A stretch of DNA of 64,000 bases from assembly GCA_947579605.1 (NCBI GenBank), contig OX388327.1, forward strand, positions 2,653,122 through 2,717,121, in the 5' to 3' direction. Under the pieces are notes generated by a model, which was given only the letters and a program-made list of their open reading frames with translations, did not search any database and was not told where the DNA came from. Position numbers and translations under genes: made by a program. The stretch's first letter is position 1. Every line of letters begins with the position of its first letter. This document shows positions 1 to 64,000 of this stretch, one piece after another. This DNA comes from Athripsodes cinereus. Its lineage: Eukaryota; Arthropoda; Insecta; Trichoptera; Leptoceridae.

Positions 1-1375
1 CATTGCCGTCAGCCTTGAGCTTACGCCTGGCTACACAATCTAGAATTTCTAAATCCGCGGGCAGCACACCAGCGATGACAGGAAGGCCATCGCTAGCGGC
101 CGTTCTATACGCACCGGTGACGGCGAGCAGGGGGAGTCTCTGTCCCCTCAAGACCGCTGCGGACACAGAACCAACAGCAAGACGGTGCGACCAAACACGA
201 GCACCATAAGTGACCTGAGCCACATATGTCGCCCGATAAATGGTACGCACAGTCCGCGCCTTAAGGCCCCAAGTACCACGACTGAGTCTGCGTAGAGTGT
301 GAAATAACACTCCCGCTTTTTCGGCAGTCGCTCGCACGTGCGGAAGAAAGGTGAAGCCCCTGTCAAGGACAACCCCCAGGTATCGGACTTCATCGACAAC
401 CCTCACAGGATGCCCATCCATCCGAAGCACCGGGTTTCTGCCCCTTCCCAGCACACCCTTCAACCACAGCGCGGAGGTCTTGCTCGGTGAGAAAACAAGC
501 CTGTTCACCCTGCCCCACGTCAAGATGCGATCTATCGCGATACTTAACTTGCTTTCGATCGCACTCCTCGTATCTCCGGAGAGTAAGAGAAGTGCATCAT
601 CGGCGTACGCAAAAATTGTGCAACCAGGCGGCAGCTCCATCCTCAGAAGGTCATCAAATAGGACATTCCAAAGAAACGGTCCAAGGACCGATCCTTGTGG
701 GCAGCCCATGCTGACTTCCCTCTCAACTAAATGCCCTGCGTGGTGAATTACCACAGACCTTTCACTGAAGTAGCTGCAGACTATGTCATACAACCAGCGG
801 GGACAGCCCCGTATCTTCAGTTTGGCCAGGATAAGCGGCCACCACGCATTGTCAAACGCCCCAGCTATATCCAAGAAGACACCCAGTACATTCTTTTCTC
901 GCCTTTCATCCTTCCATTTCAGACAAGCTTCAATGGCATGCTCAGTAGAGAGACCCCGGCTAAAGCCAAACTGTTTAGGACTTCCCTGCGTCAGAGCCAG
1001 TCCAAGCCGGTTCCTCACCAAGATCTCGAGGATCTTGCCGAAGGAAGGCAGCAAGGTTATCGGTCTGTACGCCTTGAGGTCCGACAGCGGCTTGTCATTG
1101 CCTTTAGGTATCACTCTGAGCAAACCTTTCTTCCATACTTTTGGAAAAACACCCTCTTTCATACAACGCTGGAAGAGCTGTAGCATCTCCGCTGGACAAC
1201 TCTTCCAGACGTTTTTGACTATCATACCATTCAGTCTGTCAATCCCTGGGGCCTTTTTTGGACCTAATGTTTTGATGATCCCATTTAGTTCGCTGTGAGT
1301 CACGACGCTTGCAGCATCTATAGTCTCTCCAGCGTTACGGCAGCGCACCAGAACACGCAACCCTGCATGAAATGG
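1..1375 (-). mobile_element. R1-clade non-LTR retrotransposon, reverse transcriptase part, cut by window edge
   Basis: The reverse complement translates as one open frame through the interval and off the left edge. It carries reverse transcriptase blocks in the right order: KAPGIDRLNG, then YRPITLLPSFGKILE, QFGFSRGLSTEHA, FLDIAGAFDNAWW, GCPQGSVLGP, the catalytic FAYADD near 605-620, and then a thumb region. The GAFDNAWW block and overall pattern fit the R1 clade (R1, TRAS, SART, RT1). The endonuclease domain is missing: the element ends abruptly near 1375 against another LINE tail, so this copy is 5'-truncated. No stop or frameshift was seen, so it may be young. Plus-strand open frames here are antisense shadows. 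Confidence 0.85.
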
Positions 1376-1455
1376 GCAAGGATAGAAGGAAGTAGTGCTC
1401 GATCCTTTCTGCTAACCCCACGAGGGAAGCGGCGTGATGGTATGTATGTATGTAT
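1374..1455 (+). mobile_element. 3' tail of RTE-like LINE, family B
   Basis: It matches the end of the longer copy at 54842-55352: AAGGATAGAAGGAAGT, then a CCCCACGAGGGAAGCGGCGTG block, closing in a (TATG)n tail. Only about 80 bp of the 3' end is present. Confidence 0.7.
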
Positions 1456-1557
1456 GATTATAACAATGAGCAAACCAATTAAGATCCCTTTCTTACCAAC
1501 TAATAGATATAAATTTGAGGTTCTTTATTAAATAAAAAGATACCTACAGGAAGAATT

Positions 1558-1797
1558 AATATACCATCACACGGCATATCCCACAACTGGGGTAGCCAGC
1601 AGATAAGCTGCATGTAATAAACATGCGAGCCGTCTCCTCTGAGCCACCATAAAAACATTAAGGCATTCAGGATGGGTGACGGTGACGACAAACCTCATCA
1701 ATGAATTTGAGAGGTAAAATGTATATTTTTTCGAACACCTACTTTTTACAGGACACTCGAAAACTTGTAGGAGACAATTTGTGTTGGGTGCTCCAGG
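1558..1797 (-). mobile_element. SINE family S, full-length copy
   Basis: This is the reverse complement of the dispersed 240-bp repeat best preserved at 31178-31432. It starts with GGTGCTCC near 1797, carries the TGTCCTGTAAAA block, and ends with CCCCA-TGTGGGATATGCCG-TGATGGTAT near 1558. No coding capacity is visible. I name it family S for use within this window. Confidence 0.7.
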
Positions 1798-1856
1798 CTC
1801 ATTAAAAGATAGGATTAATTAAAAAATAATAGATTTCATTTATGGACACAGCTTTG

Positions 1857-1925
1857 CGGAGTCCCCGGTAAAGAATAGAGCTTTCACTATTTTCTAAAAG
1901 TTTAAGAGTGTCCTGTAAAAAGCAG
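1857..1925 (+). mobile_element. SINE family S, head fragment
   Basis: The first ~70 bp of the family S repeat, from GTCCCCGGTAAAGAATAG to TGTCCTGTAAAAAGCAG. It lies 60 bp from the reverse-oriented full copy at 1558-1797. Confidence 0.5.
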
Positions 1926-3477
1926 TTAAAAGCACCCCTGTTATTATTTCACTAGCACTTCTAGCAGGCACATGAAGTTAATTAATATAAGTGTTGTGTT
2001 ATTAGCAGGGCTATTTACATAGGGGATGATATGTGATTACTGAACTAGATATCAATCTCTGACAGCAATTTATTACGTATCTATCAATAATAATATGAAA
2101 AGTTACAGGAATGTGGTTGTTTTTTTGATCAAAAATGAAATATTCACAGCTTTTTTTACAACCACATTTTTCACATGGAGAGGAAATAAGGTAATTATAA
2201 GATTTATTGATAAGATATTTATGATAGCCCAATGTTTCTTGGCCAAAAATAGCACTGTTCTTCCATCCGCAAGGGTCCCGTTTTCCCGGGCGTCCCTCTT
2301 TCGCAATACACCGTTCCTATGACAGCGACATCAGAGCGCAGGGAATGTCGTGGAAAGAGGTGACGCGATCGGCTCAGAGACGCTCTGAATGGAGGAGCTA
2401 GTTTCTGCCCTGTGCTCCAGAGAGAAGCGTTGAGGACGATGTATGTATGTATGTATTTATTATTTAAAATTTATTTCGAAAAAATTGACAGGTAAACCAA
2501 AAATTTACTGTGTTGGTATGCAAAGATGCCACCTATTTTATTTAAAGAATCAAGCCACTCTGCGTTAAGTACCTACTGTTTTTATAAGATCTAGCCATTC
2601 TAGTAGGTAAGTTTTATTTTATCCATAAATAATATGAATAAGTTACACAGATTTCTTCAATCTAAAAAAACAAATTGTTCCAACGGGGCTACCACAGGGT
2701 TCTGTCTTAGGTCCATTATACCCTAAAGAATGAATAAATAAATATAATATGATGCAGAAAAAAATAAATTAATTACCTAATTTATCAATATGCAATTTAT
2801 CAATTTATTATATGCATCTGGTCTGCTGGCTACATGCCGTAATGGTGTGGATGGATTTATCAATAAAAAAATGTTCAAATAACAATCACATTTAGTGAAA
2901 TTTTTCCCCGGTGATTTTAACAGATTATTCATTTCTAATTTGAATATATTTTTAAACAAACATTTCTTACATCTATATAATTAATCTAGCTTGCCTCATG
3001 ACCCTGTAATGATTACGAATTATTGGATTATTTTTAAGGGTGCATATTCCCTTAAAATACTGTTTATTTTACAAAATTATTTTTGACATTCTTGTATTGT
3101 AACACACAGCTCAAAAATGCGACTTAACAAACATTAAAATTTAAGATTAGAACTTATCTTGAATACTTTGATTTTATAAAGTAATCGATAGTAGACGAAA
3201 TCCAACTCGTTTTTTCAATATATTATGCAATGATCTTTCCAGTTTTAGAAGATGCTGTGATGATATTTAAAAATGACAAAAGATTTCACTGACCACTTCA
3301 CTTTTAGTGGATGGTATTTAAAAATATAAAAAGACTTATTCAACCTTTTAAATATTGGAATCTACTTCTTCTCCTGCGTCACTTTCCTTAGTCATGAGGG
3401 TTATAAATACCAGCCTTTTTACCGCCGCTCAGTTCTCATTGCTTCTTCCACTGTTAATAAGCCAGTAACAGACCAAA
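1926..3477. other. AT-rich intergenic stretch, no gene seen
   Basis: No exon with splice sites or a recognisable protein is visible. A degenerate ~120-bp repeat at about 2325-2450 recurs at 6980-7105 and inverted at 46750-46860. A SINE family S tail scrap lies at 2817-2855. Short open frames here have no family resemblance. Confidence 0.5.
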
Positions 3478-3860
3478 TTTATTTATTTATTTTATTCTTC
3501 TTGCACGTCATCATTCACATAACAAAATCGACAAATCAGTTTACATAAGAAAAAATGTGATGATGTGCAGTGGCGAGATTATCATTTTGTAGTGATTTCT
3601 TCCATCTAACCACGGCACATTAACACTAAACACAAAAAAAAACAAACAAGAAAAATCTCTACATAAATCAAATTACAAAAAATCTACAATCCACACATCT
3701 AAGAAGGGGTTAGGGGACGGATGCTGAGTTACAAGACAATAAATACTTCTTGACTGCGTATTTAAATCCATTAAAAGATTGAGATATTCTATGAGAAGAA
3801 GGGAGATTAGTCCAGTAACGAGCACCACATACTGAGAATGATTACATAACATAAATAGAC
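3478..3860 (-). mobile_element. LINE 3' untranslated end
   Basis: Read on the minus strand, this ends in an (AAAT)n-type tail near 3478-3490 and carries a GGTTAGATGGAAGAAATC block like the LINE 3' ends at 21393, 30060 and 58565. No coding part remains. Confidence 0.5.
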
Positions 3861-3866
3861 AATTCA

Positions 3867-4082
3867 CACAGGTCGAGCTAGTCCCAAATTAAGATGAATC
3901 TTGTATCATGAGTACTAACGCGACGATTCACATATATACAATGCACTAAACACACATACATGTAACACGACCCAGGACGATTTGGAAAAGGTCATTCTTC
4001 ACTTCACCCTGGCCGGAAATCGAACCCGGGACCTCATGACTCAAAAGCAAGAACGTTACCTCCAGGCCACACAGGCCGTCAT
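3867..4082 (-). mobile_element. tRNA-derived SINE, family T1
   Basis: On the minus strand the head has an A-box-like TGGCCTGGAGGTAACG and a B box GGGTTCGATTTCC, followed by a body shared with 28864-29092, including CAAGATTCATCTTA near the 3' end. Such boxes are the RNA polymerase III promoter of tRNA-derived SINEs. Cloverleaf pairing is too poor for a working tRNA gene. Confidence 0.7.
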
Positions 4083-4450
4083 TGAGAGTAGAAATTAGTG
4101 TAATGTGCAGGAATTGACAGAAAACGCTCGTTGTTGGGACGCAGTGGTAGAGCATGGTTCGTTTTGGTTTTTCTACCTCACAAGTCTCTTTATCTTGTTT
4201 TTTTTTTCTATTTAGGCATACAAAGAATTATTATACATTGAATGTATGACCTTAATTACACAGCTTTTCTCTGTGTAATCAATCAATATTTAGTTGTTGC
4301 ATATCGATGAAGCGATATTGAAAATGATGATTTCAATTTCATTCGTAATTCGTGGCAAATTGGAAAAGGTCTTGTAGTTTAAATAACTATGTTGTTTCGT
4401 ATTTTACATTAATAAGGAAAAAACTCAAAAAGATAAAAACAGTTTTAAAA

Positions 4451-7400
4451 ATGATAATGAGTTACATTAACAATTTAACTAACAATATAAAGTTAAGAAA
4501 AACACAAATTTCCACTGTATCAACAATTTTACCAACGTGGACAAACAACACAAACTTTAACAATAACCAAACCATAAAAAGGCCAACGGGTCTCATTGGA
4601 TATGGCGGTGAAAAAAACGCAAGAATGTTTGGTAAAAAACAAAATGAAAAGATGTTTCATACCGAACATGTTGATAACTTTAACATTTATGATGATACTT
4701 GGGGAGCCATTGCAAAGAATCATGGACATGGCTGCAAAGGCAACTTTCGTTATTATCTTCATAGAAGTACCCTCCATGGAATGAAGTACATTGGTGATGG
4801 ACAATTGTCGATAATCGAGAGGTAAAAAATTCATACACAATATTGTGCTCGCAGGAGTTTCGGCAAAATATTACTCTTCAACTATGTTTGTAAGTATTCG
4901 CGGGTCCTGTAAAAATTAGGTGTCTGTAATCATCGGTAGCCTGGAGGTACAGTCTTAACCTCGTGAAGAAGGGGTCCGTCTTATTAAAGTTATTTCAATA
5001 TATATTCGATGTCGGATTGGTTTTATACACAGCGAGAACGAAACGCAAAATAGATCTTACCTTACATGTATGTATGTGTCTTTCGCTTCTTAATAAAATT
5101 TATAACTTCTGTTGAATATTTTAGAATTTTCTGGTTCGCCTCTGTTTTCGCTGCTGTCCTCTTCGCCGCATTCTTCATCTGGATCCTTTACGCCAAGTGG
5201 GATACGTATCCTATGATAGTCAGTATGAGTCCAGATCTCTTACCAATCACAAAGATTCCATTTCCAGCCATCACAGTTTGCAATAACAACCTGGTAAAGA
5301 AATCTGTCGCGAGCAAGATCATCAAAGAAGGGTAAGAAACGAGAAATAAAAAATAACTCATAAACCGTACTTGGAAATAGAAATGGCTCATAAATATTAG
5401 ACATCTGAAAACACACATACACCATGGTCATATAATATTGTGGCGTCACCTAAGTAACTAAGAAATTTATCGTATCACCATTCGAGTGGAAAAGTTAATT
5501 ATTTTAGGCACAGTTTACAAATTGTTTTGCGTGTAAATTGACAATTTATTCTGGATTAACATTAAACATTATGTCAGCTAACCAAGAAAAAATATTCCTT
5601 GTGATCGTACATATTCGGTCCATTCGTTTGAAAATTCATAGAAGCAATTATATTATGATGAATAAAGAGATAATGCAATAGGTATTTAACTGACTTATGA
5701 TTTATTGTTCTTACAGAAAATTTGTGGACAGAAAACTCCTGGAAGTTCTTTGCAGTATCAATAATGATTCAACGACAATCGAATTAGAATCCATCAGAGC
5801 TGGAGAATGGAACTATTTCAAACATTTTCTAATCAATGTTAGTTTTATTTCACTTAATATTATTACTAACTTGTTGAAGGAATTATTGGTTTTTAAGCCG
5901 ATTGATTGTCAGTCAATCGGTTGTCAAACTTTTTCTCTTTGATTGTGACATTTGCCAACTTTTCCTGTCAAACCCATATTGACTTACTAGACTGGAAGCC
6001 CAAAAATGAATTGACCCTTGAAACGATCCAATTATAGAGAACGGTGGTCTCATCTTACGCTATCAAAGTGAAACAAAGATGATCACACAAATTCCAAAAG
6101 TTTTGGGATTTGTGTGATCACCTTTGTTTCACTTTTGTAGCGTTCCCTATGTTTGACTTTTATGTAAATGCTGTGTTGTCTGCTTGTCCCTTAAGAATAA
6201 ATAAATAAAAATAGTGTTTAGATAATTCACCTATAATCTACATCAAAGAAACTAAGAAATATTTTTCATACTTTAGGATCCTATTGGAAGAAATTGGTCA
6301 TATTGACTGTTATTTTTTTTGACATTTTGACACGTACCCTGTTGATTGTACTCTGAAATTTTTCAAATTTCCAATTCAGACTTTTCAATTTATTCTTCAG
6401 ATAACCCAGCCTTGCACCCAACTCCTGGCATCTTGCAAATGGAAGAATGACCCCATGATTTGTAGAGATATCTTCAACGCGGCACTCACAGATGAAGGGA
6501 TATGCTGTACATTCAATAACTTGCCCAAAGAAATGATGTTCAAAAATCCGTAAGTTTAATGAAAATTTCTTCATCTTTTGTTAGCACTTTATCCTTTTGT
6601 CCACGGTGATCCTAGGGATGGCGAATCTTTTTGAGTCTGAGTGCCAAAAGAATTTTCTTTTTTCGACACAACAATATATCGCATGCTACATGCCATGGAA
6701 ATAAAAATGCATCAAATGTTTGTGTACCTTCAGATTTTTAATATAAACAAAGCATTAATACATCGAAAAAAATAATTAGGTAGGTACTTATTAATGGCAA
6801 AATAAAAGAAACAAACAAAAAATAAACTTCAAAAAAAGTAAAACCCTCAAAACTTCATCATTAGTAAGATTTATTTTTTCTCTTCATTCGCGTGTCTTTC
6901 AAAATCGTCTCGCGTGCCATAGGTTCGCCATCCCTGGCCTAGATGGTATTTTATCTCAATACATAATTCCTACCATGACAATGGCATCAAAGAGTCAGGA
7001 ATATCGTGAAAAGTGGCGATTCAATTGGAACAAAGGTGGTCTTAATGAAGAAGGCTGGTTTCAACCCTGCGCTCCCGGAAGAAGCATTGAAGGAAGTTAC
7101 ATAATTTAAAGATGCAATACAGATTTTTAATTTCATTTTCAGTAAGGAACTAACAGATTTGAATATCACCTCTCCATACATGGCTGTCAATTGGACTCCC
7201 GAATCTGGATACCCTGCGGAAGCTCCACCTGAGGCTTATCCATGGAGACCACTTGGTATTTAGAAAATTCTTAGTTACCCATAGATGTTAAGCATAGTTT
7301 TTTTCTTTTACTGCATTTTACACCTTTGTGAGTGAAGATATTAAGAATATTATTACTCAACAGACACCCCATCTGCTCAACCAACAGACTGCGCAAACTT

Positions 7401-10400
7401 CTTTAAGCATGAAACAGGTAAGGTGTTCCGATGCTTACGAATCGGTTTAGGCTGGTTTAAGCGCATTTTACCCATGACACATTCATCAATTCCTGTTTCA
7501 AACCATTATATTCAACATCTATTGAGCATAGATAATATTGTCAACCAGCAGCAATCATCTTAATGACTATGTCCGATGCTGTTGACAATCCATCCTTGAT
7601 TGTCAACCTGAAACAATAGATGGAGTTTGCATAGTCTGTTGGTTGTGTGAATGTGGGTGTTTGTTGAGTAAAATTTTTATACATATTTCCTGCATAAATT
7701 TCATTTTATCCTAGGCTTTTAAATTCTCATCTTTTAAAGATTTTCTTTTAATTTCTCATCTATTATCTGTAATTTATTTATTATAGTGTCACTTTAGTGG
7801 TTTAGTTAAAGTAATTATTTGTTTCTTGGAGAATAATTGGTCTTCCACACTTTTCCGTAAGTAGTTTTCGGGTCTCATGTAAAAGCAAGGTGTTGGAAAA
7901 AATAAGGAAATTTTACCTCTTAAATTCAGCATTGATGAGGTTTGCCACCCATCCTGAATGTCTTAAATTTTTTTTGCACGGATAGGACAGTTTGTTCGTA
8001 ATAAAGCTGGTCCACTGGCCATCCCATATTTGTGGGAAATGCCGTGATGGTATAGTACCTAATAGTAGCAGTAAAAAAATTAATTAAGTGACGAGAAATC
8101 CATTTTTGCAGGTTCTGGAACATCTATGGGCCTCACTCTGGTGCTTGATGCTGATATTGACGAATATTACTGCTCTTCAACAAGCAGCACTGGATTTAAG
8201 GTTGGCAAATACTAAACTTTGAAAACAAGTGTCTTGGGAGGATTTCGGATTTAAAAATTCGGATGCACCCGGCAAAGACCTATAATCTCCGTGACACAGG
8301 AGAGACTATGGTCCTGGCTGGGTAATGTTCTAAGAATGCCCAATGATAGTTGGCCAAAAACCATGCACGCGTGTCAATTTCTCTTATTCAACACACGGCC
8401 ATCTTTGAGAATTTGAACTACAATACTAGTTCTCGGATGCCCGTGCTTCCTCACGCCTCTTATTTCAGTATATCCTCTTTGTCATTCTTTCCCCTTCCAT
8501 TCGTTCCACATGTCCAAACCATCGTAATTTATTTACACTTCATTCCTCACTCTATCACGCAACGTTCAACCAACTATTCTCCATTCGATTATTGTGTCCC
8601 ATACCTTCTATATTACATAAGACAAGCAGAAATAGGGACTTTAATTAAATAGAAGATGTTAACCCAGACAGTCCTGAAAAAAAAAAAATTTCGGATGGTC
8701 GTGATTTTTTAATATGTGGTAGTTATATATGTAAAAATGAAGTAAAAAATAATAAAAAAAAAAAAATCTTAAATTTTAAAAGTTTTATTGAAAAATATTA
8801 AGTGTTCGTTTAAACGTACAATAGGAACATACACCACCTAAATACGAGTATATGAAAAAATTACAAAATCTTTGAAAATGTTGATTTATTTGTATTATTA
8901 TATTTCCAATGATTCACCAACAGGCAAAATGTACGTACAGACTGTCCCAAGAAGAAAGGTCAGGTGAAAGTCTTGAGATAGAGCATCCTTGCGGCTATCA
9001 GAATACTCCAATATATGTACCTACCTACCGCGATGTTTCTGAGTTTTCGAGCAAATTTTTTTTCGTATTTTTTGTAAAACTTACAAGACATAAGTGCTCA
9101 TCACATATATCTTCTTCCCCTTGTCCTAGTTGGGTCGGGGGCCCATTGCGCCAAGGTACCTCCTCCAGAGATCCCTGTCCACCGCTGTTTCCAGGACATC
9201 TGACCACTCCAAACCAAGTCACACGTTTTCGACACCTCTCTTACAGCCTCCAAAGATCTAAGTGGTAATATGTCTTCCGGCATGTGTAGCACGTAACCCA
9301 GCCATTGCAATTGCGACATCTCTATATGCAGAAATACAGGTTCCACCTTGAGAGCCTCACGAACATACGTATACCTCATACGGTCTCTCAATGACACCTC
9401 AGCCACTCCCCTGAGGAACCGCATTTCCGCTGCCTGTAACCTTGATCTCACGCTCTACATGAGCATCCAAATCTGGTGTCCATATATGAGGATAGGCGAT
9501 CTTCATCTGTATTATAATCGCATGCATTGTCGGGTGGAAGCATAAATATGTACATCACATCCTTCATTTGCTATATCATCCTTTTCAAGTATAGTCAATA
9601 TTTCATTAACAGTCAATGTAGACGTAAGTAAAAAAATATTAAATTGAGAATCAAAAATGTAAATGAAATATGATTGCGACCGTACACATATACTTGGGAA
9701 TCAGTTTTGACAAAATAAACTGCAATATATCCATATTATAATATCATGACAATTAGTACTACAGACGTCACGGGTATGTTCCGGTTGTACGATTAAACGT
9801 ACACCAATTTTTGGATGGTGATATGTATTGCAAATTAAAAGTAATTTGATATTTACATTCGCACTATCAATAATTGCATATTTTAATATAAGGACAGCAT
9901 AATAATAATTAAAATATTTAAAAATAAATTAGCTTTCTCGACCTGAAGATGGCAGCGAAATTGTTATAAAATTAATTGCTGAGTACAAACACCTAAAACA
10001 CGCCCACATATTCCAACTGACAGTTATAAACTAATAGATGTTATAAAATATGTCTCTCTTATGCAGCTAAACTAGTAAAATCATCCCTATAATTAATTAC
10101 TAAAGCAGAAAAATCACGTGAACAAGTGATAGACAAGTGTTCGATAAAACGTACAGCCGGCTTATCTGGGTTAAAAGTCTTATATATGTAATTACAATGC
10201 TTTTTTTGTAGACACAGATATTTTTCATGAATCCATTTCTAGTTTTAAAAGGACGATTGCTAGATCTCTGACAGACATAAGACATGCAGAAATAGGGACT
10301 TAATTAAATAGAAGATGTTTAAAGTCTTATATAACTACAATGCTTTTTTTGAAGACATAGATATTTTTCATGAATCCATTTCTAGTTTTAAAAGGACGAT

Positions 10401-13400
10401 TGCTAGATCTCTGACAGATTCTGGGTCTCGGCGGGCATAGGCAGGAATCCTCCGCTCTATTGATGTTTTCCTTTTTCTTAACCGTTTCTGTCCCTAATCC
10501 TTCCCTTACTGTAGGTTTTATCTTTATGATGTATGCGCATGATTGGCGGGTTTTCGGACTCGTCGGTGTATCTATAAAATTTTCATGTTCTTTTTTTCTT
10601 TCACTGTAGTATATAGTTAATTGGTAAGATTTATTTTGTAATGTGTTAGCAAACTTTGCTGGTTTATGTGCCAACTTTTTTTTATCTATTTGTATTACCT
10701 ATGTATTATAATAACTGTATGTTTGCGTAAACTATAAAATATATTTGCATGCCTCACTTCTTTCTTTATTCTTGTACAATTTCAGATTCTTCTTCATAAC
10801 CCCGCTGAAACACCAAAGATCAAAGACTACGGAGATTTAATTCCACCAGGTTTCGAAGTCAGAATGGGTGTCAGACCAAAAGTGATTGATTTCCAGACAT
10901 CTCTGAGAAATATACCGATACAACAGAGAAAATGTTATTTCGCTGATGAAAAAGAACTTATTTATTACAAGTAAGAACGCAATTTTCAATTTAATCTCTC
11001 CGTTTCGGCCAATTTATTATTATCTTCTGCATATTTTGTTAAAGCCTCCCATTCATAGCTTTTTCTATCATCGTCTCTACCATTAATAATAAATGATTAA
11101 TGGTAGAGACGATGGAACAAATCCACTTCAAGGGCGCATCCTAAAATATCTATCTATCTATTCCCTCACGCCGCATCCCAAGTGGGGTAGGCAGAGAGAA
11201 AGGAACACCAATAAGATCTGTCCTTACATGCTTCTTTCGCCTTCTCCACAGTCATAGAATTTCTCATGCACGCACGTCGATTTCTCTTACTCAAAACACG
11301 GCTGTCCTTGAGAATTTGATCTACATGATCAAGCCATGTAGTTCTCGGACGCCCGCGCTTCCTCACACCCCTCCTTTCAGACAGGTAGTCTTTGTCATTC
11401 GTTCCACATGACCAAACCATCTCAATTTGTTTACGCGCATTCTATCCACAACACTCCTCTTGCATCCACTCATTCTTCTAATATCCTCATTCCTCACTCT
11501 ATCACGCAACGTTTTACCAACCATCGTCCTTAATGATCTCATCTCCACAGCATTTATTCCACTTTTATCCCTCTTCAACCATGTCCACGTTTCGCTTGCA
11601 TACATAAGTGTTGGTACCAGGATGGTGTCGTGCACTAGCAATTTTGCCATTTTCGATTTATTGTCATTACTGACAATGCAAATTACATTAACTACACATA
11701 TAAATAACAATTAATTATGCAATTCGCATTAGTCACACTATCATATGCCAAGCTGAATTCTTTCAGAGCTTTTGTTTGATGGTGATGACTTTTAATCTCT
11801 GAATCAGGCTTAAAGATAGAACGAGATAAATCTCATGATATTATATACATCCAAAAATATAAAACTGACATAATAAATTACTATTTTCAAATGTTAACTG
11901 ACAATGGGCAAGTCGCGAACCATTAGTATGATGCTATGTGGTTGTTTTTGTATCATTGTATGTACTCATATTTATATAATTTATTTACATCATTATTGTT
12001 TGATTGCATATATTGTGTTGACCTTGAAATATTCCAGAATTTGTTTTTACTTACATGTAAATATCCTTAATTTTAAATAATTCAAATATTGATATTGAAA
12101 TTTGTTTTTTTATTCGTCTCTTCATAATTTATCGATCACATTTTTGTTTTTTTTTTTCCAAATTATTTAGTATAATTTCAGTTTAATTTAATTCAAGATT
12201 TTGTGTTTCTATTTTGACCATACTTTTTTCGAAATTGACTATTTTATTTCTTGATTCTAAAGCTATAATTGACAATATTTTCTTTTGACAATTTATTTTT
12301 ACTTTTAGTCCTAGGTATACATATTCTAATTTTTATTGATAAATCACACTCATTTGTTGTATAATTATATATCTTTTTTGTTTGTCTAATAATTTTAATC
12401 ATTTTAAATTCAATTAATCTTTTGTACCTGCATGTGAAAATTGTTTTAGATTATATATATCTTTTTTTTTCATTAATTTATTTGCATGAAACTGCAACTG
12501 TATTTTAATGTCCTCGTCTGTCAAATTGTTTTAATTGTTATTATTGTTTTATTGTTCAACATGTAAAAGGCTTTGCCATGTAAAGAAGTTAAATAAAAAA
12601 AATAAAAAAATTTAACCTTTTTTCCAGAATCTACACCCAAAGGAATTGTGCCCTAGAGTGTGAGACAAGGCTCACGATTGAGAGATGCAATTGTTCACAA
12701 TATTATATGCCAAGTATGTTTCATCATTTTATTTAATACTCTGGTAAATTGTTTATTATCATTAAAAAAAAATTTATACTTAGTTATTTTTGTTAAAAAT
12801 CCTTTTAAATTGAAGTATATATTTTTAAAATATTTTTAATCCTTTCCAGCCTCCAAATACCCCAGTTATTTTTATTGCGTATTTTTGAATAAGAAAACTC
12901 TATTTATAAATGACAAATGTTGTACAAAGACATAATAAAAGAGAATGTAAAGAAATAAATTAGACTTACAAAGTGTTACAATTTCCCTTAATTTTCGTCA
13001 TTACTTTTCTCTTCACTGGTCTTAGCCTTTTTCGCCACGCTTTTCTCACTTTCACCTGTAGGCCGTTTAAAAAAAACATGTCCAAGGAGTCTAAATCCAC
13101 AAGACTTCACTATCCTCACCACAGACCCTACAAAACAATTGGCAAAAACCACAAGAAACATGATAAATAGTTGGAACGCCCTATTTCCATACACAAGACA
13201 AAAACAAAGACTCATTGAAATGAATCCAAGACCACCCATGCTATATGGACAATTAAAAATACATAAACCAGGACACCCAATTCGACCTGTCGTCTCATTC
13301 ATAAACACACCAACAGCAAAACTATCCAGAGCCATAAATGAAAAATTCTATAACATCACACAATACACACCGAAACATACAATAAAAAACACAACACAAC

Positions 13401-16400
13401 TAATACAAGAAATACAACATATCGACATTAAAAATTGCAAGCTCATATCGCTAGATGTAAAAAATCTCTTCACCAACATACCAGTGCAAGAAAGTTTACA
13501 ATGTATAAAAAACACATTACAAGAGAAACAAATAGATCCAATAATAGCAGGAGAGATATATGATATAATAGAATTATGCACAACATCAAATTATTTCCAA
13601 CACAACCATACAATATACAGCCAACGCGAAGGTTTACCTATGGGACTACCTTTATCAAACTTACTTTCAGACATATTCATGGACAAAATCGAACAAAAAC
13701 TACTCAACACCCCACTAGCCAAACAACAAATTGTATATTATAAAAGATATGTAGACGACATACTCATAGCCTTCAGAGGATCCCAAAGACAAACTAAACA
13801 ACTTTTAAAACTAGCAAACGAACTACACAAGAACATTGAATTCACTATGGAAACCGAAGAAAACAATAGTATAAATTTCCTCGACATTACTATCACTAGA
13901 ATCAATGATAAACACGAATTTAAAATATATAGGAAACCCACATACTGCGACACAACAATACATGCAAAATCACAACACCCATGGATACACAAACTAGCAG
14001 CTTATAACAGTATGATACACAGACTTGTTAACATACCCATGACAAATGATAACTACCTTAATGAACTTACCACAATAACAACAATAGCAGAACACAATGG
14101 TTACAATAAACAAATTATACACCAACTACACAAAAAACACACACATAAGAAAATAATTGGACAGATATATCCTATCATACAAGAAACAGACCCACACAAA
14201 TATAGAACGATAGATTACCACGGAAAAATATCAGAAAAAATAGCAAAAGAACTAAATAAAAATAACATTACAACAGCATTTAAAACACGTAACAACATAG
14301 GAACATTAATTAAAAACACCAAGGACAAAACTAACACACAGGAAAAAAGTGGAATATATAGACTAAATTGTGACCAATGTAATAGTATTTATATAGGACA
14401 AACAGGACGCAGCATTGAAGATAGATTCAAAGAACACAAATCGAATTGGAAAAATAACCACCTAGACAAATCACAATTTGCTAAACACCTAATTCAACAC
14501 AAACATAAAATAGCAGACACCAACACACCCACACTATTACACACAGAAAGAAAAGGAATCAGATTAAACATTTTAGAACAAATAGAAATTAATAAAAATA
14601 TTAACAACCACCACTCAACACTTATTAATGAACAGACAAACATTTATAACTCACCTATATTGGACATTTTCAAATATAAACAAATAGACAACTCACAAAA
14701 ATAACTCATAGTCACCCTACAAACAACTTACAAAAATAACTCATAGTCACCCTTCAAACAAACACCAACAAAACAATACTGAGAACTGGGTTTTTTCCCC
14801 CCAACCATCAACACACAAGACTCACCTACAAGACAAAGCACTTTAGTATGATTATGGCATTGCAGCCGAAACATATGTAACATTAATTAAAATATTTTTT
14901 GTAAAACAAATAAATTGTAAGTAATTTATAAAATTAAAAAAAAAAAAAAAAAAAAATCCAAGGAGGTTTGTATCTTTCTCCCTTTCAGAATGTTCCGGAA
15001 ATGAGTTAGGCAAGTGTCATTAAATAGCAAATATTTCAAAGCAAAAATCGTGTATTGTACCTAAGTATAATTTTGTAGTCTGTCTTATATTTATACATGT
15101 AAAAGGTTTGCGCCGTATACAACACTGTAAATAAATAAATAAAATAAACAGAAAATGTTTGTTTGGTTTTTGTTGGACTAATGACAACATTATTAGTAAT
15201 AAGACTTTGGCATATTTTTTTAATAATTACCTATTATACATTTCAGAAAACAGTACAATTCGTATGTGTGGGATGGCCGACTATGATTGCTTCACTGAAG
15301 TCAAAGGTTTGTAACGAAATTTAAATTATCTTATATTTAAATAAATTGTTATAATAGAAGTAATTACTCTCAAGCTGGGACAGATTTATTCCTAGGCTAC
15401 CAAATTTTGATCTCGATTAGATTAAGAAGTTTTGTTAAACATTATTTTCATAGATTTCGATTAGAAGATGGACTCCAGTCAGTGATATGTTATACCTAGA
15501 TTTGCAATATGAATCTCAAACATGTACCATCAATAAAAAAATTTGCGGACCTTGGTGCCGCAATTTTTAGTTTGAAAAAAAGCGACACACATATAAATAA
15601 ATTGTTTGTAGATAACAAGAGATAGACAATATGAGAATAGGGATTACTACAGACGTCAAAGGCCGGTAGAAAGAGATGAATATATACATAAGAAAAGAGA
15701 TGAATATATATTACTCAGGTATTGTACGTCGACGGGTGGGTACACATTTTTAGAGAATATTTGTATGACATTGCGAATCTAGTTGTAACATATCACTGAC
15801 TCCAGTACACTGAGAAAAATACTAACGAAATTTCACAACGAATCATTGGTACGTACTATCAGATTAGGGCCAGAGATAGTACAAACGATTCATTAGGACG
15901 AATCTAAAATATTAAATTTTCGCAAATAAATTGTTTGTAAATTTACCAATGACTTAGATTCGTACTAATGAATCGTTTGTACTATCTCTGGTCCTAATCT
16001 GATAGTACGTACCAATGATTCGTTGTGAAATTTCGTTAGTATTTTTCTCAGTGTAGATTGAAATAAATCAGTCAAAAGAATCTACTTCCTACCTATGTTC
16101 TCCATGGGAATGTTAAATGATGTTAATAGGTTTGTTCATACTGGGACTACAAAACACTGACCAATTTTATAATCTCTTTATTCTCTTTATAAATTACCTA
16201 TCAAAGGAATAGAAGGTTGTAATCTCGAAGATCTTATTCTATATAATAAGACAATGTCAGTTATCGACTATTGGAGTGAAAAGAATAAGGCTAGACAAAG
16301 AGTCTGGGTCTCTTCGTTTTACCTCTATTGTTTTAGGGCATTTCTCTATAATTAAATGTATTTTGATCAATGTAGAGCAATGAATGATAAATTTAATTAT

Positions 16401-17313
16401 TTAATGTTTTTTTTTCAGTTGCCATCGAGGACATGTTTGATGCTGATGAGAAAGAAGCCTTGAAAAAGATAAATTGTGACGAATGCTATCCAGGATGTTA
16501 CGAATTAGGGTACACACACGAAGTGTCCTTATCTGCTTTGTCAGATAAATATGATATCAAGGAGGAGATGCTGGGAGGACAAACACTCAAATATTTCAAG
16601 TACGATATGAATTTATTTCACAGTACAAACATGATACATCTTATAGAAAAGTTTTTTTTTAGCAATTAACCTTTTTATCGATGTAATTTTTACAATAATT
16701 AACCGTTGTATGAGGTCCTATATGTAAATTTAACACATGAAACTACCATATAAGATTTAGAAAAGGCAATGTCACCTTATTTAGTTGTGCCCCAGACGGG
16801 ACTTGAACTTACATTCCTACCTTGTCGCGAGTGCTTCGTCCAATTACATAAGCTACCAGGTGACTTGCCAAAGGCTCCAATATACTCTCTTATAAACCAC
16901 AATCTCTGTGATTGCCTAGCATAAAATCAGTAATTGTTGTATTTTTCTAGAAAAAACATGGCTATTGTTCATGTGTACTATATCGAGAAGACATTTTCAA
17001 GATACACTAAAGGAGAAATATATGGTTTTACAGAATTTTTGTGTAAGTATTTCTAATATTTTAATAAGTTATATGTACGAATTATGTAAATTGAAACAAG
17101 TGTTTCTTTCTACTGTGTGTGTGTACAATATCTTTTATCTGTTTTTTGTTTCTTTTTTCAGCCAATACAGGTGGCATTCTAGGTCTTTTTATGGGATTCA
17201 GCTTTCTGAGTTTTGTGGAGATTCTCTATTTCTTATCCTTAAGAATTGTCTGTTCGTTCTGGAGGGACGCGTTCAAAAAGAAGGAGGACAAAGTGTTTCC
17301 ATTCTCACAGTGA
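4451..17313 (+). CDS. Pickpocket-family DEG/ENaC sodium channel subunit, 13 exons
   Basis: Exons: 4451-4821, 5125-5331, 5717-5837, 6401-6549, 7143-7255, 7364-7417, 8112-8200, 10786-10970, 12628-12713, 15247-15306, 16419-16599, 16951-17042, 17162-17313. All junctions are GT-AG and keep phase, giving 619 aa, a usual length for the family. A cytoplasmic N terminus with the conserved His-Gly (H109-G110) precedes TM1 (about 125-146) and FPAITVC (170-176). The Cys-rich ectodomain includes GICCTFN and the RKCYF block. TM2 has GLFMGFS, whose G-F-S (581-583) is the family selectivity filter. The family forms amiloride-sensitive Na+ channels of sensory neurons and epithelia. The start is the first in-frame ATG; a 5' exon or the ATG at 4457 is possible. 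Which pickpocket paralogue this is cannot be told. Confidence 0.9.
4880..4985 (+). mobile_element. SINE scraps in ppk intron 1
   Basis: GCGGGTCCTGTAAAA matches the head of SINE family S. GGTAGCCTGGAGGTACAG and AAGGGGTCCGT match the head of the tRNA-derived SINE V (copies at 28600, 34490 and 41118). Both are partial. Confidence 0.4.
6056..6142. repeat. Perfect-stem inverted repeat in ppk intron 3
   Basis: Arms of about 35 bp (CGCTATCAAAGTGAAAC and its complement at the far end) surround a short loop. It resembles a minimal foldback element. Related AGTGAAACAAA arms occur at 27598-27660. Confidence 0.6.
6613..6936. mobile_element. hAT-like MITE in ppk intron 4
   Basis: The ends are inverted: TAGGGATGGCGAATCT on the left and TTCGCCATCCCTG on the right, a terminal pattern common in non-autonomous hAT elements. 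The inside is AT-rich without an open frame. No clean 8-bp target duplication was found. Confidence 0.6.
6980..7105 (+). repeat. Dispersed ~120-bp repeat, unclassified
   Basis: It shares order and spacing with 2325-2450 (CTGCGCTCC / GTGCTCC, AAGCATTGA / AAGCGTTGA) and with the reverse complement at 46750-46860. It ends 38 bp before ppk exon 5. Confidence 0.45.
7840..8062 (+). mobile_element. SINE family S in ppk intron 6
   Basis: A diverged but nearly complete copy: TTCCGTAAGTAG, CACCCATCCTGAATGTCTTAA, and the end GGGAAATGCCGTGATGGTATAG. It lies 50 bp upstream of exon 7. Confidence 0.7.
8270..8612. mobile_element. Two LINE fragments in ppk intron 7
   Basis: On the plus strand 8295-8345 encodes LWSWLGNVLRMPNDSWP, a C-terminal LINE motif. 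From about 8365 to 8605 the minus strand matches RTE-like family A (compare 11150-11675), degenerate and without its tail. Confidence 0.6.
8663..10170. mobile_element. piggyBac-like non-autonomous element with TTAA target duplication
   Basis: The left end reads TTAA-CCCAGACAGTCC (TTAA at 8659-8662) and the right end, reverse complemented, reads TTAA-CCCAGATAAGCC (TTAA at 10171-10174). TTAA duplication and CCC-starting termini are piggyBac hallmarks. AAACGTAC recurs near both ends and internally (about 8811, 9793, 10145). No transposase frame is visible; the inside holds a LINE fragment in reverse. The matching empty site sits at 10275-10424. Confidence 0.75.
9090..9500 (-). mobile_element. 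LINE reverse transcriptase C-terminal fragment, family D
   Basis: The minus strand encodes LQAAEMRFLRGVAEVSLRD and LQWLGYVLHMPED, the conserved end of a non-LTR reverse transcriptase. An in-frame stop lies just upstream, so it is dead. It is nested inside the piggyBac-like element. Confidence 0.65.
10275..10424. repeat. Second unit of a ~150-bp tandem duplication, with the intact empty TTAA site
   Basis: Unit 1 is split by the piggyBac-like element into 8615-8662 and 10171-10274. Unit 2 (10275-10424) reads straight through the target as GAAGATGTTTAAAGTC. The flanks match over the whole unit apart from a few substitutions. Confidence 0.8.
10425..10690 (-). other. Unrecognised open stretch upstream of ppk exon 8
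   Basis: A minus-strand frame of 115 codons (10327-10674) runs from here into tandem unit 2. Its sequence is basic (KTRNGFMKNI at the repeat end) and matches nothing I recognise. It may be the remnant of the element whose end was tandemly duplicated. No splice sites or flanking exons support a gene. Confidence 0.25.
11069..11114. repeat. Short hairpin in ppk intron 8
   Basis: CATCGTCTCTACCATTAAT is followed after 8 bases by its perfect complement, a 19-bp stem. Confidence 0.7.
11150..11675 (-). mobile_element. RTE-like LINE, family A, 5'-truncated 3' end
   Basis: The minus strand encodes [27 protein letters not shown] and [16 protein letters not shown], then a CCCCACTTGGGATGCGGCGTGA-like end and a (GATA)n tail at 11150. 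A frameshift near 11390 breaks the frame. The motif series is typical of the C terminus of RTE-like reverse transcriptases; clade assignment is tentative. Confidence 0.75.
11930..12612 (+). mobile_element. LINE 3' UTR with hairpin and AAAT-type tail
   Basis: A T-rich, gene-free stretch ends in CATGTAAAAGGCTTTGCCATG and an A-rich tail. Six further tails in the window share this GTAAAAGGC-loop-GCC signature. The tail stops about 15 bp before ppk exon 9. Confidence 0.5.
12975..14957 (+). mobile_element. Penelope-like element: reverse transcriptase plus GIY-YIG endonuclease
   Basis: An open frame at 13139-14704 (521 codons) carries YGQLKIHKPG and RPVVSF (palm entry), GLPMGLPLSNLLSDIF, the catalytic YVDD (about 13749) and KPTYCDTTIHA. 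After a linker comes the GIY-YIG nuclease: GIYRLNCDQC-SIYIGQTGR with DRFKEH (14350-14440). This order defines Penelope-like elements. The frame stays open upstream to about 13000, but the usual N-terminal region is missing, so it is 5'-truncated. A ~40-bp tandem repeat (14690-14755) follows the stop, and a run of about 20 A ends it. It sits in ppk intron 9, same orientation. Confidence 0.9.
15097..15148 (+). mobile_element. LINE tail with GTAAAAGG hairpin
   Basis: ACATGTAAAAGGTTTGCGCC then (AAAT)n. Same tail signature as at 12558 and 46449. Confidence 0.55.
15806..16055. mobile_element. MITE with ~100-bp terminal inverted repeats
   Basis: It begins TACACTGAGAAAAATACT and ends with the near-exact complement. 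The arms run about 100 bp each around a 45-bp AT-rich centre. The outermost TA on both sides fits a TA target duplication, as in Tc1/mariner-type MITEs. No coding capacity. It lies in ppk intron 10. Confidence 0.85.
16740..16866 (-). mobile_element. tRNA-derived SINE, family T2
   Basis: The minus strand has a tRNA-like head (GTCACCTGGTAGCTTATG) and a B-box-like AAGTTCAAGTCCCGTCTGG. A second copy lies at 45183-45300. It sits in ppk intron 11. Confidence 0.55.
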
Positions 17314-17338
17314 AGAGATTTTTTTTTTAAATTATATC

Positions 17339-17356
17339 AATAAAAAGAAAAATAAA
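17339..17356 (+). terminator. Poly(A) signals of the ppk gene
   Basis: Two AATAAA hexamers, at 17339-17344 and 17351-17356, follow the TGA by 26 and 38 bp. The 3' UTR would be very short. Confidence 0.6.
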
Positions 17357-17717
17357 ACATTAAACCTGTGAAGAGTCTCTGGCAAAGACTAGGTTTCTCA
17401 AACTTTGCTACCGGTTTTAGAGAACTTTGTAAAAGACAGGTATTCGTAAAACTTCACAAATACAAGACATATAACATCTACAATTCAACAACCATATAGT
17501 TATGCCATGGATTTAGATTGTCTTTATTTTTTTTTATTTGCTTGGAGAGAATAACTTGTGTGTTTATTACATGCAGTTAGTTAACCTAGTGGCCACTCCA
17601 CTTATGCAAGATGTCACGAGGGTATAGATAGGTAGGTGATATTTTTTTAATGGACATATTAAAATAATAATAAACTTTATTTCACAATAATAAATTATAT
17701 TGTGCAATTGGCTAGTT

Positions 17718-17862
17718 CAGGGGTCGGCAACCTGCGGCTCTTTAGTTCCATACGCACATACATATTTGTTGGCAAGAACAGATTTTGTGGCTCTTTAAAA
17801 ACTTTGAAATTTTGTAAATTGTATTCTTTGACTCATCCAACTCAAAAGGTTGCCAACACCTG
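17718..17862. mobile_element. 145-bp hAT MITE with 8-bp target duplication
   Basis: Termini CAGGGGTCGGCAACCT and the complement of CAGGTGTTGGCAACCT. The flanks are GGCTAGTT (17710-17717) and GACTAGTT (17863-17870), a 7-of-8 target duplication. Joined across the element, the host sequence is a LINE 3' end like that at 21393-21590. Confidence 0.85.
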
Positions 17863-18180
17863 GACTAGTTTATTGCGAAAGTGATATCTTCCAACTTACT
17901 GAACAAAGATATCTATAAAAAAATCCATGCTTCTTTGGCAGCGTGCACACAGCTTGATGAAAAAATCAATCTTCAGTTATTCTGTGATGATTCAGAGCAT
18001 TTTCTGAAGAAATATTTGAAAGAATGCCTTCGTTTCCCGTCCTGAGGAGGATAACAAAGACACTCTGAGATGCTCTGAATTGTCACCGAATGATTGATGT
18101 TTTCATCCAGTTTGTTGGCAAACCAAGGAGTAAGTAATAATAGAGGTAAGAAAGGGTGAGAAAACCCATTCCAAAAAGTT

Positions 18181-18710
18181 TGAGTTACATCTCTGACATG
18201 AAGTTAGCTATAAGAATTGACATTTGCAGCTGACAGACTGTGGCTAACTTCACATTTAATTTATAACTGTTACTTTTCTGTGCGTGGGAGCAAAACTACA
18301 CCATGTTGAATTTTGAAAAACATAGTATTGTAGTCCTTGTTATGCTCTTTTTGATGACATATTCATCTGTCTTGTAAACAAATTATATTTTGAAATATCC
18401 ATAAATAAAAAAATATGTAAAGCAAAACAACGCCATTTTAATTTTCAAAAAAGTGTGAGATTTGATGAATAGCAATCATTCACATTAATTTTCAAGAATA
18501 ATTTTGTGTTAACTGAAATGTGAGAAGCAAATATACTTTAGTTGAAAAAACTTTGACGGCCATACTGAAAAATGGCGTCCATTGAGATAGCATAGCTTCG
18601 CTCTGCATACCTACAGAGTTACATCTCTAACATAAAGTTAACTATATTGACATTTGCAGCTGACAGACTGTGGCTAGCTTCACAGTTGATTTATAACTAT
18701 GAAGTTAGCC
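18181..18710. repeat. ~75-bp direct repeats flanking a TA-type MITE (18279-18610)
   Basis: GAGTTACATCTCTGACAT...CAGACTGTGGCTAACTTC at 18181-18253 recurs at 18616-18695. Between them lies a MITE with ends TGCGTGGGAGCAAAACTAC and the complement of a similar end; its better copy is at 43701-44046. Confidence 0.65.
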
Positions 18711-18984
18711 ACACACATACTGTGAGCAAAAGAAAAGGGATAGCGTCTCTACCTCATTTGCTTTCTGTATTGCAGATTTAAGGTCAGCGGATTTTATTTG
18801 TTTATTGTTCTTACGAAATAAAACAATTTAAATAAAAATTCCTATTTTTTTAATGATGTATTACAAATTACAGATTAAAGTTATAATAATTATCTTAAGA
18901 CTAAACAAACAAAAATTTACACTTGGTATTATACGGAATATCAAAAGAACCAAACATGATAACATCTAGTTAAAATAAAAACCT

Positions 18985-19062
18985 TATCAGATGATGGGTA
19001 GGTCGTACGTAAAGTCTCAAACTTCTAAACTGAAGATTCGTGGTTCGAATCCCACTGCCAAC
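18985..19062 (+). mobile_element. tRNA-like SINE head
   Basis: GTAGGTCGTACGTAAAG resembles an A box and GTGGTTCGAATCCCAC is a good B box. The arms do not form a clean cloverleaf, so a SINE head is more likely than a tRNA gene. Confidence 0.45.
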
Positions 19063-19269
19063 CTAACCCAATTTAATGATACCATAATGGACTAGGCATC
19101 ACGTAATTAAATAAACAATAGCTATTGGTAAGGGATTAAATGGATTGAGACGCGCTTATCTTTTATTTTGGTATCTATTTGATGTGTCAACAAAATGCTT
19201 ATTTTAAATTAGGTATTACGTATAAAAAAAAAACGAGATATATTCACAACAGTATTTTTTTAAAAACGC

Positions 19270-19325
19270 ATCTGGATTTTTTTTTTTACTAACCCAAATA
19301 CAACCTTATACACCTTTCACTTTAG
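19270..19325 (-). mobile_element. Fragment of SINE V
   Basis: AACCCAAATACAACCTTATACACCTTTCAC is the reverse complement of the SINE V 3' part seen whole at 28600-28760. Confidence 0.45.
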
Positions 19326-19814
19326 ATTTTAAGATACTAAAATATTTTAACCTTGTTCAGTAATAAGAAATATGCAACCGTGGACTAATAATTTGAATTG
19401 CCATCCTTTTTATTTTAATATATTTGGATCGTATTTAATTATGATGGCAGGGAGTCCATATTTTATTATAGAGTCTATTTTTATGTCAAACGGTAAGTTA
19501 TTAATGTTCAATGTACAAGTGTATTTGGGTCAACAAACAGAAACCCGGATTTCTTAAATCTTAAATACGGAAGATGATTATATATAACATTGTTACTACT
19601 GACCATGGCAAAAATGCTCCCATACTGTTGCCATACTAAAAATAAGATTGTGAAAGAAATTCTTCATAAATATTAATTCTTATAATCAAATAAATGGTGG
19701 AGTCCGTTAATATATACAAATTGTTGAGAATACCTAAGTGCAATGGGCCTCCAATTAGGGCAGAGGGAAAAGGATGTATTGAGGCTGTCAAAGTATAACT
19801 TTTTCTTCCGCCGT

Positions 19815-22800
19815 TTATTTCTTATTCAGCAACATATTTCTAAAATCAGTGTTGGACAATTTTGTAGTTTTGGAATCACTGTGACTACCGTTGCTTGCGA
19901 CGATCGCGTCCCCTTTCTCTGAAACACTAGGAGGCGTTATCGTCTTTGTAGGGACTGATTTCGGTAACATTTTCTGACTCACCGCACTAGGCACGAATAA
20001 CATTGTTCTGGCGTGCCCTCGTCTGAAAAAAAAACATTATTATTTTTAATACATTTTGTGAAAATTTATGTGTATATGACATCTAGGAGAAAATGTGAGA
20101 AAGTAAGTAGCGATGGAATGAGCATGTGTCCAGAAGACTAGAAGTTCCAGGTAGGAGGACCAAAGGTCTATCTTTAACTCTTGGCTCTAGCCAGCACAGG
20201 TGTCTTTAAGTGGTTACACAATACACACGAAACGATGACATCACCCAGAATGATGCACTAGATAAAACTATGTAGCTAATATTTAAAATCCATCTATATT
20301 CTTATGCTGTGTACTTTATTTATTTATAATTTCATATACGGCACAAGGCCATTAAACATACATAGAAAAATTACAAACAGTTTGATGCAATACAACAACA
20401 ATCTTTTTCAGTCAAAGTCACACACTTTTATCACACACACATTTATAGGGTAGACAGAGAGAAAACAATGTCTAGTTGATTTCTCTTTGTCTACTACTTT
20501 CACTTGCTCCACATTTATGAAGTTTCTCACACACGTGGGCCAATTACTTGCTCAACACCCACGCCGGTATTTAAGAATTTGTTCCATGCGGTCAAACCAT
20601 TCGATTCTCAGACGTCCACGCTTCCTTACATTAGTTCTTTCAGACAAGTAAACATTCATCGCCATTCATTCATCATCCATTCACATCAGACGCCATGAAC
20701 ATTACAACTCATTTACAAGCATCATATTCACAATACTTCTTTCATATGTTAAGTTATACTTCATAGAATAGTTTTACAGAGATTTGTTGCATTTTGATTG
20801 CTAATATTGTTATAGCCTACCTACATACCTTGTATTCTTTTTTTTTGCTGTGTTCTTTGTACCATCATACCTATTATTATTATTCTTTGTATTATATTAT
20901 AAGGTGCTTACTTGATTGATAACATTATTTTGCTGTGTACCTATGCATTGCTGGTGTGTTTGTGTGGGTAGATACTTTTGTTATATGTTTTCACTATCTG
21001 TTGTTTTTTATTGTATTTTTTCTTTTCTATGTAAAAGGCTTATATAGCCGTTCACTGTGTAAATAAATAAATAAAAATAAATAAATAAATATCCCCCTAA
21101 TATCTTCATTTCTAATATTTTAATTTTTTCAACAATTCATCTCAGCGATCTCATTAAATGTTTACTTACGACGTTGATGGAGGCGTGGGCAAGGTGGTTC
21201 CTAATGGTTGCTCTTGTTTCTTGGGCGGAGGTGCACTGAGAGCGACACTGAGAGGTCTGCCCCCTACGTCTAGACCGTCAGTAGCTTGGAGAGCAGACGC
21301 AGCGCTCTTTTCGTCAGTATATTCAATGTATGCTAAACCCTTGGGGTTGCCAGTCCTAAAAATAAACAACAATATTCATTTTATTACCCTATAATAATAA
21401 TAATAATCTTTATTGCACAAAATTAGTATACAAAGAAGAAGAAAAAACATGGTATCATAACAATAGAATACATAATTTTGTGCAATGGGCGAGTTTATTA
21501 CTGAAGCACAATATCTTCCAACTAACCCATTTAACAAAAACAAATAATAATAATAATACATAAACAAATAAGTAAAACAAAATAAAATAATTTAAGATAT
21601 ATAGATAAATATATAAATAAACACATATGTATACCAAAATAAATTTCAACATAAAATAAGCTACTCAAATATGTAATCAAAAGAAACAACATCGGATAAG
21701 CGACTCGACACAGATGTTGAGTAGGGAGGGATGGGATAAAGTGGAAGGGATGGGGTAGGACTACCCATCGTGTTTGGATACACGAAAAAAAAAATTATAG
21801 AAAAATATTGAAAACCTTAGGAACTTTTATATGTAAACACAACAGAAGACTAGCGACCATTAACCTCCTTCTTGAAGGTATAAAAAGAAGAACAAGTGCG
21901 AATTTAAATACTTCATTACATTCTAAGTTTTCCAGTTCACAAAAAAATTGGCCTTATGTTAGAATGGCTACTGTGGAGCACCCGGCAAAGAATTGGTCTG
22001 CCACTCTTTTCCGTAAGTTTTTGGATGTCCTGTAAGAGACGGGTTTTAAAATAAAAATTACGCCTTTAATTCAGCGATGAGGGCTCCCACCCATCCTGAA
22101 TGTCTTAATTTTTTGTCAGCACAGACTTGCATGTTTTTTACACGAGCTGGTCAGCTGGCCGTACCATCACGGCATATCCCTACTTGTGGGATATGCCGTG
22201 GTGGTATAATAGTAGTAATACTAGAAATCCAAATATTATAACTTTCCTTTTTTTACATTCCAAAAAAGTCTATTTAGAAATTTTGAAAATTTTCTAGTTT
22301 ACGTATGGACGGTCGATCACTATTTCCTCTTTACATTTCTAAGAGGAACATTACATAGAAAATTTAATGAAATTGCAATAGATAGAAAATACTCACTTAT
22401 AAGTAACAATCCTTATATCCTTCAGTTCTCCATATTTTTTAAATACTTCATTGAGTTTCTCCTTTGTGCAATGATCGAAGGATATGTTCTTGACAAACAG
22501 TTTATTCCTCTCTATGGATGTGGGATAGACGAAGTGCTTTTTCCTCGTCTCCTTGGTGGGGTTATAACGGGATATGTACATGGGACGGCCCCCCAGGGGG
22601 GTTCTGTCGTGGGATAGGGCTGCATCTCGACTAATCTGTAACATAAAATATATTCAATTTTCAAATAAATATTTACTGTTACATTTTTTTTTAATTTTAT
22701 CTATCTATCTAAACCATCACAGCGTCTTCTAGAACTGGAGTAACCAGTAGACTACCTGCACGTAATAAATGTACAGATCGTCCTCTCTGTGCTAGTATAT

Positions 22801-25800
22801 AACAAGACATTAGGGATGGATGCCAACTGCTGAATTGTGAATGATCAACTTCCTAATTAAAAGTTAACATTTTCAATTTTTAAGTTTCTCACTCGTTTTG
22901 AAGTTATTAAGTCTCATTCACGGTATTTTACCAGGACGCTTGAAAACTTACCAAAAGTAAGTAAACTGTCACGCATTTTGAATATCTTAATTTTTTATGT
23001 TTGATTTATCGACTGACGGTTCTTGGTGGGAGTTCATATTAAGATTTTTTAAAATGAAACACGATGTATAGTTATAAAATCAATAGTGAAATAACTATTA
23101 GTATATAAATAAATAAATAAATCTTTATTGGCCAAATTCAAGGAAAAATACACAACATGATAATAAAAAAATAATTTTAAAAAAATCTGGACCAAAAGGT
23201 GGACTTGTTGCTGGGCAACGTCTTCCAGTCAACCCTATATGGGGTTTCATTTTAAAAATTCTTAATTTTTTGTTGGAGCAGAGAGGACAGCTTTCATGTT
23301 CATAACACACAGCTGGCCTGCTGGCTACCCCACTTGCCGTGATGGTATAGTAGTAGTAGTAGTAGTAGCATATACATCCTTTAAAATAAAATTAAAATTT
23401 GAGAAACTACAAGGAGATCCTGATAACCAACCAGACAATATTGTTTATGGTTACAAAATAATAGTATATTAATTGTACTTACCACATCTACATAAACACA
23501 ATAACATATTCTGCCGTATGGTCCTTTGGCCATCCGCATCTCTTGGACTTGTCCAAATTGGCTCAACTTCTCTTTCAGGTCGTCTTCTTCTACCCTATAA
23601 ATAAATATAACATTACATTCAATTAATCAATCGAAAAAAAAAAAGCACATTCTGCAGTCCCCAGAACTGGCAGCACTGGCATAGTGGTACTAGACTAGAG
23701 AGAGTTGAAATATAAATAAATTGTCACCTAAACGGATAAATAGGAGTCCTTGGACTCCTGAAATATCCGAGAAATAAAGTTAATTCAACGATTCTGCAGT
23801 CCCCAGTAAAGAATAGGTATCTCATTTTTTTTGTAAGTTTTCCTGTAACGTCTTAATTTTTGCTGGCACAGAGAAGGCAACTTATTTAATACATGCAGAT
23901 TAGAGAGTTATTACACGCAGTTAGTTCACTGACTACCCCATTTGTGGTAAAAGCCGTAATGGAATGAATCAATCAATAAATTGCACTTTAACAACACTTT
24001 CGGAAACACAAGACAGAATGGTCATCAAAGAATATTAGAATCTAAATCATATTTTGAACCACTCTAGATTACTCATTCCAATTGATGACACTCACCAATA
24101 GTCAACCTATTTGAATAGGTATTAACTATGTAGGTATGTTGTATATTATGATACACATACATGGCTTTCGCTTCCTCCACATTCGTAAAACCTCTCACAC
24201 ATTTATTAATTTTTATTTTAATGAATGAGGTGTAATGTGCCCTGCGACCTATAAGATCTATTGTACTCCTCCTATTTAACTTTCCTGGAATTACCAGACA
24301 GAGTAAACCCTCTAGTCCCAGACAATCTTGAGGGGATCCAAGGTGTGGAGTTCTCTCACACATGCACATCAATTTCTATTACTCCTTCAGAATTCGATTC
24401 ACGCGGTCAAGTCACATAATTCTCAGATGTCTGCACTTAATCACACCACCAAATAAATTCTAATAAAAAAAAAATCAACTTACGAATAATCCAGATTGCT
24501 AACGAAGACTGTCCTTCCATTTTTCTCTTCATCTTCCTCTTGCGGATGATGATCTTTGTCCTTCCCAGAGACACTGGAAGCTGTGGTCTCCAGATTTGCA
24601 TGAGGATACCCTGGCGGGGGACCTGAGATTACGTCTGTAGAGCTAGATTTCAGTCTTTTAGATGGGCTCTCTACACACATAATGAAACACAAAATTAAAA
24701 TATAATACGGGCACTTTACACCCAGCAAACTCCCCTTTCACGACACTATATTTTATCTTACTGTAAAAGGTGAAGTTGTGTTTGTGTTTAACTCACATAA
24801 ATATTTTAATAAAAAAAAAGTACAATATGCTACAAAACGCAACCTAACCACGAGGATCAAATTCTCACGGATGGGCGCGCGTTTAATGAAAGAATTGGTG
24901 TGCATGTGTGAGGAAGCCAAAGAAGTATGTAAGGATAGATCAATATGGCATCCTGTCCTCTCTGCCTACCCCACTTGAGATACGGCGTGAGGGTAGAGAT
25001 AGAAAGATGAAACTATGTTTTAAAGTCATCATTTGCATGTTAGTTTTTATACATACATACACACATACCATCACGCCGCTTCCCTCGCGGGGTAGGCAGA
25101 AAGATCGAGCGCCACTTACTCCTATCCTTGCATACATCTTTCACTTCCGTCACTGTCATACAATTCCTCATGCATGCTCTCCTGTTCAATATACTCAACA
25201 CAAACCCGTCTTGTAGGATTTGATTTAGATGATATTGCCATTTTATCCTCGGACGTCCACGTCTCTGAGCACCATTCCTCTCAGCCAAATAAATCTTCTT
25301 AGCCATTCTGTTTTCATTTATTCTTTCCACGTATCCAAACCATCTTAAATGTAAGTTTTTACTTAGACAAAATATAAATAAGTGACTTACCAAACTCCTC
25401 AATCTTTCTCTTCCCTACAGAGAGTCCTTGTTCCCTACTACCATCCATATTTACATCTTCATTACTCCGCCCCTGTTTGGCAGGACTGGAACTGTCTTCC
25501 TCGACATCCATCTTACGTTTACCCACGATATTACTTTTACTATTATCACGTGATGAATCTTGTCTTTTGTTACTTATTACACTACTGGAGCTCTTACTGT
25601 TTCTGGACGTATCGTCGTTCATTTGTTTCTTTCCTTTATTTTTCTTTTGTTTAGTGTAAGTGCCGCTGGTCCCTTCTCCGCTATTGTGATGATCGTTTGA
25701 TTGTTGTTGATGATGCTTTTGTCTATTATTATTATTATTGTTTTTATTGTAAGTCTTTTGGTTCCCAGACATTTTGCTCTCCTTGATGGCTTGCTGTTGC

Positions 25801-28800
25801 TTCTCCCACTCTTTAGCCTTTTCCTAAAATGGAAAATCACAAATGTTAAAAGTAATAATAATAAATCCTTAATGACTAAAAAATTATTAATATTAGTGGC
25901 ATTTACAATGTGATAATTTCACGACATGATCTAAAGAAACCAGTTTTCTTACTTAGTTTAATTATTTAATTGAAACAAGTGTTTCTTTCTACTATATATT
26001 ATTGATTATTGTAACACAGTCTGTTGTGTTGAAAGCTGGATGAGCTGAGCTGGAAGTTCACATTGATGTATCTACCACGTACACACGGTATATATAATAT
26101 ACCTAACTAGTATGTACCTAATTCATTAGGTTGGACTAGTGGTTAACACACTCGCCTTGCAAGCGAGGGGTCGTGGGTTCGATCCTCAGACTAGGCCAAA
26201 ATATTAATGTCCATTTTCTGAGCTAATTCAATGTGTACGAGTCATCTATAGTAGTTTAAAACTTAATTTCATATATTATTGATTCCGAGAGAGACGTCTT
26301 TTCACTTAGCAGATTGATAATGACCTGATAAGTGGAAAGACGTCTCTCGGAATCAATAATCTATAGTAGAAAGAAACACTTGTTTCAATTACATAATTAT
26401 GGAATTCTACGTGTGCACCGACACAATTAATATACTTTGTTTAAATTATCACTATTATTTATTTGAGTCGACGTTAATTTTGTAAAACTTCATGTTTATA
26501 TATGGAAGAAAACACAATTAATTTTAGTTATACTAGATTGATAACTTTGAACAGCCGTATCGCAAAACGCCATTTTGGCTTATAGGCCTTGTTCCAAGTT
26601 CAGCGTCAATTCAAAAAGCTTACTTTGCATATAATCTCGCATTCTATAAGAGTATCTAATGTTCCGTGGTCTCTCTCCATACACAGCCATGCTCTCTGAA
26701 GTCGGGGATCTGCACTGTGTTTCACAGCTCTCTTATAACAAGTCCTAGCACGGCCTACTCCTCCAGACATCTTCTCCAAGTTGATGTACTCCATCCAGAG
26801 ACCACCTCGTAGACGGTTTTCGGGGTAACCTACAACAAACATTAAAAATTAACATACGGCAGTCCCAAAAGAAACTGGCAAGAATTATAATATTTTTTTC
26901 ATATTCTGGGTCTTAAATAAATATAAATACGTCCTATATCCATCACATTGAAGGCGTTATCAGATTTGTTCACTTGCAGTGATCACTCTGGATGTTCCTC
27001 CAAAATGAAAAGGTGTGAATAGACGTATCATCAATAGTGATCACTAGCGATGACGGATGAAAGTGATTACCACCCGACATAATTTTGATGAAAGATCGAC
27101 CTTTCATTGAAACGACCATAAACAAGTTTTTTTTCTATTATCTGTCTTATTCTCTATGAATTAGTACTAAATGCCAGAATCATAAACAAAATTAACATAT
27201 TGTTGTGTACTAATGAGATTTTTTTTTAAATTTTGAACATTGAAAGGACCCTCTACACACCCGGATATCTCAGGAGTCAAGGACTCCTATTTATCCGCAC
27301 TTGCAAACAAAAAAATTGTCCTCACGGGCGAGCCATATGGGCAGCCTGAATGGATGGCCGGCCAAATCCGCCTCGAGGGAATCTTTTAAATTACTGTAAA
27401 ACTTTCAATATCCCCTTAAGGTAGAGAAACAACAATATTTATATTTTTATTAAAATAATACATTGATCCGAAATGCACACATAGGAAAAAAATTATACCC
27501 AATAATCAAAATCTGGTACAAAAAACAAAAATATGATCAATTTTGAACAACTATTATTTATTTATATTCTTAATTATGACAAGTATGAATAGACGTGTTC
27601 ACTTTGGATGAACAGGTTTGACCCTGACACTCTGGATGATCATCCAAAGTGAAACAAAATGAATGCTACTTAAGCGATACGCTTGTGTTGCAAAGGTGAC
27701 ATTGGTCAGCTGCAGGAGAAATCTAAAACAGGATCTCTAGACTGCGAGTCTGAGACTCAACCTCAAGTTACCATTTAAAAAATGTGGTCACATAGAAAAA
27801 TTTAAAAACAACCAGACTATAATAATAATGACCTTTAGTGACATAATTTAGTTTTGCTCCGAGATATTCTAATACTAGATACTCACTCAACATCTCTTCA
27901 AACAGTTCCTTCCCATAGTCGTGGTCTTTGGTATAATGGTACTCCAGGCGTGCCCAGAACTGCAAGATGCTGAACTCTGTATCGGCTGTATCACCCCACA
28001 TCTGTAATCATTAATACAAAATCACAATAAATTAAAATAACAAACATTTGTTAACGGAACAAATACAATAATATATATTCAAAAATTCAGATATTTTTAA
28101 TCAACAACTTTTGCTGACCACTAACATTATACACCAGCATGGCATCTCCCACAAATCAAATAACATACAAGTCGTCCTATATGTGCTAAATTAAAAAAAA
28201 TTGTTGATATGTTGTCACCTGTCCGAGTGAGTCCCACGCCAGTCGGAATGTCTTCCTCATCCTGTCCACTTGCTCTTCGTTACTAAAGTCTGTCTTCCTG
28301 CGGAGTACTTCCAGGTAACACAGCCACATGTTGGTGTAGTCGTCAGCTGTCTGGAACCCGCCAAACAGGGCACTCTCGAAAGCTTCTTTTATCTGAAACA
28401 CAAAAACAATTATTTCTCATTGCAAATATTTATACATTGTTCTGTGGAATTATCGACAAAGAAAAGAAGAAAAAGTCTCCCACTCTTTTTTATATTTTTT
28501 TTATGTCCTGTAAAGGCAAGTATTAAAAAAATCATATGCAGAACATTTCAATTCAATTTAAAATCTTCAATCAGCAACCCATTGTTCATCGGAAACCTGT
28601 AGGTAGAGGCTCGGCCTCACGCACATGAGGCAGAGCCTCTACCTCGGTGCGCGGTTCGATCCCAGGTGCCGGCAAACTCCCCTTTCACAACACAAGCTTT
28701 TAGCTTACTGTGAAAGGTGTTTAAGGTTGTATTTGGGTTTATAACAAAAATCCAGATTCATTAATAAAAACCCGCATATTGGTTACACGCAGTTAGTCTG

Positions 28801-31800
28801 CTTACTACCCCACATGTGAGAAATACCATGATGGTACAAATGAATAACATAACATACAAAGACAAGTCACGCAGATTGAGCTAGTCCCAAACTAAGATGA
28901 ATCTTGTATTATGGGTAATAACACAACAATACACACATTTATACAATGCACTAAACACATATACATGTAACACCCATGACCCGGGACAATTTGATAAAAG
29001 TCATTCTTCACTTTGCCCTGGCCGGGAATCGAACCCGGGACCCCGTGACTCAAATGCAAGTGCGTTAGCCTCCGGGCCACACCGGCTGACAAATATATTA
29101 AATACATACCTTATCTAGTGTAAGCCCCATTCTTTCCAAATGTCTAATTTTCTTCATCCAAAGACGACTGCTGCGCGGGCAACGCCTTATCGCCCGATCG
29201 ATGACTCTCAAACATTCCGTTTCGGAATAGTGGGAGGAAACAAAATCCACATAGTCCACACAGAGGTCCTCTACGTCTTTCGTGAGCTCCGGTAAAACTC
29301 GACACAGAGCTGCGGAACAATCTGACGTCGCTCTGTCGTACAAGACGTTAATGAGAGATTTGAGATTATGCAAATTTGGTTCCGGGACCTCTCGCAACAG
29401 TTGTTTGGAGAAGCTGAGGTATTTGTCGTATACGGCGCATCTCTCGTGGATTTTACTGCAAAACAAAATAAAATATTTCGTTACCTTAATGCAGGATTAT
29501 CCTTAGTTCAAATTTTGGGCAAAATGAGTTAAGTATTAAGCAATAAGAAATGATAATAACAGATACGAGATAATTTAACGAATGAGAGTAATGAGATTCC
29601 TTAGATCCCCTCAAGATCCTGGACTTCATAAGATGTCTGGGACTTGAGGGTGCGCTTTGACGGGCAACACCGGGAAAGGTGAATAGGGGGAGTACAACAG
29701 ATCTTAAAGGTCGCGGTGCATATTTTACCCCAACAAATAAAATAAAATAAATAAATGAGATTCCTATATAATAGCGCGTGTCAAAATTTGCTTAAGATAT
29801 TTTTTAAATTTAATTTTGTTACAAACACAAAACTTTAAACTACTCCTGTGAAAAATCGCCCAAAGATACTTAGGATAGTTCTGCATTAAGGTAACGATTT
29901 ATAAGAAATCAAAATGAAACAAAATACACAGTACTTCCACTGGTGAATTTATTAATTTGATGTCCACAACGACTCACAAATTTAATATAACATGGCTGAC
30001 CATACTTGATAAGAGCTTATTTCTCATGGTAAAATTTATTTTTTTCTTTCTGTCACATACCTACTCTCATAATTTATTTATTTATTCATTCTTTACTGTA
30101 CATTGATTACAGACAATTACATAAAAGTTATAGGTACATTCAAATTAAATACAATCAATATACACAGGGCGAGTTTATAGCAAAGGCGCGATCACTTCCA
30201 ACTAGCTAAATTAAAATAATACTGCTTCACTTTTTCACTTTCCGCTCTCCTCGTCAGGCAAATGAAAAGTGAAGCATTATTATAAAGGGAGGTGTTTTAG
30301 GTATGTAATTGCAGTTTGCGTTTAAAATAATCATATAATTTGGTTCCATTTCCTCCGAAAGACAAAATTATTAACTGTATATATTGGTTTGACTTACTCC
30401 TCTGTATTGCCCACTATAGACTCCAGTTGATATTCATACTCCATAAGCTCCTTAAGGATCTTCTCCGACTCTGCATGGGCCTCTTCTATCTGAATAAAGA
30501 ATAAACGCAATAAACACAAATAATCAATTGTATTGGTGCACACATAGTAGAATTCCATAATAAGGTCAATTGAATCAAGTGTTTCTTTCTATAGCCTTTC
30601 TCATGAGATCTTGCCCCATGTCAAAGTATTAGTTAATCCTTTCATATTGCGTGTAAACACAAATACATTGACACATCCCGGTGCATCCATTGGTTGAATA
30701 TGACGGTAAGTAGGTACTGCATTATCATTAAAAGTGTTTGGAAATTTGATTTGATTTTTGAATTACTGGGTGTTCATAATCTTACTCTAAAAAGATGTCT
30801 CTGAAGTAAATTGGGCCAAGGAAAATCGCTTAATGGGCAAACAAAAGAAATAATTTTAATGTTTACGAATATTTAAATGTTTGACTATTTTTGATTTGAC
30901 ACATTAATTGTGTTTTTTTTTAATGTTGTTTTCTTTTTTAATTTGATTGTTAACATATCAAAGGCTAACGCCGTAAATATATGTAAATAAATAAATAATA
31001 AATATGTAAATAAACAAATTATTCTTATTTTTACATATTTTACGTAAAACAAAGGTATTATTATTGTCCCCAAACGTCATTAGAAAATAATACAACTTGA
31101 TTTTTTGGGTTCCTTATGTTATGCTGAGTGTATAGGAATGCATGCATTTTATCCTACTAAAATAATAACTAAGTGACCCCGTGGAGCACCCGGTAAAGAA
31201 TTGGTCTCCCACTCTTCTCCGTAAGTTTTCGAGTGTCCTGTAAAAGGCAGGTGTTCGAAAAAAATAAGACATTTTACATCTTAAATTCAGCGATGAGGCT
31301 TGCCACCCATCCTGAATGTCTTGATTTTATATTGGCACGAAGAGGACAGTTTGCATGTTTCTTACGTGCAGCTGATCTGCTGGCTACCCCACTTGTGGGA
31401 TATGCCGTGATGGTATAGTAGTAGTAGTAGTAGTATAGGTCACTTCTCATTATACATTATTATTATTATTTATTGTGTCGAAACCCAGAGAAAAAACCCA
31501 TCAAACTGATCTCCGGTACTGGCCAAAACGCACAGCATACATACATTATTATAAAATGTATATGGATACAAACATTAGATATATAATAATATTTTCTTTA
31601 AACCTGATACCTTAGTCTTGAAATTAGGTGTACACCCTGTAGCCGGCAAGATGGCAGCGGCAAAGTTTCATGAGAAGGTATATACTATAAATTAGAAAGT
31701 TAGTCAACTATCTACTTTACTTATATGAGGTGCCCAGAGGAGTCAAAACACATTTTAGCGTTACGTTTTCGACGTTGCGCCAAAGTGTCAATTTTCGTAG

Positions 31801-34800
31801 CAGGGTTGCCAGATCGTGTTGCCAAAATTACCCTACTCCGGTGAAAAAAATACCGTACAATTACCGTACACATCGGAAATACAACAGTACCTTTTCAAAA
31901 TGTAACGGGTATTTGGGTATTTCTACTCCCCCGTCGTCGCCAAATTTTCAAAATGGTATAGGAATTTGGAATATTATAAAAACTCCTCGGTTTTCTTAAT
32001 GAATATTTTCTCACACAGTAGGTACTTTTTTACAATGTAACAGGTATTTGTACCTTTGAACCGATGATTGTTTAAGTAAATACCGGATACTTGTTTGCTG
32101 TATGTAATTTATTACCGTACGGGGAATGAAATTACCGTACGACTGGCAACGCTGTTTTGGCCGCAACGTCATCTATATTCAAACGATAACGACACAAAAA
32201 TGTAACGCTTAAATGTGTTTTGACTTGGGACCCTGATGGTTTAAATAGATTAGTTACCATACCTTAGCGATTCGCTCATCAGCATCAACGATATTGTCCT
32301 TCTTGGTGGCTATGAACTCCCTGAACTCCTCAAGAATCCCCTCGGCTCTAAACAAAGGTCTACATAGCTGGTTGGTGTAGATGGACATGACTCTCTCCAC
32401 CTGCTCCTTGTACTCTTCAGATGTAAGAGATAAAGACCCCCTAAAAACAAAACATACATGTAAATATAAATAAATAAATTTTTAGTGGCCAAATTAAAAT
32501 TAAATATACAATAAATACACAACATGATGATTAAAAATAATTTGGACCAAAGGGCGGACTTGTTGCTGAGCAACATCTTACAGTCAACCCTTAGCTCTAA
32601 CACAAGAAAACAAATAAAGAGAATTATATACCTACAAGTAATCTATGGTATTAAAATTGAAAAATAAACCAAAAGTTAAAGTTTAATATAAGAATAAAAT
32701 ATAATATAGGTACCTACCCATATAAATATAAATTTACATAAATAAAATAAGATAAAACAAGATAAAAAATATGAAAAATATTAGAAAATATAGAAAAATA
32801 AATAGCTAAGGATTCTAAGGATTTATATTCAAAAAGCCAAATTAATTTACTAACGAATAAAAATGATAATTTTGAGTTTTCATCATCACGTCACTTCCCT
32901 TTTGGGGTAAGCAGAAAACACTGAGCGTCACTTACTCCCATCCTTTCACTTTCGTCACTACCATACAATTCCTCATGTATGTATACTCTCTTATTCAATC
33001 TACTCAACAATCATCCATCCTGTATCTGGTTTATGCGCTTTTGCCATTTAATCTTGGACGGCCACGTTTCTGAGTAGCACCATTCCTCTCGGCCACATAT
33101 ATTTTCTTTCTTTCGTCATTCATCCCTTCCACGTGACCAAACCACGGCTATTTTCATTTCATTCATTCTTGTTATTTCCCCAGCATTCCTTTCAGTCGCA
33201 ACAAATAACACTATTACACAAACACAAAACTCTCTCTCATGAATTTCACCATTTCTGAGGATCATGATTTTCGTACGAACTACATATCACTCTGTGCCAT
33301 CCTCTTCTGTCACACAATCCAAATAAAAATGCAAACATGAGTATGTAGAAGAAAAAAAATATAATAATTACCCAATGACAGCCAATTGATTGAGTTCAAA
33401 TTCTTTAGCCGTGTCCCACAGGAGTGATCCATCCAGCGGATCAGCTCCTGCAGCCTCCAGAGCCTCTGGAAGGACCTTGCGAGCCTCCTCCTCACTGCCC
33501 ATGCTCATAGCACACCACTCCATGTAAATACCACCACCTGAAAACAAATCAAATAAAACCAACTGAGAACATTCTTCAAAATAAAAAACAAAATATATTG
33601 TAGAAGGGGGGTGCTCTATGGAGCACCCAGCGAAGAATTGGTCTCTGACTCTTATCCGAAGTTTTCGAGGCAGTCTGCTCCCATTTGTGTGATGTAATGG
33701 TATGATAAAGACCAATGGTTTTTGGTGGAAATTCACAGCAATAAGAAATTAAAATGAAACAAAATATATGGTGATTATATTGGTGACTTTATGAATTTGT
33801 GAGCTAGCTTTCCAAAGCATCGGCTCTTATTGTGTTACATTTGTTTGATGATGAATGCAGAAACTTTCAGAAGCCCATTCAAAAATGAATAAAGTCGCTA
33901 GTGGGATTGCAATAAATTTTGTTTCATTTCAACTTCTTATTGTAATAGTATTAATGAATAGAATGTTAATAATGGTTGAAAAAGGATGAGAGTGGAATAA
34001 ATGCTGTGGAGATGCGTTCACTGAGAAGAATGGTTGGTAAAACGTTGCGAGATAGAGTGAAGAATGAGGATATCAGGAGAATGAGCGGATGTGAGAGGAG
34101 TGTTGTGGACAGAATGCGTGTAAACAAGTTGAGATGGTTTGGACATGTTGAGCGAATGCAAGATGAAAGGATGACGAAGAGGATGTATTTATCTGAAAGA
34201 AGGGGTGTGAGGAAGCACGGACGTCCAAGAACCACGTGGCTTGATCACGTGGACCAAATTCTTAAGGACGGACGCGTGCTGAGTAAGAGAAATCGGCGTG
34301 CATGTATGAGAAACTGAATGAATGTAGAGGAAGCGAAAGAAGTATGTAAGAATAGATCTATATGGCGTTCCGTTCTCTCTGCCTACCCCTCCTGGGACAT
34401 GGCGTGAGGGTTTAGTATAGTATAGTATAGTATAGTATGTTAATCCATACATTAATAATGCATGTAAATGTTTTTTTTTTAAAAAAAAGACGTATCTAGG
34501 TTTATGTTATAAACACAAATACAATCTTATACACCTTTCACAGTAAGCTTGTGTCGTGAAAGGGGAGTTTGCCGGCACCTGGTATCGAACCACGGACCCC
34601 TTGTTCACGAGGCCGAGACTCTACCGACAAACTCATTATTCGTTAATGTAACATTAACAATACATGTAATGGTGTGAATGAATAGAATGAATCAATAAAA
34701 TTATTATAACGATTCTTACAAAAACAGTCCTCAAAAGCTTTTTGGAAGAGCATATAGATGTTGGTCCTGCCCTCGGAGGTAGTCACAGAATCTCCCTCCA

Positions 34801-36637
34801 GCTGCAGCCAAGAGAGCCACTGAGAGGGCTCCAGGGGGAATGAGTCTCGGAGACGTTCATACTCAGACCTTAGACGACCGCGAACACCCATTTGCCTGAA
34901 AGAGATAAATATTTTGATTGAAACGTATTTACAAGATATTATTTAATTATTTGACAGTATTATGATACTTTCTAAATATACATATCTCGGAGTGAAACTA
35001 CACACATCATGAGACATCGTTATTTTTTTTAATATGGCAATTCAAATTTTTTCAACAAAATTATATTTGCTTCTCGCGTGTTCATTAACCTGTAAAGGAG
35101 TACCAACGCACCGGTGCGTGCAAGAAATATTATGGGATCTGGAGTACGCACGCACCGGTGCGTTTGATCCAGTAATATTTAGGTATTCCCGCCAAATTCG
35201 TCAATTTCATCATTGGTCCAATCTGTCAGATGTACTTTACCAATCACAAGGAAAAAAATCAAAAATAGGCGTGTTTAGACCTTATTTATCGCCTATACAA
35301 AATGTCACGTGACCACCGCTTGAGATACCTAGCCGTCACTCGCGGTTGCAAACCATTTTGCTGCGTGCGTTCGTGCGCTATAGGTGTTATTTTATGGAGT
35401 GTTTGGTGATTTTTTTTTACTTTTTGTGCTGATTCTGGACAATTTAATTAGTTTTTAGTACCTACATAAGTTTTTGTTAAAAACAAATAAAAATAAATAT
35501 TTTTAATACAAATAAATATTCCTATATTGAACCCATTGTTGACAATACCGGAGCAGACATGACGTATCAAAATTGTTTTTGTTATATAACTCCGTTAGAA
35601 TTAATTTTTGAGAGTTGGTTGGTTATAAACATTTATTTTAGGGATCATTTTTTATAACATGCAATAAAAAAATATTCAAAAAGTGAAAGTTGAATTAATT
35701 CACTCTGCCATACACTTTTATTTTTTCTTTATTCACTCACGGACAGGTTAATACAAAACTACCGCCAAAAACAATTATGGGTGCTGCACGCTTATACAGT
35801 CCTTCACCCAAAAAATTGTATGATGATAAAATGATTGTCATTAAATGTGCTGCATTAAATACTACTACTATACCATCACGGCATATCCCACAAGTGGGGT
35901 AGCCAGCAGATCAGCTGCATGTAAGCTGCATTAAATAACACCAGACTAACTCTAACCTAACCTACAAATCAGTTAAACGGAAAATTTGTTGCATGAAATA
36001 TGCAAATAATTAATTTTGTGCATAAAAATAACACAAAATCCCACCGGATTCTTATTTTCCAGGTAAAATACTCCATATCTACATAAAAAATAATTTAAAA
36101 AATCGAAATTTGGATGCGTTAACGTAATCTGGAAAAATTCCCAATTTTTACCAGTGCTTGACAAAAAGTTAGTATGAATATATAGTAAGGGAAGACAATT
36201 AATATACATGTACCTATCTGAACAGAAATAGAAAATTAAAATGATGAATAAAATAAATAGTAGATATTTACACAAGTATGGCCAACAGATCTACATGGCT
36301 TTTATAGTCGTATGGGTTGTCCAAAATCTTCTCTTCAAGAGACGAAATTCTCTCCTCCATGCCAGACACGTCCATTTCTTCTTCTGATGTAATAGATTCA
36401 TCCTGAAAAAGAAATACAATACAATTAATGTGTTGAGTATTGTTTACAATAATCGATGCACAATCATTTATTAGTAAAGAGTTGAAGAAAAACGCATAAA
36501 TTATAAAATAAATAAACGACTGCTATACTTACGTCGCTGTCATCTTTATCTCCATCCCAAAGAACTTGTTCGTCTGCCTCCTCTAATTTCTCATCATTAT
36601 CATCGCTATCCGACGAATCATTCTCAACACGAGCCAT
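19815..36637 (-). CDS. SART3: SART3 homologue, U4/U6 snRNP recycling factor, 16 exons
   Basis: Exons, minus strand: 36637-36533, 36402-36272, 34895-34720, 33537-33372, 32440-32263, 30489-30398, 29455-29110, 28392-28219, 28001-27887, 26829-26624, 25823-25391, 24670-24484, 23594-23483, 22635-22397, 21355-21170, 20022-19815. All keep phase and give 1017 aa (human 963). An acidic N terminus precedes a long HAT-type helical repeat region (to about 600), a basic low-complexity stretch with KRKMDVEED (exon 11), RRM1 (RTVFVSNL at 760-767), RRM2 (KLFVKNI at 852, KGLAYIEY) and the C-terminal SNTDFRNMLLNKK, the LSm-contacting motif of the SART3/Prp24 family. The protein re-anneals U4 and U6 snRNAs in the nucleus. 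RRM1 has an unusual RNP1 region, GRICYCVYV. Confidence 0.93.
20440..20760 (-). mobile_element. Degenerate RTE-like LINE family A fragment
   Basis: It follows the order of 38905-39440 in the same orientation (GTAGACAGAGAGAA, TCCACATTTATGAAGTTTCTCA, CAGACGTCCACGCTTCCT) but is heavily mutated. SART3 intron 15. Confidence 0.6.
20800..21095 (+). mobile_element. LINE 3' UTR with hairpin and (AAAT)n tail
   Basis: A T-rich stretch ends TATGTAAAAGGCTTATATAGCCGTTC followed by AAATAAATAAATAA. The hairpin here has a 4-bp stem (GGCT/AGCC). Confidence 0.55.
21393..21590 (-). mobile_element. LINE 3' end
   Basis: On the minus strand it ends in an ATT-rich tail and carries GGTTAGTTGGAAGATATTG and AAACTCGCCCATTG, as in the copies at 30060, 52600, 55497 and 58565. 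Confidence 0.55.
21965..22215 (+). mobile_element. SINE family S with a palindromic double tail
   Basis: A nearly complete copy. Its 3' end shows ACCATCACGGCATATCCC joined to GGGATATGCCGTGGTGGT, two tails head to head, followed by TAATAGTAGTAA. SART3 intron 14. Confidence 0.7.
22700..22965 (-). mobile_element. Diverged SINE family S
   Basis: Reverse copy: CATCACAGCGTC, GGAGTAACCAGTAGAC, CATTAGGGATGGATGCCAA, and ACCAGGACGCTTGAAAAC at the head end. Confidence 0.55.
23108..23372. mobile_element. LINE 3' end (minus) abutting a SINE family S end (plus)
   Basis: 23108-23240 is the reverse of a LINE 3' end (GTTGACTGGAAGACG, TTTTGGTCCAGAT, AAATAAAT tail) also present at 32466-32590. 23240-23372 is the 3' half of SINE S ending in (TAG)n. 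Confidence 0.55.
23780..23965 (+). mobile_element. Diverged SINE family S
   Basis: GTCCCCAGTAAAGAATAGG at the head and ACCCCATTTGTGGTAAAAGCCG at the end, with an internal deletion. SART3 intron 12. Confidence 0.5.
24045..24160 (-). repeat. ~115-bp repeat, inverted partner of 42545-42660
   Basis: ACCACTCTAGATTACTCATT through CAACCTATTTGAATAGG to a CAACATACC-type end reads as the reverse complement of 42545-42660. Both copies directly adjoin RTE-like family A sequence. Confidence 0.65.
24160..24440 (-). mobile_element. Family A LINE fragment split by a family C LINE 3' end
   Basis: Family A (CTTTCGCTTCCTCCACATTC ... CACGCGGTCAAGTCAC) is interrupted at 24199-24353 by the minus-strand end of LINE C, with TTGGATCCCCTCAAG, AGATCTTATAGGTCGC and a T-rich (poly-A) edge. 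The target duplication CTCTCACACAT occurs on both sides. Confidence 0.75.
24705..24800 (+). mobile_element. SINE V fragment
   Basis: CAAACTCCCCTTTCACGACAC and TTACTGTAAAAGGTG match the body of SINE V at 28600-28760. Confidence 0.5.
24865..25010 (+). mobile_element. RTE-like LINE family A 3' end
   Basis: GAGGAAGCCAAAGAAGTATG, then CTGCCTACCCCACTTGAGAT and ACGGCGTGAGGGTAGAGATAG. 5'-truncated. Confidence 0.65.
25055..25370 (-). mobile_element. RTE-like LINE family B fragment
   Basis: The minus strand encodes LRWFGYVERINENRMAKK, RRGRPRIKWQYHLNQ and a CMTVTEVKDVCKDR stretch, then the CGCGAGGGAAGCGGCGTGATGG end with a (TATG)n tail. It stops about 20 bp short of SART3 exon 11. Confidence 0.75.
25968..26420. 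repeat. Foldback repeat family F and a tRNA-like segment in SART3 intron 10
   Basis: Arms with GTGTTTCTTTCTACTAT occur at 25978 and inverted at 26353-26372. 26258-26370 is an almost perfect palindrome around ATTGATTCCGAGAGAGACG. At 26130-26200 lies a tRNA-like block with TAGTGGTTAACACACTCG (A box), CTCGCCTTGCAAGCGAG (anticodon-like stem) and GGGTTCGATCC (B box). Its acceptor ends pair poorly. Confidence 0.55.
27235..27310. repeat. Inverted partner of the repeat at 23727-23775
   Basis: GATATCTCAGGAGTCAAGG-ACTCCTATTTATCCG is the reverse complement of CGGATAAATAGGAGTCC...CTCCTGAAATATC at 23735. AGGAGTC and GACTCCT also form a tiny local hairpin in both. Confidence 0.5.
27598..27660. repeat. Short inverted repeat in SART3 intron 9
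   Basis: TTCACTTTGGATGA at the left pairs with TCATCCAAAGTGAA at the right. A similar arm AGTGAAACAAA occurs at 6056-6142. Confidence 0.55.
28600..28845 (+). mobile_element. SINE V followed by a SINE S tail
   Basis: SINE V: GTAGAGGCTCGGCCTCAC, B-box GCGGTTCGATCCCAGG, CGGCAAACTCCCCTTTCAC, then CTTACTGTGAAAGGTG (28600-28750). From about 28765 the 3' part of SINE S follows (ACCCCACATGTGAGAAATACC). SART3 intron 7. Confidence 0.6.
28864..29092 (-). mobile_element. tRNA-derived SINE, family T1, good copy
   Basis: The minus-strand head GCCGGTGTGGCCCGGAGG contains the A box and CGGGTTCGATTCCCGG the B box. The body ends with AAGATTCATCTTAGTTTGG. It ends about 18 bp from SART3 exon 7. Confidence 0.75.
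29478..29900. mobile_element. TIR element containing a LINE C insertion
   Basis: TCGTTACCTTAATGCAGGAT at the left is the complement of ATTCTGCATTAAGGTAACGA-type sequence at 29875-29898; the arms run about 45 bp with mismatches. Inside, 29602-29753 is a plus-strand LINE C end encoding LDPLKILDFIRCLGLEG, flanked by AATGAGATTCCT at 29590-29601 and 29754-29765. Confidence 0.75.
30060..30215 (-). mobile_element. LINE 3' end
   Basis: The minus strand carries GTTGGAAGTGATCGCGCC, ATAAACTCGCCCTGTG and a TAAATAAATAAAT tail. Sister copies lie at 55497-55620 and 58565-58710. Confidence 0.6.
30600..31015 (+). mobile_element. LINE 3' UTR with hairpin tail
   Basis: T-rich DNA ends ACATATCAAAGGCTAACGCCG then AAATAAATAAATAAT. 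A reverse-oriented fragment of foldback family F lies just before it (30530-30596). Confidence 0.5.
31178..31432 (+). mobile_element. SINE family S, reference copy
   Basis: Best-preserved copy: GTGGAGCACCCGGTAAAG at the head, TTTTCGAGTGTCCTGTAA, CCACCCATCCTGAATGTC, and the 3' end CTGGCTACCCCACTTGTGGG ATATGCCGTGATGGTATAG with (TAG)n. The 3' 45 bp resembles the ends of the RTE-like LINEs A and B. SART3 intron 5. Confidence 0.8.
31739..32226. mobile_element. TIR DNA element, ~490 bp, in SART3 intron 5
   Basis: Ends GAGTCAAAACACATTTTAGC and the complement of AAGTCAAAACACATTTAAGC. Subterminal inverted GGGTTGCCAG / CTGGCAACGC arms lie inside. ATTACCGTAC and TACCGTAC recur four times. No transposase. 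Confidence 0.7.
32466..32590 (-). mobile_element. LINE 3' end, same family as 23108-23240
   Basis: GTTGACTGTAAGATGTTGC, CCGCCCTTTGGTCCAAAT and a TTTATTTATATT tail on the minus strand. Confidence 0.5.
32876..33190 (-). mobile_element. Degenerate RTE-like LINE family B fragment
   Basis: It follows the order of 25055-25370 in the same orientation (CACTTACTCCCATCCTT, CATACAATTCCTCATG, GACGGCCACGTTTCTGAG) with many indels. SART3 intron 4. Confidence 0.6.
33608..33710 (+). mobile_element. SINE family S, internally deleted
   Basis: Head GGAGCACCCAGCGAAGAATTGG to TTTTCGAGGCAG, then directly a short 3' end TGTGATGTAATGGTATGAT. Confidence 0.5.
33735..33950. mobile_element. MITE with ~25-bp inverted ends
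   Basis: CAATAAGAAATTAAAATGA at the left and the complement CAATAAGAAGTTGAAATGA at the right. A single-end relative lies at 29900-29935. SART3 intron 3. Confidence 0.65.
33966..34440 (+). mobile_element. RTE-like LINE family A, 3' end with open frame
   Basis: A frame at 33976-34317 encodes [29 protein letters not shown] and [16 protein letters not shown]. The 3' end reads CTACCCCTCCTGGGACATGG, GTGAGGGT and (TATAG)n. 5'-truncated, in antisense to SART3. Confidence 0.8.
34490..34640 (-). mobile_element. SINE V, good copy
   Basis: Minus strand: CGGTAGAGTCTCGGCCTCG, B-box-like GTGGTTCGATACCAGG, CCGGCAAACTCCCCTTTCAC, CTTACTGTGAAAGGTG. It gives the intact version of the site invaded at 40416. Confidence 0.65.
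35103..35170. repeat. Paired GC-rich palindromes in SART3 intron 2
   Basis: AACGCACCGGTGCGTGC (about 35106-35122) and GCACGCACCGGTGCGTT (about 35147-35163) are reverse complements of each other, and each holds the palindrome ACGCACCGGTGCGT. They stand out in AT-rich DNA. Confidence 0.7.
35820..36120 (+). repeat. Unclassified dispersed repeat X, with inserted SINE S tail
   Basis: TAAAATGATTGTCATTAAATG ... GCAAATAATTAATTTTGTGC ... CTACATAAAAA recurs at 44600-44860. At 35868-35923 a ~60-bp reverse SINE S end is inserted between duplicated GCTGCATTAAATA sites. Confidence 0.6.
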
Positions 36638-37461
36638 TTAAAAGGTTGATTAATATTTTCGTGAAATATTAATGATTATTTGATATAAAATAACGATTAA
36701 TATCGAAAATAAATACGCATCTGGGACAAAAAAACAACCTCAAAATAAATGTCACAAAAACAATACAAGACGATCAAAGATAAAAGTGGACTACCAACCT
36801 AACGACATGAAGGATTTGATTAATTTTATTTACATTAAATCAAGTTTTTTACGCATTTTCTCATTTTTTAATTCAATAAATAACATTAATTTTACAGTTT
36901 AAAGATTTTTTTTGCTTGTTCAGCATATTTTTTAAATTAAATCAAATGAAATTTATACAACTCCATAGATTTCTTTCATAGTGGTGGCTAACATGTAAAT
37001 TCCGAACCAATCCGTGACTAGCTCATAGTGTAAAAAATATTGCCATTAAGTAAAAAAAATCATAATTTTCTTGAGTTATTAGTTTTTTCAAGGATGAACA
37101 ATATTAAAAACAAGAAGGCAATAAGTAAACAGTTTTCGTTTGTATTTTTTATTTATTCCTATTAAACACATGTTTTTATTTCAAGTCAAGTCAATGTAGA
37201 ACATAATTAAAATATGATTGTTATATTTATAAATTGACAATGATAAGAAAAGTGACGATTCTATTTTTATAGTATGGTAGCACTATTACGAAATATTTTC
37301 ATAGCCAACTTCAGTTCAATTAATTTCTGTGCGTGTGGCGGTCGCCCTTTTCAATTTTCTAAAAACCGGCTGTCAGTAATCTTGTTTTTATTCTAACAGT
37401 GATAGTTTCACAACAAGTTTTACGTCGAAACAAGACGCAGAATATATTAATACAGAACAAA
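36638..37461. promoter_or_regulatory. Divergent intergenic interval between SART3 and Sep1
   Basis: 824 bp separate the two start codons. Near 37308 TTCAGTT resembles an arthropod initiator. The stretch from there to the Sep1 ATG is relatively GC-rich with a GTGTGGCGGTCGCC block, as expected for a 5' UTR. No TATA box at a convincing distance was seen. No repeats are recognised, which fits a constrained interval. Shared regulation is inference. Confidence 0.45.
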
Positions 37462-40400
37462 ATGTCCAGCGATTCAGTGAAAAATGTAAGTTTAATATAT
37501 AAAATTTATTACAAAAAATTGTTGGAACACGGAACACTAGTTGTATCTAAGTACTAGGTGGTAAATGTTTATAATTTATTTTAATCACGACATTGTTTGA
37601 TGTACGCTAAGGAATTTAATCTACTTGCTTACTGTTTTTATTATTCATGCATGTGCTTAGTAAACAAATAAGGATGTGGAGAAATTGTGAAACCGCTATA
37701 TCATCGATAAACTGTATTAAATCGGGGCGTCTACAGTTTGTGTTCATTTTATAACATGACTCACGTTATGTTGCGGTTTTCTTATTATCTATATTTATAT
37801 GATAAACAATTTATAATATAGACATTTTTCTCCTTTGTTTAGCACATTATCAGTATCATTGTTCATTTTTAAATAATGAGCTCCATTTTATTTTTGTTAC
37901 TTTTTTACATCCACTTTTTTAGGAAATAAAATATGATTCTAGTTCTTTTTTTATGTATTTAAGAGGTTTTTTTTTTTTAATATACACGCTTAACCATTTT
38001 TTAGCACTTTTATGGATCAGAATGAATGATCTTAGTGATATTTTTTTCAATTTATCTAATAGTCCATTGCTTTGAAATTTAAAATCAGTCTTATCATTTT
38101 GATACAATGAAGTAACCACTAAGAACTACATGAAAATTGAAGCTATATAACACAAACATCCCTTTTAAGATAGGCAAAAAGATAGTACATCATAAATGCT
38201 CTATTCCTAAAATATATATTCTTGTCTTATCATGGTATCTGCCTTATGTGGGGTAACCAACGGATTTACTGCACATAATAGATGTTTTACTCGAGGATAT
38301 GGGGCAAGATTTTGATTGTATGGTCTTACTATATTGTGGCCAGCAAAAATACAAATATATCTGCGTTCATCATCATCTCCATCGGTCCCTCAATTCTGAA
38401 GATTGTGACCATCATTCCTCGTTCTGTAATACACCTATCTCCACCTTGAGCAGTACTCAGTCGCATGCAAGGCCCCGTGTAGTGAACTCTGTGTGACCTC
38501 CTTAATTTGGTCGCTCCATCTTGCTGGTACTCAGCCCCTTCAACGCCTCCCTTTTACAGCCCCAGTTTTAATTACCCTGCATTCATATATTTGTGAACAA
38601 TGTGACTGCTTGTTATACCCCCATATTATTATTTCTATTATGTCACATACAGTTTCTCTGGATTTTCTTCCGGTAATCCAAGTAACACGGGCACATGTGC
38701 CAAGCATCACTCGTTTCTGAGGCAATTCGTTAAGTTTCGTCTATTTGTAAAAAATTACGTACTATTCTACATGTGTTCAGAATTGCAGCCACTGCCATAC
38801 ACGAAATTTCCTCCTTTCCTTATTGAATTCGAAGGAACTAAAGAAAGGGAAAGAGATAAATTAAACTTCTAAGGGTAGAGCATGATGAGAGGAAGCAAAT
38901 AAGCTATCTATCTATTCCCTCACGCTGTATCCCAAGTGAGGCAGGCAGAGAGAATGGAACGCCAATTAGATCTGTCCTTACATACTTCTTTCCCCTCCTC
39001 CACAGTCATACAAATTTCTCATGCATCCACGTTGATTTCTCTTACTCCAAACATGGCCGTCCTTGAGATTTGATGTACATGATCAAGCCATGTAGTTCTC
39101 GGACGCCCGCACTTCCTCACACCCCTCCTTTCAGACAGGTATATCCTCTTTGTCATTTTTTCCTCTTCCATTCGTTCTACATGACCAAACCATCTCAATT
39201 TATTTACGCGCATTCTATCCTCAACACTCCTCTTGCATCCACTCATTCTTCTAATATCCTCATTTCTCACTCTATCTCGCAACGTTTTACCAACCATCCT
39301 CCTCAGCGATCTCATCTCCACAGCATTTATTCCACTTACATCCCTCTTCAACCATGTCCACGTTTTGCTTGCATACATAAGTGTCGGTACCAGAATGGTA
39401 TTGTGCACTAGCAATTTTGCCATGTTCGACACATTGTCATTGCTGACAATGGGTCGAAGTGCACCGTTAATCCTAGCACCGCCCACTTTTCTTCTTTCAA
39501 TATCCTCGTCTCACCTTCCATCCCTCGCAAACAAATTGATAAAAAAAATGATAAACAAAACCAAGGGACAGAGTGCTTGAAAAGCCACCTCCAACGAAAG
39601 GAGTGGACGTGCACAAAACAAGTATGAGTTTAGAATTGCAGCAATTAATTATTTATTTATTAATATTATCATCTTAAAAATATCACCCTGCACGGAGACC
39701 ACAACAGGTTTTGGCCAAGGCGATCTCAGTAGGAAAGAAAGTAAATCACAAAAGAGACATCATCAATGCAAGAGAGAGTAAAAAGTATGTTTTGTTGTAA
39801 TGGATGTGTGTGTGTGTGTGTGTCAGTGTGCCATGTGTTCAGGAAGTGAATGCACTCTTTGACAGCAATTAGATACACTTGTACACACTCACAGCATGTT
39901 GTATACAGATATTGTGTACTACATATTATTGTGTACTTATGTATGGATCTCTATAGATCTAGACATTGCCTGTATTGTTATTTGCTATGTATAGCTGCTA
40001 CTGAATTGTATTTATTTATTTATTTTTATATAAAAAGATGTATCTAGGTTTTATTTTTTTTTTTATTTTTTATTTTTACAATGTATACAGGATCAGACAG
40101 TCGATTATAGTACATGATAACAATTTACAAAATCAAAAGGTGGACCAGTGAAGATCCTAAATTTACCAGAAGGGTTTCAAAAAATCATCAAAGTTAAGAA
40201 CAAATACAAATATACAATCACCACAACATGCTTTTAAATTAATAAATAAAATGAAATTCAGGTGAACGAGTTAATTAAGACTAAGTGAACAAAAACAAGA
40301 CCAAAAAATCAACGCAAGTTTTGTTTGTTATAAACCCAAATACAACCTTTTACACCTTTCACAATAAGCTACTTCAAGCTAGTGTCGTGAAAGGGGAGTT

Positions 40401-43400
40401 TGCCGGTATCTGGTAGGGTTATTCCGTGTCAAATCATCACACTGATTCAGACTTGATGTCTCAGATTTTCATGATTTTTTTTATGCAGCAATATATCATA
40501 GACTTATGAAAAAATACCAAATTTCAGTTATGTAGCACAATTATTTTTGAAATTATTAATTTTTAAAAATCACACTTTTTATGAAAAAATCTCATGTCTT
40601 GGCACCTTTGGATGCCTATAGACTAGCAACCAGTGATGATATAAACCTGGGAGAGGTCTCGTTTTAAAGCTGTTGAATGGGGCTTTAATCTGATGTGCCA
40701 CAGGATAGGTCACGGTTTAAAAAAAAAAAAATTAAAATTAAATTTTTCAAAAAGTGACAATTTTAAAAATTACAAAAAATTGTCAAAAATAGTTTGTAAT
40801 GTATTAATACATATACCAAAATTCTATTATGGGATCTCAATGGGATCAGGAGATACAGGGCTTCAGAAATACATGCATCGTAAAATACACGCAACTTCAC
40901 GATGCATGCATTTCTGAAGCCCTGTATCTCCTGATCCCATTGAGATCCCATGATAAAATTTAACTATATGTATTAAGACATTACAAACTATTTTTGAGAA
41001 TTTTTTGAAATTTTAAAATTGCCATTTTTTGAAAAATTTAATTTTAAATTTTTTTTTTTTTTTAAACCGTGACCTATCTCCCAAAATTGTGTTGAATTGA
41101 CACGGAATGACCCGGTATCGAACCACGGACCCCTTGTTCACGTGGCTGAGACTCTACCTCCAGGCTACCGACGAACTCCTTGTCTGATATCAGAATGATA
41201 TAATAAATTTAGATTAGATGTAAATAAGTCAAGATGGTTTGGGCACGTGGAAAGAATGAATGAGGACAGAATGACTTAGAAGATATATTTGGCTGAGAGG
41301 AATGGTGCTCGGAGATGTGGACGTCCGAGGATCAATCGGTAAGATCATTTAAATCAAATCCTACAGGACGGTCATGTGTTGAGCACATTGAACTGGAGAG
41401 CATGCATGAGGAATTGTATGGCGGTGACGGAAGCGAAAGATGTATGCAAGGGTAGAAGGAAGTGGCGCTCGATCATTTCTGCCTACCCCGCGAGGGAAAT
41501 GGCTTGATGGTATGTATGTTTAAAATACTAAATGAATAAATAAAATAAAATCTCTAAAAAGGGACTTATCCTTTCTCTCGCTTACACGAAATGTCGCTCA
41601 TTATCGCTCACTTTTTCACATTTATTTTAGCTCATTATGCGAATTACTCTTTATGAGAGGTACTCGTTATGAAAGGTTCCACTGTATTGAGTTTTACTAA
41701 ATAAATAATTACAAAATATTATTATTAAATTGTTTTTTTATTTGTTTCAGTTTGCCAACCTGGAGACGCCCGGATACGTGGGCTTCGCAAACCTCCCCAA
41801 TCAAGTGCACCGCAAATCTGTCAAGAAGGGTTTTGAGTTCACATTGATGGTGGTCGGTGAAAGTGGCTTAGGGAAATCCACATTGGTGAACTCTCTATTT
41901 CTCACGGATCTGTATCCGGAACGGGTGATTCCTGATGCAGTCGGTAAGAGACTCTTCTTATATGCAACGTCCAGATCAAACCAAAGAAGGGTTATTCCGT
42001 GTCAAATCAACACACTGATTCAAACTTGATGTCTCAGATTTTCATGATTTTTATATGCAGCAATATATCATAGACTTATGAAGAAATACCAAATTTCAGT
42101 TTTGTAGCACAATTATTTTTGAAATTATGAATTTTAAAAATTTCAATTTTTATGAAAAAAAATCATGTCTTGGCACCTTTGGCACCTTAATCAAAATCAT
42201 AATGATATGTTTGTGTTGCAGAGAAGACAAACCAAACAGTGAAGCTGGATGCTTCCACAGTGGAGATTGAAGAGAGAGGAGTGAAGTTAAGACTGACTGT
42301 GGTGGACACTCCGGGATATGGAGACGCTATCAACAATACAGACTGCTTTCAGGTAAAGAGAAGACAATTCAACTCAGAAAACACAACAATAAGTTCATTA
42401 CCCTATTCCGGATTTAGAATTATAAGAATAGATTTTTTTTTATTTAGAAAACAAATTTCTATCTGTCTATCTATACCCTCACACCATGCCCCAAGCGGGG
42501 TAGGCAGAGAGGATGGGATGCCATAAAAACCTATTCTTACATACTCAGTTGTGTATCATATACAACATACCTACCTAGTTAATACCTATTCAAATAGGTT
42601 GACTATCGGTGAGTGTGATCAACTGGAATGATTAATCTAGAGTGGTTCAAAATATAATTAACTTAACAGGTTATTGTCTAAGATTTCTCTGTATGATGGT
42701 TTGTTCATAAAATTGTTTTCAGTCGATAATTCAGTACATTGATGACCAGTTTGAGCGCTTCCTTCGTGACGAGAGCGGATTGAACCGTCGCAACATCGTG
42801 GACAACAGGATACATTGCTGTTTCTACTTTATATCTCCATTCGGACACGGCCTAAAACCACTGGACATTGAGTTCATGAAGCAGCTTCATAACAAAGTCA
42901 ATATTGTGCCCGTCATTGCCAAGGCGGACGTTCTGACCAAGAAGGAAATACAGCGATTGAAAAATAAGGTTAAATTTTTTTTACTTTATCATCTATCTTT
43001 ACATAATCTCTCATATTTGATTTTTGTGTATGTATGTAATTTTTGAACTGATGTTTGTTGATCTATATTGTGAAAGGCTTTGCCGTTTATGAGATGAAAT
43101 AAATAAATAAATATTATTGGAGTAGCTAATGAACCTACTGTATGAAATTACTAGAGATGCAATGAATAGTGTATTTGCTGAATACCAAATATTATGCAAG
43201 ATCATGTGCCGAATAACCAAATATTCGACAAAACAATGGTGAGAGCGTGCGGTACTCCCGACCACGCATCTTCGTGTAGGTATATCATAGACATACGTAC
43301 TAGACTTGCAGCGCGGTACATTTTTTCTAAATTTTGTGTCCCAACATTAATAATAACAATAATAATATTATGTTGTTTCACTCCATATGAAATTAAATTA

Positions 43401-46400
43401 ATTAATTAGATATTTGAGGATTAATAATTATGCATCTGCAGCTGACAATGAAATAACAACAATCTACAAGCTATTAGTTCCTTCCAGTTTTACATTTAAA
43501 CTATTTGGCAGAATACCGAATAATAGACCAAATATTCGGTATTCGGTCGAATAGTAAAAATGTTGCCGAATAAGCAGAATACCGAATAGTTGTTGCATCT
43601 CTAGTAATTACCATACAGGTTGTGCTTTCCTTGTTACAAAAAAGTCCAAAATGGGTGGCATACCTCATCACTCTTTTAACCGTTTGACAAATATATTTCT
43701 GTACGTGGGAGCGAAACTACACCATGCAGAAGTGACTTGTAAACAAAGTATTGTAGTTCTTGTTATGCTATTTTAAATGACATTCATCTGTCTTGAAAAT
43801 GAGTTATATTTTGAAATATCCATAAATAAAAAAAATGACAAATTTTTCTTAAAGCAAAACATTCCCATTTTAATGCAATATTGTGAAAATTTTCAAAAAA
43901 ATGTGATATATTATGATGAATAGCAATCATTCACAATATTTTTTAAGAGTAACATGTGAGAAGCAAATATAATTTTGTTGAAAACTTTTGAATGGCCATA
44001 CTGAAAAATGGCGTCCATTGAGATAGTGTAGTTTCGCTCCGGCGTACAGGTTTATTATATATGTACAATACTTAGTAGTACGTAAAAGGTTTAGACCGTG
44101 AATTTTTGAAAAGAAATAAATTAACAAATAGTGACCCAAGTTTTGGACACACAATTTCATTTTCAATCTGAAAATATCTCGGGTTAGTTTGTAATTTGAA
44201 AACGACATCACATGTCGAAACTTAAATCTCTATTGTTAACTAGTAAAAATCTAAATAATTTTTATTCGTCATGGAATTTTTAACTGTTTTATAATTTTCT
44301 GATGCTTATGTTTATTGCAGGTTATGAGTGAGATTGCAGATAACGGCATCAAGATATACCCCCTTCCTGATTGCGATAGCGATGAGGATGAAGAGTATAA
44401 AGAACAGGTAACCCTGCCGTACACGAAAATACAATCTAATAAATCTACAAATTATAATGAATCGTGATCACACAAAAACTTAACAACTCAAGATGCGGTT
44501 GCGTGAAAACAGGTTCTTCATTTGTTTCTTTCATTTCGATGTTATTTCAATACAATGAAAAATGGTCTGACTGTTAATGCTGATATTTATTTACGTTTCA
44601 TACAACTTTGAAATGATTGTCAATAAATGTGCTGTAGCGTAAAAACACTAGACTTACTCTAACCAAACCTTCAAATCAGTCGAACGTAAAAATTTAATTA
44701 CTTGTGAGATGGCAAACACATATGAAAAATGCAAATAATTAATTTTGTGCTTAAAAAAAACCACAATATTACACCGGATTATTATTCTCCAGATAAAATA
44801 CTACATATCTACATAAAAATAGTTCTATATAATCCAAGTTTTGATGCGTACACTTATACTTATAAATTCCTTTTGAAATATTGTGTGAATAATGTTGTGT
44901 TTTAACTGTAAAATATTTATATTTTATGTAAATTAAAAACACTATGTTTTCGACTTTTATTTTAATGAGTTAAACGTTTTCAAAACTTACTGTTTCATCT
45001 CCAGATCATAAGATGTTTGTTCTGAAGATGAAACAGTAAGTTTTGAAAACGTTTAACTCGTTAAAATAAAAGTGGAAAATACAGAGTTTTAATTTTTTAA
45101 TTTATGTAAATTATAAATATTTTACAGTTATAAGTTCCCTCTAACTATTGATTTTGTGATGTCCAGTAATGGTATTGAGCTTAAGATATGACTTAGAAAA
45201 GACAATGTCACCTTATTTGGTAGTTCCCCAGACGAGACCTGAACCATCTGAACACCCCATCCCTTTCTCGAGGTGTGCTTTGTCCAATCAAGCGATAATA
45301 TCCTTTTTCTTCTTACTTCAGGTGAGACAGCTCAAAGAAGCTGTACCGTTTGCAGTGTGCGGCGCCACAGCAATGTTAGAAGTCAAAGGGAAGAAGGTGC
45401 GAGGACGTCTGTATCCATGGGGTGTAGTTGAGGTGGAGAATCCGGAACATTGTGACTTTATCAAACTGAGGACAATGCTCATGTACGTATCATTGTCATC
45501 ATCCCATTACGCCACTTCCCTTGGTATCTATAGAATAGATAGATTATTAATTACCATTACCTCACCCAATACACATTTTTCGATTTCTTTTTTTTTTACT
45601 TTTTTAAACTTTCGCGTAATAATTACGCCGAGCAGATCCTCTCCTTTTCCCCTTTCCCCTTCCCTTCCTATTCTTGTTGTATGTGTGCTTTTTATATTTT
45701 ATCTTGTTTTTATTATATATTTCATTTGTAGTTTTTTTTTTTAGCATCTTGTTTTTATATACTTTTATCTATATGTTTTTTCTATTGTTTTATTTTTATT
45801 TATTTATTATTTTATTTTTTCGGGTTGGCTGGAAGAGATCGCATATGCGATAAGCCCGCCTTTTGGTAGTTTATTGGAACAAAAAACATGTACCTACACA
45901 TTATAATTATATTGATGCCAATAAAGCTTTATTTATTTATTTATTTATTATTTATTTACCATTCTGATTCCGAGACTTATGTATGGAAGTGAAATTTGGA
46001 CATGGTTAAAGAGGGGCAAAAGTGAAATAAGTGTTAATATTTCGAGAATAATATCACATACTGTCATTTGAGTTTGAGGAGTCAGCTCAGCAATAAAAAG
46101 TTCAGACAACAATTTTAATGACCCATTAAACAGTTTTTTAAGAGCGTGCCTAAATAGAAATAATTGCACATACGACATTTTAAATATGCAACGACGTTAT
46201 GTTATTTCAATATACTTTGACATTGTGTTTGTATATATTTTGACGTCACATATAAATTATAATCTTACTTTTACCAACTGACATTTCAATATTTTTGTTA
46301 TTTTAATTATTGTTTTTACTTGTTCTTGACATCTTAATATTATCCTTGACATCTCAATATTATTTTTTGTTATTTTAATTATTATTTTGATTATTCTTTT

Positions 46401-47132
46401 TTATTACTTTGAATTTGCTTGTTGTTATATTTATTTTGTGCTGTTAACATGTAAAAGGCGAAAGCCGTGAATGTGCTTAAAATAAATAAATAATATGTAT
46501 ATATATTTTTAGTTAGAATTATTACATTTTGACAATAAAACACAGATCGATATTCAAAATTTGCTTGTAGAAATGAAGGGGTTAAAGGGCAAATAAGATA
46601 AGAATTAATTTCATTTCTTATATTTTAGCACTCACATGCAGGACCTCCAGGAAGTAACGCAGGAGGTGCACTACGAGAACTATCGCTCCGAGAGATTGGC
46701 CAAAGGGACACCGATGCCCAAAAGAAACGCGTAAGTAACCATTTCATTTAGGAAACAGCTGACCATCTCATAAATTCAATCCAATCACCCTTCATTGCTC
46801 CTCCTTGAGGCACAAGGCAGAAACTAACCTTCTCCATACAGAATCATCCATTTGTTGGAACCTTGCAGCCTTATTATTCAATTAATTTTTACATTCATAC
46901 CATTAGAATATTTCTTACGATTCGGGTAATTAACGAACTGCATATAACAGACTTGCAAGCGTCCTCTTATGTAGCAAGACGTTTAATGTTTATTCTTGTT
47001 TATAGTTCCATCGACAGTGTGGATAGTGACAAGGTCCTGCAGGAAAAAGAAGCCGAATTACGTCGCATGCAAGAAATGTTGGACCAGATGCAGAGGCAGA
47101 TCAGTCTTCAGAAACAGCAGGGGCAAGCGTGA
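37462..47132 (+). CDS. Sep1: Septin, Sep1/SEPT2 type, 8 exons
   Basis: Exons: 37462-37485, 41751-41943, 42222-42352, 42723-42968, 44321-44407, 45322-45482, 46629-46730, 47006-47132, all in phase, giving 356 aa, close to Drosophila Sep1. The GTP-binding fold shows the P loop GESGLGKST (44-52), DTPG (101-104) and AKAD (182-185), followed by the septin unique element and a C-terminal coiled coil ([19 protein letters not shown]). [11 protein letters not shown] just before the P loop is the polybasic lipid-binding region. Septins polymerise into GTP-dependent filaments at the cortex and cleavage furrow. The long first intron and a divergent start next to SART3 suggest regulation near 37.3 kb. The TGA is followed by a long in-frame extension (47133-48194). 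Confidence 0.95.
37486..38225. other. First part of Sep1 intron 1, nothing recognised
   Basis: AT-rich DNA without repeats matching elsewhere in the window or any open frame of note. Intronic enhancers could be here, but nothing in the sequence shows one. Confidence 0.4.
38226..38290 (-). mobile_element. SINE family S tail
   Basis: ATCATGGTATCTGCCTTATG-TGGGGTAACCAACGG matches the reverse 3' end of SINE S. Confidence 0.45.
38360..38725. repeat. Probable dispersed repeat, unclassified
   Basis: A locally GC-richer block in Sep1 intron 1 without a convincing frame or splice sites. Its composition differs sharply from the flanks, which suggests an inserted element, but no second copy is in the window. 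Confidence 0.25.
38905..39470 (-). mobile_element. RTE-like LINE family A, longest reading frame
   Basis: The minus strand at 39019-39486 encodes [49 protein letters not shown] and [13 protein letters not shown], then loses frame near the end. The 3' end with (GATA)n is at 38905. It lies in Sep1 intron 1, antisense to the gene. Confidence 0.8.
39475..40324. other. Sep1 intron 1, low-complexity and LINE 3' debris
   Basis: A (TG)n run at about 39805-39822. A minus-strand LINE 3' end lies at about 40050-40185, with a GGTCCACCTTTTGAT block like that at 23108. No gene seen. Confidence 0.4.
40325..41190 (-). mobile_element. SINE V split by a foldback element
   Basis: The SINE body (40325-40411, AAACCCAAATACAACC ... 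GGGGAGTTTGCCGG) and its tRNA-like head (41118-41190, TCGAACCACGGACCCC ... GAGACTCTACC) are continuous in the copy at 34490-34640. Here they are separated by 698 bp. Confidence 0.75.
40416..41113. mobile_element. 698-bp foldback DNA element with GGTA target duplication
   Basis: Termini GGGTTATTCCGTGTCAA and the complement of GGGTCATTCCGTGTCAA. GGTA flanks both ends (40412-40415, 41114-41117) and is single in the uninterrupted SINE at 34490. The right half is a 373-bp palindrome (40705-41077). No coding capacity. Superfamily unclear; a 4-bp duplication and GGG termini exclude Tc1/mariner (TA), piggyBac (TTAA) and hAT (8 bp). Confidence 0.8.
41215..41520 (+). mobile_element. RTE-like LINE family B, degenerate 3' end
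   Basis: [14 protein letters not shown] and RGRPRI-type sequence with stops, then CCCCGCGAGGGAAATGG and GATGGTATGTATG. Confidence 0.7.
41989..42182 (+). mobile_element. Left half of the same foldback family in Sep1 intron 2
   Basis: GGGTTATTCCGTGTCAAATC through GCAGCAATATATCATAGAC to TCTTGGCACCTTTGG matches 40416-40612 closely. The palindromic part and right terminus are absent. It makes up most of the 278-bp intron 2. Confidence 0.8.
42462..42660. mobile_element. Family A LINE tail (minus) joined to a 115-bp repeat
   Basis: 42462-42544: CTATCTATACCCTCAC ... GGGGTAGGCAGAGAGGATGG, reverse LINE A tail. 42545-42660 is the inverted partner of 24045-24160. Confidence 0.6.
43050..43115 (+). mobile_element. 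LINE tail with hairpin
   Basis: ATTGTGAAAGGCTTTGCCG then AAATAAATAAATAAAT. Confidence 0.5.
43152..43603. mobile_element. hAT MITE, 452 bp, Sep1 intron 4
   Basis: Ends TAGAGATGCAATGAATAG and the complement of TAGAGATGCAACAACTA. Flanks GAAATTAC and GTAATTAC agree at 7 of 8, the hAT duplication length. A related copy in the opposite orientation lies at 52728-53156. Confidence 0.8.
43701..44046. mobile_element. TA-type MITE, second copy of the 18279-18610 family
   Basis: Ends GTACGTGGGAGCGAAACTAC and the complement of GTACGCCGGAGCGAAACTAC. The internal GAAATATCCATAAATAAAA and ATGAATAGCAATCATTCACA are shared with the first copy. Confidence 0.8.
44600..44860 (+). repeat. Dispersed repeat X, second copy
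   Basis: GAAATGATTGTCAATAAATG, AATGCAAATAATTAATTTTG and TACATATCTACATAAAAA match 35820-36120 over most of their length. Confidence 0.6.
44946..45080. repeat. Long hairpin, ~53-bp arms
   Basis: TTTATTTTAATGAGTTAAACG ... GTTTCATCT pairs with AGATGAAAC ... CGTTTAACTCGTTAAAATAAA across a 26-base loop. Sep1 intron 5. Confidence 0.75.
45183..45300 (-). mobile_element. tRNA-derived SINE T2, second copy
   Basis: GACAATGTCACCTTATTTGG and CCCCAGACGAGACCTGAAC match 16740-16866. It ends 20 bp before Sep1 exon 6. Confidence 0.5.
45600..45960 (+). mobile_element. LINE 3' UTR of lepidopteran type
   Basis: GGGTTGGCTGGAAGAGATCG, CATATGCGATAAGCCCGCC and GCCAATAAAGCTTTATTTAT with a TTTA-repeat end. This block resembles the 3' ends of LINEs that I recall as common in moths and butterflies. 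Confidence 0.6.
45958..46045 (+). mobile_element. RTE-like LINE family A internal scrap
   Basis: Encodes a mutated [17 protein letters not shown] segment, as in 38905-39470. Confidence 0.5.
46200..46500 (+). mobile_element. LINE 3' UTR with GAAA-loop hairpin tail
   Basis: T-rich DNA ending AACATGTAAAAGGCGAAAGCCG then AAATAAATAAAT. Confidence 0.5.
46750..46860 (-). repeat. Dispersed ~120-bp repeat, third copy
   Basis: GCTCCTCCTTGAGGCACAAGG and CAGAAACTAACCTTC are the reverse complement of the copies at 2325 and 6980. Confidence 0.4.
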
Positions 47133-48194
47133 TTCTCAAACAACTCCAGTTCATCTCAGACATGTCAAGACACTTCTACGACTCCAAAACAAACTGCGGA
47201 AAACTGTTGCACTCTTACTCAACTCCATGAAAATAACTTCTTCAATGAAAATGATAAAAATCTATGTAATAACATTGTCGATTTGAATTGTGATGTGTCA
47301 AATTCTGACGATGCATGTAAAATTGTACAAACTGACGATGTAAAGAATCTTGACATGTGTAAAACTAGTTTTGATGAGAATGGTTTTGCTGATGATGTGT
47401 GTAAAACTAGTTCTGAAGCAAATGGTAATGCTAATGAAATGTGTGAATCTAGTTTTGATGCAAACGGTTTTGCTGATGACGTTTGTATAACTAGTTTTGA
47501 TGTAAAGAATCTTACTGCAGGTGCATGTAAAACTGGACATGACACTATTAATGTTTCTGAAACTAATTTTGATGCAAGTGACTTAACTGATGATGAATGT
47601 AAAACTAGTTTTGATGAAAATAATCTTACTACTGACAAATCTAAAACTGGTTCTGTCGCAAATGGTCTCTCTGATGAAATATGTAAAACTGGTTTTGATG
47701 CAAAGGGTCTTACTACTGATATGTGCAAAACTGCGTTTGATGAAACTATCATCACAATTGACGCGTGTAAAACCTCGTCTGATGGTAAACGTAACAATGA
47801 ATTCTCTGATATTTCTACAATCACTTCCCACGCAGACAAAACTCCCATTCAATTTTGCAATTTTAAATACAATCTGGACGCCATCGCTGAAAACGTGGAA
47901 AAGAGAATGCTCAACAATTTTAATGTCAATAATGAACAAAAAATTGTGACGAAAAATTGTAAAAAAGTCACATTTAATACAAATATGAACACAAATATTG
48001 ATTGTAATGTAAACTTTATTCGTAAATGTGAAGACATAAATGGGAACGCTTTTACGTCAGATTTGTCAGATACGAATAAGATCGACATTTACGATGGTGA
48101 CAGTTACAAATCTCCCGAAGATAGTAACATTTCTAGTTTTATTTGTAACGTGTTCAGTTTTACTATGTGCCGCGCCACCAAGTACGAGAAATAG
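47133..48194 (+). CDS. In-frame extension after the Sep1 TGA, candidate readthrough product
   Basis: Directly after TGA (47130-47132) the septin frame stays open for 353 codons to TAG at 48192-48194. Order: a Ser/Asn/Thr-rich lead (47133-47330), about eleven 14-residue repeats of the type CKTSFDENGFADDV (47358-47800, period 42 bp with one shortened pair), then ~130 non-repetitive codons containing CKKVTFN and ending CRATKYEK. The extension is acidic and Cys-bearing and matches no family I know. The first in-frame ATG is at 47355, 222 bp past the stop. I saw no splice that would remove the TGA and keep this frame. Alternatives are a separate downstream cistron, a 3' UTR kept open by a 42-bp repeat, or a sequence error. 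Confidence 0.5.
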   Translation, partial: FSNNSSSSQTCQDTSTTPKQTAENCCTLTQLHENNFFNENDKNLCNNIVDLNCDVSNSDDACKIVQTDDVKNLDMCKTSFDENGFADDVCKTSSEANGNANEMCESSFDANGFADDVCITSFDVKNLTAGACKTGHDTINVSETNFDASDLTDDECKTSFDENNLTTDKSKTGSVANGLSDEICKTGFDAKGLTTDMCKTAFDETIITIDACKTSSDGKRNNEFSDISTITSHADKTPIQFCNFKYNLDAIAENVEKRMLNNFNVNNEQKIVTKNCKKVTFNTNMNTNIDCNVNFIRKCEDINGNAFTSDLSDTNKIDIYDGDSYKSPEDSNISSFICNVFSFTMCRATKYEK

Positions 48195-48412
48195 TCTTCG
48201 TCGAATATCAGTATTATAATATAATTATCATATTTGGGTTTCGTTTGACGTGAATGGATTATTTTTTTCGTGAGTGTAACTTGGGTTTCCCGTGTCGTGA
48301 ATTTGAGTCTCTGTTATCGTGAGTTTTGAGTATAATCTAATTTTTTTATATATATCGTCGTTGCATATTTGAAAAGGGTCATATGAATTCATAAATGTTT
48401 TGACATTTCTTG

Positions 48413-48418
48413 AATAAA
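48413..48418 (+). terminator. Poly(A) signal downstream of Sep1
   Basis: AATAAA in TTGAATAAACTGC, 219 bp after the TAG that ends the extension. No AATAAA was noticed between the TGA and this point, so the extension would be part of the Sep1 mRNA. Confidence 0.5.
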
Positions 48419-48784
48419 CTGCTTATAATGTTATCATAACCATTTTATAAAGTGATTCTTAGTATCAAATATTAAAATTCAATACTAGAGTAAAGAATAA
48501 TATCACATGCCAATAAAAAGTCCAAACTACAATTTCAATGCCTTAATGAACAGTTTTAAAAGAGTATGCCCAAATTAAAATGTGAGCACGTGTCTCTTTT
48601 TGAATATGCAACAATGATATTATGGGTATTCCTCATTGTGACTGTATCTTGGGACACGGTTTCATTTTCCGCTGTTGTGAATTTCAACTTTTAAGTGTAT
48701 AAATATTTTATTAGACGATTTGAGTTTTCTTTTTTATGATGTAAAACCTTTTTTGGTGTTTTTACTTAACTGTTTTGCTGTCAA

Positions 48785-48843
48785 TATAATACTACTACTA
48801 CTATACCATCACAGCATATCCCACAAGTGGGGTAGCCAGCATT
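48785..48843 (-). mobile_element. ~53-bp SINE S tail insertion with 16-bp target duplication
   Basis: (TAC)n ACTATACCATCACAGC ... GGGGTAGCCAGCA lies between two copies of TTGCTGTCAATATAAT. Only the SINE 3' end was inserted. Confidence 0.8.
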
Positions 48844-48954
48844 GCTGTCAATATAATCCAGATTCTTATTGAATATATCTTCCATAAATGAGCCCAAGCG
48901 TCTTTTGTCATGGTTTTAAGTGTTGTAAAAATAACCAGAATTATGTAATACGAA

Positions 48955-49050
48955 ACAAGTGTTTCTTTCTACTATAAGTTATTGTTCACGAGAGAGACGT
49001 CTCTCGTGAACAATAACTTATACATAGTAGAAAGAAATGCTTGTTTCAAA
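48955..49050. repeat. Foldback family F, near-perfect palindrome
   Basis: ACAAGTGTTTCTTTCTACTA, AGTTATTGTTCACGAGAG and a central GAGACGTCTC form a ~45-bp stem with almost no loop. Relatives lie at 17095, 25968-26420 and 30575. Confidence 0.75.
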
Positions 49051-49373
49051 TTACCTAATTATTGAATTCTACTACGTGTGCACGGACACAATTAATAATA
49101 GTAAAAATAACCCATATCCAATGTCCCGAAATTGAATTTCAATCATCTTGGAATTGAGTTCCAATTGTGAGCGATTATTGTATTTTTTTTTCAATATGAT
49201 GAAACTTGTTTGAAACAAACCAAAAATACATCCCAGACACCGTCACAGTAAGCAATGTGCTTGTGTTGTGAAGGTGGTGTAAGTCAGCAGCAAGGAGAAT
49301 CGAACCCACATCTCTTGATTAATTGCATTAAATAAAAATAAATAAAAGTTTTACATATTTCAGCGGTGAGTCA

Positions 49374-49737
49374 TCCCTCTTCTGACTAACAGTTGTATCT
49401 GACATTTTTGGCAAAATTGAGCTATGATCACCAATGTGTATTTATATGTGCCCTGCATGTTCTCACTAAAAATCACACCTGTAACTGTTACCGTTATCCT
49501 GGAATAGCTTTCTGATTTGTTAATGTATGAATTACTCTAAATAAAATGTGTTGTCGTATCTACAAATTCCTGAAAATTTCATCACAAAAATGATTCTGAG
49601 ATATATAAGAATAGGTACAAATAAACACTGTATCATATAACTAGGAGAGACGAATTATGCACGGCAAAACACCAAAAACTCTCTCCTGAACAATTTACAT
49701 TTAGGCAGATACAACTGTTAGTCAGAAGAGGGACGAT
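49374..49737. mobile_element. TIR element, ~364 bp
   Basis: CATCCCTCTTCTGACTAACAG at the left pairs with CTGTTAGTCAGAAGAGGGACG at the right, about 27-bp arms. No open frame. Confidence 0.65.
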
Positions 49738-50214
49738 ATTTATTATTATTTTTTAGAAATCAGTCAATTTGAGGAGTGAGTTCTGATCCTGTCAAATCGT
49801 CTTAGGCTGATTTTAATTATCTCATTTATTCCAGAGAAACGGACATTGTTCTATTCTATACATTAGTTATGTATGTATTATTTTTTATTTTCAAAATATG
49901 TTTCTATGTTCATTTTGTATTAATAATTATCAATATTTTATTTTTGTATTATACACATTTATATTTTATTTATTGTATGTATCTGCCAAAGAAATCTCGT
50001 TTTAGATTGAAATTATTTCCTATTCATCTTGGTCTTGTACGGAATACTCAGAAAATCTTCCTTTAATTAATGTGTTCTTGATCTTCCTTCTATAATAATT
50101 AATCTGTCAAAGTTATATGTATATTATATTTCATTGTGACAATCCAGCAGTTGAAACACTATCTTCTTTTGAGGTCTTTCATAAATTACGTATTAATAAT
50201 AACTAGACAACTTA

Positions 50215-50565
50215 TTTAGGATGCGCCGTTTTGTAGAAAAACCACAGAAGGGCCCATTCAAGAATCATAACACCTCCTGAACAATAGGGTCTTTAACCTC
50301 GCCTTGAACACCTCCACACTCTCCAGAGTCCACGAATCATAGGAAATTTTCTTCCACAGCAACGAACCAGCCACGGTCAACATAGTTAGCCAGACCCCCC
50401 CCTACGCGGCACCACAAGTCTATTGACAGAGTGTATCTTAGCAGACCTTAGTGATTTTTGCCTTTCTGTTGCATCCTTAGAAATGCAGAACTCTGAGATG
50501 TACACCTGTTTTTGAGCATTTTACTAGCCACCAGAAGGGTGATAGAATGAGTTAAGAGTTTTAGG
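50215..50565 (-). mobile_element. Jockey/CR1-like LINE C-terminal fragment
   Basis: The minus strand encodes LLWKKISYDSWTLESVEVF and KARLKTLLFRR before a stop, the usual C-terminal end of these reverse-transcriptase ORFs. Upstream frames are broken. Confidence 0.6.
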
Positions 50566-50599
50566 TCATTTTAACCCCCATCCTCTGTCTTATATGTCT

Positions 50600-50960
50600 A
50601 TGCTATCACAGCGTATCGCAAACACGGGGTAACCAGCAGACTAACTGTGTATTAAACGTGAAAGTTGCTTTTAAAATTAAGACATTCAGGATGTGTGACG
50701 TCTTCGTTGCTGAATTGACAATATCACATCAACACTGTATTTCCCGCAATGGGACAGTCAGCTGACTAAATGCATTGAATAAATCTGATCGCTCTCTGTG
50801 TGCCGATAAAATTCAAAGACATTCAGAATGCGGGAAATACTTGTCGCCGAGCTGAAGATTTTAAATGTCTTATATGGGGCGTTTTACGAATATCTGCCAT
50901 TTACAGAACACTCTGGAAATGAGTTGAGACATATTATTTACCGGGTACTTCGAAGAACTT
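50600..50960 (-). mobile_element. Two reverse SINE S copies in a row, diverged
   Basis: 50600-50705: CTATCACAGCGTATCGC, GGGGTAACCAGCAGAC, GACATTCAGGATGTGTG. 50715-50960: ATTTCCCGCAATGGGACAG, GACATTCAGAATGCGG. Confidence 0.45.
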
Positions 50961-51007
50961 TAATAAAACTATAAAATTATATTCATTAATTTTATTCATA
51001 TACCAAA

Positions 51008-51210
51008 GTGATGACATCTTCTTCTATCAGTGCCGTATCAGGTCCCCCCGACGTTGGCGATCATTCTGGAGAATGGTTCTCTGTCTCGCGCTGTGCGGAC
51101 CAGTTCTCCCACCTGTGTTATTCCAGTCCATTGCCGTATATTCCGCAGCCACGACATCTGCCTCCTTCCCACTCCACGACGTCTGATAATTATTTTTTTT
51201 GGGTGTCACG
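51008..51210 (-). mobile_element. LINE C-terminus, family E
   Basis: The minus strand encodes GRRQMSWLRNIRQWTG and ARDREPFSRMIANVGGT then a stop and YGTDRRR, the conserved end of RTE-like reverse transcriptases. The frame is otherwise short. Confidence 0.65.
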
Positions 51211-51539
51211 TAGTATATGAAAGATCTTTTTAAATAAGCAATTAAATGCCAAAATAAATTATGTATTTTTAAACATTCATCCCCTTAATTCTAAAGAATT
51301 AGATAGTTTATAGTCTATGAAAATATTATTGTCAAACTTAGATAATATTCTGTGTATTGATCTGTACCATCATGGCCTCACCCACAAGTAGAGTTGCCAG
51401 TGGACTATTTTATTAGTAATAAGTATAGAAATCTCGTCTTTATCTATTATAAAATATAATATATTATAGAATTGTTAGGGTAGCGTATGAATTAATAATG
51501 AATTACTTATTGAAAAGTCAAGAAATATTTATAGAAAGT

Positions 51540-52075
51540 GAGAAACTGTAAATGTTAATGGTAAATTCTGGATCAGGAAATTATTAACAGTTAAAATGAA
51601 TAGTATATTCTGGGTCGGGAAATTCGTAGGTATGTGAAATGGTAAATTCTGTCAGAAAATTATAATTTTGGGCCAGTAAATATTTTATGTTGAAAAATAA
51701 ATTGTATAGTTATCAATCAGGAAATTTTGACATTAAATTCTCTGAGTCAAGAATTTTATAGGTGAAATAGTAAATGATGAATTCTGTGCTGAGAAATTAT
51801 GACCTTACAAAAGCAGTTAATTCTGGATTAGATTTTTTTTATGTGAAATTGGAACTTATAAAATTGTCATCAGAAAATTTTAAGTTAAGCAGTAAATAGT
51901 TAGATTCTTGGTCAGGAAATATTGAGGTAAATAATGAATAGTAAATTCTAGGTCAAATAAAATTTATGTAAAATAACGAGTGGTAAATTCTAGATCAGGA
52001 AATATTGTTGTGAACAATAATGAATGGTAAATTCTGAGTCTTACACATAATGATAATTTAGATCAATATTTTGTG
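51540..52075. repeat. Degenerate tandem repeat, core TAAATTCTGGGTCAGGAAAT
   Basis: About ten spaced variants of GTAAATTCTGGATCAGGAAA joined by GTGAAATAATGAATAG-type linkers, unit roughly 50-60 bp. No open frame. No other array in the window matches it. Confidence 0.6.
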
Positions 52076-52589
52076 ATAGAATGATCAAGTCAGAAAATTT
52101 TGAAATTATGTAAAAAATAGTTTTAATTATAATATAGTCATTATATTGTTACTTACGGATCTGCAGAATGTTCAAATGATCAAGGAATTGATTGTAAGTT
52201 TTCAAATGTGATCATTTATCAATGATTTAATTATTTAAATAACTATATTATTAGACTGTTAATAATGAATAATTATTATTATAGATCATAAATTATATAA
52301 ATAAGAATGGATAAAGATTATACATATATGATAAACTATTGAATATTAATCTTATTTCATGATAAATAAAGCAATATTAAGATTGTAACTACTTCAATGA
52401 ATCCGTTGCTGCCAGATAATTAAATAAGCCAGTTAACCAGCTGCCTGGCCATTTAGTTAACTGACTCATCTAAATATCAGACTGTTTATTTTTGACATTA
52501 TTATAATTTATTTTGTTATATTTCTTTAGCCATTCCTCTATTTTTTTTTTCATTCATTATTAACCCGAATCAAAGCAAAAGTATTAAAA

Positions 52590-52680
52590 AAATTATATTT
52601 ATTATATTTCAATACACAGAGTTACAAGTTTATCACTGGTGCATTGCGATATCTTCCAACTAACCCAGATTATTGTCGTT
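52590..52680 (-). mobile_element. LINE 3' end scrap
   Basis: GGTTAGTTGGAAGATATCGC and ATAAACTTGTAACTCTG on the minus strand. Confidence 0.4.
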
Positions 52681-52727
52681 TTGATTATTGCAATTTTTTT
52701 ATGTATTATAGTTTTTATTATTATTAT

Positions 52728-53156
52728 TAGAGATGCAACGAATATTAGGCAATTATTCGGTATTCTGTCTATTCGGCAACATTTTTACTATTCGGATGAA
52801 TACTGAATATTTAGTCTATTATTCGGTGTTCTGCCGAATAGTTAAAATGTAAAACTGGAAGGAACTAATAGCTTGTAGATTGTTGCTATTTCATTGTCAG
52901 CTGCAGATGCATATTATTTATACTCAAATATCTAATTAATTAATTTAATTTGATATGGAGTGAAACATCATAATTTTTCGTAAAAAGAAAATAAAAAAAA
53001 ATTACTGCACTGCCTAGTACATTATTATGTCTATGATGTACCTACACGAAGATGCGCGGTCAAACGAAGATGTTTTGTCGAATATTCGGTTATTCGGCAC
53101 ATGATCTTGCATAATATTCAGTATGCGGTCCAAATATACTATTTGTTGCATCTCTA
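52728..53156. mobile_element. hAT MITE, inverted copy of 43152-43603
   Basis: Ends TAGAGATGCAACGAATATT and the complement of TAGAGATGCAACAAATA. The internal CTACACGAAGATGCG and AGCTGCAGATGCAT are shared. No clear target duplication. Confidence 0.75.
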
Positions 53157-53494
53157 TTAATAAATTATTCTTGAATATTTTTTGCATTTATTTTGTATTA
53201 TTTTTTTATATTGTAGTAGGTGATATTATTATTGTCACTTCTCTTGAATAAAAGTATTTTATTTTATGGAACCTGTTTTTATCCTGTCCTAATAATGACT
53301 CTCAACTGAATGGCGCTCCAATAGCTACTTCCTCATTTAGACAAGATACAGAATATGGTGAGACATTCTTTTCTGAGGACTCCTTGGATGAAATAAATAA
53401 AACAAATTGTCGATGGAATCCTGAAACCCTCTAAGTGTATTTATCAAGATTCTATATATACAAATTATTGATTCATTGACATATTTTTAATTTT

Positions 53495-53870
53495 ATAGTA
53501 TCAATATCTCAGGAAAAACCCTAAGAGACTGTGTCGGAAATACTCCAATCTCAAAGATGTGTGAGGTTCAAGATGTTGTTAAATGGAGAAGACAACAGCA
53601 GAGATGTTGGTACAAACACGTCCAAAGGATGAATAGTATTAAAATTCCAAATATTATTATTATTACTGACAAAGAGACGATTCTTACAGGGATCTTTACA
53701 GCTGAAGGCCAATGCGATCCCAATTGTCTATTGTCCTACATGGTCTGTCTGAGGGGCGGCGCCCACCAAGAAGACCCCCAAAACAATGGAAAGACAGCTA
53801 GGTATCTAAATCGCAAAAGGACCTTCCTGCATGAACAGACCTTTGAGTCCAACAAAAGTTTATGAAGAGT
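53495..53870 (+). mobile_element. LINE reverse transcriptase C-terminal fragment
   Basis: Encodes ISGKTLRDCVGNTPISKMC and CWYKHVQRMN, corresponding to the TLRDRVRN and W-GHV-RM motifs. The downstream open frame to 53865 is unlike the other families and decayed. Confidence 0.5.
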
Positions 53871-53930
53871 ATCTCATTTTTGAAAAATTTACACACAAGG
53901 TTTTGTAGGACTAATGAAATACTTCAATCA

Positions 53931-54713
53931 TGTACATACTATAAATGTTTTATTTGCTTTATAACAAATTACTTCAGTACAATACATAATCATGTACTAT
54001 AAATGTTTTATTTGCTTTATAACAAATTACTTCAGTACAATGCATAATCATGTACTATAAATGTTTTATTTACTTTATAACAAATTACTTCAGTACAATG
54101 CATAATCATGTACTATAAATGTTTTATTTGCTTTATAACAAATTACTTCAGTACAATACATAATCATGTACTATAAATGTTTTATTTGCTTTATAACAAA
54201 TTATACTATACTATACCCTCACGCCATGTCCCAAGTGGGGTAGGCAGAGAGAACGGAACGCCAAACAGATCTATCTTTACACACTTCCTTCGCTTCCTCC
54301 ACATTCATACAGTTCCTCATACACGCACGTCGGTTCCTCTTACTCAACACGCGGCCGTCCTTGAGAATTTGATCCACGTGATCAAGCCACGTGGTTCTCG
54401 GACGCCCGCGTTTCCTCACACCCTTTCTTTCAGATAAGTATATCCTCTTTGTCATTCTTACCTCGTTCATTCGTTCAACATGCCCAAACCACCGTAGTTT
54501 ATTCACGCGCATTCTGTCCACAACACTCTTCTTGCATCCGCTCATTCTTCTAATATCCTCATTCTTCACTCTATCACGCAGCGTTTTACCAACCATTCTT
54601 CTCAATGATCTAACATAACAACGATATAACAAATTACTTTAGTACAATACATAATCATGTACTGTAAATGTTTTATTTGCTTTATAACAAATTACTTTAG
54701 TACAATACATAAT
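53931..54713. repeat. 58-bp tandem repeat array, interrupted by a LINE
   Basis: Unit TCATGTACTATAAATGTTTT ... CAGTACAATGCATAA, 4.7 near-identical copies at 53931-54198, then about 1.5 copies at 54615-54713 after the LINE. Confidence 0.85.
54199..54614 (-). mobile_element. RTE-like LINE family A inserted in the 58-bp array, 12-bp target duplication
   Basis: The minus strand encodes [30 protein letters not shown] and [16 protein letters not shown] without a stop, ending with (TAGTA)n at 54199. TATAACAAATTA occurs at both edges. 5'-truncated. Confidence 0.85.
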
Positions 54714-55488
54714 CAGCCGTATTCACAAAAAGTATTAATTACTATTCCAACAGACCTGACTAACTCTCAAACAAAGATTAGCATTGTTCCACATTTATGC
54801 CTGACTAATATATTTAAAAAAAATCAGTAGAATATTGACTAGATGCACTCTGCTATCTTAGTGCCAACACTCACGTATGCAAATGAGACGTGGACATGGT
54901 TAAAGAAGGATGAAAGTGGCATAAATGCAGTAGAAATGAGATTGTTGAGAAGGATGTGTGGTAAAAGTCTGAGAGATTGTGTGCGTAACAGTGATATACG
55001 AAAGAAATGTGGAATGAAAGTTGGTGTAATAACATGGATGAATGTGAATAAGTTAAGATGGTTTGGGCACGTGGAAAGAATGAATGAGGACAGAATGACC
55101 AAGAAGATATATTTGGCTGAGAGGAATGGTGCTCGGAGACATGGACGTCCGAGGATCAAATGGCAAGATTATTTACATCAAATCCTACAGGACGGTCACG
55201 TGTTGAGCATATTGAACAGGAGAGCATGCATATGGAATTGTATGACAGTGACGGAAGCGAAAGATGTATGCAAGGATAGAAGGAAGTGGCGCTCGATCCT
55301 TTCTGCCTATCCCGTGAGGGAAGCGGCGTGATGGTATGTATGTATGTATGTATGCACCATAAAAAAATGTTTTGCTATAGCAAGGGTTAATAAATTTGTG
55401 AGTGAAGACTTTTGTTTAGTCAGGGCTAATTTAAAACAACACTCTTGTTAGCTGTGTCTAAATACGCATTTGTGAATACGGCTGTACA
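54714..55488. mobile_element. TIR element (hAT-like) split by a LINE
   Basis: CAGCCGTATTCACAAA at the left and TTTGTGAATACGGCTG at the right. Flanks TACATAAT and TACATATA agree at 6 of 8. Confidence 0.65.
54842..55352 (+). mobile_element. RTE-like LINE family B, best copy
   Basis: A frame at 54843-55331 encodes [54 protein letters not shown] and [17 protein letters not shown], ending in AAGCGGCGTGATGG and (TATG)n. 5'-truncated and nested in the TIR element. Confidence 0.8.
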
Positions 55489-55496
55489 TATAAATT

Positions 55497-55620
55497 TATT
55501 TATTTATTATCTTTACATTGATTTGATTACAAGCAATTTTACACAGTGATATGGCAATATTAAATACAATCAATTTACAGAGGGCGAGTTTATCGCTCGA
55601 GATGTGATTTCTTATTTGTA
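55497..55620 (-). mobile_element. LINE 3' end
   Basis: The reverse of GATAAACTCGCCCTCTG and TTGATTGTATTTAATATTGCC with a TAAATAAATAAAT tail. Confidence 0.5.
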
Positions 55621-55854
55621 ATTAATTATTATTATCTTATTTCAAATTTACTTTTTTATTTGGAAGTACTTTTAAATATGTGTATAAGTGTGTACATTTA
55701 TATTCATTATCAAATAATACCTCTATACAACATGCGATAATGTATACAACATATAAATTTAATAAATTGTGCTGTCTTGCAAATTGTGAATTAAAATTAC
55801 GCCAAATAGGTCACGACCATTCGCGTACAATAGCCCAATAACAGTTAGTATAGA

Positions 55855-56285
55855 ATCTCCTTTAGCTTAGGCAAACCAAGGAACTACTCGGAGGACATAA
55901 CTACGGAAGAGCCAAGGTATGCACTAACCTAAGTAAAACAAGTCTCAAAGCAGTAACGGGTTACTGCAGAACACTTACGCAAACTGGGACTTGAAGAAGA
56001 CGCTATTTATAGATTTTGTGAAATAGAGGCAGAGACTCCTCGACATGTCTTGGCGGAACGCAATGCCGTGGTATTCGCAAGAATCAAATCCCTAGACAGG
56101 CACTGGGTAGAAGTGGAATTTCTCCACACCTTAGATCCCCTCAAGATCCTGGACTTTATAAAATGTCTGGGATTTGAGGGTTCGTTTTGACTGGTAATAC
56201 CAGGAATGCTAAGTAGGGGAGTACAATAGATCTTATAGGTCGCGGTGCATACTATACCCAACAATAAAATAAAAAATAATATATT
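55855..56285 (+). mobile_element. LINE family C, C terminus and 3' end
   Basis: One frame encodes RKLGLEEDAIYRFCEIEAET, PRHVLAERNAVVFARIKSLD, LDPLKILDFIKCLGFEG then stop, a Cys/His-type C terminus of Jockey/R1-like LINEs. The 3' UTR has AGATCTTATAGGTCGCGGTG and an AATAAAATAAAA tail. Shorter copies: 24199-24353 and 29602-29753. Confidence 0.75.
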
Positions 56286-57944
56286 TTAAACACGCAGGGG
56301 CAAAAAATATTATTAGAGCCTGAATCAAATGTTTATTTGACAATCATTTATTTATTTAATAATGTCGTACTATGGCTGTTTTACCTTCTAGGTATTACAA
56401 CTGTATGTAATAACCGTGCTACATATATAGTTTTTTTACAAAATATAGAAATCAAGTTGTCTTTTTGGCATTGTTCACCGCATGTGTGCGTCCATAAAAT
56501 CTATGTGATAAATTATTTGACTAGTCAAAGACAATTTGGCAAGAATGACAAAGAACATTTGTTAAAAATTAAAAAAAAAAATAGAACAATAGGTAGGTAT
56601 ATAAACAAATGACAAAAACTGTTTGATAAATATATTAAAACAGATTGACAAATATGACAAAAATAAATTGACCAAAATGTCAATATGAATTGGACAAAAA
56701 TGTCACAAATGATTTAACAAAAGTACCTATCAGATTAATAAAATTAACATTATTAGGAAAATATGACTAGCAATTATTGCCTAGTGAGGCTTCTGCGTGT
56801 GCTGGTTGCATAGTCCTAATCTATTTGCTTGTTCGGACGCGCATGCGCACCCGCATTGCCTGCTTTGAGTGTTTCTTTTTTTACGCATATTAATTTGATG
56901 TACATATTCTTTTGTTTTCTTTTTTTTATTCTATTTTTTTATTATAGAATCCCGGGAAATTCATTGTTACATTTATTAATATTCAATTTTCAACAAATTT
57001 GGTAGAAAAATTCTCATAACTTGTTGACCCTTGCAAACATTTTGATTTGATAAAAAAAAAGCTATTTTTTTTTCCAATATAAGTTATTTGCTTAAAAAAA
57101 ACTAAATAGCCGACTGACGAGATTTGTTTAGGTACTCTTTGTTATATCAAAATACAAATTGTTTACAAAATATGTATACTTTTAATTTTTATTCATCCTA
57201 TCAAGCAAATAAATATTATGGATTTTGGCAAAGCTTTCTTAGTAAACAAAAACCGAGTTCATTTGGTGATTTTTGAAAAAATGAGAAATTTCAACAACAA
57301 AAAAAAGGTTTTTTAAATCGGTTAATCTCCATGAATAAAACAAAAAAATTGACAGTTTGCTGCAATAATATTTTTAAGAACTGTCTAAAGATTCTTGTAA
57401 ATTGTCTGCCAAACACACCCCCAATTTCGATGTTTGGAATTATGCTTTTTTCAAACGAATACGTTGAAGCTATAATTAAGTTTTTTTTTCATAAAACACA
57501 AATGTTGATAATTAATATTTGTTTTCATATTTTATTTCATAAAAATGTTCGTCAGCTTTAACAAGTTTATTTACATCAAATTATGGAGTTCTATAAAATA
57601 AGCAGTTATAAAATTTAAGTTTATTACGACTATTACAGTCAACTAAACAAAGATTTCGATATTTCGGTATGGCAATCTGCATGACTAATAATTTGTGTTT
57701 TTTCCCGGGAAATGATTCGTTTTTTTCCCGGGAAACGGGAAATAAAAATTAAAAGGTTTTCCCGGGAATTCCCGCCTAAATTATGTGTACAATTTGAATA
57801 GGATAGTGCAATGTTCATATTTTGTGATTTGTTAATTATTTCTGTTGAAATATATGTACAAATGTTAATAACCTAAATAAATAAATAAATTACAAAATTG
57901 TGTTGTGCCAGTTGTGACAAAATAACAATACAATAATATTATGT
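56286..57944. other. AT-rich intergenic DNA, no gene seen
   Basis: Several GACAAAAATG-type imperfect repeats at 56620-56720. CCCGGGAA palindromes occur at 56948, 57703, 57727 and 57762, an odd cluster in such AT-rich DNA and possibly the ends of an old TIR element. Open frames here are short and featureless. Confidence 0.4.
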
Positions 57945-58196
57945 ATCCTGCTACCTTATTCAAAACCATTTGTTGAGACAGTGCCCCTTCATTTCCCGGA
58001 TCGATGTCATTTTCATCCTGAAATTCACGGATATCTTCTACTTCCCCTCCTCTGTTGTTTTTGTCTATGGTACTGATTCCTCTTCTATGGTGTTTTGGCT
58101 TGATCTGCCATTAGACTCAACAGGCAGACCTTGCCATGGTTCTTTGAATAAGACAGGGAACATAATAAAAGTTTTAATGGTAGGTCAACTTACTAG
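57945..58196. repeat. Diverged solo copy of the DIRS-end hairpin
   Basis: ACCTTATTCAAAACCATTTG at the left and CATGGTTCTTTGAATAAGAC, AAAAGTTTTAATGGTAGG at the right match the arms at 61510-61823, with a spacer of similar length (TTGTCTATGGT and ACTCAACAGGCAG shared). Confidence 0.7.
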
Positions 58197-58564
58197 AACT
58201 AGATACACATTAATTATATTATATTACATAAATATATTTTTAAATTTATTTTTATAAACATTTTCCCTACACAATATAGTTACCATCGGATATTTATAAA
58301 TAAAAGTATATCTAATGACTAGGATAATCACTTATTTAATAAATAATTAAAAGTCACATGGCCTTTTCAATAGAACTGGCATATACGCTTGAAAAGTATG
58401 ACAACGTCTGATGTTTGCGCTCCACCTAACTATTTTAGTGTCGTTTCCCATACAAATGGAGGACACTAAAAATTAGAATTTTATTAGATCAATATGCCTC
58501 ATAAAAATATTATAAAATTTCTTTTTTTGAAAAAGGAACAAAAAATAGCTTGTAAATGCCTATT

Positions 58565-58710
58565 TTTTATTTATTTATTTATTCTTTACTGTACATTGAT
58601 TACAAGCAATTAACATAAAAGGTTAACATTCAAGTTAAATACAATCAATATACAGAGGGCGAGTTTATCACAAAGGCGCGATCTCTTCCAACCAACCCAA
58701 TTATATTTTT
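58565..58710 (-). mobile_element. LINE 3' end
   Basis: The reverse of TTGGTTGGAAGAGATCGCG, ATAAACTCGCCCTCTG and an AAATAAATAAAT tail. Confidence 0.55.
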
Positions 58711-58785
58711 AATATAATCCGTAACTTTTTGCATATTTTCCATAATGGTTTGAAGTAAACACTTAACTTTTTTATAAATACACAC

Positions 58786-58876
58786 TGTTTTTAATTAACG
58801 AGTAGACAATTGTTTCGTCTTTTACCAAGACATTATCAAGTATTGTCTACTTGTTAATTAAATAAAGTGTGTATTT
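58786..58876. repeat. 91-bp hairpin
   Basis: AAATACACACT ... TTAACGAGTAGACAAT pairs with ATTGTCTACTTGTTAA ... AGTGTGTATTT. Confidence 0.65.
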
Positions 58877-59149
58877 ACTTCTAACCCAATTATATTAAAG
58901 CAGTTTTTTCAAAATTAGCTTTTTCATATTTACTTATATGTTCTTAATTAAATAACACAATTTACTAGACGATCAAAACTCTCCCTTACTAATCTGTTTG
59001 AAATTGAAACTGTCACATTTGTTAGCTAGTGGAGTGCGCCGCTTGAGACATACGTGTCCCTTTTCATGCGTATTGCCAGGGTGAGGCACAATCATTACTG
59101 ACAATAATTGCTCGCTAGCGCTCGTACCTATAAATTTTTATTCATTCGT

Positions 59150-59265
59150 ATTATTATGGCATCAGCCACAACCGGAGTAGCCATGTAACAAACGTGCGGA
59201 TTGTGCAGTCTCTTTGCCAATAAAAAATAAGCCATTCAGAATACGGCGTACATTAGACCATTTAC
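59150..59265 (-). mobile_element. SINE S, diverged reverse copy
   Basis: ATTATGGCATCAGCCACAAC, GGAGTAGCCATGTAAC and GCCATTCAGAATACG follow the reverse order of the family S 3' half. Confidence 0.45.
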
Positions 59266-59572
59266 TTATATTTCCAGTGTATGTATCGTTTTTATTTTCT
59301 CCTTATATTTACGAAGAAGATCTTTCTTAATTTACAATATACAAACTTAAAAAAAATAAAAATAATACTTATTTACATTCAATATTATAAAATATAAAAA
59401 AATTAAGTACATGATACAGAGCACAACCAATGACTTGAATAAATGTTACACATGTTACAAAATTTAACTTAATTTATATAATTTTTAATCAAATAAGTAC
59501 ATTTATATTAATTACGAGAGAGACCACCAAAAAGCTGGTCCTCTGTGTCACAAAAGGTAACTACTTCTGGAG

Positions 59573-60193
59573 CAATAGACCATTAAATGTCACATGGTCT
59601 TGTCTATGGATTTGCTTTTGCTTGGAGGGCAAACCGTAACACATGTTCTATTGTTGTGACAGTTGAAAGTCAGATTGCGCAAATCATCCTTGTAGGATGT
59701 TATGCCATGAGAGAAAAAAAGAAAGTGAGACGACAAAATAGTAACAAAAACGACACTGACAGTTTTTTTATACTGTTAGGTATTCTTTAGGCGTTCCACC
59801 CAATATTGAGTGATTTTTCAATACTGACAGTTGGAAGGATAATACCTACATGACAACCCTCTTCTTTGAAATAATTTACTATCTGAGATAGCATGTGTTA
59901 TGGTACTTTATATGGTATTTTTCATGCATAGTCAGAACTATGCAAATAGAAAGAGATACCATCTTAAGTTTTTTTCTTTCACGTGGTACGCTTTATCCTT
60001 TCATGGAAATATATACCTTATTACCTTTTACGGAAAGCATATTATTTATTGTTACGTTAATCTTTGAACGATTGAATAATATATTATGGTCATGTTGGTA
60101 AACACTTTTTGTTTGTTTTGTTTTTGTTCCGTTGTGTTGGGACTCTGCCCTCCAAACATTTTTCTGTGACGTCATCCTTTAATGGTCTATAGA
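59573..60193. mobile_element. TIR element, ~620 bp
   Basis: ATAGACCATTAAATGTCAC at the left and the complement ATAGACCATTAAAGGATGAC at the right, with inner TTGGAGGGCA / TGCCCTCCAA arms. No transposase frame. Confidence 0.55.
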
Positions 60194-60229
60194 TCAATGA
60201 TCTACTATAAGAGGAAGATATTAATATTA

Positions 60230-60790
60230 AATAATTATCGCCATAAAAAAATATTTCACAATGAAATATCAGAATGTTAGTAAATATCATAGTAAGCAAC
60301 ATTTGTAAGTTCAAAACGGAAGATGATTTTTTGTAATGGAAGATGCATGCCATAAAATTTAATATTTGTAATTTATGCAACATTTGTAATTACTTAATAG
60401 TGGACAAATGCCATTGATTGCAATATTTTTGTAATTACATAATGGTAGATCAGTACAATTTGTAAATTCACAATGGAAGATGAATTTTTGTAATGGAAGA
60501 TACATGCCATAAAATGCAATATCTGTATTTACATAACGGTATACGATTACCATAATATGCAAAATTTGTAAATTCACAATGGAAGATAAATTTTTGTACA
60601 TGCCAAAAAGTGTAATATTTGTATTAAGGTAATGGTAAACGAATGCTACAACTTATAACTTAATGGAAGATGGATGCCACAAAATGAATGATTTATAGTT
60701 TCACAATGGAATATGCATGACATTTAAATTATTGTAAAAACATAACTGTAGAAAAATACCATAATATGAAAAAAATATTACAATATGCAA
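60230..60790. repeat. Degenerate tandem repeat, core CACAATGGAAGATG
   Basis: Variants of TAAATTCACAATGGAAGAT, TTTTTGTAATGGAAGAT, ATGCCATAAAATGCAATAT and TTTACATAATGG recur five to six times. AT-rich, non-coding. Confidence 0.55.
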
Positions 60791-61226
60791 GTTTTTCACA
60801 ATACTATAAGTGTAAAATTTGATTACAAGTGTGGGATTTTATAACATAATAATCTTCAAAATTTGGCCATTTTTTACAACCAGATATTTTAATAATTAGA
60901 GCCAATTCGTAAGCGTTGGGACGCCTTTCTCACTTCTTCCGATTAGATTTTGCACAATGTTACATTGTGTAAACATGGTTCTCCAGTAGATGTCTGATTG
61001 GTTTTGTCATCTGTGCGCTGTGTAATAATAAAAAATCGGTAAATATTCTAAACTTTATATAAGTAATAGTTTTGTGTGATATATTTGCGCACTGCAATAT
61101 CGTAACTTGGGAATATACGGAAGGAATAGCATCTTCCAATTAAATTGCTTATGATTTAGATTGCTCCAAGACTCTTGTGAGACTCCATCACTTTTCATTA
61201 TAATCTATTCTTAATTGTTCACGGTG

Positions 61227-61418
61227 TTATCTATTGTACGTTCCTTGAGTTGTAGTACTCGGATTTGTTTTGATGACTTTCCGTAGCGTTGCATAGACTC
61301 TTTCTTCTTCCGAGGCAATCTTCAATCTCATGCTTTGCGTGTACGGATCAAAATTTAATACTTTTCCCGTTCTTCTATAGATGCCTTCTTTTCGTTCTAG
61401 GGCACATTGAAGTAAGGA
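61227..61418 (-). CDS. Possible terminal exon of an unrecognised gene
   Basis: On the minus strand a good acceptor (ATACGATTTCAG, ending at 61419) opens 63 codons to a TAA at 61227. The peptide includes ERKEGIYRRTGKVLNFDPY and SEEERVYATLRKVIK, is balanced in composition and looks protein-like. I do not recognise it. Upstream exons would lie beyond 64000, with the DIRS element inside the intron. It could also be a piece of a transposon ORF or chance. Confidence 0.3.
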   Translation of the reverse strand, partial: SLLQCALERKEGIYRRTGKVLNFDPYTQSMRLKIASEEERVYATLRKVIKTNPSTTTQGTYNR

Positions 61419-61509
61419 CTGAAATCGTATTAACAAAATTAATATTACAATTTATTTATTTAACATCATATAGCCTAAAGCCTAATTTAACAAAATTATT
61501 ATAATAAAA

Positions 61510-61823
61510 AATAATAAAGTTTTACCTACCATTAAAACTTGTATTGTGTTCCCTGCCTTATTCAAAACCATTGTTGAGAGAGCGTCCTTCTTTTGTTCAA
61601 TTTCCGCCTTATATTGCCCCCCTTTCTCTGTCCTAGTCCATCTATCGTAAACAATTCTCCCTACTTGCGATGTCTTTGGTGTCTGTTATTGTCTATGGTT
61701 ATAGGTTAGCATCTATGATGCTTGGGTAATTATGTCATTAGCACTCAACAGGCAGGCCTTGCCTGGTTTTGAATAAGGCAGGGAACACAATACAAGTTTT
61801 AATGGTAGGTAAAACTTTATTAT
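61510..61823. repeat. 60-bp perfect inverted repeats at the 3' end of the DIRS element
   Basis: Left arm 61510-61569 (AATAATAAAGTTTTACCTAC ... CCTTATTCAAAACC) and right arm 61764-61823 are exact complements, with a 194-bp spacer. TTATTCAAAACCATTGTTGA also recurs directly at 61842, next to the recombinase ORF. Confidence 0.8.
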
Positions 61824-61913
61824 TGTGTGTCCCGTAGCCGTTATTCAAAACCATTGTTGAGATATGTTTGTTATCGCCTGGTGAGATAGGATGTAACACG
61901 CTAATGTGAGATT

Positions 61914-62905
61914 TTATTCCACTGGTTGGAATAGTGGTGCTATTGAGGAGGAGGGTTGAACCTCAGCTAGCACTTCTCTTCTGTAATACTTTGCAAAGGT
62001 ATTTGCACTCTTCCAATTGCCTCTTGCAAGTATATCATCCAATCTGTAGTTCTCAAGCCAGTTCAGCGATGCCACTGCTGATCGTATACTTCCTGGTGGT
62101 GATTCAATACCTGCACTCTTTAAAATAGATTTTACCCAGTTGGCTATCATAGTTCTTGAAGCTGGCTTTGATGGATTCCTTGATGTTATAAATAATGGGT
62201 ATTTTGTGCTCTCAGATGTTCTATATTGCTGAGATAATTCTATGACTCTCTTAATCCACACGACAGGGCATATACTGCATTCGTCTGCTGGTTTCAGACG
62301 CCATCCTGACTGCCGGTATGATATGGAATCAGTCTTTGACCCATAGGACGGCCACAACAAGATGCCTTCTTCATCGATAATGAGACTTTCTGTTGTGTTC
62401 CTTAGCAATGTTAAGTCTTGAACCCTGCGGCCTGAGGCTAATAGTAACAGTGTACAGGCTCTTCTGTTAGCATCGTATAGCGAAATGTTCTCTGGCTGGT
62501 TCACCTTTAACCATCCAATTATCTGATTTGGGTTCCAAATAGGTGGTTTAGGTGTTTTTCGCCTGGACAATTGGATCGCTTTGATTATTCTCCTCACTAA
62601 AGGATGATCAGATAGACTTATTGTTGATGGGCTGCATAGAGTGGCTACTACCGACTTGTGAACAAGGATCGTGCTCGGGGAGAGATTCCGTTTAAGATGA
62701 AGATCTGAGAGGAATCTCGCTAAGTCCGAACCAGATGGATGGGTTATACTGATTTTATTAGCGGAAGCCCATACTTTCCATCTTTTCCATGGCCCTCTAT
62801 AAGAGTTTAGAGTGGAAGCTCGCCAACCCTTTTTAAGTAGCTGTTTTTGTTGCTCGTCCCATGATGTCAATGACCCATCCCACCCCCACACCTCCAGACC
62901 TCTAG
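61914..62905 (-). CDS. DIRS-order tyrosine recombinase
   Basis: The C-terminal ~330 codons of a 691-codon minus-strand frame. Order: TSWDEQQKQLLKKGWRAST and YRGPWKRWKVWA (SAM-like core-binding domain), LLLASGRRVQDLTLL (box I Arg), SGWRLKP, ASRTMIANWVKSILKSAG, GSIRSAVASLNW (box II), RGNWKSANTFAKYYRRE (Tyr nucleophile). It integrates the cDNA circle of DIRS-like retrotransposons. The box II His expected three residues before the Arg appears to be Gly. Upstream of about 62905 this frame only shadows the RT/RNase H ORF, so the true start is near there. Confidence 0.85.
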
Positions 62906-64000
62906 ATTCAAGGTTTTCAGGGATGGAGGGGCTTTGCCTGTTGCCATGTTGATCAGTGCTGTCTCTAGGTTGTCTATTTTCTGGGGAGGGTCGAGAGCCC
63001 GATTTTTCAGGTCTGCTCTCCAGAACACTTTGTTCCACACCGGAGCCACTATTAAGAATATCCCCCGTGCTTGATTTAGATGTGCCAGGACTTGGGGGAT
63101 TAGATAGGGTGGAGGAAAAACCCATGCCAGCTCGAAATTCCACTGGCGACTCAGCGCATTGTGAAATAGGGCTTGATCGTCCCTGTGGTCTATGGAGACA
63201 TAAGTCTCTACCACATGAGCTTTTGCTGATGCGAATAAGTCTATTTTGGGTTTTCCCCATTTTCTGAAGATCCGAGATGTTGCATGTGGGAGCAGATGCC
63301 ACTCTACAAGATTCTGATTCCGGGACAGGCTGTCCGCAGTACCGTTGAATCTCCCCGGTAAGTAATATGCTTTTATGTCTATGTAATACCGGTCTGCAAT
63401 CTCCAGTACAGTTTTTGTCAGGGTCAGAAGAGCCCGTGACCTCGTGCCTCCCTCCTTGTTTATATAAGACACAACTGTTTTGTTGTCGCACTGGACCATG
63501 AGACCCGAGTGCGACAGCTCTTTGGCATGTGGTGCTAGCGCAGCCAGCACACCGAGCATTTCTTTTTGATTGCAATGCAGAGCTTGCTCCTCTAAGGTCC
63601 AACTCCCTTTCAGTTCTTTGCTGTTTAGAAGGGCACCCCAGCCTGCGTCTGAGGCATCTGTTGTCAACAGATTTGTGTATGGCAGATGAAAAATTTTGGA
63701 ACTCCTCCTGATGTTTGCCCTCCACCACTCCAAGTCGTCTAAGACCTCTCTTGGGAATGGTAATTTCTGAAATTTTCTCAGATTCCTCAATGTTCCACTG
63801 TGAATTTGTGTTACTCGACAGTGTAATCTGCCTCGAGGTACTGGGAAGCTTGCGAAGTTCAGGAGGCCTAAGAGGATCTGAACCTCGTTTAAGGAACCTC
63901 TTTCCTTCGCTATCAGAGCCCTGATGAAGGATGATGTTTTCTGGACCTTGTCTTCTGGTAACCATTTCTGACCTACTTGAGTGTTCCAAGTTATACCCAA
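62867..64000 (-). CDS. DIRS-order reverse transcriptase/RNase H, C-terminal part, cut by window edge
   Basis: 377 codons, open to the window edge. RNase H shows LLTTDASDAGWGALLNS (first Asp), NQKEMLGVLAALA (Glu), VQCDNKTVVSYINKEGG (Asp) and YLPGRFNGTADSLSR (last Asp), followed by the DIRS-specific WGKPKIDLFAS block. The palm domain lies beyond 64000. It stops within a few codons of the recombinase start, in another frame, the compact overlapping layout of DIRS-like elements. No stops or frameshifts were seen. Confidence 0.88.
   Translation of the reverse strand: MGITWNTQVGQKWLPEDKVQKTSSFIRALIAKERGSLNEVQILLGLLNFASFPVPRGRLHCRVTQIHSGTLRNLRKFQKLPFPREVLDDLEWWRANIRRSSKIFHLPYTNLLTTDASDAGWGALLNSKELKGSWTLEEQALHCNQKEMLGVLAALAPHAKELSHSGLMVQCDNKTVVSYINKEGGTRSRALLTLTKTVLEIADRYYIDIKAYYLPGRFNGTADSLSRNQNLVEWHLLPHATSRIFRKWGKPKIDLFASAKAHVVETYVSIDHRDDQALFHNALSRQWNFELAWVFPPPYLIPQVLAHLNQARGIFLIVAPVWNKVFWRADLKNRALDPPQKIDNLETALINMATGKAPPSLKTLNLEVWRCGGGMGH

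Follow-up and report, generated by a model that had tools for sequence, protein, structure and literature searches.

The septin gene in the window, by which we mean the whole 64,000-nucleotide (64-kb) stretch of DNA analysed here, raises the question of why its stop codon is followed by hundreds of sense codons in the same frame and, if these are translated, by what route. The gene itself, on the + strand, is complete, with eight coding exons that encode 356 residues and end at the TGA at 47130–47132:

37462–37485, + strand: probable coding exon 1 of septin 1 (MSSDSVKN), as read from the sequence
37486, + strand: donor GTAAGT of exon 1
41751–41943, + strand: septin-1 coding exon
42222–42352, + strand: septin-1 coding exon
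42723–42968, + strand: septin-1 coding exon
44321–44407, + strand: septin-1 coding exon
45322–45482, + strand: septin-1 coding exon, phase 2 at its end
46629–46730, + strand: septin-1 coding exon, phase 2 at its end, with donor GTAAGT at 46731
47006–47129, + strand: final ordinary septin-1 coding exon, carrying the C-terminal coiled-coil segment and a C-terminus like those of related septins
47130–47132, + strand: septin-1 stop TGA, preceded by ...QQGQA and with T as the next base

By sequence the gene is closest to septin 1 (Sep1, SEPT2 group, arthropods): its start, MSSDSVKN, is shared with several insect septin-1 proteins, and the best full-length named matches were insect septin-1 (84–89 % identity over 95–99 %). 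A tree of 52 rows clustered it with four Lepidoptera (94/84) on a long terminal branch (0.29), although the branching order is a guess because the node with Lepidoptera was not starred; such a position may suit a caddisfly or an early lepidopteran. Searches for copies covered 716,239,008 bases in 160 contigs of the same genome; the 24 candidates scored yielded 21 matches, none of which pointed to another septin-1-like locus. Seven of these matches were pieces of the window's own gene, at 89–97 % identity (81 % for the last exon), and the other 14 fell in three further septin-like loci (C15:25313970–25318047, C7:13712146–13714900 and C5:17389686–17391281), mostly at 42–70 % identity with one 33-residue piece at 85 %; these loci are presumably other insect septins. 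A septin paralogue or retrocopy was rejected as a source of the sequence beyond the stop, no genome match having the appearance of a retrocopy that carries it.

The TGA falls where septins of this kind end. An RMQE-type motif (RRMQE, KRMQE or RHMQE) was present in 93 of the 120 septin matches listed, the other 27 not being scored, and the tail beyond it, 18 residues here, measured 12–36 residues (median 14) in those 93; as in the septin-1 group, the coiled-coil segment ends shortly past the motif. Because the related tails end near the same point, the TGA at 47130–47132 is, on this comparison of sequences, the genuine, ancestral stop where this septin always ended, and what lies beyond it is therefore former 3′ UTR. 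That the proteins of its relatives finish only a few residues from the TGA (93 of 120 listed matches with the motif) also speaks against other ways of bypassing it, be it selenocysteine, editing of the RNA, or a normally long septin with a recent nonsense change or an assembly error at 47130. None of these had direct support, and a scan of 41000–49500 gave 15 Rfam matches with E up to 1, none of them a SECIS element and none reaching its gathering score, so that selenocysteine was rejected; as a group we regard them as most improbable.

Downstream of the stop lie three features:

47133–48194, + strand: in-frame extension of 353 codons, then TAG; residues N, D, T, S and C are abundant
47355–47804, + strand: array of 14-codon (42-bp) units, consensus MCKTSFDANGLTDD
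48413–48418, + strand: AATAAA, likely polyadenylation signal

The preliminary description had reported that the septin TGA is followed by 353 in-frame sense codons up to a TAG at 48192, and a listing of the reading frames confirmed this, the open frame spanning 47133–48191 and the TAG occupying 48192–48194. Its first in-frame ATG is at 47355, the first 74 codons having none, and it is the only frame open throughout the extension, although antisense frames are open over parts of it for 209 codons (over the repeats) and 157 codons. The same description had held the openness of the non-repetitive flanks to be improbable by chance. With the stop rate of the window (0.061) and segments cut as 74 and 149 codons around the repeats, this was borne out, with P=0.0095 for the 74 codons 5′ of the array and P=8.5e-5 for the 149 codons 3′ of it. 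The AATAAA at 48413 was likewise found where it had been placed, and the further claim that the frame lies inside the mRNA depends on a transcript that, we infer, extends to 48413. Neither AATAAA nor ATTAAA occurs from the TGA to 48413, and the weaker variants present are GATAAA (47253), AATACA (47866 and 47976), CATAAA (48035 and 48390) and AATATA (48218).

Coding signal was measured with the extension split at the array into a 5′ flank of 222 nt, the array of 450 nt and a 3′ flank of 387 nt. TESTCODE values were 1.12, 1.15 and 1.16, respectively, with 1.24 for the septin exons, and the 219 nt past the TAG scored 0.57, with no coding signal. Codons of the form RNY, a measure that is symmetric between strands, made up 43 % of the 5′ flank, 51 % of the array and 44 % of the 3′ flank in the extension frame, and 11–18 % in the two others; the first 25 codons were the weakest among the complete bins (0.32). 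Among control tiles, drawn from the window minus the septin exons and the extension, 0 of 106 matched the 3′ flank in period-3 signal or RNY, and 1 of 192 matched the 5′ flank in each of these measures. The flanks had a lag-42 identity of 0.33, compared to means of 0.28 and 0.29, and so show no clear 42-nt periodicity; the coding signal is therefore not obviously inherited from decayed repeats. GC3, by contrast, was 0.30, 0.16 and 0.38 in the 5′ flank, array and 3′ flank, compared to 0.57 in the septin exons. The earlier proposal that 47133–48191 is coding is thus supported by the TESTCODE values of the flanks and by their period-3 and RNY signal relative to the control tiles, and we consider it very probable that this is coding sequence downstream of the septin stop, most likely a lineage-specific alternative C-terminus that would be translated. 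The 3′ flank also encodes KKVTF (47961–47975), which we take to resemble a protein phosphatase 1 docking motif; short motifs of such a kind often arise by chance.

The array consists of nine full and two partial units, with every spacing a multiple of three. It had been suggested that such 42-bp repeats could keep themselves open; a neutral array simulated with the same divergence as the units stayed open in 8 % of runs. Since an antisense frame is also open for 209 codons, the repeats alone are weak coding evidence. Divergence among the units was about equal at the three codon positions (0.33, 0.40 and 0.36), and their in-frame dN/dS was 0.80; the two remaining forward frames gave 0.77 and 1.16, and the three on the reverse strand 0.76, 1.00 and 0.57. 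There was thus no sign of frame-specific constraint or purifying selection on the repeat peptide, the in-frame value lying inside the 0.57–1.16 of the five others. Equal divergence, dN/dS, neutral openness and GC3 together indicate that the repeat peptide is loosely constrained at most, which may be compatible with a disordered tail.

These properties of the array are also what would be expected if no protein were made, the extension being either a long 3′ UTR kept open by repeats and chance or a once-coding stretch now unused. Units diverging at all codon positions, a neutral array open in a share of runs, antisense frames open over parts of the extension and the want of a homologue in protein searches are all consistent with this explanation. 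The unique flanks speak against it, with their TESTCODE values, rarity among control tiles (1/192 and 0/106), low probabilities of openness, little 42-nt periodicity and contrast with the sequence past the TAG, and we judge it improbable.

Both DNA and protein searches found the extension to be single-copy in the genome. No other copy was found in the 64-kb window either, and a mobile-element origin was rejected on the lack of another copy in window or genome. As part of the joined protein the extension had no protein match at E≤1 (2913 candidates), and searched alone it had none at E≤10 (946 candidates), although a fast-evolving relative would be missed because the protein searches need shared 5-residue words. 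No relative was found among viral contigs or prokaryote genome contigs, as expected for an insect gene, and nothing in Pfam or among solved structures scored above threshold for the extension. Structure prediction without an alignment was uninformative (mean pLDDT 30).

A further alternative is a separate coding unit, translated from the ATG at 47355 on a dicistronic or internally started mRNA, or joined to another gene whose exon is spliced to 47150 or to 47160. That the first in-frame ATG is at 47355, and that the upstream introns are roomy enough for another first exon, would fit such a unit; however, the 74 codons ahead of this ATG also carry coding signal, and there is no AATAAA or ATTAAA between the septin and extension frames. 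We consider it very unlikely.

The leading reading is that readthrough of the UGA makes the extension, which we hold at a little short of an even chance. Its basis is the gene structure, the open frame, the coding signal of the flanks, the ancestral TGA and the single copy. In its favour, the coding signal shares its frame with the stopped septin and reaches up to the TGA. Readthrough demands frame 0, whereas its rivals permit any of the three frames, an argument set out in section 15 of PMC5100048. An in-frame second open reading frame with coding signal directly past a single stop, a feature of readthrough genes, is present here. We also counted in favour the lack of AATAAA or ATTAAA before 48413 and the lone phase-2 AG between the TGA and the repeats, which scores below the real acceptors. 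According to PMC5100048, readthrough candidates favour UGA as their first stop, and most insects tested are inferred to have abundant readthrough; the same paper gives no abundant readthrough for T. castaneum and A. mellifera, which we counted against readthrough here, and reports C after the stop in 49–63 % of readthrough candidates. The context in our gene is TGA-T, the TGA agreeing with a leaky context while a T stands in the following position where C is favoured. RNA folding predicted no structure downstream of the TGA (z +0.85, +1.43 and +1.70); stimulatory structures are described as a minority feature, present in 9 % of Anopheles candidates and not required. Also counted against readthrough were the absence of CAGCAGCA, the GC3 gap to the septin exons, the weak RNY of the first 25 codons, the in-frame acceptor, the lack of a relative and the repeat units' lack of any sign of purifying selection. 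Of the preliminary case for stop readthrough, the coding frame past a genuine stop stands, the exclusion of splicing does not, and TGA-T and the missing RNA structure lend it no help.

That exclusion had been based on acceptors giving the wrong frame, and the argument fails because of one AG that joins the extension in frame without the TGA:

47148–47149, + strand: candidate alternative acceptor AG (exon start 47150), matching the phase of the donor at 46731

Septin splice variants exist in animals. Splicing from the donor at 46731 (or 45483, in the same phase) to 47150 instead of 47006 would drop 144 nt, comprising the coiled-coil segment and the TGA, and the extension would replace the septin C-terminus; the predicted junction would read ...KRNA|SSSQ.... 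No other AG of the required phase (2) lies between the TGA and the array, and chance alone would leave the five unconstrained codons ahead of it open about 7 times in 10. Scored with a matrix rather than with MaxEnt tables (for which Jungreis 2016 set a cut of 4 or more), it reached −0.8, under all seven acceptors that the gene uses (0.8 to 11.7). As 21.6 % of the window's 3078 AGs reach its score, it is not one of the poor ones; against it, 10 of 108 AGs inside coding sequence reach that score as well. We regard it as a weak but usable acceptor. Splicing has no need of frame 0 relative to the septin stop and would hit on it with a chance of 1 in 3, and a second route, from a donor at 47034 to an acceptor at 47160, has a donor score of −4.3 on the same matrix, below all six scored real donors. 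The gap between TGA and AG is 17 nt, too short for composition tests to separate readthrough from splicing. On balance, an alternative 3′ splice site is a serious contender that we nevertheless think unlikely.

Under readthrough, septin 1 would encode two C-termini. The ancestral TGA would terminate the ordinary product, and a small fraction of ribosomes would instead decode the UGA as an amino acid and go on through the former 3′ UTR. The protein that they make would gain 353 residues of low complexity, containing 14-residue cysteine repeats; this tail would leave the coiled coil in place and might equip the septin subunit with a disordered region for interactions. That the extension is translated specifically in this manner we can only infer, and the fuller proposal, of a core cytoskeletal GTPase, a septin of about 710 residues made by readthrough of the ancestral UGA, with its coiled coil kept and a 353-residue tail that arose lineage-specifically from the 3′ UTR, is put forward tentatively.

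Insect readthrough genes, such as kelch, headcase, Synapsin and Sxl in Drosophila (Jungreis 2016, Dunn 2013), likewise have a single TGA and a long in-frame second open reading frame. In Table 1 of PMC4999894, validated Drosophila tails span 154–444 residues and are partly disordered and low-complexity, including tails of 316 (KEL), 430 (HDC), 356 (SXL) and 444 (SYN) residues, so that the septin tail resembles the low-complexity Drosophila tails of 300–450 residues. Unlike these genes, the septin has T rather than C after its stop and no predicted structure. Septins are not named in the relevant portions of Jungreis 2016 and Dunn 2013, nor did the portions of the literature covered on septin readthrough, Lepidoptera readthrough and insect septin splicing or extension yield a readthrough septin in insects. 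The likeness to alternative-3′-splice-site C-termini is an in-frame acceptor 17 nt past the septin stop that would swap the C-terminus; the difference is that this acceptor is weaker than the gene's real ones and is a candidate from sequence. The part of PMC4494051 drawn on here describes de novo C-terminal extensions from former 3′ UTRs in yeasts, in a table that includes the septin SPR3. The septin tail here is similar in that a 3′ UTR is co-opted as a coding tail; however, the yeast extensions lose the stop by mutation or frameshift, whereas the septin here keeps its TGA and has 353 codons beyond it.

Readthrough and splicing predict different proteins, with the coiled coil kept or lost. 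Were splicing correct, the product would be an unusual but ordinary alternative C-terminus from which the coiled coil is removed. Were readthrough correct, repeat expansion in a 3′ UTR would have given rise to a long tail while the stop before it was retained, and this tail would sit on one component of a polymer whose subunits all have fixed interfaces. This would raise the questions of how long-tailed subunits can be accommodated in a filament and of whether readthrough allows new C-termini to be tried at low dose.

Elsewhere in the window, long frames at 12992–14701 (+) and 2–1411 (−) carry reverse transcriptase domains (Pfam RVT_1, E 1.1e-18 and 7.5e-31). Overlapping long frames at 61917–63998 (−) and 62870–63997 (−) gave weak Pfam matches, integrase-like at E 0.0032 and RNase H-like at E 0.00089, both below the curated cut-offs; the two frames are perhaps a tyrosine-recombinase retroelement. 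One dispersed repeat family, at about 80–89 % identity and on both strands, occurs at 11150–11678, 33972–34425, 38904–39451 and 54202–54611. Inverted repeats resembling small hairpin elements were seen at 44900–45133, 48939–49060, 40704–41078 and 15806–16055; two of them flank or sit inside the septin gene region and gave sub-threshold Rfam microRNA matches. A 58-bp tandem array lies at 53937–54203 (4.6 copies, 98 % matches), with a related copy at 54625–54715.
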